A program made the translations under genes and the position numbers. The notes beneath the pieces were generated by a model. The model saw nothing but the letters and a program-made list of their open reading frames with translations, had not been told where the DNA came from and made no database searches. Shown here in pieces: positions 1 through 64,000 of a stretch of DNA of 64,000 nucleotides (the stretch's first letter is position 1; the number at the start of each line of letters is the position of its first letter). Source of the DNA: Bryoerythrophyllum caledonicum (Eukaryota > Streptophyta > Bryopsida > Pottiales > Pottiaceae); contig OZ020514.1 of NCBI GenBank assembly GCA_963971425.1, forward strand, positions 41,391,158-41,455,157. The letters run 5' to 3'.

Positions 1-841
1 TCTCGAGCTCCTTCAGCGTAGAAGGGAGCATAGTACCGTCCCTGAAAATCCACAGCTGCGGAAAATTCCAAGAGCTGCTTCGTCAGATATTGCAAGAGGA
101 ACTAGCGTAGACTTTCATGAACGTGAGTTTGCACCACAGGTTACATCGCAACTCGAGGAATCCGCGCATGTGAATCCCATGCACGTTTCGCTGAACGTAA
201 TGTTGACAGCCACGGTCCGCGCGTTGGTATAATTGTGCGCCTCAACGACAACAGCTGTTGGCGCCACTGTGTCTGCAAAGAAAGAAAAACCGATGTGTCT
301 GTAAATCAAGAAGGATCCTGCGTGCGTTTGATCTTGCTCAAGAGTACCAAAAATCAAACAAAAGCTTCTGTCGAGCTGCTGATTACCGATCGTCCACCGC
401 AACTCCGTCGCGCCGAATGCTCCACTTGAAGAATTCACCTCGATGAAGAAACTATGTTCTCCATCGGCAAGACCGCTGAACACCGCGCGTCCAGTGCCAC
501 AATCCGCAGCCGGAAGCCGATCCAACTGCACAACGAAACCGAATTTTAGTCCAACTCCTTCTTCCTCTGAAAATCATTCAAACGCACAAAAAACAATCCG
601 TTTGATTCACCTGGCACGTGAAGGAGCAACTTCCCACAGCCGCACATGGATTGGTGCCATTGCCATCCGCAACCGCGAACGTGAAGCTAGCATTACTTCT
701 CAACGCGACGCTCGCAGGCGCCTCCGTGAACACAACGCTCAAATTCCCTGAGCTCTGAGCTGCGACATGAGAGCTGAGATCCAAGAAAAAAACCAGAAAC
801 CAGAGCCCGCTGCAAATCACTCCAAAAGTTGTGGTCTCCAT
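1..841 (-). CDS. 5' part of a secreted, cysteine-containing protein gene, two exons seen, runs off the window
   Basis: Exon 1 (611-841) starts at an ATG and opens with a clear signal peptide: a short charged start, a hydrophobic run (GVICSGLWFLVFFLDL) and a cleavage-type end (SHVAAQ). An 85-bp intron (526-610) has a GTGAAT donor directly after CAG and a TTGTGCAG acceptor. Splicing keeps phase 0 and joins SFTCQ to LDRLPAADCG. Exon 2 (about 118-525) carries paired cysteines, N-glycosylation-type sites, and phrases such as DGEHSFFIEVNSSSG, ELRWTI and RTVAVNITFSETC. These look like a repeated beta-sandwich (Ig/HYR-like) extracellular module of plant surface proteins. That assignment is inference and I do not recognise the family by name. 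The frame closes at 115, so either another intron starts nearby or the gene is broken there. The last ~110 bases of the window could not be assigned. An in-frame ATG 30 bp upstream (871) lies in transposon-derived sequence. Confidence 0.6.
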
Positions 842-865
842 CTTGAAGATATGCCGGGACTGGTT

Positions 866-2313
866 CACCATCAAAATGGATCCTATGTTTACGAATTATT
901 TCTTGCAGATTGGGAAACAATTGCGAGATTTTCCATTGACCATCTAAGTCAAGGGCTAATCCACATCTAATCATGCCTTTACGGGCATATGAAATACCTT
1001 GGTGATCCCGTTGCGCATTCACGCGTCGAACACTTTCTGCTGCCAATTCTAAGAAAAATCCCTTTCCATGGTTTTGCAACTTTCCAGACCAACCTCCTCC
1101 AAACCTTTCATCGTTTTGCCATTCTCCGTTTTCTATGAGCTCCATCTCTTTTCTTCTCACAGAGAACTCCGACTGTCTTTCATTTTAGAGATTATAAAAG
1201 TATTTGCAAGTTGCACCAAGTGTGTAGTGTTAGGCGGTAAATAAGAAAGAGTTGTATGCTTTCTTTCAAGAACTCTAGATAACTGAGGAGATATATTATG
1301 AGCACTACAGTTGTCCACCCAAATATGCTTCCGTCTTCCTTGGCTGTCAGGTTGATAGGCTCTGCATTCGGAGAACCACTCGAGAAGAAGCTGAGAATCA
1401 ATTCATCCTCTGGGAGCTGTACGATAACAAACTCCAAGTATGTCATTAGGCACATTTCGAATTGGATAAGTGCGGTTCTTGTTCGTGAAGATCAACATGG
1501 GTGTTGAAATCTTCGCTTGACGGCCGCCAGTGATCCTCACCATCATAGTCATTTTTTCTCCTCCAAAAACTACATTTGCGTAAATCACTTGGGTCTCTAC
1601 TCGAAATCCCAAAGTCTTCCCATTGTCATAGTTAATAACAAAGTGCATCTCGTCCATATTTTCCATGTAATCCTCATGAAAAGTCCCTGACGCAAATCCT
1701 CTATATAAGACTCCTAAATGGAAAGTTGCGCACATTTCAATGTGCAACTCTTCGCGGGACTACATGACAAACGTCCAGTCTGTTGACGCACCACTATTCC
1801 ATTGACATGCATAAATGTTTGCATCCACCTCGCATTAATCTTATCAAGAATCAAACCTCCATTTCTAGGGTCGCAATAGTTACTAGTGAATCTATTTGTT
1901 AAATTGGCAATCTCAAATTTTGCAAGACTTTGCAAAATTGAAGATGACAACTTCACACCAGCTGATTTCAACCTTTCAAACTCTGATAATAATCGTATAT
2001 ACAACCAAGAAACTCACTCTGACCGTTTCCGACCTCTTCCCCTTATAGCTTTTCTAGCGCGTCGAGCTACAACACCGAGTTGGGGTCTATTTAGATGTTT
2101 GTAAGACTAATTATTAGGTTGTAAAATTCGATCTCGAGCTGCCCACCAACGCACAACCTTTTGGTTGTTGGCTTTCTCATTACCTCTAAAGTACTCTGGA
2201 AATGCCCGTACCATCCTAGATGGCAGCAAGTGCTCGCCATTAAATTCGGAATTGATGATCATCCAATTGACCACTTCTTGACGTACAATACTCACTCCTT
2301 GTAAACTTCGCAT
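866..2313 (-). pseudogene. Broken pogo/Tigger-like DDE transposase (copy A)
   Basis: Several open pieces in different frames together match the transposase at 51.8-53.2 kb. The N-terminal piece (2107-2313) ends VVRWWAARDRIL, matching ATRWWALKDTLL in the other copy. The next piece (1714-2004) carries ARWMQTFMHVNGIVV. The catalytic piece (1403-1747) has NMDEMHFVINYDNGKTLGF and GGEKMTMMVRITGG, holding the first catalytic Asp. After an in-frame TGA come WVDNCSAHNISP (second Asp) and QLANTFI, where the other copy has QPADTYI, so the third acidic residue appears lost. The C-terminal piece contains GKGFFLELAAESV, SYARKGMIRC and FPNLQEII. At least four stops or frameshifts make it inactive. Family membership (DDE_1, Tc1/mariner superfamily) follows from the D-D-D spacing and the DNCSAHN motif. 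No terminal repeats were found for this copy. Confidence 0.75.
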
Positions 2314-3350
2314 TCCAATTCCATGTTCTTGTATTGTTAAGATGGAAAGAATCAGAATGTATAGATATACAAAGCTACAATGTCATCTGTAAGAATGAAC
2401 AAGAACAAACATCAAAAAACGAGTCAGCGGCTTGCTCCGCTTTGTAACGGCACTCCACTCTCCAAACTGACAGCATGTCCTTGTTAAACGTCATATCATG
2501 AACAAGCTTGTGTGATAAATTATTAGTATCAAGGTTGGAATAATCTGATTGTAGCATACCACTATCGCAGAATTGATGAAGTCTAGCTGTTGGTATTTGG
2601 AATCACTTTTGAAAGAAGACCATCAAATCCTCCAGAACAAGTGACACGAGCTTTCCTCAAGCTCTCCGGCCAACATGTCCGAAGCAGGTACGACGTAAAA
2701 ATGTGTATTATCTTCTGTTCTTCCAAGACCACAAAGTATTGCCACACTGCACAAATGCAATGAGCAGAATGATATTGACTTGATAGATTGATGACCACAA
2801 ATCTCCTGCATGAACTCATGGCATCCCTCACCTGGCGTGGTGTGATGAGCTGGTTTGCAGCATGCCATGTAGACTGACCACAAATCTCCTCCACGAACTC
2901 ATGACATATTACTCATTCACTACTGAATGATGAAATCGACTATGCACACAGATCGAACCTTGAGATAGAGTCTGCAAATGAAAGCGAGAGAATCAACCGT
3001 GAGACAGGTGAAACCTTCATTGGAGCACGTTAAGCATCAATGGCCAGCAATCATATATATCTTATTAACAAATAGAATCAGTCACAAAAAAAGGAGAAAA
3101 ACACTGCTAGACCAAGACCTTCAACACTGTAAAACACTGCTAGACCACTTGGCGCAACTGCTATCATTTACCACTTGGCGCACGAAGGTCTACCATCAAA
3201 AAACACTGCTAGGAAAACACTGCTAGACCAAGATCTTCAACACTGCTAGACCTTTGTGTTTAAAATCAAGGGGAATTTTTTACCTTGAGAGAGAGCTGCA
3301 ATTGAAAGCGAGAAAATCTGCTGCAAACTTGTATGAAACCTGCACATTGT
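2314..3350. other. Non-coding spacer with short local duplications
   Basis: No gene is recognised. A phrase reading GACCACAAATCTCCTSCAYG occurs twice (near 2790 and 2875) and is a local duplication. Between 3090 and 3250 the phrase AACACTGCTAGACCA recurs several times. Short open frames on both strands show no recognisable domain. Confidence 0.5.
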
Positions 3351-3351
3351 G

Positions 3352-3530
3352 CACTTTCTGTCACATGAAACCCTACTTCCTATTGTGCATCTTCTGTCAC
3401 CTACAAACCTTTCTTTCTATTCTGCACCTTCTATCACGTGCAAACCCTATTTTCTATTGTGCACCTTCTATCACCTGCAAACCCTACTTCCTATTGTGTA
3501 CCTTCTATCACCTCCAAAGCCTACTTCCTC
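3352..3530. repeat. Minisatellite, about 37-bp unit, four to five copies
   Basis: Units read approximately CACCTTCTATCACCTGCAAA followed by CCCTACTTCCTATTGTG, with substitutions between copies. The open frames of about 100 codons across the array exist because the unit lacks stops, not because of a gene. Confidence 0.8.
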
Positions 3531-3593
3531 ATCTCTACAAGGAATGGAGAGATTCTGAGTGACGGCGGGAGGGGGCTCAGAGAGCAAAAGTGT

Positions 3594-3664
3594 CCAAAAC
3601 CAAAATTGATGTAGTCCACCTCAATTTTCATCCAAAACTAGAATTGATGTGGTCCACCTCAATT
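3594..3664. repeat. Tandem duplication, two copies of about 36 bp
   Basis: The phrase ATTGATGTRGTCCACCTCAA followed by TTTTCATC occurs twice in a row with minor differences. Confidence 0.7.
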
Positions 3665-4829
3665 TTCATCTACATTACCTATATCTCCACACTATATTCA
3701 GTGAACGGTGTAGCAGATTTTAAGTGTAGAGAGTAGCCAACCGTTGATGTTGCATGATGACTTGAGTGACTAATCTAATTTGGAAGAAGTCTCTTAAAGA
3801 AGTTGTAACAACTTCTTAATCAACTATGTCGTCAGTGAGAGGATAATTGAAGGTTGAGATGTGGTGAGCCGTCTGCCAGAGTTGAGCGGAGTCTCGTAAC
3901 CCATGAGCAATCTGTGAGAGTCGTGATTCACATTGTGAAGTAATTGAGTGAGCATCGACAAGGTTATTGTTTGCATGAGCAGCATTGAGAAAACATCATT
4001 AAGCACCGATCAATATCATTGAACATTGTCAAGCAACGTCCCTATCAAGTGAGATATTTGGAGTTTTGCTGATATCAAGATTCTGTGAGTTGTGCTGTAG
4101 GAAGAGTAAGAAAAGTTTGAGGACGATGTGAGTTTTGGTCAATGGATTACCAAGTGACGACCGCTTTATCACCGAACCTCAGTTGTTGTGTAGTTGTAAT
4201 CAATATTAGGCTTGCTCGTCGAGAACAACATTAATTGAAAGGATGTAGACACTGAATTTAGAGATCATGAATATTTTGTGAGGTTGACAGATTTTAGTTC
4301 GACGTGAAACCCTAATGGTGTATTGGTGCCCAGGAATACGGGAGGAACATCAGTGTTGCGTAACGGCGTCATTCACAGAGTGAAGGGAAGTGCATTCGTT
4401 TGTATCAGTGACGCATTTGTCTGCATGTCACGCATCTAGCACGGAGGAAAGTAGGTGTTGTTTGTATGTTTAGATCTTTGTGAGTATATGTTGTTCATGT
4501 ATCAAAGTAAAGTAGATTAGCGTAGTTTTTAAATGATACCCATGCAACCGAGAGTATGGATAGAAGTGGCCTGTTGAAAGCCGTCTATTATGTGTGATTT
4601 TACGAACAAATACTTTTAAGTATATAATAAACGTAGTGTGGTATTTTTGTCACTTATACATAGAAGTAAGTTCTGCCGAGAGGCTGTAAGCTATTGGAAT
4701 TACAAGAAAGGAGTCTGAAGCACAAAGAAGTACTTAAAAAAAGGATAATTCTAAACAATGGTATCTTGAAGTATTGACCAAACTGACAAGTTGGTTGCTC
4801 AATTTCAAGTGAAGAAAGGAGCAGAAGCG
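3665..4829. other. Non-coding stretch upstream of the unrecognised gene
   Basis: About 1.2 kb with no long open frame and no recognisable domain. It ends just before the ATG of the unrecognised gene at 4830, so it may hold that gene's promoter and leader, but I see no defined TATA box or other element that decides this. Confidence 0.4.
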
Positions 4830-5057
4830 ATGGGCAACAAACCAAAACCAGAATAGGTGATAGCGCCATCACCACTTATGATCATTCCGGAGGAGGTAGT
4901 AGATCCTAATCAAGCCAAGTTAGAGCACGCAGGCTTGTGGACATTCATCTGTAAGAGGTGGCCTATGGCCGACCCTGACCGTGTGTTGGCATTTGTACAA
5001 GCTTCGCGTTGGATGTCACAGGATGAGTTCAAGATTCAAGACAATTTTGTCTACTTT
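4830..5057 (+). pseudogene. Unrecognised decayed gene, N-terminal part (interrupted by the copia element)
   Basis: An ATG at 4830 begins a frame reading MGNKPKPE, then, after an in-frame TAG, VIAPSPLMIIPEEVVDPN, GLWTFICKRWPMADPDRVLA and SRWMSQDEFKIQDNFVYF. It runs straight into the 5' LTR of the copia element, and the same gene resumes after the 3' LTR. I do not recognise the family. Tryptophans and charged residues are spaced like a globular domain. It might be a host gene or the coding part of an unidentified repeat family. Confidence 0.45.
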
Positions 5058-5234
5058 TTTTAGACATACGTATCAATACTGTGTATAGTTAGTACACTAG
5101 TTAAACATAGAGGTGTAACTCTTGATAGAAGAGTTGTGACTCTGTGAACAAGGGTCATATATATATATATGTATGTCAACTTTATTAATATATAGAATAC
5201 ATTACTTTCTATCGATCTCTCTCCTAATCTAACA
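5058..5234 (+). repeat. 5' LTR of the copia element
   Basis: A 177-bp direct repeat of 10454-10628. It holds an (AT)n run and ends TCTAACA, followed at once by the Met-tRNA primer-binding site. Confidence 0.93.
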
Positions 5235-8200
5235 TGGTATCAGAGCAAGATGTGCAATCCTCAGATTCTGGCTATAGAAAATTCAAGTGAGGATGTTTTT
5301 GATCTTCTCATTCTTGAAACAAAAAGATAAGAAACTGATCATGCAATTAGAATTGCAAATGCAAACTTTAACAATGTCTTTTTACAAGGCATAATAGAGC
5401 CATTACCAATTCCAGAGCAAGAACAACCATTTGAATATGCACAAAATACATTTGACATTCGCAACACCCCTGCAGAATACATTGAAACATTCACAAACTT
5501 CAATGCAGAAAATCTAGAATTCATTTCTAACGATTTTATTGAAGAAAGTGAAATTCAAGCAATTTTAAGAAGAGAATATTAGAAATGTCAACACATAAAA
5601 TAGACATCAGCCATGTCACAAAATTTAATGGCTCATATTTTAGTATTTGGAAACATAGATTAACTCTAATTTTTAAAGGAGAAAAATTATGGCCTTTAGT
5701 GACTGGAAATCAGTACTTACCGGTGGCCCCGACAGCAACAGAATTAGCTGCTGGAGCTCTTGCTTTACCTCTCACTAGTGCAGGAAGCATTAGTATGTGG
5801 GAGGACCAAGATGCAATAGCTTTAACCATCATAAACAATTGCCTTGAAAATTCAGTAGTTTCTCATATTCAATCTTGTACCATATCTCACTTAGCTTGGT
5901 CAAGATTAATAAGCATTTTTGAATCACAAGATGTAATAACAAAAATGCATTTAAAAGATAGATTAATTAATTTTAAAATGAAAGAGAATACAAGCATTGT
6001 CAAACATATTCATAATTTCAGAGCTGACCTTGAGCAATTACTAGCAACAAGTTCACATTTACTAGATGACAAAGCTGTTATTATGTTGATGAGGAGTCTT
6101 CCTCAAAACTATCAGCCCTTCATTCGTTCTTTGAGAAGGCAAGTTGGGCTCACTTTGCAAACATAAATCACTTATTTGATTCAAGAAGAGACCTTTATCA
6201 AAGATACAAGTCCTACTTCTGAAAACAAATCAGCACTCTATGTTGGAAAGAAGAAATTCAACAAAAGGAAGAAACCTTACTTTAACAAGAACTTTAAAAC
6301 AAGTTCAGATTCAAAAAGAGAGAGCAGTCGCTACAAACCTTTTGAGAAGAAGATTCTTGCAACACAGAAAAAGTGTTTTTATTGCGAAAAGCCCGGGCAT
6401 CACATCAAAGACTGCAGAGCCAAAATTGCTGTAGAAAAAGGTAATAATACAAGACAAAATAGTCTTGCAACAACTTACAACAAACTTTATGTGATAGCCT
6501 CCAAAACCCAAGGACACATCAATTCCACTTGGTATGTGGATTCTAGGGCCACCCAGCACATGTGTCATCAGCGAGAAGGATTCACAAACTACACCAAGTG
6601 TCAAGACGACCAAGTAGTTTATTTAGGGGATGACTCCACATCCTACACCATTGAAGGACATGGTGATGTCCTTATCAAATTGACTAATGGGGATGAGAAA
6701 AACATACCTGATGTTTTGCACATTCCCGGTTTGCCCAAGAATCTATTTTCAGCCAAACAACTTATCAAGCAGGAGGTGAAATTCATATCAAAGATGGAAT
6801 TTCTATCCTTATTAGCAAATTGGGTCAAATCATAGCCACATGTAAATTAAATCCAGATTTATATGAATTAGGTGAGATTATTCTCTGAAACAACTATGCT
6901 TTGGCCATACCAACCATTACATCACACAATACAACTGATTTATGGCATTTAAGACTAGGTAGAATCACTTCAGCCTATATACCACAACAAAATGGTGTGT
7001 CAGAGCGCAAAAATAGGACATCAATAAGAGCCATCCTATCTATGTTATCATATGCAAAATTACCAAAGATATTTTGGGGCGAAGCATTATATATAGCCAA
7101 TTATCTCCAAAATAGAAGTCCTACAAAAGCTATATCAAATAATTCAACACCATTTGAGTTATGGTATGGCCGTCAACCAAACTTATCCTATCTCAAAATC
7201 TTTGGATGTAAAGCACATGTCTTCATACCCAAAGAACAACGCAGAAAATTAGACTCCCATTCTTTTGAAGCTATCTTTCCAGGATATAGTGAAGAAACTA
7301 AGGCTTACCGTTTGATAAATATACATACTCACAAATTAATAATATCACGGGATGTTATATTTGATGAAGTTTTAAGTGCAAAATCAATAAGTCACTCTTT
7401 TCAAGTAAATGATGACCAAGAGATTCTAATCCATCCTGAAATATTTCAAATTCAATCTGCTGTTCAAACTCACTATGGTCAATTATCAAATAGACAAATA
7501 TTGATTCTACCTTCTCAATTACAACAACCGGCATCCTCAATACCTCAAAATATTCAAAGTCCACATGGACCATCATATGCTACCCCACCAACTTTAGATT
7601 CAGATGCTGCCAGCCCTGAAGGAGATGACGTCACATCAGACTTTCAACCCCAATATGCACCTCCAAGTTCCTTAGTAAGACCTAAAAGGTAAATAAAACC
7701 AACACGAAGGTTACTTGAATCCATAGGTGGCCGTGCATCTAAACAAAAGCCTACTCCAAAAAGGCATCAAGCCAATGTTGTCTCACATACAAATGATCTT
7801 CCTCAAACATTCCAAGAAGCTTTATCAAGATCAGATTTCCAACAATGGCATTCAGCCATTCAAGCTGAAATTGATTCTTTGGAGAAAAACAAAACTTGGA
7901 TTCTTACCAAATTACCTCCAAATTGTAAGCCAATCACTTCTAAATGGGTTTTTAAAGTCAAAACAAAGACTGATGGTACTTTAGACAAGTACAAAGCTCG
8001 TTTAGTGGCCCGTGGCTTCACTCAAATACAAGGCATTGACTACATGGAGACATTTTCTCCTCTGGTTAAAACTAACTCAATTAAAGTTTTATTGGCACTT
8101 GCCACTCAATATGATTTGGAAATCCACCAATTGGATGTTAAGACTGCATTCTTAAATGGTTATATAGAGGAAGACATTTATATGACAATTCCTGAAGGTT

Positions 8201-9600
8201 TTTTATTACCTTCAAATTCAGACCTGGTTTGTAAACTTTGCAAATCTTTATATGGCTTAAATCAATCCTCCCGTGCTTGGTATCAGCGTTTAGACCAATA
8301 CCTTACTTCCAATAGATTCAACAGATTAGAATCTGATGCTAGTATATATATCCAAAGAAAAGTTGACAATACTTTTCTCATCGTTATAATTTATGTTGAT
8401 GATTGTATATTAGTGAGTAATCAGCTCACTTTTATTCTGAACATCAAAACTCTATTACAACAAGAATTTGACATGTCAGATAAAGGTGAATTACACTTCA
8501 CCCTTGGCAATGCCATGATAAGAAATAAATTTGAAGGTTGGACTTTCATTCATCAGCAAAAATACCTTATTTTTAAACTCACGGAGTACAATACGTTAGA
8601 CTGCAAGTCTATTAGCACCTCCATGGAATCCGGGATTCGATTAAGCAGAGAAGACTCTTTTGTATCCCAAGAAGACCAACACCTTTATTCCCAAATAGTT
8701 GGGAGCCTAATGCATGCCATTGTCAATACTCGACCAGATTGCGCTTATACAATCAGTATTTTGGCACAATACCTAAGTACACGAGCTGCAACCCATATTC
8801 AAACTCTTAAAAGAACTTTACGATATGTGAAAGGCACTTTACCTTATGGAATATCCTACAAACAATCTCCACATGGTAACATCCTCCATGGTTATTTTGA
8901 TGCTAATTGGGCTAGCTGCAAAGACACAAGAAGATCAACATCTGGTTATTGTTTTCTCTTAGCCAATGGTGTCATCTCTTGGGGCAGCAAGAAACAACAA
9001 TCTCTGGCTCTTTCTTCAACTGAATCATAGTACATGGCATTAGCTAAAGCTACAGCTAAAGCCATTTGGTTAAAAAAATTATTAGAAGAACTTGGGTTTT
9101 CCAAATCTGCCCCTACGTCTATTTATTCAGATAGCCAAAGTGCTCTTGCTTTAACAGCAAATCCAAAGTATCATTCACGTTCCAAACATATTGACACCCA
9201 ATATCATTTTACACGTGAAAAGTCTTAACCCAAAAAATTAAACTTCAATTTATATCTACAGCTGAAATGACAGCTGATATCCTCACCAAGGCACTACCAC
9301 GAGATAAGCATCTCTATTGTATGAATAAACTTGGCATGTGTTTACTTCCACTACACAACAAAGTTCTCCAAGCCAAGCACTTTTGGTTTTTAGACCTCTC
9401 AACTTCAGTGGGAGTTTTCTATCTCTTGAGCAATCTTTGAGTGGTAGAACTTACCTCTATTCTACAAACAGAAGTGACATTTCAAAGACCTCTCAAGCCA
9501 AAACAACCAAGCAAGATCACAACACAACAATACAAGGAATGAACTCAAACAAAGTTAAAGTAAATATACTTACCTTGCTGTTGTTTTTCTTCAGTTCGTG

Positions 9601-10440
9601 ATGTTGTGCTCCTACTACTCCATCCAATCAGCTGCAGCAGCTCCTACCCAACCAGCTGCCAACTCTACCACAACACCAACGCCGGCAATCCTCCTTTAGC
9701 TTCCGCCTCTTCAAGCTTGTAGCAACGGTCAAAGATGAAGAGGTCACCACCGAGACCCAGCAGAAACGCACTGTTGAGAAAGAACGCGCGCACAACTAGC
9801 CATCACAGGACTCGCACAATAAGACATCACAGGACTCTTACTGCCCTCATCAGCTACCGAGTAGGACTCCGTCTCAACCGTCCTCGAACCGTGCTCCACC
9901 AAAGCGAGTTTTGAGGACGAGCATGAGTGAATCGGGGCGGCTGCTGCTGAAGGAGGCTCCGCCGAGCAAGCGGGCGGCGGCGAAGCGCATCCAAGCGTGC
10001 TGGCGCGGGCGCCAGCTGCGGCGCACGTGGCCGCTGGAGAAGCTGCAGGCGGTGTACGAGGTGCGGCAGGACCTACGTGAGCACCTGCAAGTGCTGGCGG
10101 GCGCACCGGCGTAGTAGGAGCGCCTGTGCGCGGACGCACGCGAGCGCTTGCGCTGGAGCAAATGCACCATGGCGCTGCTGTTGCACTTGGACGCCGTATA
10201 GGGCGCCAACCGCAACGTGCGCAAGCTCGTCACGCGCGAGGTCATCGCTTTCCAGGAGATTATCGACTCCGCCTCCTCACCAGCTTCGACTCCTCCGCTT
10301 CGACCTCTAGCAGCACAACACGAAGAACAAGAGTGCGGCGCAGCCACAAGACTGCAATGACACTCCAAACCCTACGTTACAGAAGAAGACCGCATAGGAT
10401 GATATAATATTCATCCAAACAGATGAAGCTTTAACCTAGT
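9601..10440 (+). pseudogene. Captured host BAG-family gene fragment (IQ motif plus BAG domain) inside the copia element
   Basis: The base composition changes abruptly to GC-rich. One frame encodes an IQ calmodulin-binding motif (AAAKRIQACWRGRQLRR) followed by TWPLEKLQAVYEV. Further on it reads ERLRWSKCTMALLLHLDAV and NVRKLVTREVIAFQEIIDS. Plant BAG5-8-type co-chaperones have an IQ motif directly before the Hsp70-binding BAG domain, with the same WEPLKKLK and LLLKLDTIQG phrases. The segment therefore looks like a transduced piece of a host BAG gene. It is interrupted by a few in-frame TAG codons where relatives usually have glutamine. The order IQ-BAG is uninterrupted by introns, which fits capture from an RNA. 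The 5' part (9601-9900) is weakly defined. It lies on the same strand as the retroelement. Confidence 0.72.
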
Positions 10441-10453
10441 ATACTAGTGGGAG

Positions 10454-10628
10454 TGTTAGACATACGTATCAATACTATGTATAGTTAGTACACTAGTTAA
10501 ACATAGAGGTGTAACTCTTGATAGAAGAGTCGTGACTCTGTGAACAAGGGTCATATATATATATATATGTCAACTTTATTAATATATAGAATACATTACT
10601 TTCTATCGATCTCTCTCCTAATCTAACA
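10454..10628 (+). repeat. 3' LTR of the copia element
   Basis: A direct repeat of the 5' LTR, preceded by the purine tract AGTGGGAG and followed by the 5-bp target duplication ACTTC. Confidence 0.93.
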
Positions 10629-10633
10629 ACTTC

Positions 10634-12176
10634 AACTTACACACCATTGCCCAACACTTTCCAGGATCGTCGAGCTCAGGACCTACATTGATGGGGATAC
10701 CACTTCTTAGCAAGTTGGAACTCATGCAGGTATTTGAGTATCCAAAGGGAGCGGCAGAAGAGAGGATTTTTCATCAACCGTGCTAAACAGCATTGGGTAG
10801 ATTGCTTGAATTATGTCAATCAGAGACTCCTAGTGGCACCAGAGGGGACAACCGTAATCACTCCTGAAGGTTTAGCAGCCGAGTATCAAAGCTGGCAAGG
10901 GGAGCAACATAACTGGTCGAAGATTTTGTACAATCAGATAAAGTTGGAGATCTCAAGAAAGGGTACAAGGAACAAGTTGTTCTTCCATTGTACCACATAC
11001 CTTTCGGAGGTCGGCGCGGTTCTCGTACAGAGACGCCCATCCAGATCACCAATCGAGAGGACTGAATCTTCAGCAAGAAGGAAGACCCAACTTTCTATTG
11101 CTATGCAGGAGGAATGTGAATTGGACGAGGGCCCTATGATAGTAAAGACGTCACGACGTCAAACGCCGGAACCGATGTGGGCAATAATGACGAGGGATAA
11201 GGATAATATAACGGAATATGTGTTATCGATCAAGGAAGAAGAGGAGAACTTTGACGTACCACTGCTACCAATGGAGTCTCCGCAGAAGAGAACACCTTCA
11301 GGGTCAACGAAAGGCTCTACTGGACTGTCTACAGGGAACAACAACGATATGATTGTGGACCTCATAATGCGCATGGGTCGATTAGAAGAATTAAGGAACA
11401 AAGCGATGAAGTCGAAGACCACCTCTTTTGCGAAAGATTCAGATAAATCCGTTGGGATCGAGGTACTGGTTAGAAAGGTTAAGACCTTATAGCACATTGT
11501 GTCCTCACATGAGCAATCACTCGCAACCAAGGAAGAAATGGAGAAGCAATTGAAGAACGACTGTGAGCAGACTTTGGAGGAATTGAAGAATGCCACGACC
11601 AACGCAAATCAGTGGAAAAGACGATGGGAGGAGTTTGCTAGTAATGCTCAACACTATGAGCAAACTCAGTTAGAGGTAATTCGTCTGACGAAGGAGGTAT
11701 ACGATGCTGAGCAGAAGGCAAAGAACATCAATGAGATTTATAAATACCAGAAGGAGAATGGCGAGAAGCTTGCCAAAGAAAAAGAGTAGCTAGTGCGGAA
11801 GCATGCAAAAGAATTGCATGAGGCGAAGACTAAAGAACCAAGGGTTAGTCTAGTATCCTAGTCAGACCTTGTGGCTATGACCACCCTTGAACAGAGTGTT
11901 CAATCTCTCGCTGCAGCGAAGGCCCAGTTATTACAATAGGTTACTACGGAGCAGGTTGAGACTCAAGATGCAAGCTGCTTTGTGGGAACAAGAGTTGGAA
12001 TCTCCTTATCCTTTTTCGATGTTCAAAGCTTATGAGCTACTGCGGAATACATTCTTCCGGCTTACCAATCTAGCACCTGGAGCCAAGCTTGACGATAATG
12101 AGTTTGACCGTTTGTGGAAGGGTGCAGAACCATTTGGTAATATGCAAAATTTGATGTATGAGTTGCTCGCTTGAAC
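10634..12176 (+). pseudogene. Unrecognised decayed gene, central and C-terminal parts
   Basis: This continues the reading of 4830-5057 after the copia insertion (NLHTIAQHFPGSSSS, then LLSKLELMQVFEYPKG). The frame then shifts and a long piece (10734-11492) reads RGFFINRAKQHWVDCLNYVN, and an acidic/Ser-Thr-rich stretch. After it comes a coiled-coil region (11499-11789: EEMEKQLKNDCEQTLEELKN, then YEQTQLEVIRLTKEVYDAEQ). A final piece (11887-12174) ends NMQNLMYELLA and a TGA. Several in-frame stops, mostly TAG, and two frame changes make it a pseudogene. The function is unknown. A coiled-coil scaffold or a repeat-encoded protein are both possible. Confidence 0.45.
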
Positions 12177-12543
12177 AGATCTTGTATTAAAAAAACGGAA
12201 CAAGTGTATTCTACCTATTGGAGACCTTGGTACTGGAGTATTACATGATCTTGGAAGCTCAGATCACTTATAAGTGAGGTGCCGAGCATCCCATAGAACC
12301 TTACCGGATAGTGAGAATCCCAAGTTTCCGACTTATTGTTATCCAAGAGAATTTTGAAATCCATCCAGAGTGACAAAAGACCTTAGAGATGCTCTTGCAA
12401 GACTAAGACAACAAGCAATTGCTATCTTAAACATTAATGAGTGCCCGAACTAAGGAAGGAGTCAGCCAACGAGGTGAGATGACTATTGGACATGTCTACA
12501 AATTGGGCTCTTTTCGACATTATTATTTCGACAATTTATGTGA
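12177..12543. other. Spacer between the unrecognised gene and the satellite
   Basis: No gene is recognised here. It may include the 3' untranslated part of the preceding pseudogene. Confidence 0.4.
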
Positions 12544-15500
12544 ATTGTCAAAGAAAGTGTCGAAAACTTGTGCATATTGGAAGAAAGTGTCGGAAACTTG
12601 TGCATATCACAAGCAACTGTCAAAAAAAGTGTCGAAATCTTGTGCATATTACAACATATTTTTGTACACTTGTGCATATTCCAAGCAAGTGTCGAAAGAA
12701 GTATCGAAAACTTGTGCATATTTCAAGCAAGTGTCGAAAACAATGTCGAAACCTTGTACATATTACAACATATTTTTGTACACTTGTGCATATTACAAGA
12801 AAGTGTCGAAAAAAGTGTCGAAAACTTGTGCATATTACAAGCAACTGTCGAAAACAATATCGAAACCTTGTGCATATTACAACATAATTTTGTAGACTTG
12901 TGCATATTACAAGCAAGTGTCGAAAAAGTGTCAAAACCTTGTGCATACTACAAGCAAGTGTCGAAAAAGTGTCGAAAACTTATCCACATTACAAGCAAGT
13001 GTCGAAAACAGTGTCGAAACCTTGAGCATACTACAACATAATATTATAGACTTGTGCATATTACAACATATTTTTGTAAACTTGTGCATATTACAAGCAA
13101 ATATCGAAAACAGTGTCGAAACCTTGTGCATATTACAAAATATTTTTGTAGACTTGTGCATATTACAAGCAAGTGTTGAAAAAGTGTGGAAACCTTGTAC
13201 ATATTACAAGCAAGTATCGAAAAAAGAGTCGAAAACTTCTGCATATTACAAGCACGTGTCGAGAACAGTGTCGAAACCTTGTGCATATTACAACATATTT
13301 TTGTACACTTGTGCATATTACAAGCAAGCATCGAAAAAAGTGTTGCAAACTGGTGCATATTACAAGCAAGTTTAGAAAACAGTGTCGAAACCTTGTGCAT
13401 ATTACAACATATTTTTGTACACTTGTGCATATTACAAGCAAGTGTCAAGAACAGTGTCGAAACCTTGTGCATATTACAACATATTTTTGTAGACTTGTGC
13501 ATATTACAAGCAAGTGTCGAGAACAGTGTCAAAACCTTGTACATATTACAAGCAAGTGTCGAAAACAGTGTCAAAACCTAGTGCACATTACAAGCAAGTG
13601 TCCAAAAAAGTGACGAAACCTTGTGCATATTACAAGCAGGTGTCGAAAACATTGTCGAAACCTTGTGCATATTACAACTTATTTTTGTAAACTTGTGCAA
13701 ATTACAAGCAAATGTCGAAAAAAATGTCGAAAACTTGTAATTATTACAAGCAAGTGTCGAAACCTTGTGCATACTACAACATATTTTCGTAAACTTGTCC
13801 ATAATACAAGCAAGCGTCGAAAAAAGTGTCGAAACCTTGTGCACATTACAAGGTAGTGTCGAAAAAAGTGTCGAAACGTTGTGCATATTACAAGCAAGTG
13901 TCGAAAACAGTGTCGAAACCTTGTGCATATTACAACTTATTTTTGTAGACTTGTGCATATTACAAGCAAGTGTTGAAAAAGCTGTCGGAACCTTGTGCAT
14001 ATTACAAGCAAGTGCTGAAAATAGTGTCGAAACCTTGTGCATATTACAACATATTTTTGTAGACTTGTGCATATTACAAGCAAGTGTCGAAAAAAGTGTC
14101 GAAATCTTGTGCATATTTTAAGCAAGTGCCGAAAACACTGTCGAAACCTTGTGCATATTACAAGCAAATGTCGAAAATAATGTCGAAACCTTATACATAT
14201 TTCAAGCAAATGTCGAAAACAGTGTCGAAACCTTGAGCATATTACATCATATTTTTGAAAACTTGTGCATATTACAAGCAAGCATCAAAAAAAGTGTTGC
14301 AAACTTGTGCATATAACAAGCAAGTGTCGAACAATTGTCGAAAACTTGTGCATATTACAAGCAAATGTCCAAAACAGTGTCCAAACCTTGTGCATATTAC
14401 AACATATTTTTGTAGACTTGTGCATATTACAAGCAAGTGTTGAAAAAGTGGGGAAACCTTGTACATATTACAAGCAAGTGTCCAGAACAGTGTCGAAATC
14501 TTGTTCATATTACAAGCAAGTGTCGAAAACAGTGTCGAAACCTTGTGCATATTACAACATATTTTTGTAGACTTGTGCATATTACAAGCAAGTATCGAGA
14601 ACAGTGTCGAAACCTTGTGCATATTACAACATATTTTTGTACACTTGTGCATATTACAAGCAAGCGTCGAAAAAAGTGTTGCAAACTGGTGCATATTACA
14701 AGCAAGTTTAAAAAACAATGTCGAAACCTTATGCATATTACAACATATTTTTGTAGACTTGTGCATATTACAAGCCAGTGTCGAGAACAGTGTCAAAACC
14801 TTGTACATATTACAAGCAAGTGTCGAAAACAGTGTCAAAACCTAGTGCACATTACAAGCAAGTGTCCAAAAAAGTGACGAAACCTTGTGCATATTACAAG
14901 CAAGTGTCGAAAACATTGTCGAAACCTTGTGCATATTACAACTTATTTTTGTAAACTTGTGCATATTACAAGCAAGTGTTGAAAAAGTGTCGAAACCTTG
15001 TGCATATTACAACATATTTTGTAGACTTGTGCATATTACAAGAAAAAGTGGAAAATAGTGTCGAAACCTTGTGCATATTACAAGCAAGTGTCGAAAACAG
15101 TGTCGAAAACAGTGTCGAAACCTTGTGCATATTACAACTTATTTTTGTAGACTTGTGCATATTACAAGCAAGTGTCGAAATAGTGTCGAAACCTTGATTA
15201 TATTACAACATATTTTTGTAAACTTGTTCATATTACAAACAAGTGTCAAAATAGTGTCGAAAACTTGTGCATATTAGAAGCAAGTGTCGAAAAAGTGTCG
15301 AACCTTGTGCATGTTACAACAAATGTTTGTAAACTTGTCCATATTACAAGCAAGCATCGAATATAGTGTCGAAAACTTTTGCCTATTACAAGCAAGTGTC
15401 GAAAAAGTGTCGAAACCTTGTGCATATTACAACATATTTTTGTAGACTTGTGCATATTACAAGCCAGAGTGGAAAATAGTGTCGAAACCTTGTGCATATT

Positions 15501-16255
15501 AGAAGCAAGTGTCGAAAACATTGTCGAAACCTTGTTCATACTACAAAATATTTTTGTAGACTTGTGCATATTACAAGGTAGTGTCGAAAAAGTGTCGAAA
15601 CGTTGTGCATATTACAAGCAAGTGTCGAAAACAGTATTGAAACCTTGTCTATATTACAACATATTTTTGTAGACTGTGCATATTACAAGCAAGTGTCGAA
15701 AAATTGTCGAAACCTTGTGCATATTACAAGCAAGTGTCGAAACCTTATGCATTTTACAAGCAAGTGTCGAAAAAGTGTCGAAACCTTGTGTATATTACAA
15801 CATATTTTTGTAAACTTGTGCATATTACAAGCACGTGTCGAAAAAAGTGTCGAAAACTTGTGCATGGTACAAGCAAGTGTCGAAATAAGTATCGAAAACT
15901 TGTGCATGTTACAACATATTTTTTATAGGTTGTGCATATTACAAGCAAGTGTCAAAAACACTATCTATAACTTGTGCATAATTCAACAGCTTTTTAAAAC
16001 TTGTGCATATTACAAGCAAGTTCAAAAAAATTGTCGAATATTTTTGCATATTTAAACATATTGTCTTGAAATTGTGCATATTGCAAACAAGTGTCGAAAA
16101 AATGTCAAGAACTTGTAAATAATACAAGATATTGTCAAAACGTTGTGCATTGACAAGCAAGTGTTGAAAATAGTGTCAAAAACTTGTGTTTATTATACAG
16201 TGTATTGACGTATTGTTGTAAAGTTGTGCATATTACAACACTATGTTGAAAACTT
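12544..16255. repeat. Satellite/minisatellite array with two alternating subunit types and a higher-order duplication
   Basis: Type A subunits are about 42 bp, built on CAAGTGTCGAAAACAGTGTC then GAAACCTTGTGCATATTACA. Type B subunits are about 31 bp, built on CATATTTTTGTAGACTTGTG then CATATTACAAG. A and B combine irregularly, often as an A-B dimer of about 73 bp. A block near 13.17-13.68 kb recurs near 14.43-14.95 kb (offset about 1.27 kb) with rare shared variants (CCTAGTGCACATTACAAG, GTGACGAAACC), so the array also grew by block duplication. Copies degrade after 15.9 kb, as expected at an array edge. Several frames on both strands stay open for 100-190 codons because the unit lacks stops. 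I do not call these genes. Confidence 0.93.
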
Positions 16256-17100
16256 AAGCATATTATGTATATTATCAAATAAATTATCATACTACTAAAA
16301 TCATAATCCGCGTAGTAAACCACGCAGCGATCAATCGCGCAGTCAATCGTGCAGTGAACTATTGGAACGGTGCAGTCAACTGCGCAATTAATTGTGCAGC
16401 CAACCGCGTAGTGAATCATGTTACCTTTTTTTTTATATAGTTTGTGATATAAAAACTACATTAAAATGATTGGACTAATGCGTTGCAAAGCATTAGCTTG
16501 AGTTTTTGGGTGTGACAAATTTGCATTTGTGTGTTGCAATTTGTGCTCTTGATTACAAATTTGACGTTCAAAATATTTTTTGAGTTAAGCACTAAAAGAT
16601 TGAATTGTAAATTATGAGTTGTAAACTTGGAGTGAAAAAGTTGTGAAGTTGAAGTTGTGATCTTGAAGGTTGGCATACAAAGTTGGAGTTGCAAAATTGC
16701 ATATTCGAGTTGTGGAGATTGCAAGTTTTGAGATTGTAATTGCAAATTGAGTTTGTAGGTGTGTGAATTTGAGATTGTAATTGCAAGTTGAGTTTGTGGG
16801 TGTGTGAAATTTGCATTTGTGTGTTGCAATTTGTGCTTATCCAAAATAAATTTGAAACTCTTAATTACAAATTTGACGTTCATAACATTTTTCAAATTCC
16901 ATATTAAAATGCAAAAACTCTAAAACCTAAATTTTTTTTTCTATTCTATTCTATTACAATATTAAAATTCATGCATAGGTTTCAAAGACATATTTCTATT
17001 TTATGTAGATTGTTGTTACCTTTCTTTTTTATATTTTGTGATATAAAAACTACATTAAAATGGTTGACCTAATGCGTTGCAAAGCAAGCGCCAACTGCTA
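16256..17100. other. Non-coding region with direct repeats and a possible Helitron-like 3' end
   Basis: A roughly 70-bp phrase (TTGTGATATAAAAACTACAT, TAAAATG, then AATGCGTTGCAAAGCA) occurs at 16440-16500 and again at 17035-17086. A second internal repeat (TTGCATTTGTGTGTTGCAAT) occurs near 16520 and 16812. Just before, at 16300-16420, CGCAGTCAATCG-like motifs repeat. The right copy ends with a short hairpin (GCGTTGC, AAA, GCAAGCGC; 17074-17091) followed seven bases later by CTAG and T. That is the layout of a Helitron 3' terminus. No 5' TC end or Rep/helicase gene was found, so this is tentative. Confidence 0.35.
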
Positions 17101-17419
17101 GTATATTATAAAAATGTATTGAAAACTTGTGCACATATTTCATATTTGCACATCCCTGTTGAAAATTTGTGTAGATGCTTTATGAATATGTGCATAATGT
17201 CAGAAATACCTTGTGCACAAACATAGTATTTGTAAAAACGTCACATGGTACATGAAAATGTCACAAATGATATTTTTCCGAATACTAAAGAGACCTGCTA
17301 ATATTAGAACATTGACAAAAAAAATACATTAAGAATTTGTAAACTCTATTTCTAAACAGTGACTTCTATGATAAAAATTGCATGGTCACCAATATCCAAA
17401 TTACTACCTTAGAGTTGAA

Positions 17420-17674
17420 TAGTCCACTATTTTTTGGCGGGTAGTAGTGATGAGAAGATACTCGCAACCCTCATTGTCTTACAAAAAAACGTGTAGATAT
17501 TAAGGACTCTACTTCTTTCATAAATTTATTGTTCTCCTAATAGAAAAAAGCATGATGATTCTATCCACTAGTTGAATTTAATATCCAGTGATCATTTTCT
17601 GATTTGAAAAAACGAAATAGCTTTCCTTAGCAAATGACTACTTTCTAAACCCCTGGTCATTGCAGAGTTCATTT
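17420..17674 (+). repeat. Diverged repeat copy 1 (hosts the SINE)
   Basis: It is homologous to 18860-19114: both contain GTTGAATAGTSCACTATTTT, ACTTCTTTCATAAATTTATT and CTACTTTCTA followed by ACCCC. The SINE is inserted at the right end of this copy, and the unoccupied counterpart is the other copy. Confidence 0.75.
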
Positions 17675-17682
17675 CACTTGTA

Positions 17683-17914
17683 AAGAAGAAGAAGAAGAAG
17701 AAGAAGAAGAAGAAGAAGAAGAAGAAGAAGAAGAAGAAGAAGAAGAAGAAGAAGAAGAAGAAGAAGAAGAAGAAGAAGAAGAAGAAGAAGAAGAAGAAGA
17801 AGAAGAAGAAGAAGAAGAAGAAGAAGAAGAAGAAGAAGAAGAAGAAGAAGAAGAAGAAGAAGAAGAAGAAGAAGAAGAAGAAGAAGAAGAAAAAAAAAAA
17901 AAAAAAAAAAAAAA
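17683..17914. repeat. (AAG)n microsatellite plus poly(A), the expanded SINE tail
   Basis: About 208 bp of uninterrupted AAG triplets are followed by about 23 A. The length suggests expansion of the short TTC-rich tail that the related LINE carries (only a few units at 22536-22548). Confidence 0.95.
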
Positions 17915-18258
17915 TCAACTTCGGTCTTTGAAGGAGACCGGCGTGAATATAGTGTTTGTTCATTCTCTTCACTAAGCATATGGCCACGGGATACAGGCTA
18001 GTGTAATAGAAGTACTCTGTCCTGTCGAAGGTAAACACTTTTGTTTACTAAGTGATTTTCTACACTAATTGCTTTAGAAACAACCGACATCTCATCTCCC
18101 CCTAGGGCTTTGTGGATCCTCATACAACGAGGCCTTGAGACCCCCCACCATAATTGGGTGGACTATGGTGGTAGGCACCACGCCGGCAATAGGACTTGAA
18201 CTCACAACCACCTCACTGGTGTGCCATGACGCAAACCACTACACCAAGGTTGTGGTGC
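17683..18258 (-). mobile_element. tRNA-derived SINE with LINE-like 3' tail and (AAG)n/(CTT)n tract
   Basis: Read on the minus strand, the element starts at 18258 with GCACCACAACC. It shows an RNA polymerase III A-box-like sequence (CTTGGTGTAGTGGTTTGC, 18231-18248) and a B box (GAGTTCAAGTCC, 18192-18203), as in a tRNA-related SINE. The body continues about 270 bp. The 3' part, from GTGTTTACC through CACGCCGGTCTCC, is homologous to the 3' end of the LINE at 22536-22672. The tail is a T run and then about 69 TTC triplets. Target duplications are CACTTGTA (17675-17682) and CTCTTATA (18259-18266). The paralogous unoccupied site near 19118 reads CTCTTGTACTAAACAC, which confirms the insertion and its ends. 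Confidence 0.85.
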
Positions 18259-18607
18259 CTCTTATACTAAATACTTCCACTTCTTAAGACAAAAATGGCC
18301 ACTTACAACAAAATCCAACAATTCCAATCTCTCCAATGTATTATCAAAGCTTGACTTTACAACATTGACGAGCCAAAGAATGTTAGACCACTATATATCC
18401 AACCCTAGATGGGAGAACATCCATCCTAAAAAAGTAAAGCAACTCATGAACATCCACCACACAAAGTACATTACCTACTCAACTACTACTTTGACAAGGT
18501 GATGTGCCCAATGCTACCATGACAACCACTTCGACAAGGTGGTACGCCCAATGATGCGTATTGTGACATGTAGTCAAAGTCTATGATCATATTTGAGCAC
18601 ATATTAA

Positions 18608-21600
18608 CCCCTAAAGGACAAAATGTCCCACAGTCGGCTTTCTGGAGGTTCAATTAGGTTTCCATGGTGTCAATTTATAACATTCCTCTTTGAAATTTTT
18701 TGCGTCAATGGGCATTAGTAGAAACTTTATAGGAGCACATTTTTTCCCTAAATTTGACATTTAAATAAAAAATTATGCTATCTAAAGAAATATTTTAGAA
18801 AGAGTAAATAAGGCGGTTATGGTACTCTAGAAAGTTGAATATTACTAATTCAAAGTTGAATAGTGCACTATTTTCAGGTGGATAACATTGAAGGGAGTTA
18901 GTGGCAACCCTCATTGTTTTACTCAAAAACATATAGAAAGTATGGACCTCACTTCTTTCATAAATTTATTTTTCTCCAAACAAGAAGAAGGCCTCATGAT
19001 TCGATCCACTATTTAGATTTAGTATCCAACAATCATTTTTTGATTTAAAAATTCAAATAGCTTTTCTAAGTAAATAACTACTTTCTATACCCCTTGTCAT
19101 TGCAAAGTCCATTTCTCTTGTACTAAACACTTCAAATTTCTTGTAGTGAATGACCTTACACAAGTTAGAGCATAGATCCATAAACTCATGCAATGTTTAG
19201 TAGAAAAATATGCCATTATCTTTAGTTAAAGTTCGTTGACCCTATCTTCGCAAGGAAGAAAGAATTTATATTACACTATAGATCCAATAGAGAGACCCAT
19301 TGAAACTTGGATTTCCTATCATTTCCCTCCTAAACTCATAATTGTCCATACATTTTGTTTGGTTAGAAAACTTTTCGATATTGGTTGATTGGCCACTCTT
19401 AGTTAACATTAATGTTATGCTAATTGGATTAAAATGAAAAAAAATGATTTAAAGTAATCACCAATCGTGACACTAAATTAGTTGCAATTAGCATAACTTG
19501 AATTTATTGGCTAATGTAACCAATATGACATCACTAGCTTTCAGTCATGTTTCAGTTCCATGCATCTGGCACAAAGTGCGTGTTGTAGAAATCCATGAAT
19601 TTTCAATTGCAACGTAAATAAAATCACATGTCACATTTGTACAATGGAGTCACCAAGTTGGTTAAATGTCGAAGTACTTACAAGGTGCTCGGACCTGTGA
19701 GGTATTGGAAATTATTGTTCTCTAGAAACACATCTCGTAACGTGCCAAAAATTGACACATTGAATAGAGACCCATCCACAATGATGAGACCACCAGATTT
19801 TTAATAATCATTCTTTCAAAATGCTCTCCCGGAAATTACATCTCCATTGAAATAATGGGAAAGTTTCTTTTAATTCAAATAAATTGTTTAAATTAAAGCT
19901 AACGCTGGAATGTAATATTATGCCATCTTCTATTATATGATTTTTGGTTCTTTGTGGCAATAAAGGGTTAAATATATGTATGATGCTAAAGAGTGTTATT
20001 GGGTGAAATTGACGGACTATATATGAAATTTATGATCATGTATCAGCATCCAAATTAATATCCTCTTAACCCCTAAATGTGCTCAAGGAATGTGTGGTTC
20101 CCCTTACATTTGCATTGCATTGCATTTTCCTCATGTTTGGCTTATGATTTTAAACTATTTCTTTCAGGTGTAAAGCGTTGCAATGTGGATCTAATTGTCA
20201 AATTTATAAAAAAGTAATGTCCCCTTCTTTACAAAGCAGGGATTTATTCAAAGGCTCATTTTTGTGTACTCATCTCATGCCTACAAACTTCCCAAAATTA
20301 TGAAAATTTTCCTCAAGAAAGATTTCTGGTGAAGCTAGGCACTGTTGGCAAGGGTATCAAAAATCTTCTTCATTTTCACCAAAGAATTACAATGGTTTTT
20401 TGTAATTTAAGTAGGAACACAAATCTTTGTATCAACCATTCGGCTTTGATTAAACTTAATCTTTGTCCACTATTAAACATAGTGACCATGATTTTAGATT
20501 GTCATTATGATTATTTATCAAAACATCTACATTTACATTTTCATATATCATGAATAACATTCACATATACTATATTTCACTCTAATTTCACTTTTGATAT
20601 TTCATTGCAAGTTTTTTTGCAATTTAACATAGAGCATGTAATTTTTAACAAATGCTTTAAAAAAATTCATATATCCACAACACTCTTGTGTTGCAAACAA
20701 AATTAGAAAATTCATAATCAACACTCACAATCTATTCAAAATCTCCAAAATTCTATTTTAAAAAAATTAAATGCTAAAAAATGAATTCCAATCATAAACT
20801 ATTGTGTCCAAATTCAACAATACTTTCACTTTAATTCTCCTCATTTTTTATAAAGCATACGTTGATGATAATTATTTCCATACTCTCTAAAGATCTTGGA
20901 AAAATACATTGCACACTTAACCCCTAAAGGACCACGACCACTTTCGCTCTAAAACCAGTCCAAAACTGCCATTGCCAAAATGAGACATGAAAATCACATT
21001 TTAAAGTGAATTTCGGATTTTCAACCGTAAGATCTTAAAATAGACTTCTATATAAACATGCCATTAAATTTTGGTTGCAATCCACCGCACAGATTAATAG
21101 ATTCTAGTGTTTAAAGTCAAAACATTCGTTCATTTTCTTCCCTGCCTTGAGTAGATCAACAGACATTGACTTCACTTTGTATCAAATTTTTGCATTGTAC
21201 AAGGTCTAAATCTCTTACCATTGTGTTAAGCATGATGTTATTTTCCTACACACCAATTTTTAGAGGTAAAAAAGGGGTGTAGCTTATTCAAAACAAGTGT
21301 GCAAGGAGTGGAGGTTCAAAAATTGCCATTTCACGTTTTATTTTTTTGTGAACTACGTATGTATTCGAATGATAATCCAAACGGTCAATAAGAAGGTTTT
21401 CACCACATATTGTTGTTGAAAAAATAAAAAGTGAAAAATATGAAGATCTCGAGGTTTTATGTAGAAAAGATGAATTTTTTTTCCCCCATTGCCCGACAAT
21501 GTGTGAAAATGTTTGACTTGGAATAAAATGCCTTTCTACACTAAAGACAAGATTTTTTTTAAAGTGTCTAAAGAAGGAAATATTCTTTATATGTGTGAAA

Positions 21601-21843
21601 AATCTCTATGTCAATAGAAACTTTTGTCACAAATTTTGGAGGTGCCCGGAGTCCCCACTTTTGGCTTAAAGTGGTACTAACTTTCAAACCACAAATCCAA
21701 AAAATAAAATAAAAATATCTCCACAAAGCTCTTATCAGAGGATATCTTGTATAAAATTTTCAATAAAAAAGGGTTTTTTTCGAATTGTAGGTACATGCCC
21801 AAAATCCAATTTGACCTTGGGGGGACATTTGGTCCTTTAGAGG
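18608..21843. mobile_element. Putative piggyBac-like non-autonomous element with TTAA target duplication
   Basis: The left terminus reads TTAACCCCTAAAGGACAAAA then TGTCCC (TTAA at 18604-18607). The right terminus in reverse complement reads TTAACCTCTAAAGGACCAAA then TGTCCC (TTAA at 21844-21847). This is a 26-bp inverted repeat with two mismatches. TTAA duplication plus CCC-starting ends are hallmarks of piggyBac-type elements. A related terminus (TTAACCCCTAAAGGACC) sits inside at 20917, and a weaker one (TTAACCCCTAAATG) at 20066, so the interval may be composite. No transposase frame is seen. The long spacing makes pairing of these particular ends an inference. Confidence 0.45.
18860..19160 (+). 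repeat. Diverged repeat copy 2 (unoccupied SINE site)
   Basis: Homologous to 17420-17674 plus the bases after the SINE. It runs without interruption through CTCTTGTACTAAACACTTC, showing the pre-insertion state of the SINE target. Confidence 0.75.
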
Positions 21844-21956
21844 TTAATCATAATTAGTCTATCAACTTTCCAAAACTAAAAAATCAAAAACAAAAATTAA
21901 AGGTATCAATCAAATGCAAGGTATCAAAAAGATTAATTAAAAATCAAACAAGTATT
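19161..21956. other. AT-rich non-coding region
   Basis: No gene is recognised. Apart from the TTAA-CCCC termini annotated separately and scattered homopolymer runs, I see no structure. It lies downstream of the CACTA DUF4216 region and may include that element's 3' end, but no CACTA terminal repeat was identified. Confidence 0.4.
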
Positions 21957-22520
21957 TCACTTGTAATCTCTATCACCTCTACATACAATCCACCATGTTG
22001 GATCTTTAACTGCCTCTATAAAAAATATTTGTACTACTTGCTCAGGAAATATGAAAGGCGGGTCATTTGTTGGAGCCACACTTGACATTGCACTTGATTT
22101 TATAAGCATCCTCTTTCCATCTGGAGACTCTTCATATTTAATCGTTGGATTGTTTCCATGTTCCCACCGAGTAAACCAATTAACATGAAAAACTGTCCTC
22201 TTTGTCCTCCCAAAATCAAGCTCCAAAATAGATTGTAATCTTTCCACATAATCAAGGTTAGACATCACAAGATGCCTATCACTAGTAGAAGCTACACTAT
22301 CTTGTTCAAATTGGTGCAAAATTCTACAGTCAAATGTCACCTCCTCTTCATCAGCTTTTTCTGTGCGAAAATGTGTTTGATTGACCCACATTCTTTGATG
22401 CGATTTTGCATATCTCAAGCAACCGCCACTTAAGTCTCTCGCTATGATAGACATGTCTTGCTGAATTTCTGGTTTATGCAACCGTGTTTTGAAATCGCTA
22501 CATGCAATTTGACCATAAGA
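21957..22520 (-). pseudogene. CACTA-associated DUF4216 domain (C-terminal module)
   Basis: The frame reads RMWVNQTHFRTEKADEEEVT, DYVERLQSILELDFGRTKRT, VFHVNWFTRWEHG, PPFIFPEQVVQIFFIEAVKD and PTWWIVCRGDRDYK. The order of an Ile/Leu-rich strand, a D/N-W-F-rich motif, the F-PEQVVQIFFIE strand and a final W-V strand is that of DUF4216, found at the C-terminus of En/Spm-type transposases. The module is open over about 175 codons. Its upstream exon sequence was separated from it by the LINE insertion at 22536. Coding phrases continue across the old junction (ACACAATCTTATGGTC), consistent with this. Confidence 0.8.
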
Positions 22521-22535
22521 TTGTGTTTTACATCT

Positions 22536-22799
22536 AAGAAGAAGAGAAAGAATGCCAGTCTCCGATGGAGGCCGGCGTGAATAAAGTGTCTGTTCGTTCC
22601 ACTACTAAGACCATGCCCACTGGACAAGGAATTAGTAAGCTAGAACTACTTCCCTCTCTCGAGAGTAGACACTATGTAACAAGTAGCCAAATAACCACAA
22701 ATCAACCAACCAACCAACCAACCAATCACTATCCAAGCAACTAGCCAACGAACCAACCACAAACCAAGCAAGTAGTAAAAAAACCTCAAAACCAACTAA
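22536..22799 (-). other. LINE copy 1 3' region, stem-loop and TTC-rich tail
   Basis: After the ORF2 stop the minus strand has a GGTT-rich stretch (about 22700-22780). A segment from GTGTCTACTCTCGAG to CACGCCGGCCTCC, ending in CTTTCTCTTCTTCTT, is homologous to the SINE tail. GCCGGCCTCC and GGAGACTGGC can pair around an ATC loop, with one mismatch and one wobble. Confidence 0.7.
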
Positions 22800-25346
22800 T
22801 CATGATAAATCAAGGAGGGGGAAGAGTTTAAGGGGGGGGTCCTGTGTATCGGGGAGGGCTTGGTTGCGTTTATGTAGAAGAATGGACATGGCATATTGAA
22901 TAGCTATGGTGTTAATGTTTTTAAAGGAGGTTTTAATTGTTTCGATGGGTATTTTGAAGGTATCTTTTAGAGTTTTCATAGATGGGATAAAGGTGGTGGC
23001 ACGAGCATCGACCGTGATTACAATGAGGGGGTCCACATTCCATCCAAGGGCGATGATATCGTCAATAAGAGGTTGGTATTTATCTATTTTGTTTTGAATT
23101 GTTTCCGTGGAAAATCTATCGTTGCAATATGTGAATTCAATGAATTGAATGGTGTAGTTTTGGTTAATGTGATCGGGTGGTGGGTCATTGTATGGTAAAC
23201 CTTTAACACAAAGAATGTCCGGTTTGAGTCTAGCATTGCAATGACATCTTTGAGTTTCACATGAGTATGGGAGTAGCCAAGGAGGAACCGTATTTTCTTG
23301 TGGATTGTTATTAAAGGTGCCGGCGTTCATTAATATAAAACATCTCGATTTGTTGTAGGATGTGATTAGCTTTCGAACTTCCCATACCACTTTAATATGT
23401 CTTTTAACAATTAGGGAATGTATGTGGTGATTTTGGCATTTGAGTAGAACATGAAGCCATGTGTCGGGGTCCGTTGAAGGGCATATGGGGCATGTTATGG
23501 ATGGAAATCTTTCTATTCCAAAGAAGAGTTGTTTGCAAGCGTTTCCCATATATTATCCAGTACGGAATTTGATGAGGCATGTTATTTGTGAGTCTGGAAT
23601 GATGGGGTTTTTCCAGAAATTTGTAGAGAGTTCATTGTCTATGTTGTTATTGTTAGTCCATTTTTCAATGTTAGGGATATTTTCTGATATTGTGTCGAGG
23701 TTGTTGCAGAGGTCTTGTTTTTTGAGATATTTGCTTAGAAATCTAATTGGGCCTTTGTCGAGGGTATCTTCTTTGGACGGCTAGTCTTCTTTTTGAAAGT
23801 AGTATGGGGTAGCATGGGCATGTTCATATGGGTCTTTAGCCTTTTTGTGTGTTTTTTCTCGGCCTTCTTTTGCTAGTTTATCTGCTTGTTCGTTGCCATC
23901 AATATTGGCATGGGCTCGCACTTTGTGGAGGGTTGTGATTTGTGTTTGGTTTTGTAACATTCGGACCATTGATATTAATATGGTTTGGTCAGGGTGACTA
24001 TTGTGAAGAGTGGGGTGTGTTATTTGAGTGTTTAGTAGGTAAAGTGCATTTATACAATCGGTGAATATATGTGCGGGTTCATTATTGTATTTTGTTGTGA
24101 TGATTTGTAGTGTTTTGTGAATGGCCATGAGTTCTGCTCTAAGTATGTTTTGTAGTCCAAGGAGTCTTTTGGCTAGCTTGATTTCCTTGGTAGAGTTATA
24201 GATGCCATAGCCAGCTTTTTCTCTTCGCCAAGATCCTGGGCTAATTTGTTCGGGTGGTTTAAAGGAGCCATCGATGTAATAACTATGTGCGGGGTTAAAT
24301 TTTGGTGTGGTATGAGTTGGATAGTTTGGTAGGGGAGATGGTGTGATAAGGTAGTTTAGTGTATTGTTGACATAGTTTAGTTTTGACCATTTTTTACTTC
24401 GGTTTACAGGGGTTTGTATAGGTGTCGGTGGGGTCGATTTTGTATATAATCTTTGTATGTTTAAGTTGTCTGTTATGGATGTAAGTTCGGCAAGTTGCTC
24501 TAGGGTGCCGAGGATTTGATTTTAATGATGGACACATAGTATTTGTAGTGTAGATGGCTTGATTCAGGGTTTTTTTAGCTCGGGTGGAATAGTAGGTTCT
24601 TCGTATGGTATTGAGTCTGCCTCGAATATTGCAATGATATGGGAGTTTGGAAATGGGTCTAAGTGTTGGTTGTTGTTTTGGAACCACTTGTTGTTTGGTG
24701 TGATGATGATTGTACTTGTGTTATTTGGATCATGTTTGGCGGCAAGTCGAGCCCAATGTATTGCTTGTTCCATTTCCTTCTCGATATGGGGGTGAGCTAT
24801 CCCTTTACCGGTCCGTTTGTAGTCAAAGGCTTTTTCCAAGGATCCGAATATTTTGTCTCTTTCAAAGGGTGAGTAGAATTTTTTTAGTTTGGTGGAACAT
24901 GTGACCGGGGAAGAAAAATATGATTGTTTGATGTTAAAGGATGAGATTAGTGAGTCTAAAATGGATGTGGGTATTGTGTATTGGGCGTTTTTGAGGGGGT
25001 CAATTTTTGGTATTCGATATTTATACCTTTGGTAGAGCCAGATTAGTTCGGTTTCAAAGGATTGGGTCATTGGTTCGATGTTTGTAGGAGTTTGTAGTTT
25101 TGTGTTGTATTGATTCCATAACCATTGGAGTCAAGTGACGGGGATAGTGTGTAAATGTCGGCCATTTTCTTTGTATAGATGTGCTTGATTGTTATCCATT
25201 TTAATTGTGTTTAAGAATGCAAGGATATCATTTTCGGGGTTACATTCTGATGTATGGATTTTTAAGAGTGGAATAATTATGGGTGGTGTTACGGATCTTG
25301 AGTCTGGAAATTGTTCGCGGGGGTGGTGAGCTAGGTCGACATCCGA

Positions 25347-25565
25347 GTAAATTTTGTTTTGAGTTTTTTGGTAGTATTGTTTTAATTTTTTGATGTTGTG
25401 TGTGGAGGTGTTGGTGTCGTGTCGCGGAAAAAGGGCTCTTTGGGGAAGCCATTTATTGTATGTATTATCATTGTGTTGCCATTGGCATAGATATTTTGTG
25501 TAGGTATTTTGTATATTATTTGTATCTATATGTTGAATGTGTTTATAGTGTATGATGTTACTAAT
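25347..25565 (-). pseudogene. Chromodomain-like segment of LINE ORF2
   Basis: About 73 codons read IIHYKHIQH, TKYLCQWQHNDNTYNKWLPQ, RALFP and NIKKLKQYYQK. The chromodomain pattern is an I-H-R strand, then YLVKW-x-GY, then a W-x-P-x-x-L motif, then a C-terminal helix with IEEY. The aromatic and tryptophan positions fit (Y/W of the first strand, W and P of the second). If real, it would bind methylated histone tails and steer insertion. Seen: the motif spacing. Inferred: the fold and role. Confidence 0.45.
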
Positions 25566-26694
25566 GGGGTATGTCGTAGGGCTTTTGGGGATGTATGTTG
25601 GGGGGCGGGGGTGGTGTGGATGTGGGGGGTTAGGGGGGTAGACTGGTGGGGGGATGTTTCTTGGAGTGATGCTATTGTTGGTGGTGATGAATGAATCTTG
25701 AAGTATATAGGAGTATGGGTGTATGTTGCAAGGGGTATGACATGTGGTGGGGCATGTTGGGTGGCAAAAGAGTTGTTTAGCAATGTTTAGAGCACTTTTT
25801 AGTAACTTGGATGGGGTGAAGTGATAGGTTTTGAAATCCTCATTGTTCATGATGTGTGTGCCGTTAGGTAAAGTAATTTGGCTTAGTTCAAAGATATTTT
25901 TTGAGAGGAGTTTTTGTAGAAGTTTTTGGGAGAGATGGGTATTGAGTGTGTTGTGATTTAATGTTTCTTGTCGCCATAGCATTTCTAGTGATGTAAGATT
26001 AATGAGGAAGTTTGGGAGTGTACTTTTAAGGTGGATTTTAGCTATGTGTTTTAATAAGAAGAATGTTTGTGTTATTGGTGATCTTATGCAGTCACTTTTT
26101 TTAAATATGGGTATGTTTTCGGCTCCTCCGTATTGGACAAGGACATAATGGATTAGTCCATTATATATTTTTCCAAGTCTACCTTTATCGTTTAAGGCAT
26201 TTTGTAGTTGTTCACGTATACATTGAAGATATGCGTTTTTCAGGGAGAAAGCTTCAAGCTCAAATAGATTATGTGGGAGTTGGGTAATTGCATTTGACAT
26301 GTATTTTGGTAATCCACATATGGTTTTTTGTATGGCTATTATTTTTTTATCAAGTTTTTTTATAGCAGGCATAGAATATGGTAGACCGTAGAAACTATAT
26401 GCCACACCTAGGCGTATTTCTGTATCAACCATTTTTATTTTTTGTTTCATGGTGGCCGGACATGTTGTTAGTTCTTTGCATTGTTTGATGAATTTCGCTG
26501 TTGTAGTGTGGATTTGGATTCTCCATTTTAGTGATGAAACAAGATTGGTACCTAAGTATATGTATGGTTCATTTTGGTGTAGTATAGGGATCGGTTGATT
26601 ACGGTAATTGATGTTGGAAGCTTGCATTAGGGCTTTGAAAGTGGTAGGGTTCATTTTGAATTTGTTTGGGCATCTGGTAGTGGCACATTTTGGG

Positions 26695-26752
26695 ATACCT
26701 ACGTCCATACCGGTCCATTTGCAATACCTACGTCCATACCGGTCCATTTGCA
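26695..26752. repeat. 29-bp tandem duplication in the LINE RT region
   Basis: The phrase ATACCTACGTCCATACCGGT then CCATTTGCA occurs twice in a row. The duplication is not a multiple of three, so it breaks the RT reading frame shortly after the YADD motif. Confidence 0.9.
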
Positions 26753-28552
26753 ATATCTATGAATTTTATTGAGTTGTATTTGGATAGATTTAATTTTGTT
26801 AGTTATGGCGGCGAGGTCATCCGCGTATGCGGCAAAGTTTATTGTGACTTGTGATGTGCCAAAAGTGTATCCATTGTTGCCTCGTTCTAGCCATCTGAGT
26901 AGTGGTTCTAAGAATATAATGAATAGGTATGGGCTAACGGTATCCCCTTGTATAGTCCCCCTTTGGATGGGTATAGGTTTTGTTTTCCCGAAGTGTTCTC
27001 CAATATTGCAAGTGGACGATTGAGAGTAAATATTTCCAACAAGTTTTGTTGCATCTTTTGGGTAACCAAGGTCTATCATTATTGCTAGTAGTCGGGCATG
27101 ATCTATTGAGCCGAAGGTATTTTTAAAGTCAACGTATAGTATGTATATATCTTGGTTTATAAATCTTGCGTCTTCTAGTGTGGCTATTATAGTTTGTATT
27201 TGTCTAGCGGTACTTCTTTCTGCTCTAAATCCTTCTTGACTATCGTGTAGGATTTTGAATTTTTCACCGTATGAGGATAGTATAGAGGTGAATGTACTAG
27301 TGAAGAGTTTATATATTGTGTTAGCTAGTGCAATTGGCCTGTGGTTAGATAGTATAGATGGATCGCCTTTTTTGTATAGTAGAATTGTTGTACTTGATTT
27401 CCATGACGTTGGTATTTGTTTTTGTTTATACAGTGAGAAAAGAATAGGAATAATAATTTATGGAAACTTGGGGGCATGTTTTTGAGTATTGAGTTTGGTA
27501 TGCGATCTAGGCTTGGGGCTTTGCTGTTACCAAGGTTCTGGAGACATGTGTCGTATGTGGCTATGTTAAAGTATTTACGTAGTGGGATTTTTGGTTTGCC
27601 TCGTTTGTCAAGGGTAAATCCATCAAGGTCATGCCATGGGTATTGGCGTACTACACATGTGCATTCCATTGGATGTTGTGGTTGATAATTACATGTTGGT
27701 ATTGTCAGTCTATTGTTTTTTGTTTGTTGGTTGAATATTTCATTTGCGATGTCTTCTGAGCTAGTTAGAATATTGTTGTATTGATTTATGATACAATCCA
27801 TTGGCGGGGATTCAAGGTTTTTAAAGACTTTTCTCTTAATTTTTTTGGGGCTAATTTCGTATAGTTGTCTGTATTTTGAAATGGCATTCTTAATGTTATC
27901 TTTGGCGTATTTTGAGGTTATTTTTTGGGCTTTTATGTTGGCATTTTTTGCTATTAGTGCAATGTCCTTTATCCATGTATCGTGAGGTAAATCCGGCGGT
28001 GGCGGGGTAGGGATTTGGGTGTGTTGTAGAATTAGTAGTTCAATGCATATGGGGTGGTTACACCATTGAGGGTTGTTTTTTACAGTTCTAATGGTTTTCC
28101 ATATAACATGGTATGTAATTAGGTGTTGTTTCCAAGTTTTAAAAAGTTTGCGGGGGAGATATTTGCCTTGTTGAGAAGTTCTGTTTGTCATTTTAGGTAA
28201 TGGGTGGGCTCTACAAGTTTGTTCTAATGTGTCAGAGATTTTATTGATGAGTTTGTCTAGGGTGTGGCATGCTTCTTGCCACTGTATTTGTGATAGTTGA
28301 CTGTTGTTTTCAAGGATGTTTGTGAGAGAATCTATTCGCATGGAGTTTTCTTCAAAGAATTTTGTGTTGAAATTTCTTACATTGTCTTTTGGTATAGGGT
28401 TGAGTATGCGTATTGTATTATTGTTTGGTATTGTGGGAGTTCTATTAATTAATGTGTTGTCTGGAATGTGCAATCGTGTGGGTGAGTGGTCCGAGTTGAG
28501 AATATCATCTTTGTTTGTTGTAGAGGTGGGTCTCGGTCGACTAAGCTAGTAT

Positions 28553-29367
28553 GAAAAACCTGTCACAAATGGTGTCGGGACAAGTCACGAGCCTTTGTTT
28601 GCAACCTAGTGCCAATGTAGGATTGATTTTGGAATTCTTCTAGTGAAATGTAATTTCTTACTTCAATAGCAATATGAGAATCCTAAAAAATTAGAGTTCC
28701 GGCCCATGCTTTGGCCAATAGAAGTATATCTTTCATTACTACATACAGGTCACATGTATCTCAAATCAGACAAATATACTTTTTTTTGGAGTTTCAGGAG
28801 GTAAAATACTTCGAATTTTTTTGGAAGGCATTCATACCATAATGTGCTCCTACATTATGATTGAAAATTCTAGATCCAAAACTTAATTTGGCTTTTATTG
28901 ATAAAAAATAAGCTATTTTTTCAAGAAGCCTAAATAAGAAATTAATGTTGATTTTTGCTCCAAATTCTTATCCAACCTTCATTAGTATACAAAAATCTAT
29001 CTTGGTACATAAAAAAAATTCAAAAAAACTTTTTTCTTCCATCATTTTCTTCAAAACCTAGTTTTTGGTGCCTTGATTCAACATATATACTGCGTAGTAT
29101 ATTTGGTATATTTTCAGTCTCTGCAGTATGCAATGTACTCATCTCGGGAAAGGGTTCGGCCACCTATAAATCGACATGTGTTATGACAACACAAAGTCCA
29201 AAAAATCAGCACTTTCTTCAAGATATTTTTTGTTCACCTAACATTTTATTGGCCATGATTTCTTTACACCTAATCAATGGACGGTTGGCATTCAACAACA
29301 ATTTAACAAAGGGCTCCAAAACAAATATACTCTGCAATATATTTTTTTTGCCCAAAAGTGAGTAACC
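28553..29367. mobile_element. About 0.8-kb insertion inside the LINE APE endonuclease
   Basis: The endonuclease reading is cut between TWVEVH and the NSDHSP motif. The intervening sequence is AT-rich, non-coding and unlike its surroundings. On the minus strand it begins CACTAAGG and ends CTTAGTC, so the ends look like a degenerate CACTA-type inverted terminus. The exact ends and target duplication are unclear. It is best described as a short non-autonomous DNA element. Confidence 0.55.
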
Positions 29368-30769
29368 TTAGTGGACTTCTACCCAGGTGTGTTGTGTATT
29401 GTTGTTTGTATTTATATAGAATCCATCTATTAGGCTCCAATCACTGTAATTGTAGCCACCTTGTCTAGAGAATTGTGTATCGGTATTGATGAAAATGAAG
29501 TTTAGGTTTTCTGTGAAGCGGCGCCATTGGTAATCAGTGTTTTGAGGGGGGGTGTTATGATTTCCATTTTGGCGACCTATTAGTGCTATGTCTCTGTTGA
29601 AGTCTCCACATAATAGGTATGTGTGATTGGGGTTATTATTAATTTGAGATGTAAAAGTGTTTTGTATGTCTATGATATATCTAGTATCTTCGGGATGAGA
29701 TGGCATATACATGTGAAAGATTAACCATGGTTGTAGTGGGTGGTTAGTGATTTTGATTATTTGAATATAAGGTGATATATGCATTGGGGTGGGAATTTTG
29801 TTGATGTTGCCCGGGAAGGCATATTTTTTGTGTATTAATGTAAGGAGGCCACCACGGCCCACTGTGTATGGTCTCCGTTGATGGATGCATCTTGTAAGTG
29901 CATGTGTATTGTTAAAGATGAGTTTATAGTCTTGAAATATATTTTGTATACATTTTATAGATTTTGTGGCGGATATTTTTGTTTCTTGTATAACTATGAG
30001 GGTTGGTGGGGTGGTTGTGTGCGTGACCAAAGTTTGTAAGCTAGATAGGGCAGTGTTTAGAGAGGAGGCATTCCATGTGATTATGTGTGTATCTTCTTGA
30101 TTTATTCTGATGTTTTGATTTTGTGGAGGGATGTAGGGAAGTAGTGGTGGAGGACGGGTGTATTCTGATATAGGGTCTAAATATTTTAGTAGTTCGTTGA
30201 TGAGATTGTTAGGGAGGTACGGGAATTTTAGTTTTATTGTTTTATTTGAGGGAGGTATGATTTGACTATGTAAAAAGTCATATAGGTTATTATGTATTGA
30301 GGTTTCATGGTTTATAATATTTTGGTTAAGAAACTTTATATAAGGGTGCGTAGTGTGAATGTATCGTTCTGGTGGGTTTTGTAGGTTTAGTAGAGTTTGT
30401 AGTAATGTATTGGTCCATGTCATTGTGTTTAAGTTTTGTGGATTTAGGAGATGGTTGCAATCATCTATGTATGGATAAGTGGTGACTACTAGGGCATATA
30501 GGATGTGGGGTGGTGGGTGCATATTTTTTTGTTGTATGTATTGGGCAATGTTTGGGTATGTAGTGTTTTGTATGTGGTGTAATGTATGTGTGTTTTTGAA
30601 GAAAGGTGCGAAGGATTTTGTAATGTGTTTATATTCCGGTTGGAATTTTATGGTATTCGGTATGAAGTATATTTTGGCATTTTTCTTATGTGATGTAGGG
30701 TGTCTTTTTAGTATATTAGACATAAGTCTCGGGTTGGTTTCTATGTCTCCGCTAAAAAGTATTAGTAGT

Positions 30770-31758
30770 TTTATGTGCTTGGGTTCGGTTGTGTGTTTTA
30801 GAGTTCTTTTCTGTGTTATTTTTTGGTATTTTCTTACGGTCTTGGAGTTGTGTTTTTTTGGGAGTGTACGCTTCTTTGTTCGGGGGGGTTGTTGTATTTG
30901 TATTCGTAATTATGGCGAGTGTAGGGATATTAGGTGTATAACGGTTTTTTGGTGTTTTTGTTTTTATTTATTGGTTAATGTGTGGGATTGTGTCTTTTCT
31001 TGTGATTATGGTGATAGTTTTGTTTTTTTTGTGCATGTTATGTGTAGTTGTATATTTACGTATTTTTTTGTTTTTTGTTTATATTTGTATTTTTGTGTTG
31101 ATTTTTGTTTGTGTTTGTATTTTTGTATTGTTTTTTGTTTATATTATGGTGCAACTTTTTGTTTGTATTTGTTTGTTTTTTTTGATGTTTTGTGTATAGG
31201 TGTATATGTGCGTGCATTTATGTACAAGTATTTGTGTGTATATATTTTATTATATATTTTTATGTGTGTTTTTTTAATCATTTTTTGTCCTCTTTGTTTG
31301 TGTATTTGTGTATTTGATTTTGGGTGTATTTATGTATGTGGTTTTTTGTGTATTTGTATGGGTATATGTTTGGAATTGTATTTATGTTTGTATGTTTGTG
31401 TGTATGTATTTGTATAATTTTGTGTATGTATTATTTGGTATTCGTATTTGGTATAGTAGGTGTAGTAGTTGGGATAGTGGTTCGTATGGTATTTGTATTT
31501 TGTATGTAGGGCGTAGTATTTAATACTTGTTTGGTATACGGTGTAGTAGTTGGATATTATGTAGGCATACTCGTAGTGTAGTGTATATTTTGTATTTGTA
31601 TAAAAAATCATATAGTCTTTGAATATAGCTTTGAGGTTTGTGAGGTCTACTATGTATATTGTAATAGCGAGGTAGATGTATTTTTCTAGAGTAGAGTACG
31701 GTATGTGAAGGGTAGTAAATACTAATTGGCAACTATGTATTACCTTGAGGTCTTTGGA
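30770..31758 (-). other. LINE copy 1 inter-ORF region, strongly G-poor on the coding strand
   Basis: Roughly 1 kb between the ORF1 stop (TAA near 31759) and the 2A-like motif. The plus strand is almost only T and G with A, so the element's sense strand is nearly G-free. The 2A frame is open only from about 30912 and contains no ATG before the 2A motif. The long cysteine/phenylalanine/tyrosine-rich plus-strand frame here is an antisense artefact. Confidence 0.6.
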
Positions 31759-33200
31759 CCTTACATGTTTGGCGGCCTATCTTCAAGTCTAGGTGGTATT
31801 CTTCCTTTCATGGCTTGGAATGCAAGCGTTGTGGCATTCATGGTTTCCTCCATCATGTCTAGGTGTTCCATCAAAGAGTTGTGGAGGATGTCGGTGTACC
31901 TCTTGCTTTCTTCTATCACCTTCTTGTTGTTCTCCTCCAAAGCCTCCTTCAACTCCTTCTTGGTGATGGCGGTCGAGGTGTCTTGTATCTTGAAAGTGGC
32001 AATGGTGTTGACCATAGCGGCATTGATGTCATTGAAACCAAATGCGTTGATTTGCTCCTCCGTGGGGGGTTGTGTGCCTTCCAAGCTCTTCCAATGTGGG
32101 GGTGAAGTCTGTCACCAATGTCGAAGTGTTTTCTAATAAATTGTTTGTATACTATTGGGTTAGCACATTCCACAATAGCTTTGCCATTGTGCCTACCTCC
32201 AATTTCTTTATGAAACCATATGGACTTAACATTATTCACTCCCATGATTTTTTGGATAGCATTAGTAACATCTTGCACATTCATGAGAAGAGGCAAAAGA
32301 GAGAGGGTGAGGGATATTGCATCTTTCCTTGCCTTGGTCTCGGGAGTCATGCGACCACCGTTATGGGTCTTCCTTGCCTTGATGACTTCGTGGTGGGTGG
32401 TGATGTGTTGAAGTTGGATCTTGGAGGCTTGTATAGGAGTGGTGGCGACAATGAAGGCATGTGGATCTCCTTCTACTATGGACACTCCCGTGATCTCGTA
32501 GTCTTGGCCACGCTTGAAGCTATTGATGAGGATGTCTTTGAAGAGTTGGTGTGCGGAGATACCTATCAATGTATCACTACGCACTTGCACAGAGAGGTTA
32601 GAAGACTTAGCAATTTGGGGGTAAGCTGTACATACTTTCCCAATGATGTTTTGATTGTTTATGGTGAGAATGAAAGGCCTAATGCCTTTTAACAACATGA
32701 GAGCATCGGTTGCGGGGTTTAGTAAGTGTAATTTAAACATGGCGGTCCACACTCCATTTTACCCACCTTTCTTAACACTATGACAACGGATATAGATAGG
32801 GTCCATAACTCCTAGTTTAATGTCCATGCTTTCAAGCCTATGTGTTATCATTTTGTAAACATCATCATGCAATAAAATGGAAGGGGGGGGGTTCAAAGTG
32901 GATAGCCACATGGAAACCATGTGCCAAACCTGTGGCACCATTGACTTTGGTGTGTTGGGAAATCTAGGTGATGTTGTAGTGTTGCTCCTCGCTTCCCGCC
33001 CGTGCAATGGGATAATAGAGTTGGGGTATCCATGGATAGGCCACCATTGACATCTTGAACTCCTTTACCTCGTGCTCCTGGAATCCTCTAGTCACCATAT
33101 CTTCCACCTTCTCATCATATAGAAGTTCTTCTAGCCCTTCTTCGATTGCAAGGCGTTCCATGTCTTCAAATCCTAGCCAAAACTTGAGAGACATGGTCAT
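31759..33200 (-). pseudogene. LINE copy 1 ORF1 (RNA-binding-type protein), frameshifted
   Basis: Pieces in three frames match the intact ORF1 at 61.0-63.2 kb. The N-terminal piece has MTMSLKFWLGFEDMERLA and SMVAYPWIPQ. The middle (31949-32752) has LLKGIRPFIL, GKVCTAYPQIA, FKRGQDYEITGVS, GGRMTPETKARKDAI and KAIVECANPIVYKQFI. The C-terminal piece (31761-32084) has EEQINAFGFNDINAAMVNTI and coiled-coil-like sequence. The partner phrases in copy 2 are LLTGIRPFIL, GKVCKSFDSIA, FKRGVEYEITTVT and RGRMTEDEKAKKNAI. ORF1 proteins of LINEs usually bind the element RNA as multimers, and that role is inferred. At least two frameshifts are present. Confidence 0.75.
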
Positions 33201-33701
33201 TGCGTTAAGGGGAGGGGATTAGCTTACCTCTTCTTGCGTGCTCTTGCTCTTCTTGGTGTTGCCATTTTCTTCCTCTGTATACTTTCTTATTCCTTTCTCT
33301 CTCCAATTTAATGTTGAACTTGTTCCCACACCATCTATGTCCATGTTTTCCTCAAATCTAAGGTTTTGTTTTGTGATGGACATATTGTTAGCTCTACTTG
33401 TTGTCTTATTTATCTTGCTATTTGACTTGTATCAAAAGGAAGAAAGGTGACAGACGTACCTTTTTGAGGGGGGGGCTTACTTGTTGGCTTGGATGGGAGG
33501 ACGTTGGTTTGCTGGTGTAGGAGGTCGTTGGAGCGGTCACTAGGTGCTGGAGTAGTTCGTTGAGGCGCAGTAGGTCGTAGGGACTTTTGAGTAGGTCGTT
33601 GGCCGGTTGTGGAGGGTCGCTCGCCCTTGGGTGGGTCGTTGGCACGTATTCGGGGAGGTCGCAGGCACAATAGCGAGGGTCGCACTTTGACTGGTGCTAC
33701 C

Positions 33702-33928
33702 ACTGGGCTGGGTGTGGGAGGCCGTTGGTGCGGAATGAGAGGTCGCTGTTGAAGGCAGGGGTCACTGGTTCTTGACAATAGGTCGCTAGCACGTATCGAG
33801 TGATCATGGCACTACCACTAGACTGGGTGTCGGAGGCCCTTGGTGCGGAGTGAGAGGTCGCTGTTGAAGGCTGGGATTGCTGGTTCTTGGCAGTAGATCG
33901 CTAGCACATATCGAGTGATCTTGGCACG
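33702..33928. repeat. Tandem repeat, two units of about 115 bp
   Basis: Both units contain GACTGGGTGT-like starts, GAGAGGTCGCTGTTGAAGGC and ATCGAGTGATC. Confidence 0.8.
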
Positions 33929-34265
33929 ATGTAGGGAGTCTCAGGCACAAAGCAGGGGTCTCATGCAGTATTGCTGGTCTTTTGTTGAGTTGCTAGCCTA
34001 GCTGGGTGATGTGTAGGTCCTTCCACCTTGTATGATGTGCTCCTCCGGAGTCCTCTTTGTGCTATACTCGTCTTCTCTCCTTCACTTTTGAGTTAATGAT
34101 GTGTGTTGCGTGCTCCTTCTAGATCACCTACGTACTCTGTTCTTCTTCTCACCCTCTTTCGAAGTTGATGGTGAGTGCTGAGTAGCTTCGGCATTTGACT
34201 GGACCTCTTGGTCCAGTTATGGGTGCCGCTCAAGTTCTGTCGCTGGTTCTTGTGGGTTTCTGGTA

Positions 34266-34390
34266 TCGATGTTTTTTGACGTGAGTCTCCCTTCGCTTAA
34301 GCTAACTTCTTGTCTTGTGGTGTCGACGTTCTGGATGCGAGTCTCCTGTCTCTTAAGCTGACTTCTTATCTTGTGGTGTCGATGTTCATG
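34266..34390. repeat. Tandem repeat, two units of about 57 bp plus a partial
   Basis: Units begin TCGAYGTT and share GCGAGTCTCC-like and CTTAAGCTRACTTCTTRTCT followed by TGTGGTG. Confidence 0.8.
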
Positions 34391-36055
34391 TGTCCTGTGT
34401 TTGGATCAGTGTCTAGGTCGATACGTCTAGGTCGGTACGCCTTCAGTTCAGGTCTGAGGTGCCTTGTGGCGATGTCTGGGTTGGTGGCGTCTTCCTAAGT
34501 CGGGTTTTCTTATTCTAAGTCGCTGGACCTTTTGGTCAATCATTGGTTGTCAATCTCTGGGTTCTATGCATCTAGTTTCTAATCTACTGGGATTATTAGA
34601 ATATTAGTTTATGAGTCTGTGCGGTTGGTCCAGAGGTTGGGTGCTAAGATGCGTTTTGTCTAGGGTTCTCGCTGTGTCGATTGAGGTTCACGATTTCTAT
34701 TGCTTGGCTAAGTCTAGGTTTCTATTACCAGATTAAGTCTATGTTTGACTGTTCGTGCCGTCCCTGCAGGTGGGGTGGCTGCAGCTCCCTGGTGGCTCTT
34801 GCTCACAAGTGTCGTCTTCTTCCGATGATGCTTCTTGGGGTGGCCTTGTCCAGGAGTTTCTTCTTAGCTGCGGGCATTTCTGCAGGGCGATCTTCACAAC
34901 GTTGGCGTTGTTCTTCTATTGGACCTTGATTCGGATGTTGGTGTGAGTCCGGAATGTGGACTTATGCGCTTGAACTGCCTTCTATGTACCTGTAACTTCC
35001 AGTAAATATGTGCAGCGCTTCCGCGCACTACTATAGATGTGCAAATCTCTATGTATGTGCTCAGGGTTTTATATGATCTAGGGTTAGGTTAACTTAGTAA
35101 GTTTAGGCTAGTATTATCACTACTTATGTTCTAATCACTTTCTTAGGTTATATCAATAAGAGACTTGTATTACAAAGAGTGCTTTGTTAATACAGATCTA
35201 GTGCGTTAATACAAGGAACTGAAAATGAGTATTTTTAAAGCTTATTAGGATAGATGTGTACTTGCTGCTTCCTGCTATTGATGTGACATTCTCCGGAATT
35301 GTGGGTGCGTTTGTTGTTGCTCGAGGTTGTTGTGTGTGCTTGGTGCTCGTTGTTGTTGGTGTGGCGTTCTCCAGAGTTGTGGATGCGGATGTTGCTGCTG
35401 TAGTCCTTGTCTTGCAATGATGTAAAATGAAAAACTGGGTTTTGGGGGGGTGGGTGACTAATCGGAGAGGTCTGCAGCTCTAGTAACCAATCGTTCAGAT
35501 CTGGGGTAAATCTTGTTGCAAGAGACTTAGCTAGATCTATGTACCAACACTTGCTCCCATGCTTCTCAGTACATGCACACTGTAGATCTAAGGCTTTGTC
35601 CTCCATTCACTCCACACAAACCCCAGATCTAAAACCTTTTTGAGCCCTTTTCCAACAAGATTTGCTTCCCAACCTCTCCTTCCTTTCAAAACTAAGACGT
35701 GTTGTGAGCTCTCACCAAGGTCAGCCACCTCTTGGTGTCCACAATCTTGTTTGAAACTAAGTCTCACCTCCCCTCACCAGAAATTTCGGAGCTCACTCAG
35801 TCTTCATCTCGCCCCTCTCTTTTCCATTTCCGAAAAAGACATTGTTTTGTGTCTACATGTAGACAAGCTGCAAATTACAATGTACATTGTGCCCTTGGTC
35901 TTTAGTTCACTTCAGGCAGACATATTTATTTTCACACAATTTTATTTTATAATTTCAATTACTATTTACCATAATTTCAAACATGTTACTAAATTATACA
36001 TCAATAACTGAATGACAACTAAATAATCATATGAAGAAAATGATAATAAGAGCAC

Positions 36056-36535
36056 TCACTTGCGATACGATGTTAGCAATGTTGATAATTCCAATGAATT
36101 GAATAGTATGAAGTCATTGGCCAACTTTCTTGTACTAGGATCAAGGATTACATACTTCATAGCTCCTTCGACTGTTGTACCATGCAATGTTTTATCAAAT
36201 GATTCCCATGTTGTTGACCATTTTACAAACGCTGGATCCTTATTCATGTGTGTCTCTACTTGTTCAAATATTGCATATCTCTCAGCAATATTGGCCTCGA
36301 GATGTGTTTTATTCTTGACCATTCCTTTTAAAACTCTTAGATATCTCTCAGTAGGGTACATCCACCTTAAATGTATAGGACCACATAAAAACATTTCAGG
36401 GGCCAAATGAATCACTAAGTGAAAGGATATGGTGAACATAGCCGGAGGAAATGCCATTTCCAATTTGCACATAGTATCGGCAACAAAATCTTTAACATAA
36501 TCCTCTTCATTCTTGTGAAATTGTCTTGCACACAA
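36056..36535 (-). pseudogene. CACTA transposase DUF4218 region
   Basis: The frame reads LEMAFPPAMFTISFHLVIHL, GPIHLRWMYPTERYLRVLKG, VKNKTHLEANIAERYAIFEQ. This is the conserved DUF4218 pattern (FPP-FF-MHL-HL, GPV-RWMYP-ER-L--LK, ARPEGSIAE-Y) that follows Tnp2 in En/Spm transposons. The 5' end joins VHNMKPFVNYQSYFES in another frame, so there is an intron or break near 36530. Confidence 0.85.
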
Positions 36536-36595
36536 GATTCAAAATAACTTTGATAATTTACAAATGGCTTCATATTGTGGACGAGGCAACCGACC

Positions 36596-38140
36596 TCAAA
36601 GCACGATAGGCAATAACTCTTGTAATAATATATGATAATCATGACTTTTTAGGCCATGTAGATGATCATCCTCAAATGGTTTTTTTAAACTTGATCCATA
36701 TTTTGTAGGAATTTGTAATTTTTGGAGGCACTCCCTCACTTGCCTTTGGTTTTCTCTTGTAAGCACATATGGTGCCAAAGGTTTTCTTATACTTTCACCA
36801 CCATCTGCTTGTGCTACTATTTGTATATGTAGCTCTTGCCTTATATGAATTTCTTCCAAATCATTTCTGATTTTGTCGGTGTCCATCCATCCAAAAAGAA
36901 ATTCCAATAATATTGGACAACAGTTTTTTTCCACATGCATTACATCAATGATATGGCATATAGGCAAATCCTACAACACATCAAATTCACTTTACATATA
37001 AGGATTCACATAATATTTATATAAGTCATTCTCTTAACAACATAAATTTAAATTTGAGTTTTTTCAATTACTATATTATATCAAATAATTAGTTATGTGA
37101 ACAAAAATGAAATCATATCATTATATCAAAACCTCCTTATAAAAGTCTAAACATAGATAATCAAGATTAGTGATTACAAATTAGTGCTTGGTGCCTTCAA
37201 ATAATTATTTATTACGTGAACAAAATTTGATTTAGATTTTCATATCAGAACCTAAATAGACTTTAACCTAGATTAATTGGTCAATTAGTCAACCTTAACT
37301 ATGGTCATTTATTAGCCCAAAGTTCAACCTTACATGTAATACACACATCAATGTTGTTCATGAAGGCAGTAATCACTAATCTTAATCACAATTACTGCTC
37401 AATGCCTTCAAAAAATTTGTTGCATGACCAAAAATTGATGCAGAGTTTGATATCAAAAACCTTCCAATAAAAGTCATGATAGAGATCATCAGTATCAGAT
37501 GAGCTAGTATAAGAGAACTTTAGTCCATAAATAACCCATAGTAATCATTTGTCCTATGCCAATTACCTCAGAAACATCAACACCTTGGTTCTCGAGGTTA
37601 ATTTTCTCAAATAAATAATGTCTTATTTTCTTCTTCATGTTTAATCTATATATCATCTGCAATATGTATAGATGTGAATATTTCATATTGTTGTATAACT
37701 TGATTTCTTCAAGATTAAACTAAATACCTTCAATACTTTTGAATCAATAATATTCAAGACCAAATCCAATGATATGATTGATTACGAACCTTAAAGTAAG
37801 GTAATTCATAAAGGATTGACAAAAACTTCACTCATGTGTTTCTGCTGAATCGAATCGATAATTATGTCTCGATCTGTGATAATCCTCTCTGTCCGATGCC
37901 CATGTCATCCATTCATTAGCAGAAATCCCTTGTGGTTGAGTTTTGTACTCTTCTTTACCATCAAAAGCTTCTCTCCTTCATCGATATGGATGTCTGTCAT
38001 CTCGCAACCAACGCCTATGGTTGTAGTACACAAGCTTATTTAAAGCTTTAGAGTATCTTGCACTCGTTTCTGGACCACATATTACGCAAGCACTATATCC
38101 ATGGATAGTGCATCCAGCAATAAATCCATATCCTACAGTA
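36596..38140 (-). pseudogene. CACTA Tnp2 transposase, C-terminal exons
   Basis: One piece (36596-36967) reads MHVEKNCCPILLEFLFG, RQELHIQ, PLAPYVLTRENQRQV and HGLKSHDYHILLQELLPI. These match the Tnp2 motifs MHIEKN-C-N-L, RKELH-, PPA-Y-L-- and -GLKSHDCHVLLQ-LLP. A second piece (about 37860-38140) reads GYGFIAGCTIHGYSACVICG, YNHRRWL and ASDREDYH, matching the AYG-LSGWSTKGYKACP-C and GHRRFL motifs. AT-rich intron-like DNA separates them. At least one in-frame TGA is present. Confidence 0.8.
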
Positions 38141-38689
38141 TATCATATCATTGTCAATATTTCTAAATATATGTAGTATACATGATAAGATTAGAAAATT
38201 CTTTTCAAGGCGCCAATATCATATTTTTGCTATTACAATTTCCCACAATTATTGAATAGAAATTGAAATAATATTTTCCACAAAACAAATATTTGTAGTA
38301 CAATTCCAAAAATTCATCACATGCATCTTTATTGTTAATAACTTTTACTTTGCATAAATATGTTATTTAAATTGTTAGATTCTTTACTTAAAAGAATTAA
38401 GTTGTATAATTTTAATTAGTCAAGAATAATATACAAAAACTCATTGTAGGATACAATGTATCAAAATTATTTTACTAGCAATAGTATAAATTATTTTACT
38501 AGCAATATTCAATACATTATATGCTGGCAGCTTTATATAAACAATATATGTTACAAAAGAATTTTGTGTACCGCATATTCTATTATATTATTTGATACTT
38601 TAAAAACTATAATATACAATTCTATATATAAGACGTTCATGAAGATTTTTATTAAAATTTAAGGTTCTCTCACATGCGAGGTCGTGTAG

Positions 38690-38812
38690 TGTCCACAAGA
38701 TTATTCCTCGAACAAAGATGTTTCTTTCAGGACCACTTCATGACACATCATACACCATACGTCCATGCCACAATACATTCATATCATCGATAAAAGGTTT
38801 TAAATAAACATT
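38690..38812 (-). pseudogene. CACTA Tnp2 transposase, middle exon
   Basis: The minus strand reads NVYLKPFIDDMNVLWHGRMV, then NIFVRGIILWTLHDLA. This is the Tnp2 phrase INVYLQPLIEELKELW followed by F-MRAALLWTINDFPAYG. A stop or frame change lies between the halves. Confidence 0.75.
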
Positions 38813-39139
38813 GCTAAATGCGACTTGTCTTTGCCCTACATAGAAAATACAATACATAAATTTTACTTTAAATATAGTAGTGTACATTTCTAAAATGTCA
38901 AAAAATTAAATACACATATTCCTCACTTTAATCACTTATATACTTGGACATATAGTTTTTCATTTTGTTGATATTCTTTTCTATATCAAATAGAAACAAT
39001 TTTCTTTTCAGTCTAAAATCTATCCTTAAAAAAAATTAAAAATCTATTTGACAATAATAAATCCTTATACTAAAATCTCAATTAACTTTGCATTCACGTA
39101 ATCTCTACTAATTATATTGTAAAAATGAAAGAATTTACA

Positions 39140-40086
39140 TACTAGGAATCAACAAACTTAATAACATCAATGATGGCTCATGGTACAACCAAGGAGGATA
39201 ATTGTAGTTAATAAGTGTAACTGCCCATATGGACCAATCACTTGCATTCTTGGAAAATGGTTGAAAAGATAAAACCATCTAATGATAGCTCCAAACGTAA
39301 ATCATGAGGCAATAATCCAAGTTTGTTGATTGTATATTTCCAAGCATCCGAATCTTGAACACCCTCACCTACATTTTGGTCTCTTTCAATTCCATAATTC
39401 CATCGTAATAACTTTGCTTTTGATAAGTCACTATACATTTCTGCAATATGGGGAATAATAGGAAAATATATTAAAGTCTTCCATGGAATCTTTCTTCGTT
39501 GATCTTTCCACCTAGATATGCCATAGTCTGGGCATACTTCGGCAAACTCAAGGTCGTCATAATAAAGGCAACAATCATTCCGACATGCATGATATTTCTT
39601 CATTGAAAGGTCAGATACTCCCGTATGATCTAGAACTTTCTTTGCTTCATATCTATTTTGAAGAAGACAATGGTTAAAAGGTAAAAGGACTTCATTCAAA
39701 ACCCTAAACAATTTGTCTACATCTACATTTGACGAGATACAATCATCTTGTAGGTTGAAAATATGCATGATTGCCGATATCTTACTGCATCTAGCCCCTG
39801 GATATAAAGTTGAGTATTCAGTTAGGTCTAGAAGTTTACTGAGGTTAGGAGGTTCACATTCTGCTTCAACCACATCCACAATATTTGATGCTTCTTGATT
39901 GGCTCTCTGTCCATACATGTCAAGAGAGACATCTTCACTTTCACCTTCCCATTCACCTCTTGCTAAATGCAGTGTTGTTTTCCATTCTAAAACGAGCACT
40001 TTCCCCTTACAAGCAACACAACGACAAAGTACTCGGCCAACATTGTTTTCTTTAGCCATGAGTATGTCAAATTTACTTTGATTCAC
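39140..40086 (-). pseudogene. CACTA Tnp2 transposase, N-terminal exon
   Basis: 282 codons are open from 40086 to 39238. They include YSTLYPGARCSKISAIMHIF, VLNEVLLPFNH, YEAKKVLDHTGVS, YHACRNDCCLYYDDLEFAEV, CPDYGISRWK and LRLELSLDGF. This is the signature of Tnp2 (LYPGC--FS-LS, YEAKK----LGL, IHACPNDC-LY, CP-CG-SRWK, VRLGLASDGFNP). After a TGA the frame continues WSIWAVTLINYNYPPWL, matching Tnp2 YS-WPV-L-PYNLPPW. An acidic residue essential for catalysis cannot be assigned from sequence alone. Confidence 0.85.
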
Positions 40087-41395
40087 ATATTTCCATATAG
40101 AAAGGACCCAACAATATCTTCATAATAATATTGTTATTCCATTGTAATAAACACACACTGAACTCCGTATAATTAAGCCTGAGACATAAGAAGGGAAAAA
40201 ACAAGATAATGTCACAATTGCTTGATAAAAGGTTTTTATAAATAAGAAACGTGAAGATTGTAAAGTATCTCAAACTTATAATCTACCATTGACTATCAAC
40301 TACAAGCACTCTTATGATATGGTTATTTTTTTTGTCTTTGGAGATTTTCATGTTTGATTAATTTTGAAATTTTAAGTAAAGTCCAAAATTATGATTAGTC
40401 TACTCCAATTTTTTGGAGGCTATATTAGTGTCTCACGATGCGGATAAAAATGGGGGCTAAAACACCAAAAGATGAAGTGAGGGCTACAATACTTTGGAGT
40501 GTAAAGCCATACGGAGATCAAAAGTATATTATTTATTCCAAACAAATAAACTTTGGAAAATACCGTATGCAAACTATCACTATTAGATTTCTCGACATCT
40601 TAGTCATGCTAATTCGTAGTGATTAACTCCTTCATTTCACGAACTCTTAGGTTTGGAATGGCCAAGACAAACTAACCTCGTTGTTGCCTTTGGTGGGATG
40701 AACGATAGACGTCTCCTTGCTAGATTTCGTCGCTTCTGTTTAGCCCTCCTTCCCCAACACTCACTCGGGCAGGCCTTTCTCTACTTCCCCCAATATATGC
40801 CATCCTAGCTTAAACTCACGCCTAGCCAAAATCCCATCTCCGTTTCAGCGAGAACCCTGCCAATACAAAACTCAACCATTTTAAGAACTCAAGTCCTCCT
40901 GCTCCTCTTCTATATGCGTAATATAAGCTCTACTAAAGTTTAAATGATACAAATGTGCAACTCACTATTAAGATCGCCAGAGTGGTGAGTGCTTCAAACA
41001 TCCATCCAAATGTGTGTCAGGAGATTTGTTGAAGAAGGTGCCTAGACCAGCTTCGTACCATAAACTCACACAACACTCTGTATATTTGATAACCTAGATT
41101 TATAAGGTTGATGGTTAGGTGCACCCATCCGCTTCATATGGCCTACACACAGGAAACATGTTCAAAATCTCATGAGAATGGTACCTTTGCAACTCCACAT
41201 TAGAATTCAAAAAAAACTTATGATAATGAAAAATAACTACTCAATAAAACATTTAGATGCATGATATTTGGAGTACATTATTCCAAAATGAAGTTCCATT
41301 AGAAGTAATTAGTTGTGAACATGATCAATATCGATAGCTTCCACATCCCTAGAAGCTGCGAGCGCATGTCCAATTAAGAATCAAGGAGCTTGTTG
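40087..41395. other. Non-coding region
   Basis: No gene is recognised. The 5' terminus of the CACTA transposon should lie near here, but no clear CACTA/TAGTG end was identified. Confidence 0.35.
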
Positions 41396-41399
41396 ACTC

Positions 41400-42075
41400 A
41401 ATTCTCCACTGCAGAAAATGAAAGAACGACTGAGTTAAAATTGGGTTGCGTCAGTACACTCTACCAAATTTATTCTTGTCGACATGATGGAAGACCACAT
41501 CGTTGGATGTGCTGTGGTTCTGCAACTATGCCCGATGTGTGCAGATGAGGAGTACACTGTGGTAGTCACTGAAAGTCTTTGATGTGTTGGAACCGATTAC
41601 CTAGATCCTCGTTCACACCATGGACCGTAAGCAGTTAACGACGCTTGGGAGCCACTTAGTGACAACCTTGTTCACACCACTCATGATCGTGAAATCGCGC
41701 CTAGCATATCTGAAGTTTGATAAGGCATACTTCATATGCTTCACCATTGCCAATGTCAAATATTTAGTCTGTGAATGTTCGATGGCATTTAGAACAACAC
41801 TTCAAAACTGATCACCACTAGATGAAAAGCTCTCATCAACGTAGCCTAGCTTAGAAAATTTCAGAAAGCACAACATAGAATTGTATTGCCACTGCAAGCC
41901 CCCATGATTGCCATACTTCTGGATTCTCTCTAAAGAATGCATGACAGCCTTGTGCTCGTGGAGATCACCACCTTTTGTAGAGGTCGCATGAGCGTTCACA
42001 TATTGTCTGTTAACTCCCGCTTCGAGGCTATACAAAGAACCACAACACCACCTACACATTTCCGTAGAGTACATT
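41400..42075 (-). pseudogene. Beta-ketoacyl-ACP synthase (KAS I/II-type) pseudogene fragment
   Basis: The minus strand reads EAGVNRQYVNAHATSTKGGD, then LHEHKAVMHSLERIQKYG, then GGLQWQ. Plant plastid KAS enzymes carry the phrase VNYINAHATSTPAGDLAEY, in which the histidine of NAHATST is one of the two active-site histidines. Downstream, KHMKYALSNF could be the remnant of the conserved ALSNSFGFGG end, but that is weak. Upstream parts with the active-site cysteine are missing and the phrases after GGL are scrambled, so this is a relic. KAS elongates fatty acids on acyl carrier protein in plastids. Confidence 0.6.
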
Positions 42076-44600
42076 ACAATTTAGCACAATGACAGCCTAG
42101 AAGTAACATTGTTCTTCATCGCAAACACCTCTCTTGAAGGTTGCATTTCCTTTGCACTAATAGCAAGAAAATAGCTTTAACATCCTTACTAGAAATAGTT
42201 TATGTTTCATGATCAAGCAAAAAGAGGCCTTCTTCTTAAAAGTGCAATATAAGGTTCAGCCATATGGTAAGTATACAGTATATGAATAGCACCCGCCAAG
42301 AAACTCTGCAAAAACTTTGGTGCAAGTGACTCCCAACAAGACAAGACATTAAACTTTAACATCAACATCTATCCACAATCAACAATCAGGCAAATGGTAG
42401 GAGGAAATGCGTATTGTGAACCCAAAAACTAACCTCCTAATATCCTATAGAGATTAATCTTCAAATCCCAAGGTCCTATGGTTGTGTTCTTATCCACGCT
42501 ATGTGTTAACCCTTCACTTTTATTTTTCACTTAATTCAGATTCTTACTATCCAATTGTTACTCTACCCTAATTATTTTACCTAAATAAATAAATTCAATT
42601 TAACCCCTCAAATTAATTACTTATTCAAAATATTTTACCCCATCGGAAATAAGTGTTAATTAATCATACCTATTAAATAATTAATTTTTACCATGCACAC
42701 TTCAAGTAACCCTAAAGGTAACTACTGTTTATTTTTTATTTATTTTATTTATGTTTATTTATTTATTTACTAAAAATTTTAATTAATTAATTTAAAATAA
42801 AAAATTTAACCCAAAATTCATTAATTCATATCTCCTTCATTCCACGTCAGAATTGCAAGTTTTTTGAGTTTAACCTTTTCAATTTTTTATTTCCTACTCA
42901 ACTATGATGTTGCATGCATCATACTTACGCTCCAGCCCTTAGAAATCTACTGCAGTAGGGCATTAGGCAAGGCAAGTTCAAACATCCATAAATTTTACAT
43001 GCAAAGGCCAAATTCAAAAAAATTGGGTCTATTTGACTAAAATCTCGAGCTCAACACAATGGAGGAAAAAAAAAGAACAAAAAAACATCTCACACACACA
43101 CAAGGAGTCTAGGTCGCAGCACACACAAGGTCGCAGCCTTGTGCACTCAAAATCACAGTCGTAGCCTTCCGCACCTACAACCGACCAACATATTCGCACT
43201 TCAACTTCTGCCTCGGCGCCGACTCTCCCACATCTTTGTATCGAGACAACACGACACACATCCACGTCCTTCTCTCTACACAACGCCTCTGTCCTCTTTC
43301 TCCACCAACGTCACCGAAATGCTCTAGTGACTAGCTCTCACCAAAAGCAAATAGACAGAAAAAAGACCTCCGCCACCTCAAAACTTCCGCCCTGAAATTG
43401 ACGCCTCAGACAAACCGAGATATAAACCCAGGGGAGATCACGTGAAGAAGGAGGTGTGATACAACTAGCTGCAATGAGTAGTCACGTCGCACACGCGCAC
43501 GCACGGGAGGAGGAAGCTTACAGGCATGCAACTAGATCTCGAGGAGGGTGAGCATGGCGCACACACTACAAGCAGATCTGTGCTACCGCTACTGCGCTGG
43601 TAAGCGAATCTAGCTGGATGGAAACGGATCTTTTTATGAGCTGATTATGTGGTGATTTCCAGTAGGAGCACCACGAACTAGGCTGCAAAAAGCTGCGACG
43701 GTCGCGAGTCCTACCCGACCCGCGATCTCCATCACTGAACACAGACCCCGTCTGTGCTAGCCCGATAACGTCGTGGCCCTACAGCGCCACGGGCACCGTG
43801 TCCACCTGATTCGACGTCAAAGTCTTCGAACCCCAGCGCGTTGCACGCCTCCGCCAGCTACTCGCACACCACACATCCACTTCAAATTCTCCAACAAAAA
43901 TAAAGCTTTTCAAACGACTAGACGACCTCCTGAAACGCTCCACTAACTCTTTCCTCTCCACACGGCTGACCTTTCAACACCATATTCATTATATTGGAAG
44001 ATTAGGAGCCTCCCAAAATAATACGAATAGCTTGAGCTAACCTAAATATGCAAATGTTTAGTGATTTGCATAGTAACCTTTGAATACTATCTTCGAGATT
44101 GGTATCCATTAAAATGGGAGGTGCGGAATTATTTTCAATTTGAAATCAGGCTAGAAAGAAATTGAAATACATTTTTAGCTTCAGTCAAGCTGAAAGCAAA
44201 CAACACTTACAACTCCAAATTTCATTCAAAAACGAAAGATCAAATGTCAAGGCACGAAAATGCATTTCTCGAATCGAAACACACTATCAGCTCGATTCGA
44301 GCTGAATGTGCCCCAACAATTTCTATGCGGTAAAACATTTAGAATAGCAAATATCAAAGGACAAATCATCAAGCCCAAAATTCACTTCTCTCCAAGAAGA
44401 AATTGCCCCAAGCAATTCTTATGTGATAAACCATTTAGCATAGCAAATAATAGAATATCAAAACTTTGAAATGTATTAATCTCCACAAGAAATGGGCGTA
44501 CACTTTTAGCTCGAATCGAGCTTAAATCATGCCAACATATTTTGATCTTATGCACACATTCTTGGATACAAGTATAAGAGCAACATCTTTGTACTAAAAA
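42076..44600. other. Mostly featureless region
   Basis: AT-rich from 42.4 to 42.9 kb, with a CACACA run near 43.09 kb and more GC-balanced DNA at 43.1-43.9 kb. No frame shows a recognisable domain. Two isolated AGCTCGATTCGAGCT-type palindromes lie at about 44290 and 44507, related to the palindromic repeats at 46.5 kb. Confidence 0.4.
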
Positions 44601-44604
44601 ATCA

Positions 44605-46375
44605 TTGCGAAGAAGACGGCTCGGTATCCCTGATCAAACTATCTTGAATGATTTGAACTTGATTTCTAGGTATCATCACAACATGAAATTCACTCCTACT
44701 TCTAGACTTCCATGCAGTCAACAAAGATCCGGTGTCCTCCCATTGCGGAAGTTGCTTGTCCTCAATTGTCCATTGTAGACCGTTGGAAGAGGCCCATCCA
44801 TCATAGCATCTTTGGACATTTGCATCGCACGAAGTGTGGCGGAAGTACTGTATTTTGATAGAATTAGGCCTTTCTAGATCCGAATTAGGATCAGAGAGCG
44901 CTTGTGCAATCCAAACAAGGCATTCATCTCCATCATAGGGTCTTAATGCAACAAAATAGCCTGGGTAAACGTCTCAATTAATCCGAAAAGAAGGGGCTAG
45001 CCTATCTCGACTCTGCCCAACAAAGTGGTCATCCTCATCATGATTCTCACGAACAGCACCCACACTGGTGAATTGGTCCTCGATTGTCTGACCAATACGA
45101 CTAGAAGGCCAAAAACCATCCAGTAAAGAGGTAGGCAAGTCCATTGGTTGACTCTCTAACTGCCCGCCAATAGTAGCTCAAAGGCTCATATCGCCTTCGA
45201 TATTCACATGTATGATCCTCACGTGCTTGACGCTCCCAATATGAAATGAATCCAGAAAGATCTTTAATCACTTCAGGAAGATTACACATTGCTTGTCGCT
45301 GCAATGAAGGTGGTTCTCCACGTGGCCACAAAGACCTCCTATTTGAATCCTCCTTCCACAATTTGATGCCACCCCCTTCTCTTGGAAGCCAATCATCTTC
45401 ATGACAAAGAATCTTGTATTTCATCATGGGACATCCATTGGAGTCAACAAAAAATTTGAATTGGTGAGCCTTTGTGTGGCCCTGCAATGCTTTGTCTCCA
45501 CCTGCAATACCTTCACTAATAAAGGACTTGAAGTTCAGGACTTCTTCAATCAAGTGGGGGATTGTTGGCATACTTTCGTTCTCCTTAAATGATCTCATAA
45601 GCAAAGGGATCGTTGGGAAACTCTCCTTCTTCAAAGCCATACTCCATTGACCAAATAATGCATCAATGTCATCATATCTGTGGCCAACAAGCATGAAATT
45701 AACATAAACCTCTCGGAAGATACCCTTTGCAACAAGAAGAGACCAAATGCAAAACATATATCTATTTTTGTTGTCACTCACCGCATTGTCCATTTGCACA
45801 TGCAAAATAGGCGGCAAAGGTTTTGCTGTAGCTAGAGACTCAGGTGCGGCGCGGAGGAATGGGACATATGTATCTGAAGCTCCTTGCAAAACAGCTCGAA
45901 ACAATGCAGTTCTCCCCGAACCCTGAAATAATTATCGGGACAATGTCTTCGGAGGTTGTTCTAAATCTCGCAACAATCTAGCAAAAGATCCCACTGTATA
46001 GTTGACATCATGTGGGTAAATGTCCAAGCCATAATGAGCATAACGAAATCGCCATGACCATGTGCAAGCATTCCAGTAACAGAGATGGGCAACTTCATCA
46101 GACCATCCAAATGTTTCGTGTTGTGAGAGAGGACACGAGATGCAGTCTTTGAGTGATCCATCTTGTCGTGCATAATCGTAACACATTCATCGCGCAACTC
46201 TTGAGAGCGGTAACGGTTGGAATAATAAAACTCTCGATGAGCCCATGCCTTGGAAGAACTTTGAATTCCATCAACTCAGAATCTACTGGATCGTGGAAAG
46301 ACGAGTTGTCACTTGACAAATCAAAATCATCGTCGATTCAGGCACCGGTTGAAGTTTCCATCTCGGCACTGCAAA
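44605..46375 (-). pseudogene. DUF7869-like gene, decayed
   Basis: Pieces on the minus strand read MEFKVLPRHGLIESFI, DECVTIMHDKMDHSKTASRV, RYAHYGLDIYPHDVNYTVGS and LPPILHVQMDNAVSDNKNRY. Then come VAKGIFREVYVNFMLVGHRY and DDIDALFGQWSMALKK. This matches the plant DUF7869 domain (K-DQAK, HGHG, L-DN---NKN-Y-F-FLA-LV--G-F--V---FL-VGHTH-DID--FS), a family common in plant repeats and of unknown function. A C-terminal part (44605-45000) reads YPGYFVALRPYDGDECLVWI and resembles a BAH-type reader. A splice acceptor (TTTGCAG) lies near 46376. Internal stops (for example TGA in METSTGA and TGA near 44973) and frame changes show decay. Upstream exons appear to lie in the left inverted arm. Confidence 0.65.
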
Positions 46376-46499
46376 GTTAAGGCAAAAGTGTAATTAGTTG
46401 ACGTAGTACAATAGTGCTCCAAGGTTCATCCCACATCAATCAAAGTGAACAAAAAAATAAGCATCATTGTTCATCTCCACAATTAGGTGAAAACAAAGC

Positions 46500-46810
46500 A
46501 CATTCAACTCGACTCGAGTTGAATGTGCACGACACATACTGTGCACATTCAGCTCGGGTGGAGCTAAATGTGCACAACACATACTGTGCATATTCAGCTT
46601 GACTCGAGCTGAATGTGCACGATACATACTGTGCACATTTAGCTCGGGTGGAGCTGAATGTGCACTACATATTCAGCTCGGATCGAGCTGAATCTGCACT
46701 GCATATTCAGCTCTGGTCGAGTTGAATGTACACTGCATAATCAGCTCAGGTTGAGCTGAATGTGCACTACATATTTAGCTCGGGTCGAGCTGAATGTGCA
46801 CAACATATTC
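46500..46810. repeat. Cluster of palindromic minisatellite units
   Basis: Units of about 30-50 bp carry GTGCACATTCAGCTC, a short centre, and GAGCTGAATGTGCAC, each unit being nearly self-complementary. TACTGTGCAC and ACATATTC spacers vary between units. Confidence 0.85.
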
Positions 46811-47382
46811 TATGTCCGGAATTAGCGGCAACAATATCGGGCACAATTGATGATTGCTTAAACGAAGAATACTAAATCAAAACCGAAAGCACTCATACCA
46901 ACCAAAACTACGCATTTTGAGAGTTGCAAGAACATATATGTCATACTGATGTACAAATAAAAAAACGAATCCCCAAACCTGTACTGAGGAGGCGATTGTG
47001 TCGACGCCGAAGTATCACCTCCTTCCTACAACTTTTTCATTACATTGAAAATAATAGTATCAAATGTGCGAACCAAATGCCAAGTAAATCACCATAAAGT
47101 TTAGACAAAACTCACTTACAAATGGTCCGATTGCGTGCACCAAAACGTCTTGAATGAAGAAGGAAGAGAAAACCCTACTCTTTGTCACGGCCGCAGCAAT
47201 CATTCACGACCACACACCTCCGCATCTCTAGAAATTCCAAACACAACTAAGTTGACCTAGAATAATGTATCTACTTCTTGCACAGAAATTTGACTTCAAA
47301 TGCAATAGGTCTTTCAAATGTCAAGGCGTACTTCGAGACAATATAGATTCACGAAGGCTTGCCGAGTATTAGAAAGGTGCAA

Positions 47383-47387
<5 letters not shown>

Positions 47388-47410
<23 letters not shown>
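47388..47410. repeat. (GA)n microsatellite
   Basis: A run of GA dinucleotides in the left inverted arm, present as (CT)n in the right arm at 56514-56540. Confidence 0.9.
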
Positions 47411-47414
<4 letters not shown>

Positions 47415-47759
47415 GACGTTGAGGTGTATTGACCACGTCGAACAAGTTGCCGTTAAGAAAAGAGCGGGAATGACATCATGTTTGGCGGGGAGGAGCTATT
47501 CCAAATAAAGCATCTTCCAAAATTGACCAAAAAATTAACAACCACATAAGTTTCTCCTCATATCTCGATGTAATGGAAGTTTCTATTTACAAGATCAATT
47601 AAGGTTATGGGTTGGGGTTATGGGTATCAATTTAAATTTGCAAGAATCAATAATTTTAAATTTAAGGTATAGAATTATGTATCAATTTAAGGTTATCAAT
47701 TGGGGTTATGGGTATTTGATTACGGTAATTTATTTCCATATTAAGGATATTGAGTATGA

Positions 47760-48050
47760 CTAGATTATAAAAGTAAAGATTTAGGTTTAGGGTTCAAATT
47801 ACATTTTGACATTGAGGGTTTAGGGTTTAAGGTTTAGGATTGCAAGTCCATGGTATGAAGTGTAAATTATAAGGTTTAGGATTTCGGACTAGACAATTCT
47901 AGAATTAGATTTATGGATTAGGATTTAGGGTTTAGGTTTAAGGGTTTAGTTTTTAGGGTTTATAGTTTATTGTTTAGGTTTAATGATTTAAAGATTAGGG
48001 TTTAGGATTTTAGAGTTTAGTGTTTGGGATTTAGGAGTAGGGTTTAGATT
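47760..48050. repeat. Degenerate telomere-type TTTAGGG block
   Basis: Many TTTAGGGTTTAGG-like and TTTAGGATTT-like heptamers are interspersed with other sequence. It is mirrored as CCCTAAA in the right arm (55890-56160). Confidence 0.7.
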
Positions 48051-48781
48051 AGCATCGAGATTACCACTGAATCAAAATATCCTTTCTATAAGATTGTTTA
48101 TCGTATCAAAATTTAATTGTGCCTTGGTATTGATTGAACAAAATTCATTACATATCACCTAAAGATAAGATTTAAGAACTCACAACTTCATCTCATTTTT
48201 TATGAATTAATATTTACTCGTTTGAGTTGACTTTGCAAGATGATATTGTCTCATGCAATATTGATTCACTTGCTATTATTAATTTATGTGTTTTATAATT
48301 CAAATCATCTTCGACCTTAAAGGCCCAAGAGTCCTCTTGAAGAATTCTAAGAATTTTTGGAAGTTCCTATAGAGTCAATTTATAAGTTTTTTGGTGTCGG
48401 CTCTAATAGCGCATCCGTATCCGTTGATGGCAACATTATGCAGTTGTCGCCATTATGGACATAAGTTTGAGTGCTTTCAAAAATTAATGATCGCAATGTT
48501 TTTTAATGTCATTCAAACATATTGCAAGTTGATGTGTAACTTTGCACACTTGCAAAAGTTTGGTTCCATCACTCTTCCCTTTATTGCAAAGGGTACTACC
48601 TTACATATGCATTGTTTCACACAAAATTCATGCGTTACATATTATACATAAGTATTTTCTACTATCTTTTCTTCCACATGAATAAGGGTCAAAGATCACA
48701 TGCGTATATAAAAACATTTGTTTAAAAAACTAAAGTTCATTATCTACAACTATACTCGTATCAATATTTTACATTGAAAAC
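48051..48781. other. AT-rich spacer
   Basis: No gene is recognised. It lies between the left inverted arm and the left end of the 5.3-kb transposon. Confidence 0.4.
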
Positions 48782-49040
48782 CACTACACTAAAATTTATG
48801 TTTAGTGTAATATACACTAAATGCGAACTCATACACCAATTGTTGTGAAGGCATTTAGTGCAGTGACAAAACCATACACTAAATGTCAACTTATACACTA
48901 TTTGTCAATTCTAGTAAAGATTTCAGCATATTGTTTATCACTTGTGCACAATTAGTGTATCAATAGTAGAAGTACAAAGAAAGGTCCAACACTCAAAGGC
49001 TGAAAAGGGTCCAGAAGTCGAGGGCTGCCAGAGAATCTTC

Positions 49041-49193
49041 TCAGCTACTTTCAAATGGCCATAACTCATCCATTTTTTATCCGAATTCGGCAAATGAGGT
49101 GTTTTTGGGCGTCTACAAAAAATGTAGATGCCAAAAAACACCTCATATGCCTAATTCGGCCAAAAGTTGAATGCGATATGGCCATTTGAAAGT
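49041..49193. repeat. Imperfect hairpin, arms of about 75 nt
   Basis: The arm CTTTCAAATGGCCATAACTC continues to GGGCGTCTAC. After a short A-rich centre it is followed by its reverse complement, GTAGATGCC to GGCCATTTGAAAG. The arms are roughly 80% complementary. Either a small foldback element or a hairpin-RNA source. Confidence 0.75.
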
Positions 49194-49199
49194 TGTGAC

Positions 49200-51840
49200 T
49201 GAGGAGAATCATGGATATCTTGGCTGAAAATCAAAGTTTAAACACATTTGTAATAAAGATTGCATTGTGCTTGCACAAATATATGGTGAAGCTTATATTG
49301 TGACATTTCTATTAACGATTGAATTATCATTTTTATTTACTTGTGGACATTTAGTGCATTGAAAGTAATGTAGGTTTTGAGTACTTTTGGAAATCAAGAA
49401 TTTGCAACAAATATATTGAAAAAAAAATCGTACATATGGAGGAAAAGTGAAATTCCAACTTGAAAAAAGAGAAATATTTGTTAGAAAAATATTGGGTAAA
49501 CAAGAACTTAGAAATTTTTATTAAAAAAATTACAACTTCAGAAAAGAGAAACATTTGTGACAATGAGAATATAGACATGGAAGGAAAGGAAGAAAGTACT
49601 CCTAAGAAAAAAGAAAAAATTGGAAGAAAAATATTGGGGAACATAATAAATTAATACCATATTCATGAAAAGTGCACATAGACATGTGCACTTTTGTTTT
49701 ACATCAATCTACATGCACGAATAATGAGTAAACGTCACCATATAAGCTGCTAAATGTATTAGAATAGAAATTATATGTGCGCTTATGCACAATTCAAATT
49801 TGTAAATCTAATGTTTATCTAATTTTGATATTATATCATAAGTTCATAATGCACTTATGACATCCTCATATGAAATGCGGAAGATTACAAGTTCATAACA
49901 AATACTTCAAATCAAAGTTTAAAGGTTAAAATTGCACTATCTAACTCTTTGACACTATTTCTATAATTTCATAACAAATTCTACAACTCAAAGTTTAAAT
50001 ATGAAAGTTGAGGGGTTAGTATAAGCCCAAACCTTCCCCTTCCATATCAAATTTTCATTTTCTAACACTTTATTTCCAAATTTAAATTTTTATAACAAAT
50101 TCAAAATACCAAATATCAAGGTGTGAGGGGTTAGGCTCAAGCCCGACCCTCCTCCCATAAAGTTGCACTATCTATGTAAGGCTTCAAAATTTTACTATAA
50201 TTGATTCTACGATAAAGTTCACATGTTTAGAATTTTGATAATTTATGTTCATTAGGCTTTTGTTACATAGAAATTGACATTGAAGTTAAAAATAAAAAAT
50301 ATTTAAATATTTGTAAAAATGTTTTTTTTGTACAAGCCAACTATATTTGACTTCATGTGCAAATCATGAGATGTTAATATGTATATTTTGTTTTATACAA
50401 ATCTGTCAGGAAATTTTTTTTGTATGTCTATTTTTAGTTGGTCTCAATTGTATTCATTTGTGACATTCCACAAATACTATGTTGATCGTCATTTGTGTCA
50501 TTTTCATATGCTATGTGACATTTTCTTAAATAATGTGTTTTAAGTGATGCATTCTAACATGGTACATAATCCTTGTAGAACAACTTGTAAATCATAATAA
50601 AAGAGTGCAATGTTGGAACGTAGGGGGCCAATTGGGCTCAAGCCTAACCTCCACCATTATATTTCAAAATATAATTACATGAATTATTATTGAATTGTAA
50701 CATTTTGTTATGATTCCTAAAAGAGTGCAATTTTGAAAGAAGAGTCAATTTTGAAAGGGGTCAGGCTTAAGTCTAACTCCTATAAACTCTATATTTCAAA
50801 TGATTTTTAAATGATTTTTAAAATTTAAAATATTTTGTACCAAAAAGTGAAAATTTGAAAGAGATGTTGGGCTTCAACAAATTGCCTACTTCTAAATTTA
50901 ATATTATGAGGTAGAAAATTTGAGGTGGAATTGTCAAATTTTGAATTTTATACAACAAAATTCCTATATTATGAATCCATTTTATTAGCCCAAATTTTTT
51001 TTCAATGTGCACTTTTCATGAATATGTTTTAAAAACTTACAAATGGGAGGAAAAAGAAATTGCATCTTAAGGAAAAAAAATTATGGTAGAAGAATATTGG
51101 GAAATTTTACTAACTTGTATATAAAAAGAAAGTAAATTTAGAATATAATCTTTCAATGCAAAAAGTCCAGAGGTGGGCTTTTGCAAATCTCCGGCATATT
51201 TCCATGGTTGAAAATTTGTTTGAAAATTCTTGAAATTTTTTACAGAGATGGAAGAAGATATGCGCTACATGGTTACATAATTTTATTGTAGAAAAATGTC
51301 TTATTCTTCGCATAAAATGTTAAGATTTTAATGGTATATCACTTTGTATTTTTCTACTATTGACTAGGTATCGGCTATTTGGAATTTCATTTCAAAAGAA
51401 AAAAAGTTCACAAATAAGTAAAACGTGCTTTGACAATGCTTGAACCTCCACTCCTAGCACAATTTCTTTGAATATATTACAAAAAATTATTATTACTACT
51501 TCAAATACTATAATCTTTTAATCCGTACGGTCAAAGTTGGAGAATTTTTTTGAAGAACTTGAGTTATACATCTAAATTAAGATCATATGGTTAAAATTAG
51601 AAATAAGTAGTTTTTGTTTTTTTTACTCATTGTAATAGCAACAACAATTGTGAAGTGCATTTGGTTTGAGATTGTCAAGAAAATTGAGGGATTAAGATAG
51701 AAAAATTAATGCAAGATACACATTAAAAAAACATAAGAAGTTGGCTACAGGAAGAAATAAAAGAAAATCACAACTTTATAAAAAATAAAAGTAAAAAACA
51801 TAACATACATAAATTAATGCCTATGGCAAATTAGGTACTT
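49200..51840. other. AT-rich interior of the transposon, no gene seen
   Basis: Short open frames are low-complexity. The phrases AAGCCYRACCTCC and GGGGTCAGGCTTAAGTC-like recur near 50050, 50140, 50630 and 50760, so there is a diverged local repeat. Confidence 0.4.
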
Positions 51841-51844
51841 GTAC

Positions 51845-53242
51845 TCCATCAAAGTATGGACGGTACTTTCCAATGATCTCTTGTAAGTGAGGAAACAATT
51901 GGTTAGTACCCCAAGTGCCGTCTAGCCCTAATGCACCTAATCATTGATTTCCTAGCATAGGACATATGATCACAATCTAATTCACCATTGACATCTTCAA
52001 CGGAGTTTGCCGCAAGTTGAACAAAAAACTGTTTACCGGGGTTGGAAAGTTTACCCAACCATTGACCAACGCCCCGAGCATTATTTTGCCAAATGCCTTG
52101 TTGAATTAATTCGGTTTTTTTGAGCTCCCATCGTTTGGTCCAAGCGTCTTTGATCTTGGAAATTATATATGTGTCCGCCGGTTGACATAAGTGGGTTGCG
52201 CATGGGGGTAAGTAATTGAAAATAGTTCTTTTTTGTGCTAGAATGGCCGCTAATGTAGGAGTTAAATTATGCGCCGTACAATTAACCACCTATATGAATT
52301 TTGTGCGGTTGTGTGGATCCGATTGATATGCCCTAGATTCTTCAAAGTATTGTCGAAATATAGTTTGATCCATCCACCCCTTCGGTCTCGTTCGGTAACT
52401 AACTTCGGGGATGTTGTCATCTAAACCTCGAATTGGATAATTCCTCTTTTCATTACTGAAAATAAGCATTGGAGGTTCTATGATGGCTCTACTTCCCCCT
52501 GAAATACGTACGACTATAGTTATGGCTTCTCCTCCGGCTATCACATCCGCGTATTTAACCGAAACATCTCCTCGAAACCCTAGAGCACGTCCGTTGTCCA
52601 TATTTATGGTAAAGTAGGTTTCATCCATGTTTTCGATGAGATTTTCATTAAAAACACCGGATTGGAATCCCCGTTGTAAAGTTTCCGAATGATATGCCGT
52701 ATTTTTTTCTATATGCATCTCTTTTTCCGGACTACAACTCAAGCGGCCCCGTTGAGAAAGTAAAACAATACTATTAACATCCATGAATTGTTGAATCCAT
52801 GATGATGTTAATTTATTGGTTAAAAGTCGACCATCTTTAGGGTCCCTAGATTGGTCTGTATACGGTGAGTCTAGTCCTAAAAAAGGGACTGACATAGTTC
52901 GAGAAGAAGAGCGGAAGAAAACTTAACTCCAGCCCGCTTGTAAGCCTCAAAAGATTCCAAAAGTCGTGGATAGAGCCACTGAACCCACTCCGATCGCCAT
53001 GGGCCTTGTTTGCTAGCCGCCTTACTAAGAATCCTTTTTCGTTTGCCCATATTACTTCTGCAAGAAGATAAGGCAATGGTTTGATTGCCGTCCGTTGGAT
53101 GTAAGAGAGTATCCTTTAAAGCCCACCACCGGGTAGCTCAGACAAAGTTAGTGCTGTGTTGGGCCCGAAAATGTTGAGGGTATGGTTGAACTGTGCGGTT
53201 GTAGAGTCCTCGGCTAGCTTGAAGGTTTAGGGTTTCAGTCAT
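51845..53242 (-). pseudogene. Pogo/Tigger-like DDE transposase (copy B), lightly broken
   Basis: An ATG at 53242 starts MTETLNLQASRGLYN. After an in-frame TGA come ATRWWALKDTLL, MGKRKRILSKAASKQG and WSEW-type sequence. The 52290-52895 piece has WIQQFMDVNSIVLLSQRGRL, NMDETYFTINMDNGRALGF and IVVRISGGSRAIIEPPMLIF. The last piece (51903-52289) has NCTAHNLTPTLAAIL, YLPPCATHLCQPADTYIISK, FFVQLAANSV and SYARKSMIRC. The first acidic residue (DETYF) and the third (QPADT) are present. The second (DN of DNCTAHN) reads VVN and follows a stop. Three or four lesions are visible, so this is a younger relic than copy A at 0.9-2.3 kb. Confidence 0.8.
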
Positions 53243-54030
53243 CTCAGCGACTACAATTCTGCGCGCGTGTGGATGGTTGATACCTGCTGAAGTGCCCGTG
53301 GCCGGCGTCCATCCATGCGAACGGAAAATGGGATTATCATTTCTGATTTCTACTAGACATTTGGATGATGGATGAAATTCATTCGTTCACTTGCAGGCAT
53401 GTGATGATCCTGCGAAGCATTGCCATTTGATAGTGATGCTACTTGGTGGCGCGATGTGGAGGATGTCGCAGCTTGGGTGAAGGAATGATGGTAACGGTCT
53501 TGGTCCAGACTACGAACCAAAATTATGAATAACATAATCCCATAATGTTGTGTGCAACACCCCAAAACTAGGGACTACAAGGCCCCCCCTCCCCCATATA
53601 GAGATGATGAGGACAACAGATAATAAAACTAACAACAGAAAATATAATGTTGCACAACAAGTACAGAATAAACTCACCAACAAACAGATAGAGTGCAAGT
53701 GTGGAATGCAAAATTGGGGGATGCAAAATCAAGAATGCAAGATTGAAGGATGGAAGAGTAGAGAATACATAGGAATAAAGGGGCTAAAGTCAACGGGGTG
53801 AGTAAAGACATGGCGGCCGGTAGGCGGTTGATTGGAGGGTCACATTCATAACATTGGTGGCTTGAATTATTTAATAATGGATTAGGAGGTTGATTGGGGG
53901 TTATATAAAGGACATTGGTTTGATTCGAGGTTAGGTGGTTTATTGGAGGATACATTAATGATATTGGAGGCTTACAGTATTTGTCAACTCATTTACAAAT
54001 AGTATAATAGGGTAAGTACACTATTCGTAC
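53243..54030. other. Non-coding end of the transposon
   Basis: No gene is seen. ATTGGAGGTTGATTGGGGG-like and GGTTAGGTGG-like phrases repeat irregularly at 53810-53960. Confidence 0.4.
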
Positions 54031-54060
54031 CACTACACTAAACATAAATTTTAGTGTAGT

Positions 54061-55875
54061 ACTCCGGTTGAAAAACAATGGTAGAGTTTACTCTTAGGCC
54101 TCCCCTGTTTCAACAGTAGAGTGTTACACATGTTTACAAAATTAATTTGAGTATTAGATTTGCATCAATAATTTTTATTATTTTTTGTTCTTGTTCATCA
54201 ACAACCATACGTAGTTCACCTAGTATGTTAACGACAAGCTTACATGTCCAATTTAATATTTCAAAATGCTCCAACACCCTTGGTGGTAACTCAATACAAA
54301 TTTGGCTTTTACCTCATTGATAATATCTAAAGGCAATTAAAAGAATAAAAAACTATCAAATTCTTCAGTAATTATCGACATGTTCTTTGTATCAATATTG
54401 TTCTCCATTGTAATATCTTGTCTTAGTGAAGGACCCTATGTGGATATCATCTAGGTTTTGGCTTCAATACGTATATAGTGAAAATTGTTATATATAGAGA
54501 TAAATTATGATATGATATAAATTTATAAATATTGGTAGAGTCAATTGATAGAAATTAAATACTTGGATAGAATTTATACTTACTGATCAAGCTTCTATTA
54601 TATTTTTTTAATATTTTAATGTATTTTCAAAATTATATTTTTAGATATTCAATGATTAATCTTGTAATAATATTCAACTAACAAAATGGCAATTATTAAT
54701 GACTCTTTGGATTTAAAAGATGACCTTTAAAAAGAGGTGTACCACAAGTTTAACTTTATTTATATTTTCATTTATCAATAGTACAATCAAATTCATTTAA
54801 AATGGAGAGTTGTCCAAAATTTTGGAAAGTATAAATTTTTTGTCCAGGTGATTATCCATGTAATGTTAAGGTGCTACCTCTATAATGCATAGGTGATACC
54901 CATGAAATACTTAGGTGAAACCCACTATGTCCAGATCATTGGGACAAAGAAAAATAATTCTTTTGACTTAGAGGTGTTGAAGAGACCACTAGGTACGGTA
55001 ATGATAATCAATGATTATAAATTCTTAATCAATTGTACATTTTTTCCTTTTAGAAATCTATTGTTAAATTTCAAATAAATTTGGAGTCCTATTGTCCAAC
55101 CATAGGAATTTGATATATCCTAGGAATAAACAGTGATCATTTGAGGTAGCTTTGATATGATTGAAGAACCTTCAATTTCAAAATCAATGACTAATTGCAT
55201 ATGTATTTAAAAATACAATCTCATTATTGAAGTTTTGTTTCACAATAGATTAGGATTCTCAATCCATGAAAGATATTTGATAGTTTTCAAAATTAGATTT
55301 TTAATTTGAAGCCCCCTCATCCAATCACTAGATTCCAATCTACTTAGATATTTATTTGAACTCACTATTTTATCCATGATATTGCCATAAGGCCAAAATC
55401 TATGCATGTCTTTTAAATAATATTAATTTTTTTGAACATATACAAACTTTGGAATTATATTTTTGGTCTTTATATATGTGCTATCACAAAAAGAAGAAGA
55501 TTAAATATTGTAACTCAATTGTTTAATCATAAATCTTCCAAAAACAAGAAATTAAAAAAAATTATTGTATAATCCCAGTGTCTTTGATTTGCGTTCACGA
55601 CAGGAAGTTTTTGAGTATGATATATACAAGCCTATAGAGTAGGTGCAAAATGTATATAACACAAATAGTATACAATAATGGCAATTTTTTTTCATATTGT
55701 AAGATTGTCATTCATCATGTAAAGTTGCAATGGGCCCATTCAATAACAACATGTCCAAAATAGTCTTCACCATCACTTCAAAGCCATAATCTTCCAAATT
55801 CTACTATAAAGGAATTAATAACATTTGTATAAATACATATATTCATTTCAAACGTAGAGGTTGTTATGTTCGGCC
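54061..55875. other. AT-rich spacer
   Basis: No gene or repeat structure is recognised between the transposon's right end and the right inverted arm. Confidence 0.4.
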
Positions 55876-56508
55876 CTTCTCCTAAACCCCAAACACTAAA
55901 CTCTAAAATCCTACACCCTAATCTTTAAATCATTAAACCTAAACAATAAACTATAAATCCTAAACCCTAAGAACTAAACCCTTAAACCTAAACCCTAAAC
56001 CCTAATCCATAAATCTAATTCTAGAATTGTCTAGTCCAAAACCCTAAACCCTATAATTTACACTTCATACCATGGTCTTGCAATCCTAAACCTTAAACCC
56101 TAAACCCTCAATGTCAAAATGTAATTTGAACCCTAAACCTAAATCTTTACTTTTATAATCTAGTCATAATCAATATCCTTAATATGGAAATAAATTACCG
56201 TAATCAAATACCCATAACCCCAATTGATAACCTTAAATTGATACATAATTCTATACCTTAAATTTAAAATTATTGATTCTTGCAAATTTAAATTGATACC
56301 CATAACCCCAACCCATAACCTTAATTGATCTTGTAAATAGAAACTTCCATTACATCGAGATATGAGGAGAAACTTATGTGGTTGTTAATTTTTTGGTCAA
56401 TTTTGGAAGATGCTTTATTTGGAATAGCTCCTCCCCGCCAAACATGATGTCATTCCCGCTCTTTTCTTAACGGCAACTTGTTCGACGTGGTCAATACACC
56501 TCAACGTC

Positions 56509-56548
<40 letters not shown>

Positions 56549-57590
56549 ACCTTTCTAATACTCGGCAAGCCTTCGTGAATCTATATTGTCTCGAAGTACG
56601 CCTTGACATTTGAAAGACCTATTGCATTTGAAGTCAAATTTCTGTGCAAGAAGTAGATACATTATTCTAGGTCAACTTAGTTGTGTTTGGAATTTCTAGA
56701 GATGCGGAGGTGTGTGGTCGTGAATGATTGCTGCGGCCGTGACAAAGAGTAGGGTTTTCTCTTCCTTCTTCATTCAAGACGTTTTGGTGCACGCAATCGG
56801 ACCATTTGTAAGTGAGTTTTGTCTAAACTTTATGGTGATTTACTTGGCATTTGGTTCGCACATTTGATACTATTATTTTCAATGTAATGAAAAAGTTGTA
56901 GGAAGGAGGTGATACTTCGGCGTCGACACAATCGCCTCCTCAGTACAGGTTTGGGGATTCGTTTTTTTATTTGTACATCAGTATGACATATATGTTCTTG
57001 CAACTCTCAAAATGCGTAGTTTTGGTTGGTATGAGTGCTTTCGGTTTTGATTTAGTATTCTTCGTTTAAGCAATCATCAATTGTGCCCGATATTGTTGCC
57101 GCTAATTCCGGACATAGAATATGTTGTGCACATTCAGCTCGACCCGAGCTAAATATGTAGTGCACATTCAGCTCAACCTGAGCTGATTATGCAGTGTACA
57201 TTCAACTCGACCAGAGCTGAATATGCAGTGCAGATTCAGCTCGATCCGAGCTGAATATGTAGTGCACATTCAGCTCCACCCGAGCTGAATATGTAGTGCA
57301 CATTCAGCTCCACCCGAGCTGAATGTGCACAGTATGTGTCGTGCACATTCAGCTCGAGTTAAGCTGAATATGCACAGTATGTGTTGTGCACATTTAGCTC
57401 CACCTGAGCTAAATGTGCACAGTATGTGTCGTGCACATTCAGCTCGAGTCAAGCTGAATATGCACAGTATGTGTTGTGCACATTTAGCTCCACCCGAGCT
57501 GAATGTGCACAGTATGTGTCGTGCACATTCATTGTTCACTTTGATTGATGTGGGATGAACCTTGGAGTACTATTGTACTAGTTCACCTAA
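55876..57590. repeat. Right arm of the 1.6-1.7-kb inverted repeat
   Basis: The reverse complement of 46392-48041. On the plus strand it holds the CCCTAAA block, the (CT)n tract and an ATG at 56702 starting MRRCVVVNDCCGRDKE. An exon-like unit follows, with GTTGTAG before it and CAG-GTTTGG after it (about 56901-56948). The palindromic AGCTCGA cluster (57120-57530) completes the arm. It lacks the DUF7869 coding part found beyond the left arm. Confidence 0.92.
57120..57532. repeat. Palindromic minisatellite cluster, right arm
   Basis: The same units as at 46500-46810, in inverted orientation but with one or more extra copies, so the arms differ in copy number. Confidence 0.85.
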
Positions 57591-60500
57591 TGGTGAAGGT
57601 TTTTTGTGATAAAAAATCATAATTCTCTACATTCACATTGTATCAAAATATTTTGAGAGATCGAGGAGATGAGAGAGGAGTAGCTCCGTAAATCCTGGTT
57701 AGGAGGGACATTGAGGTGTTAGGCGCAAATGCGAGGCACACAAACAGTGAGGGTTGCTGGGCTCATTGTAGATCCCGTTGTGTCCCTCCTTTGCTGCTGA
57801 ATGGTACACTTATGGTGTGTAGAAGGTTGGAAGGGATGGCAAATTGTTGATCTATCTACTATTGAATTTGAATGGGGACGCAAATACTAGCATTAGTCTG
57901 AGAGAGTAAGTCTGTAGCGGGGCTCTTGTGTTGGCTCAGATCTAGATCTAGACTCTGCTCCCTCCATATCATCTTCTTATTAAGTAGATCCAGATTTGGA
58001 TACCACAACACCATAGGAGCACCGTACACCAAGTCCCTCTACAACCAAGATGCAAGCATCAGCATGAAGAAAGTTCATTGGACACACCAAACTCAAGCCA
58101 GACGCCAAGACACAAACACCACTTACAAAGACCAACGATCCTTAAAATCAGCTAAGTTATTTCCATACATCGCATTGTTTCACTACTCTAGATCTTGCAA
58201 TCATGGTATGCACTTGTTAGTCCAACGATCCTTAAAATCACCTAAGTTATTCTGTGTATCTCCATATTCCTTATTGTTCCATTACTCTAGATCTTGCAAT
58301 CGTGGTATGCACTTGTTAGTAACTGCAGACAAACACCAGCTACTCATCAAAGGTAGACCACCTCTACCCAAATCTGTAGAAGCCAACGCTGCCAACCTGA
58401 AGCGACCTCCAAGTAACGAGTTATCGCACCCGGACTCTGGCACGGACGAATCAGAGCGCCATCGTCCCGGCCGACACTGCAGACCGCCAGCCCGACACCA
58501 CAACCATCACATGGACGAACTAAACAGTCTTCAGGTGCAGTCTAGCGCGAAAGCCGATCAGACCCCTGGAGACACCGAAATATTCTCAACGACAACGGAG
58601 CTCTCAGATCTCGCCTATCCCAAAAATCTACAGGCATTTTCTTACCAATATTCTCATTCCACTTGTTATATCAAACCACAAACTCATATTAGAATAGGAA
58701 AACGTCAGCCCAATACACACACAAGTAGATCACAATCACCCACTACACTAGAAATAGTACAGCCTCCATATCACTGCACTAGCAACCTGCACAAACCCAA
58801 CATTACTAACAACCAGTTAACTAGTCCTCAAAATACCAAACCTACAGTACTATACATTTCTAATCAGCAATGAGCTGCAAGCACAGAACTTCGATGCCCG
58901 CAGGAAACCTCACCAAGCTGCCATGGGCGAAGATTGCCATCGCTGTCCTGCACAGTGAACACAATAGACAATGGAGAATCAAGCAACAGCAGCCAACACA
59001 AGAGTGCACTACAACAAATGACGGACGATCCACTCAGGAAGACGCCGACGCAGACAAACGCGAACCCTGGGAATCAAGAAGATATCAGCCCAGTAAAACT
59101 CCGGCAACAACAAAAGTCGACCTCTCGATTCAGAACGTCGAGGACACAGGTGGACAGAGACACTGCAAATCAAGGAACTCCAAACTCAAGAAGAAACCAG
59201 CAGACAAACACAGAACAACGCCCCCGATGCTCCAGCGCATGAAGACGAGGACCATCGACGCAGCTACATCAAGAGAAAGAGGCGAAGATTCAAGACTTAA
59301 CCACTCCTGAAGACAAGGACGAGGCATCAGAAGATAAGGACATCAAGACTAAGTATACAACCCAGAAAAGACAGAAGACCTTCATCTACAAACCAAGCGT
59401 CAACACAGGCAAACACAGTCCACAAGCCCGGATGCTGAAATACAAGGCGACAAGGCTTATCAACTCAAACGCCTCACAAGACAAAGGCGACAAGCTCAAG
59501 ATTAATGGAAGAAGTCTGCTGAGACTGGACACCAGAAAACAAGCTTCCATCGGATACAAGAATTTCGAGGGAGGAACCAACGTGGAGTCCAGGAAGCCAC
59601 CACACCCGACGTCTACCCACGCCACCATTCCAACGGCACCATCCTCGACACTAAAATTAGCGCCAACAACGACCCGAAACCCTAAGAAGCCAATCGACCA
59701 GCCACCAAGCCGCCATGAGGAGCAAGAAACCCTAGCCACGAAGAACCGACATATAAACCAAGTCCAACAAGCAAGAACTCCCTCTTACGTCCTAACATCA
59801 GGAGTCACGTTGTCACCCAACGCATCGCACACCTGCTCGAGCACGGGAGCACGAGTGAAGGAAGCACGCTCGGGGTATGAAGTGCCTGGGGGGGGTGAAC
59901 GCTCGCGGGCTGGAGTATTAGCGGAGGGAGAACGCCGTGTCAACAAGGCCGCAAGAACGAGAGCAAGTCGAAGAGCGTGGAGCACAGGGCCGCCCCCGCG
60001 CATCGCCACCTTGGTGAATTGTCTCTTTACTCTCTCAGTTGCTCCTGTTTGCATTGCTTGTATGTATTGCATGCTCCCCACTTGTCTACGCTGCCTACTT
60101 CTGTTGTAAGGCGCAGGCGAAGGACAAGACCCTTGAAGCCAGAAGACCAGGAATCCCGAAACCCCGAACTCCGAAGGCCAAAGACCCCGAAGACCGACAA
60201 CCCAGCGCTCGAAGCTCCGCGACATTGGAGTTGGCGCGCCCACAACACACTGCCCTCGAAGAATGCCACACACAGGAGTAGGCCCAGAACACGAAAGCTG
60301 AACTGCCAACCAAGACTTGCCCGGCATCAAAGAAAGTGGCCTCGAAACGTGCCGTCCCCACGATGTGCACGATACTGTGGTAGAGTTGCCCGAAGAAGGC
60401 GAAGGCAGCCCTGCAACGAGGAGTCCCTGCAAAATACACGACACAGTGGAGAATCAAGAATCCAAGAGTCAAAGTACCAGCGGCGGACAACGTCGAAGGG

Positions 60501-61041
60501 GCGTAGGTGCTTACCCAAGAGAAGAGCCGTGACGGAGCCCAAGAAGCCAACTAGGAGAGACAGCCTGCAGACGACACATGCCGTTGAAGACAAGCGGAGC
60601 ATCAACACACTACAACCCAAGAAAGGCTCCCCAACCCAGAACGAACCCGAGACGCTGCCAACACAGCCCCTGCCCCGAAGACAAGCCCACCACCATCACT
60701 ACACTACACCATTTCGCAGTTGCAACCCACAGCGGCCTGGAGAGAGCTTGAAGATTAGGCCTATTAACTTCGTCGCAAGTACTCAAGAGCTAAACTGGCG
60801 TCCTCAACAAGGAAGGCTGGCAAGAGGCAATCTGAGCCTCTGGAGGTTAATTTAGCTGCTAGAAGAAAAAGTGACCCCCTTGTTATCAACAACGACAAAA
60901 GAATTGCACAAGGAGGAAAGAAAGGGAGCCAACCAGCAGCCAAGAAGCCCACAAGGTTGGTATTGGTTTGATTTTGTTGATTTGCTTCATAGTGTGGTTT
61001 ATTGTATAAACCCACTATCATGTAGGTTTTATGCATCTAAT
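57591..61041 (+). promoter_or_regulatory. Upstream/5' region of LINE copy 2
   Basis: The interval before ORF1 has no recognisable domain, despite several ATG-started open frames (for example 57926-58873). It becomes GC-rich at 58.4-60.8 kb. A tandem duplication of 90-99 bp lies at 58132-58320. The length and the presence of tandem repeats parallel the 5' region of LINE copy 1, but I could not align the two. The 5' end of the element is not defined, and part of this could be other repeat DNA. Confidence 0.4.
58132..58320. repeat. Tandem duplication, two units of 90-99 bp
   Basis: Both units start CCAACGATCCTTAAAATCA, contain ACTCTAGATCTTGCAATC and end GTATGCACTTGTTAGT. Confidence 0.9.
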
Positions 61042-63162
61042 ATGAAGCTATGCCAAATGGAAAGACACACCACACATTCAAGTGGTGTGTCTACTATATG
61101 TCTCTTTGCACTAGGATGTAGAAGCAACAAATGGGTTAAGGATGTGTGCCAAATGTCTTGCTTAGAATCTAGAACTCATGTTGATAGAAATGCTAGAATA
61201 TTCCGCTTTACTTGTTGGAACCATGGTACCTCAATATTAGGACTTATGCAATGTTTAGATCATGTCTCAAGTCGTAAGTGTCTAGCAATAACAAGGCAAT
61301 TTTACTACTATAGTAATCCATGCCCTGGTAAATATTGTACATTCTGCAATAGTGGTAAAAGAGGTATCATACTTGATACCGCTTTGTACCTCAGCATATT
61401 GCTACAACATCACTTCCAACCCCACTCCTCTATCCTACACGGCCCACAACTTAATTTGTGGAATGGTTGGAGTAGTGGAATTATTGGAAGCCCCCCTCTC
61501 TTGAGAAAAATCTCCTTACACCTCTCTTCCTTACCATGTAGAATGATTACACCACAAGTGGAAGCATCATCCTGCTCCAACAAAGAGGACTCCAACAATA
61601 TGGACGTGTCACCCATCAAACGTCTAGAAATAGATGTTGCACCATCATCATCTCTTGAGGTAAGGGCAGTAAAACATGGGAGACCCCCTTTCTGGTTAGG
61701 CTTTGATGCTCTAAATGCTCTAGGACAAATTCATGAAGGTCCCCGTGTCAAACACCTTAGTGTCAGTGAAATGCAACTTGGAGGGATGAATGAATTGGAA
61801 GCGATAGAAGCAAGTGAGGCAGTCGTGTCCTATCCATATGTCACGCAAGAGCAATGGCCCAACACTAGAGCTGATGGAAAAAAGGGAAACCATCTAAACC
61901 TCACACAACTTCCTCGTGATGTAGAGGTGGATGAATATGGCTTCTCCCTTGATTACCAAATCGCCATCTCTTTTGAGATAGGTGAAAGCATTGTCTCAAA
62001 GGACACAGTGTCAAGGCAAGTGAGAGAAAGACTTACACACATGAATATCCCACTAGGGGAGAACATGGCCCAACCAATAGCAGTCATGTGCCTTCATAAG
62101 TCCGAAAATTGGAGTGGAGTAGTCAAAATCCATCTAAAAAACCCTGTAAAAGATGCTAGTGACCTCCTTACGGGGATTCGCCCCTTCATCCTTAAACTAG
62201 ATGAAGCCGTGCCTGTGAGAGGAAAGGTTTGCAAGTCCTTTGACTCCATTGCCATCCAAAGACTCCTTTCAGTAAGGATTAGTAGCCCTTCCCTCAAAAG
62301 TAGAAAATGGTTTGATGTCCTTTTTGAAATAGTAAATGAAGGATTTAAAAGAGGAGTAGAGTATGAAATAACCACAGTCACAAAAAAAGAAGTAGCTGAC
62401 TTTGCATGGGTGAAAGCACCAACACCGGAGGAGGCAAATAAAATAAAAGAACAAAAAATATATGCAGACAGTGAGGTGTTTGTACCAATTTTTGCGAAAC
62501 GAGGAAGAATGACGGAAGATGAGAAAGCCAAAAAGAATGCCATTGTCCTAATTGCCCAAAACTTGAACAAAACCAAATCCACCCATGAATTAGAAGCAGC
62601 CATCAAACAATTCATGGGAGAAGAGAATGTTGTTAGTATCTTTTTTAGACTTGAGAATGGGAAACATGTCGGATCTTGCAATGTGGAGTGCAAAAATGCA
62701 GCGGTTTACAAGAAATACCTAAACAAATGTGAGAAAATGCTCAACAAATATGTTGAGTTTATCGCTCACCCTCGTAGCATGGACAGAAAACTTAGACCTA
62801 GTCCGGAAGAGCTGACTAGGCTTGGATTTTCAGATATTAACACGGCAATTGCAAACACCGTAGAAACCCTAAACATCACAACGGGGGACACCTACAGCAA
62901 AAAAGACATTGACACCCTAATCGATGTCGTAGTAGCCAAGAGCTCTAAAGCTACTATGGGAGAAATCAGGCAAGAAATGGATAGTCTGAAAGAGGCTATT
63001 GTAACGGAGGCCAAAACATATGTAGACACTGTACATGTCAAACAAATCAAAAACACCAGCGCACTTAGAGCTGAAATAAGGGCATTACAAAACCAAATGA
63101 GATCATCCATGATGATCATGGACCAACTCCTTCCAACAGACTCCTTGGAGCAGCCAAACTAG
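61042..63162 (+). CDS. LINE copy 2 ORF1, intact
   Basis: 706 codons run from an ATG at 61042, and the frame is open further upstream to 60856 without another ATG. The N-terminal 200 residues are cysteine-rich (CLFALGCRS, CQMSCLES, NPCPGKYCTFCNSGKRG) and have no counterpart found in copy 1. From HGRPPFWLGFDALNALGQ onward it matches copy 1 ORF1: LLTGIRPFIL, GKVCKSFDSIA, FKRGVEYEITTVT, KRGRMTEDEKAKKNA, VECKNAAVYKKYL, LTRLGFSDINTAIANTVE. The C-terminal 80 residues (KKDIDTLIDVVV to RALQNQM) look coiled-coil. A shorter start at about 61600 (MDVSPIKRLE) would match copy 1 better. The role is inferred: RNA binding and particle formation, as for LINE ORF1 proteins. Confidence 0.75.
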   Translation: MKLCQMERHTTHSSGVSTICLFALGCRSNKWVKDVCQMSCLESRTHVDRNARIFRFTCWNHGTSILGLMQCLDHVSSRKCLAITRQFYYYSNPCPGKYCTFCNSGKRGIILDTALYLSILLQHHFQPHSSILHGPQLNLWNGWSSGIIGSPPLLRKISLHLSSLPCRMITPQVEASSCSNKEDSNNMDVSPIKRLEIDVAPSSSLEVRAVKHGRPPFWLGFDALNALGQIHEGPRVKHLSVSEMQLGGMNELEAIEASEAVVSYPYVTQEQWPNTRADGKKGNHLNLTQLPRDVEVDEYGFSLDYQIAISFEIGESIVSKDTVSRQVRERLTHMNIPLGENMAQPIAVMCLHKSENWSGVVKIHLKNPVKDASDLLTGIRPFILKLDEAVPVRGKVCKSFDSIAIQRLLSVRISSPSLKSRKWFDVLFEIVNEGFKRGVEYEITTVTKKEVADFAWVKAPTPEEANKIKEQKIYADSEVFVPIFAKRGRMTEDEKAKKNAIVLIAQNLNKTKSTHELEAAIKQFMGEENVVSIFFRLENGKHVGSCNVECKNAAVYKKYLNKCEKMLNKYVEFIAHPRSMDRKLRPSPEELTRLGFSDINTAIANTVETLNITTGDTYSKKDIDTLIDVVVAKSSKATMGEIRQEMDSLKEAIVTEAKTYVDTVHVKQIKNTSALRAEIRALQNQMRSSMMIMDQLLPTDSLEQPN

Positions 63163-63164
63163 TT

Positions 63165-63466
<302 letters not shown>

Positions 63467-63470
<4 letters not shown>

Positions 63471-63520
63471 ACAAACTACTAATCGCACTTTGTGGAGACA
63501 TAGAAACGAACCCTGGCCCA
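63467..63520 (+). other. 2A-type ribosome-skipping motif before ORF2
   Basis: The codons read YYKLLIALCGDIETNPGP, directly followed by the ATG of ORF2 at 63521. The 2A consensus is D-(V/I)-E-x-N-P-G-P, usually after a hydrophobic stretch and a Gly. All fixed positions match. 2A peptides make the ribosome skip the Gly-Pro bond, releasing the upstream product and continuing downstream. They are known in several APE-type LINEs of animals and trypanosomes as well as in viruses. Confidence 0.85.
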
Positions 63521-64000
63521 ATGCCTAATGTCTTCCAAAACCACCCAAAAATACACAAAAGATTATCTAAAATATATTTTATCCCAAATACTATAAAACT
63601 CCATCCCGAATATCAACACCTAGCATCCTCGTTTGCACCTCTTCTAAAAAATAATCACACCCTTCACCAAAATTATTCCACTCTCTACCCCAACATCTCC
63701 CGTTACATACACCAAAAAAAACACTACCACCCATCCTCACATATACTATTCGCCATAATTACCACCCTCCACCCCTCTATAGACGAATGCAACAATATCA
63801 TCAATCAACATTCTACCAACACAAACCCAACAAACTAGACAAATATATTCCTAACCACCTTATCCTCCCTACATAATCCCCCCGAAAGACATATAGATAC
63901 ACTCCACCCATACACCAAATTCTTAGAAGAAAACCAACACCTCCTCAAACACAAAACCTCTCTACACATTGACCTATATAACTTTATTCATAGCCAAACC
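63521..64000 (+). pseudogene. LINE copy 2 ORF2, N-terminal part with a nonsense codon, continues off the window
   Basis: The frame MPNVFQNHPKIHKRLSKIYF, IPNTIKLHPEYQHL matches copy 1 (MSNILKRHPTSHKKNAKIYF, IPNTIKFQPEYKHI). A TAG at 63836 falls about where copy 1 has a Trp codon, and the frame continues beyond it (NPPERHIDTLHPYTKFLEEN). This is the unassigned N-terminal domain before the APE endonuclease. The sense strand is strongly C-rich and G-poor. With the remainder unseen, it cannot be said whether the single stop is the only lesion. Confidence 0.75.

Follow-up and report, generated by a model that had tools for sequence, protein, structure and literature searches.

The 64,000-nucleotide stretch of Bryoerythrophyllum caledonicum DNA that we analysed (the window) holds a broken copy, about 13 kb long, of a LINE that by its anatomy very probably belongs to the Dualen/RandI type, with an APE endonuclease and a restriction-like nuclease in one protein. 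We regard it with good confidence as a large non-LTR retrotransposon of a plant, recently active, of the Dualen/RandI kind and with gained extra modules. A preliminary description had already proposed a Dualen/RandI-like LINE with both endonucleases. The features it named were confirmed and its interpretation was supported, the APE and the RNase H by Pfam and the restriction-like domain by motifs, dN/dS and the order of Foldseek matches, but it understates the find, as a PCIF1/CAPAM-like domain, a chromodomain-like stretch, a 2A peptide and a SINE with the LINE's 3′ end are the more novel parts and had been missed. The features are listed in Table 1.

Table 1. Features of the two LINEs and of the SINE-like repeat, in positions of the window.
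Feature	Positions	Strand	Basis or remark
SINE-like repeat with the LINE's 3′ RNA structure	17916..18270	-	TTC tail within 17683-17914
Whole LINE copy, broken, with nested insertion	22545..35846	-	3′ tail by comparison with relatives; 5′ start by eye
Conserved 3′ RNA structure, then (TTC)-type tail	22547..22684	-	
Restriction-like endonuclease domain (KPD, E, K; DARA in window copy, GARA in relatives)	22960..23270	-	
CCHC knuckle, CPIC..H....C	23436..23492 (about)	-	Reading; conserved in alignment
RNase H	23859..24227	-	PF00075 2.1e-12 (Pfam, within 23781-24521)
PCIF1/CAPAM-like domain; NPPF position is AHPHI	24684..25091	-	PF12237 E 4.5e-13; alignment to PCIF1 6irx
Chromodomain-like stretch (tentative)	25410..25532	-	Chromo below cut-off, with E 0.23 in window copy and 0.026 in a relative
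29-bp tandem duplication, frame-breaking	26695..26759	-	
Reverse transcriptase, YADD	26699..27457	-	RVT_1 3.1e-25 (Pfam)
APE-type endonuclease, split by insertion; SDH motif at about 28490	28470..30081	-	Exo_endo_phos 1.4e-6 and motifs by reading
Nested insertion of about 860 bp inside APE domain; probable 5-bp duplication CACCT	28529..29387	.	
2A (StopGo)-like peptide, decayed to GDIETNPRL in window copy	30724..30774	-	
ORF1, broken, without Pfam family	31761..33218	-	Matches second element's ORF1 frame with 40% identity across 211 aa (E 5e-39)
5′ untranslated region (approximate), includes 2 x 115-bp tandem repeat	33430..35846	-	
Second LINE, related and truncated by window end (start approximate)	57640..64000	+	ORF1 frame 60856-63162; 2A at about 63470-63520; ORF2 continues past window end

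All the motifs had been placed in one ORF2. The named features (APE, RT, RNase H, CCHC knuckle and C-terminal KPD...E domain) do lie there on the minus strand, but the ORF2 of the window copy is in pieces, split over three frames, with stops, the tandem duplication and the nested insertion. Since TGA, TAA and TAG all occur among the in-frame stops, we rejected an alternative genetic code. By comparison with relatives, the element ends 3′ in a tail of (TTC) type near 22545, and because the relatives show the tail there, a polypyrimidine-AG near 22540 was dropped as a splice acceptor. Reading by eye gave the 5′ start near 35846, an imperfect repeat in the flanks (ATGTAGACACAA / ATGTAAAACACAA) and the similarity of the opening block, GAGATG...GAGCTCCG..TTTCTGGT, to the relatives' starts. 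A search by script for a target duplication of this copy was negative, its flanks having only an 8-base word in common, and BLASTN found no match when the two elements of the window were compared in their 5′ regions. The window contained no Rfam family at the gathering cut-off, and DUF4216, which we had expected in the 3′ flank, was not found there.

The genome search for further copies that the preliminary description had called for revealed many relatives in the 437-Mb host genome; one 3,087-aa open frame is intact in 33 of 150 scored RT matches (counted from the match table). Nine copies with an uninterrupted ORF2 frame were fetched, and because they carry the same domains in that one frame, the domain order was not produced by stitching pieces together. 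Pfam recognised the domains in the window and also in one uninterrupted copy. Copies B and C, both with the frame intact, show no difference over 2,363 aa and 9,898 bases, and no ORF1 frame of at least 250 aa was found in copies A-C. No relative came out of scans of viral contigs, whether these used the C-terminal domain, the window RT or an RT alignment. The host genome has 23 matches to LOB-domain genes, whose range is land plants and their close algal relatives, and hence the host is a land plant (most likely) or a close algal relative, in agreement with the land-plant or charophyte lineage suggested earlier.

The Exo_endo_phos match, at 28.6 bits against a cut-off of 24.5, falls within 29368-30909, N-terminal to the RT, and the N, E, D-x-N and SDH motifs of the APE were present in all three copies checked. 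Between copies B and H, dN/dS was 0.09 for the APE, 0.08 for the RT, 0.22 for RNase H, 0.09 for the restriction-like domain, 0.07 for the chromo-like part and 0.11 for the PCIF1-like part, which indicates strong purifying selection on the two endonucleases (about 0.09) between families. The ratio is noisy for the closer copies H and E, with 0.81 for the APE and 1.13 for the chromo-like part, from 8 and 6 changes.

In the C-terminal region of the window copy we read KPDI at about 23225 and IEFT, with its E at about 23138, followed by KYQPL and GWNV. In the alignment rows that extend far enough, families that are 62-70% alike there retain KPD (once as RPD), IEF, KYQ and GARA, and dN/dS was 0.08-0.09 in three family-level pairs. 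No nuclease family exceeded the cut-off in a Pfam scan of this region, and a search of its sequence against solved structures (PDB) gave no credible match (best E 0.2, to unrelated molecules). A structure model of low confidence (mean pLDDT 52.6) had no Foldseek match with E <0.001, yet the R2 proteins 9dou and 9nl2 ranked first and second in the PDB with weak scores, and eight of ranks 3-12, all weak too, were L chains of arena- or bunyaviruses, which we take to hold PD-(D/E)XK nucleases. The preliminary description had allowed that the region might do no better than background for a restriction-like fold, and this is not what the ranking gave. Each score alone is weak; motif conservation, dN/dS and Foldseek order together support the view that the region behaves like a restriction-like nuclease.

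The 3′ end of the element is folded and shared. Two-sided changes were found in 16 of the 42 pairs of the fold, compared to 5.0 in shuffles (0 of 500 shuffles were as high) and 3-5 pairs when the fold was slid as a control, and one 3′ end folds at z -5.64. Among 2,378 candidates for a SINE with the LINE's 3′ end, all 40 that were scored have it. Target duplications of 11-13 bp stand beside the tail in nine of 14 copies; at least eight of the nine differ, two sit in copies of one repeat, and the insertions are dispersed.

As to the RT, vertebrate R2 was its best match among solved structures (PDB). Five RTs of the element's family scored 102-130 bits against bird and turtle R2 and 66-89 bits against two host L1s, and the element is therefore not a plant L1, the RT affinity that had been named as the one to exclude. 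There is a counter-signal, as the window RT scored lower with silkworm R2 (43.6-47.6 bits) than with human L1 (56.3-58.2 bits), and a comparison of R2 with host L1 gives scores of the same order (62-86 bits). R2 is site-specific and is not known to have an APE or RNase H. The B. caledonicum LINE resembles it in the RT and, by fold ranking, in the C-terminal nuclease, but it has both APE and RNase H and no single fixed insertion site. With Dualen/RandI it shares the APE N-terminal and the restriction-like nuclease C-terminal to the RT, RNase H, a non-A 3′ repeat tail and SINEs with the LINE's end (PMC4640811, PMC3636483, PMC3747384). The Dualen/RandI tail is (ATT)n or (CTATTT)n, whereas it is (TTC)n here, and the PCIF1/CAPAM-like part, the chromo-like part and the 2A may be further differences, the algal Dualen being compared by description only. 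The hosts differ as well: published accounts place Dualen/RandI in Chlamydomonas and its relatives and also in cryptophytes (PMC12747079), or, in 2015, in green algae only (PMC4438587).

Other readings of these data were weighed. That several nested elements form a patchwork here and merely resemble one ORF2 might be suggested by the three frames and nested insertion of this copy, but this is already contradicted by the single frame in the nine fetched copies and by the second window element, which repeats the domain order at 62-80% likeness, by region; we give it practically no chance. A plant L1 or I-type LINE with the APE as its only nuclease, whose C-terminal part is a zinc-binding tail with KPD...E by chance, would fit the Pfam and PDB sequence searches of that part. 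It is improbable given the motifs kept between families, their low dN/dS, the strand and helix order, which with the Foldseek ranking points to R2, and an RT closer to the R2 of vertebrates than to the L1s of the host. An R2/R4/NeSL-type element that acquired an APE secondarily, and is like algal Dualen by convergence, would suit an RT scoring best with vertebrate R2 and a likeness to Dualen known by description; we consider it unlikely, as the combination of APE, restriction-like nuclease and RNase H is that described for Dualen (PMC4640811, PMC3636483) and the insertions are dispersed. Membership in Dualen/RandI remains our preferred reading.

The overlooked PCIF1/CAPAM-like domain sits between the RT and RNase H. 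PF12237 exceeded its curated cut-off at all 150 scored places, and 11 of 12 alignment rows match, while PDB searches gave E of only 0.26-0.61 and the structure model of the chromo and PCIF1 parts was too poor (pLDDT 37.4). The domain shares the PF12237 core and the F.SP...C and D..FGS blocks with the PCIF1/CAPAM m6Am methyltransferase, but is fused inside a LINE polyprotein and differs at the NPPF position. NPPF is the catalytic motif of that enzyme; the copies read have AHPHN, AHPQN, APPHN, ADPHN, AHPHT, AHPHS or AHPHI, and never NPPF. An active cap or mRNA adenine methyltransferase marking the element's RNA would accord with the constraint on the domain and with a family held to be RNA methyltransferases (PMC7641849), but is rather doubtful with NPPF absent from every copy read. 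A more speculative and less likely possibility is that the lineage captured the PCIF1/CAPAM fold of an mRNA-cap methyltransferase, which may now be a conserved non-catalytic reader of the capped or cap-adjacent adenosine of the element's transcript; sharing one polypeptide with a chromatin reader and two nucleases, it could recognise both RNA ends and so favour full-length copies. Judged by titles and the starts of abstracts, none of the open-licence papers found on PCIF1 together with retrotransposons, or with reverse transcriptase and transposable elements, describes such a fusion. For the chromo-like stretch, PF00385 was above cut-off in no row scanned (best 14.9 bits against 25.1), and when the PDB was searched with a profile, the CBX4 chromodomain was the second match (E 1.3).

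A 2A at the N-terminus was reportedly described for APE-type LINEs by Odon in 2013. In those LINEs, too, the RT protein begins with DIExNPGP, but they are not known to have a restriction-like nuclease, which the B. caledonicum element carries. GDIETNPGP opens all nine fetched uninterrupted ORF2s. These and the second window element have the 2A/StopGo core, given as (D/G/C/N)(V/I)ExNPGP (PMC12846837), while the window copy reads NPRL. Copies A and E differ in the 2A codons by synonymous changes only. No in-frame AUG precedes the 2A in the second window element, and the open frame upstream of the 2A is weakly constrained (dN/dS about 0.4-1.2).

We propose that a transcript is made and, in families having an ORF1, would be coated by its protein. 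ORF2 would be made as a chain from which the 2A releases an enzyme of about 2,350 residues at the enzyme's own N-terminus. This enzyme may bind its own RNA at the (UUC)n tail and the fold of the 3′ end; one nuclease would nick the target, the RT would use the nick to copy the RNA by target-primed reverse transcription, the template would be removed by RNase H, and the other nuclease would cut the second strand, giving the 11-13-bp duplications. The chromo-like part may guide the element to marked chromatin, the PCIF1/CAPAM-like part would most likely grip the capped 5′ end of its own RNA without methylating, and the SINE probably borrows the LINE's 3′ fold for mobilisation.

LINEs with both nucleases are regarded as marking the transition from restriction-like nucleases to those of APE type (PMC4640811). 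Here a very abundant element has two unrelated DNA cutters in one giant protein, which opens the reason for keeping both to experiment. In this host the uninterrupted copies are numerous and nearly identical, selection acts on both nucleases, the 3′ ends are defined, target duplications are present, and the 3′ RNA covaries and has a matching SINE, which together make a system for testing the removal of either nuclease. With its 2A the element would put StopGo to natural use in the genome of a plant, no evidence of StopGo having been found in plant viruses (PMC12846837), and a domain like a cap enzyme would tie retrotransposition to recognition of the mRNA cap.

The preliminary description had proposed a plant LINE with two endonucleases, an N-terminal APE-type and a C-terminal restriction-like one (RLE), in one ORF2. 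The claim of a dual-nuclease LINE in a plant proved correct, and a single frame was present in nine genome copies, but ORF2 of the window copy itself is broken. It is disrupted by frame changes and mixed stops, by a 29-bp duplication and by an insertion of ~860 bp inside the APE domain, with CACCT as the probable duplication. Pfam nevertheless matched Exo_endo_phos, RVT_1 and RNase_H in this ORF2, and PCIF1_WW (4.5e-13) between the reverse transcriptase (RT) and RNase H.

Features of the window
Feature	Position	Strand	Remarks
LINE copy	~35846 to 22545	minus	order: 5′ UTR, ORF1, A/C-rich stretch, ORF2, 3′ UTR with (TTC)-type tail
ORF1 of window copy	33218-31761	minus	
ORF2 of window copy	30909-22800	minus	
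SINE-like repeat	17916-18270 (355 bp); with tail 17683-18270		ends in the LINE's 3′ structure
Decayed Copia	5060-10628		direct repeats 5060-5234 / 10456-10628, 98-99% alike, enclosing an RVT_2 frame (3.1e-66)
Degenerate tandem repeats	12484-16221		~3.7 kb; 30/42/72-bp units
DUF4218 frame	36056-36538	same as LINE copy	1.1e-25; immediately upstream of LINE copy
DUF7869 frame	45101-45931		1.3e-34; near LINE
Long terminal-inverted-repeat element	46498-57531		778-bp arm pair, complementarity 100%; additional arms containing subrepeats (34/45 bp) and TTTAGGG-like stretches; DDE_1 at 52290-52922 (E 0.002, under cut-off)

The DUF4218 and DUF7869 frames are perhaps pieces of other elements.

A search for other copies, named as a check in the preliminary description, was run on the 437-Mb assembly containing the window and found many. 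LOB-domain matches in this assembly number 23, compared with 0 in 14 control genomes, and indicate that the host is a land plant or a close algal relative. With the RT as query, 4,355 candidates came up, of which 150 were scored; 42 of these matches had an identical score of 497.6 bits (table count), 33 of them with an open frame of 3,087 aa. Ten copies (A to J), each with 14.4-14.6 kb of sequence, were examined: D because it is closest to the window copy, the other nine because of their long frames. In these nine ORF2 is one frame of 2,363-2,365 residues, with counting begun 15 residues ahead of the 2A core; in D it is broken. Copies B and C are identical over all 2,363 residues of ORF2 and have 9,898 bp in common. 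Similarity between the two main families is 91-92%. Matched pieces of more distant families (loci L041, L042 and L046) are 56-75% identical to A. The second LINE, at the right end of the window, continues into locus L029 with the same domain order as the window copy and is interrupted by stops; its RT is 79-80% identical to those of A and H. A long frame lies upstream in copies E to I. No ORF1 frame of at least 250 aa was found in A-C (L009-L014), the most uniform young family, and no long upstream frame in J within the stretch examined; the element may do without ORF1 or receive it in trans.

ORF2 starts with KLLLLLGGDIETNPGP/M in all nine copies, matching the 2A core stated in PMC12846837; the second element has KLLIALCGDIETNPGP and the window copy GDIETNPRL. 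As A and E differ across 2A by synonymous changes only, we infer that it is translated. The frame upstream of 2A stays open for 693-1,358 aa in nine copies and is weakly constrained (dN/dS ~0.4-1.2); the A/C richness of the strand alone keeps frames open there. Upstream of the conserved 2A, copies A (L009) and G (L021) have a repeat of the ORF2 start that includes a decayed second 2A.

Both endonucleases are conserved. The APE motifs N, E, GDFNRD, SLIDG and NSDH were present in all three uninterrupted copies checked (A, E, H). The C-terminal domain, preceded by a CCHC and a CxC..CxC cluster (one knuckle cysteine is lost in L042), keeps KPD, IEF(T/A), KYQ and GW.VDP...GARA across the aligned relatives, with RPD for KPD in L046 and DARA for GARA in the window copy. 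Between B and H, Nei-Gojobori dN/dS, with domain borders set by us, was 0.09 for APE, 0.08 for RT and 0.09 for RLE; for the closer copies H and E the values are noisy (APE 0.81, 2 and 6 changes; chromo-like part 1.13, 1 and 5). Sequence searches with the C-terminal domain gave no credible match. Its structural model (14 rows; mean pLDDT 52.6, core blocks ~65-78) has the order helix-strand-strand-strand-strand-helix-strand. Foldseek returned 484 PDB matches at E up to 10, none as low as 0.001. At the top, as ranks 1 and 2, stood two R2 proteins with E-values of 0.023 and 0.027 and a probability of 0.85, the matches being reported per chain. Ten of the 12 top matches, judged by titles, were R2 or arena/bunyavirus L nuclease/polymerase chains, and many L proteins appeared again in a viral structure library, where E-values likewise stayed above 0.001. 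Arena/bunyavirus L proteins contain PD-(D/E)XK nucleases.

An RT lying within plant L1, which would have spoken against the proposal, was not obtained. The window RT scored 71-82 bits with bird and turtle R2, 56-58 with human L1 and 44-48 with silkworm R2; a longer RT stretch of a relative scored 107-112 bits with vertebrate R2 and 53-57 with silkworm R2, and no L1 match reached E 0.001. Host L1s were located through the zf-RVT family and are represented by two loci. Five family RTs scored 66-89 bits with these and, over differing alignment lengths, a higher 102-130 with two vertebrate R2 segments; R2 against host L1s gave 62-86 bits. As pairwise scores with R2 and L1 rather than a tree, these results speak against plant L1 and fit the place claimed for Dualen in PMC4640811.

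The PCIF1-like part (PF12237) matched in 11 of 12 rows of the protein alignment (best 2.1e-14) and in all 150 scored of 2,614 genome candidates above cut-off (best 59.2 bits), and in none of 14 control genomes. NPPF is the catalytic motif of PCIF1; in the alignment to PCIF1 (6irx) AHPH stands opposite it, and the copies read AHPHN, AHPQN, APPHN, ADPHN, AHPHT or AHPHS there (AHPHI in the window copy). The domain's dN/dS is 0.11-0.14 between families (0.20 for H and E), indicating strong constraint. Because the NPPF position is changed and constraint is strong, we prefer a putative binding role over methylation. PMC7641849 calls the Pfam name of this family incorrect and identifies its members as CAPAM-like methyltransferases. 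The chromo-like assignment is tentative: matches were weak (6 of 12 rows; E 0.026-0.23, under the Pfam cut-off), and CBX4 ranked second in a PDB profile search (E 1.3). Compared with Dualen as described, this lineage would add the PCIF1-like, chromo-like and 2A parts.

Exact duplications of 11-13 bp adjoin the tail in nine of 14 end pairs, the first T possibly belonging to the tail; the 14 include L062/L063, which reads N. Left out of the nine is L064/L065, whose 10-bp duplication lies away from the tail. The L058/L059 pair has 6 bp, copy C has 7 bp overlapping the element's own start, and copy A has 5 bp by script; inspected by eye, A shows 12 bp repeated with a single mismatch. Of the nine targets, those of L056 and L074 fall in copies of a single repeat. 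On visual inspection the targets do not resemble TTTT/A, the L1 target.

A pattern search in the loci examined gave 20 distinct 3′ ends, of which 18, two from the window, were aligned (L016:2903 and L028 omitted). These share one common fold (95.4% of cells paired), with two-sided changes at 16 of 42 pairs against 5.0 in shuffles (0 of 500 as high) and 3-5 in slid alignments; a single end folds at z -5.64. Since the structure itself came out of this alignment, whose rows are related, this covariation is support, not proof, for a 3′ RNA structure. The SINE-like repeat is trailed by ~70 TTC units. A search with it gave 2,378 candidates, of which 40 were scored, and all 40 span the greater part of the repeat at 89-100%. 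At its head the repeat looks like a tRNA promoter with A and B boxes; ARAGORN found no tRNA in the window. LINE-SINE sharing of the same kind is recorded for RandI in Chlamydomonas in PMC3747384.
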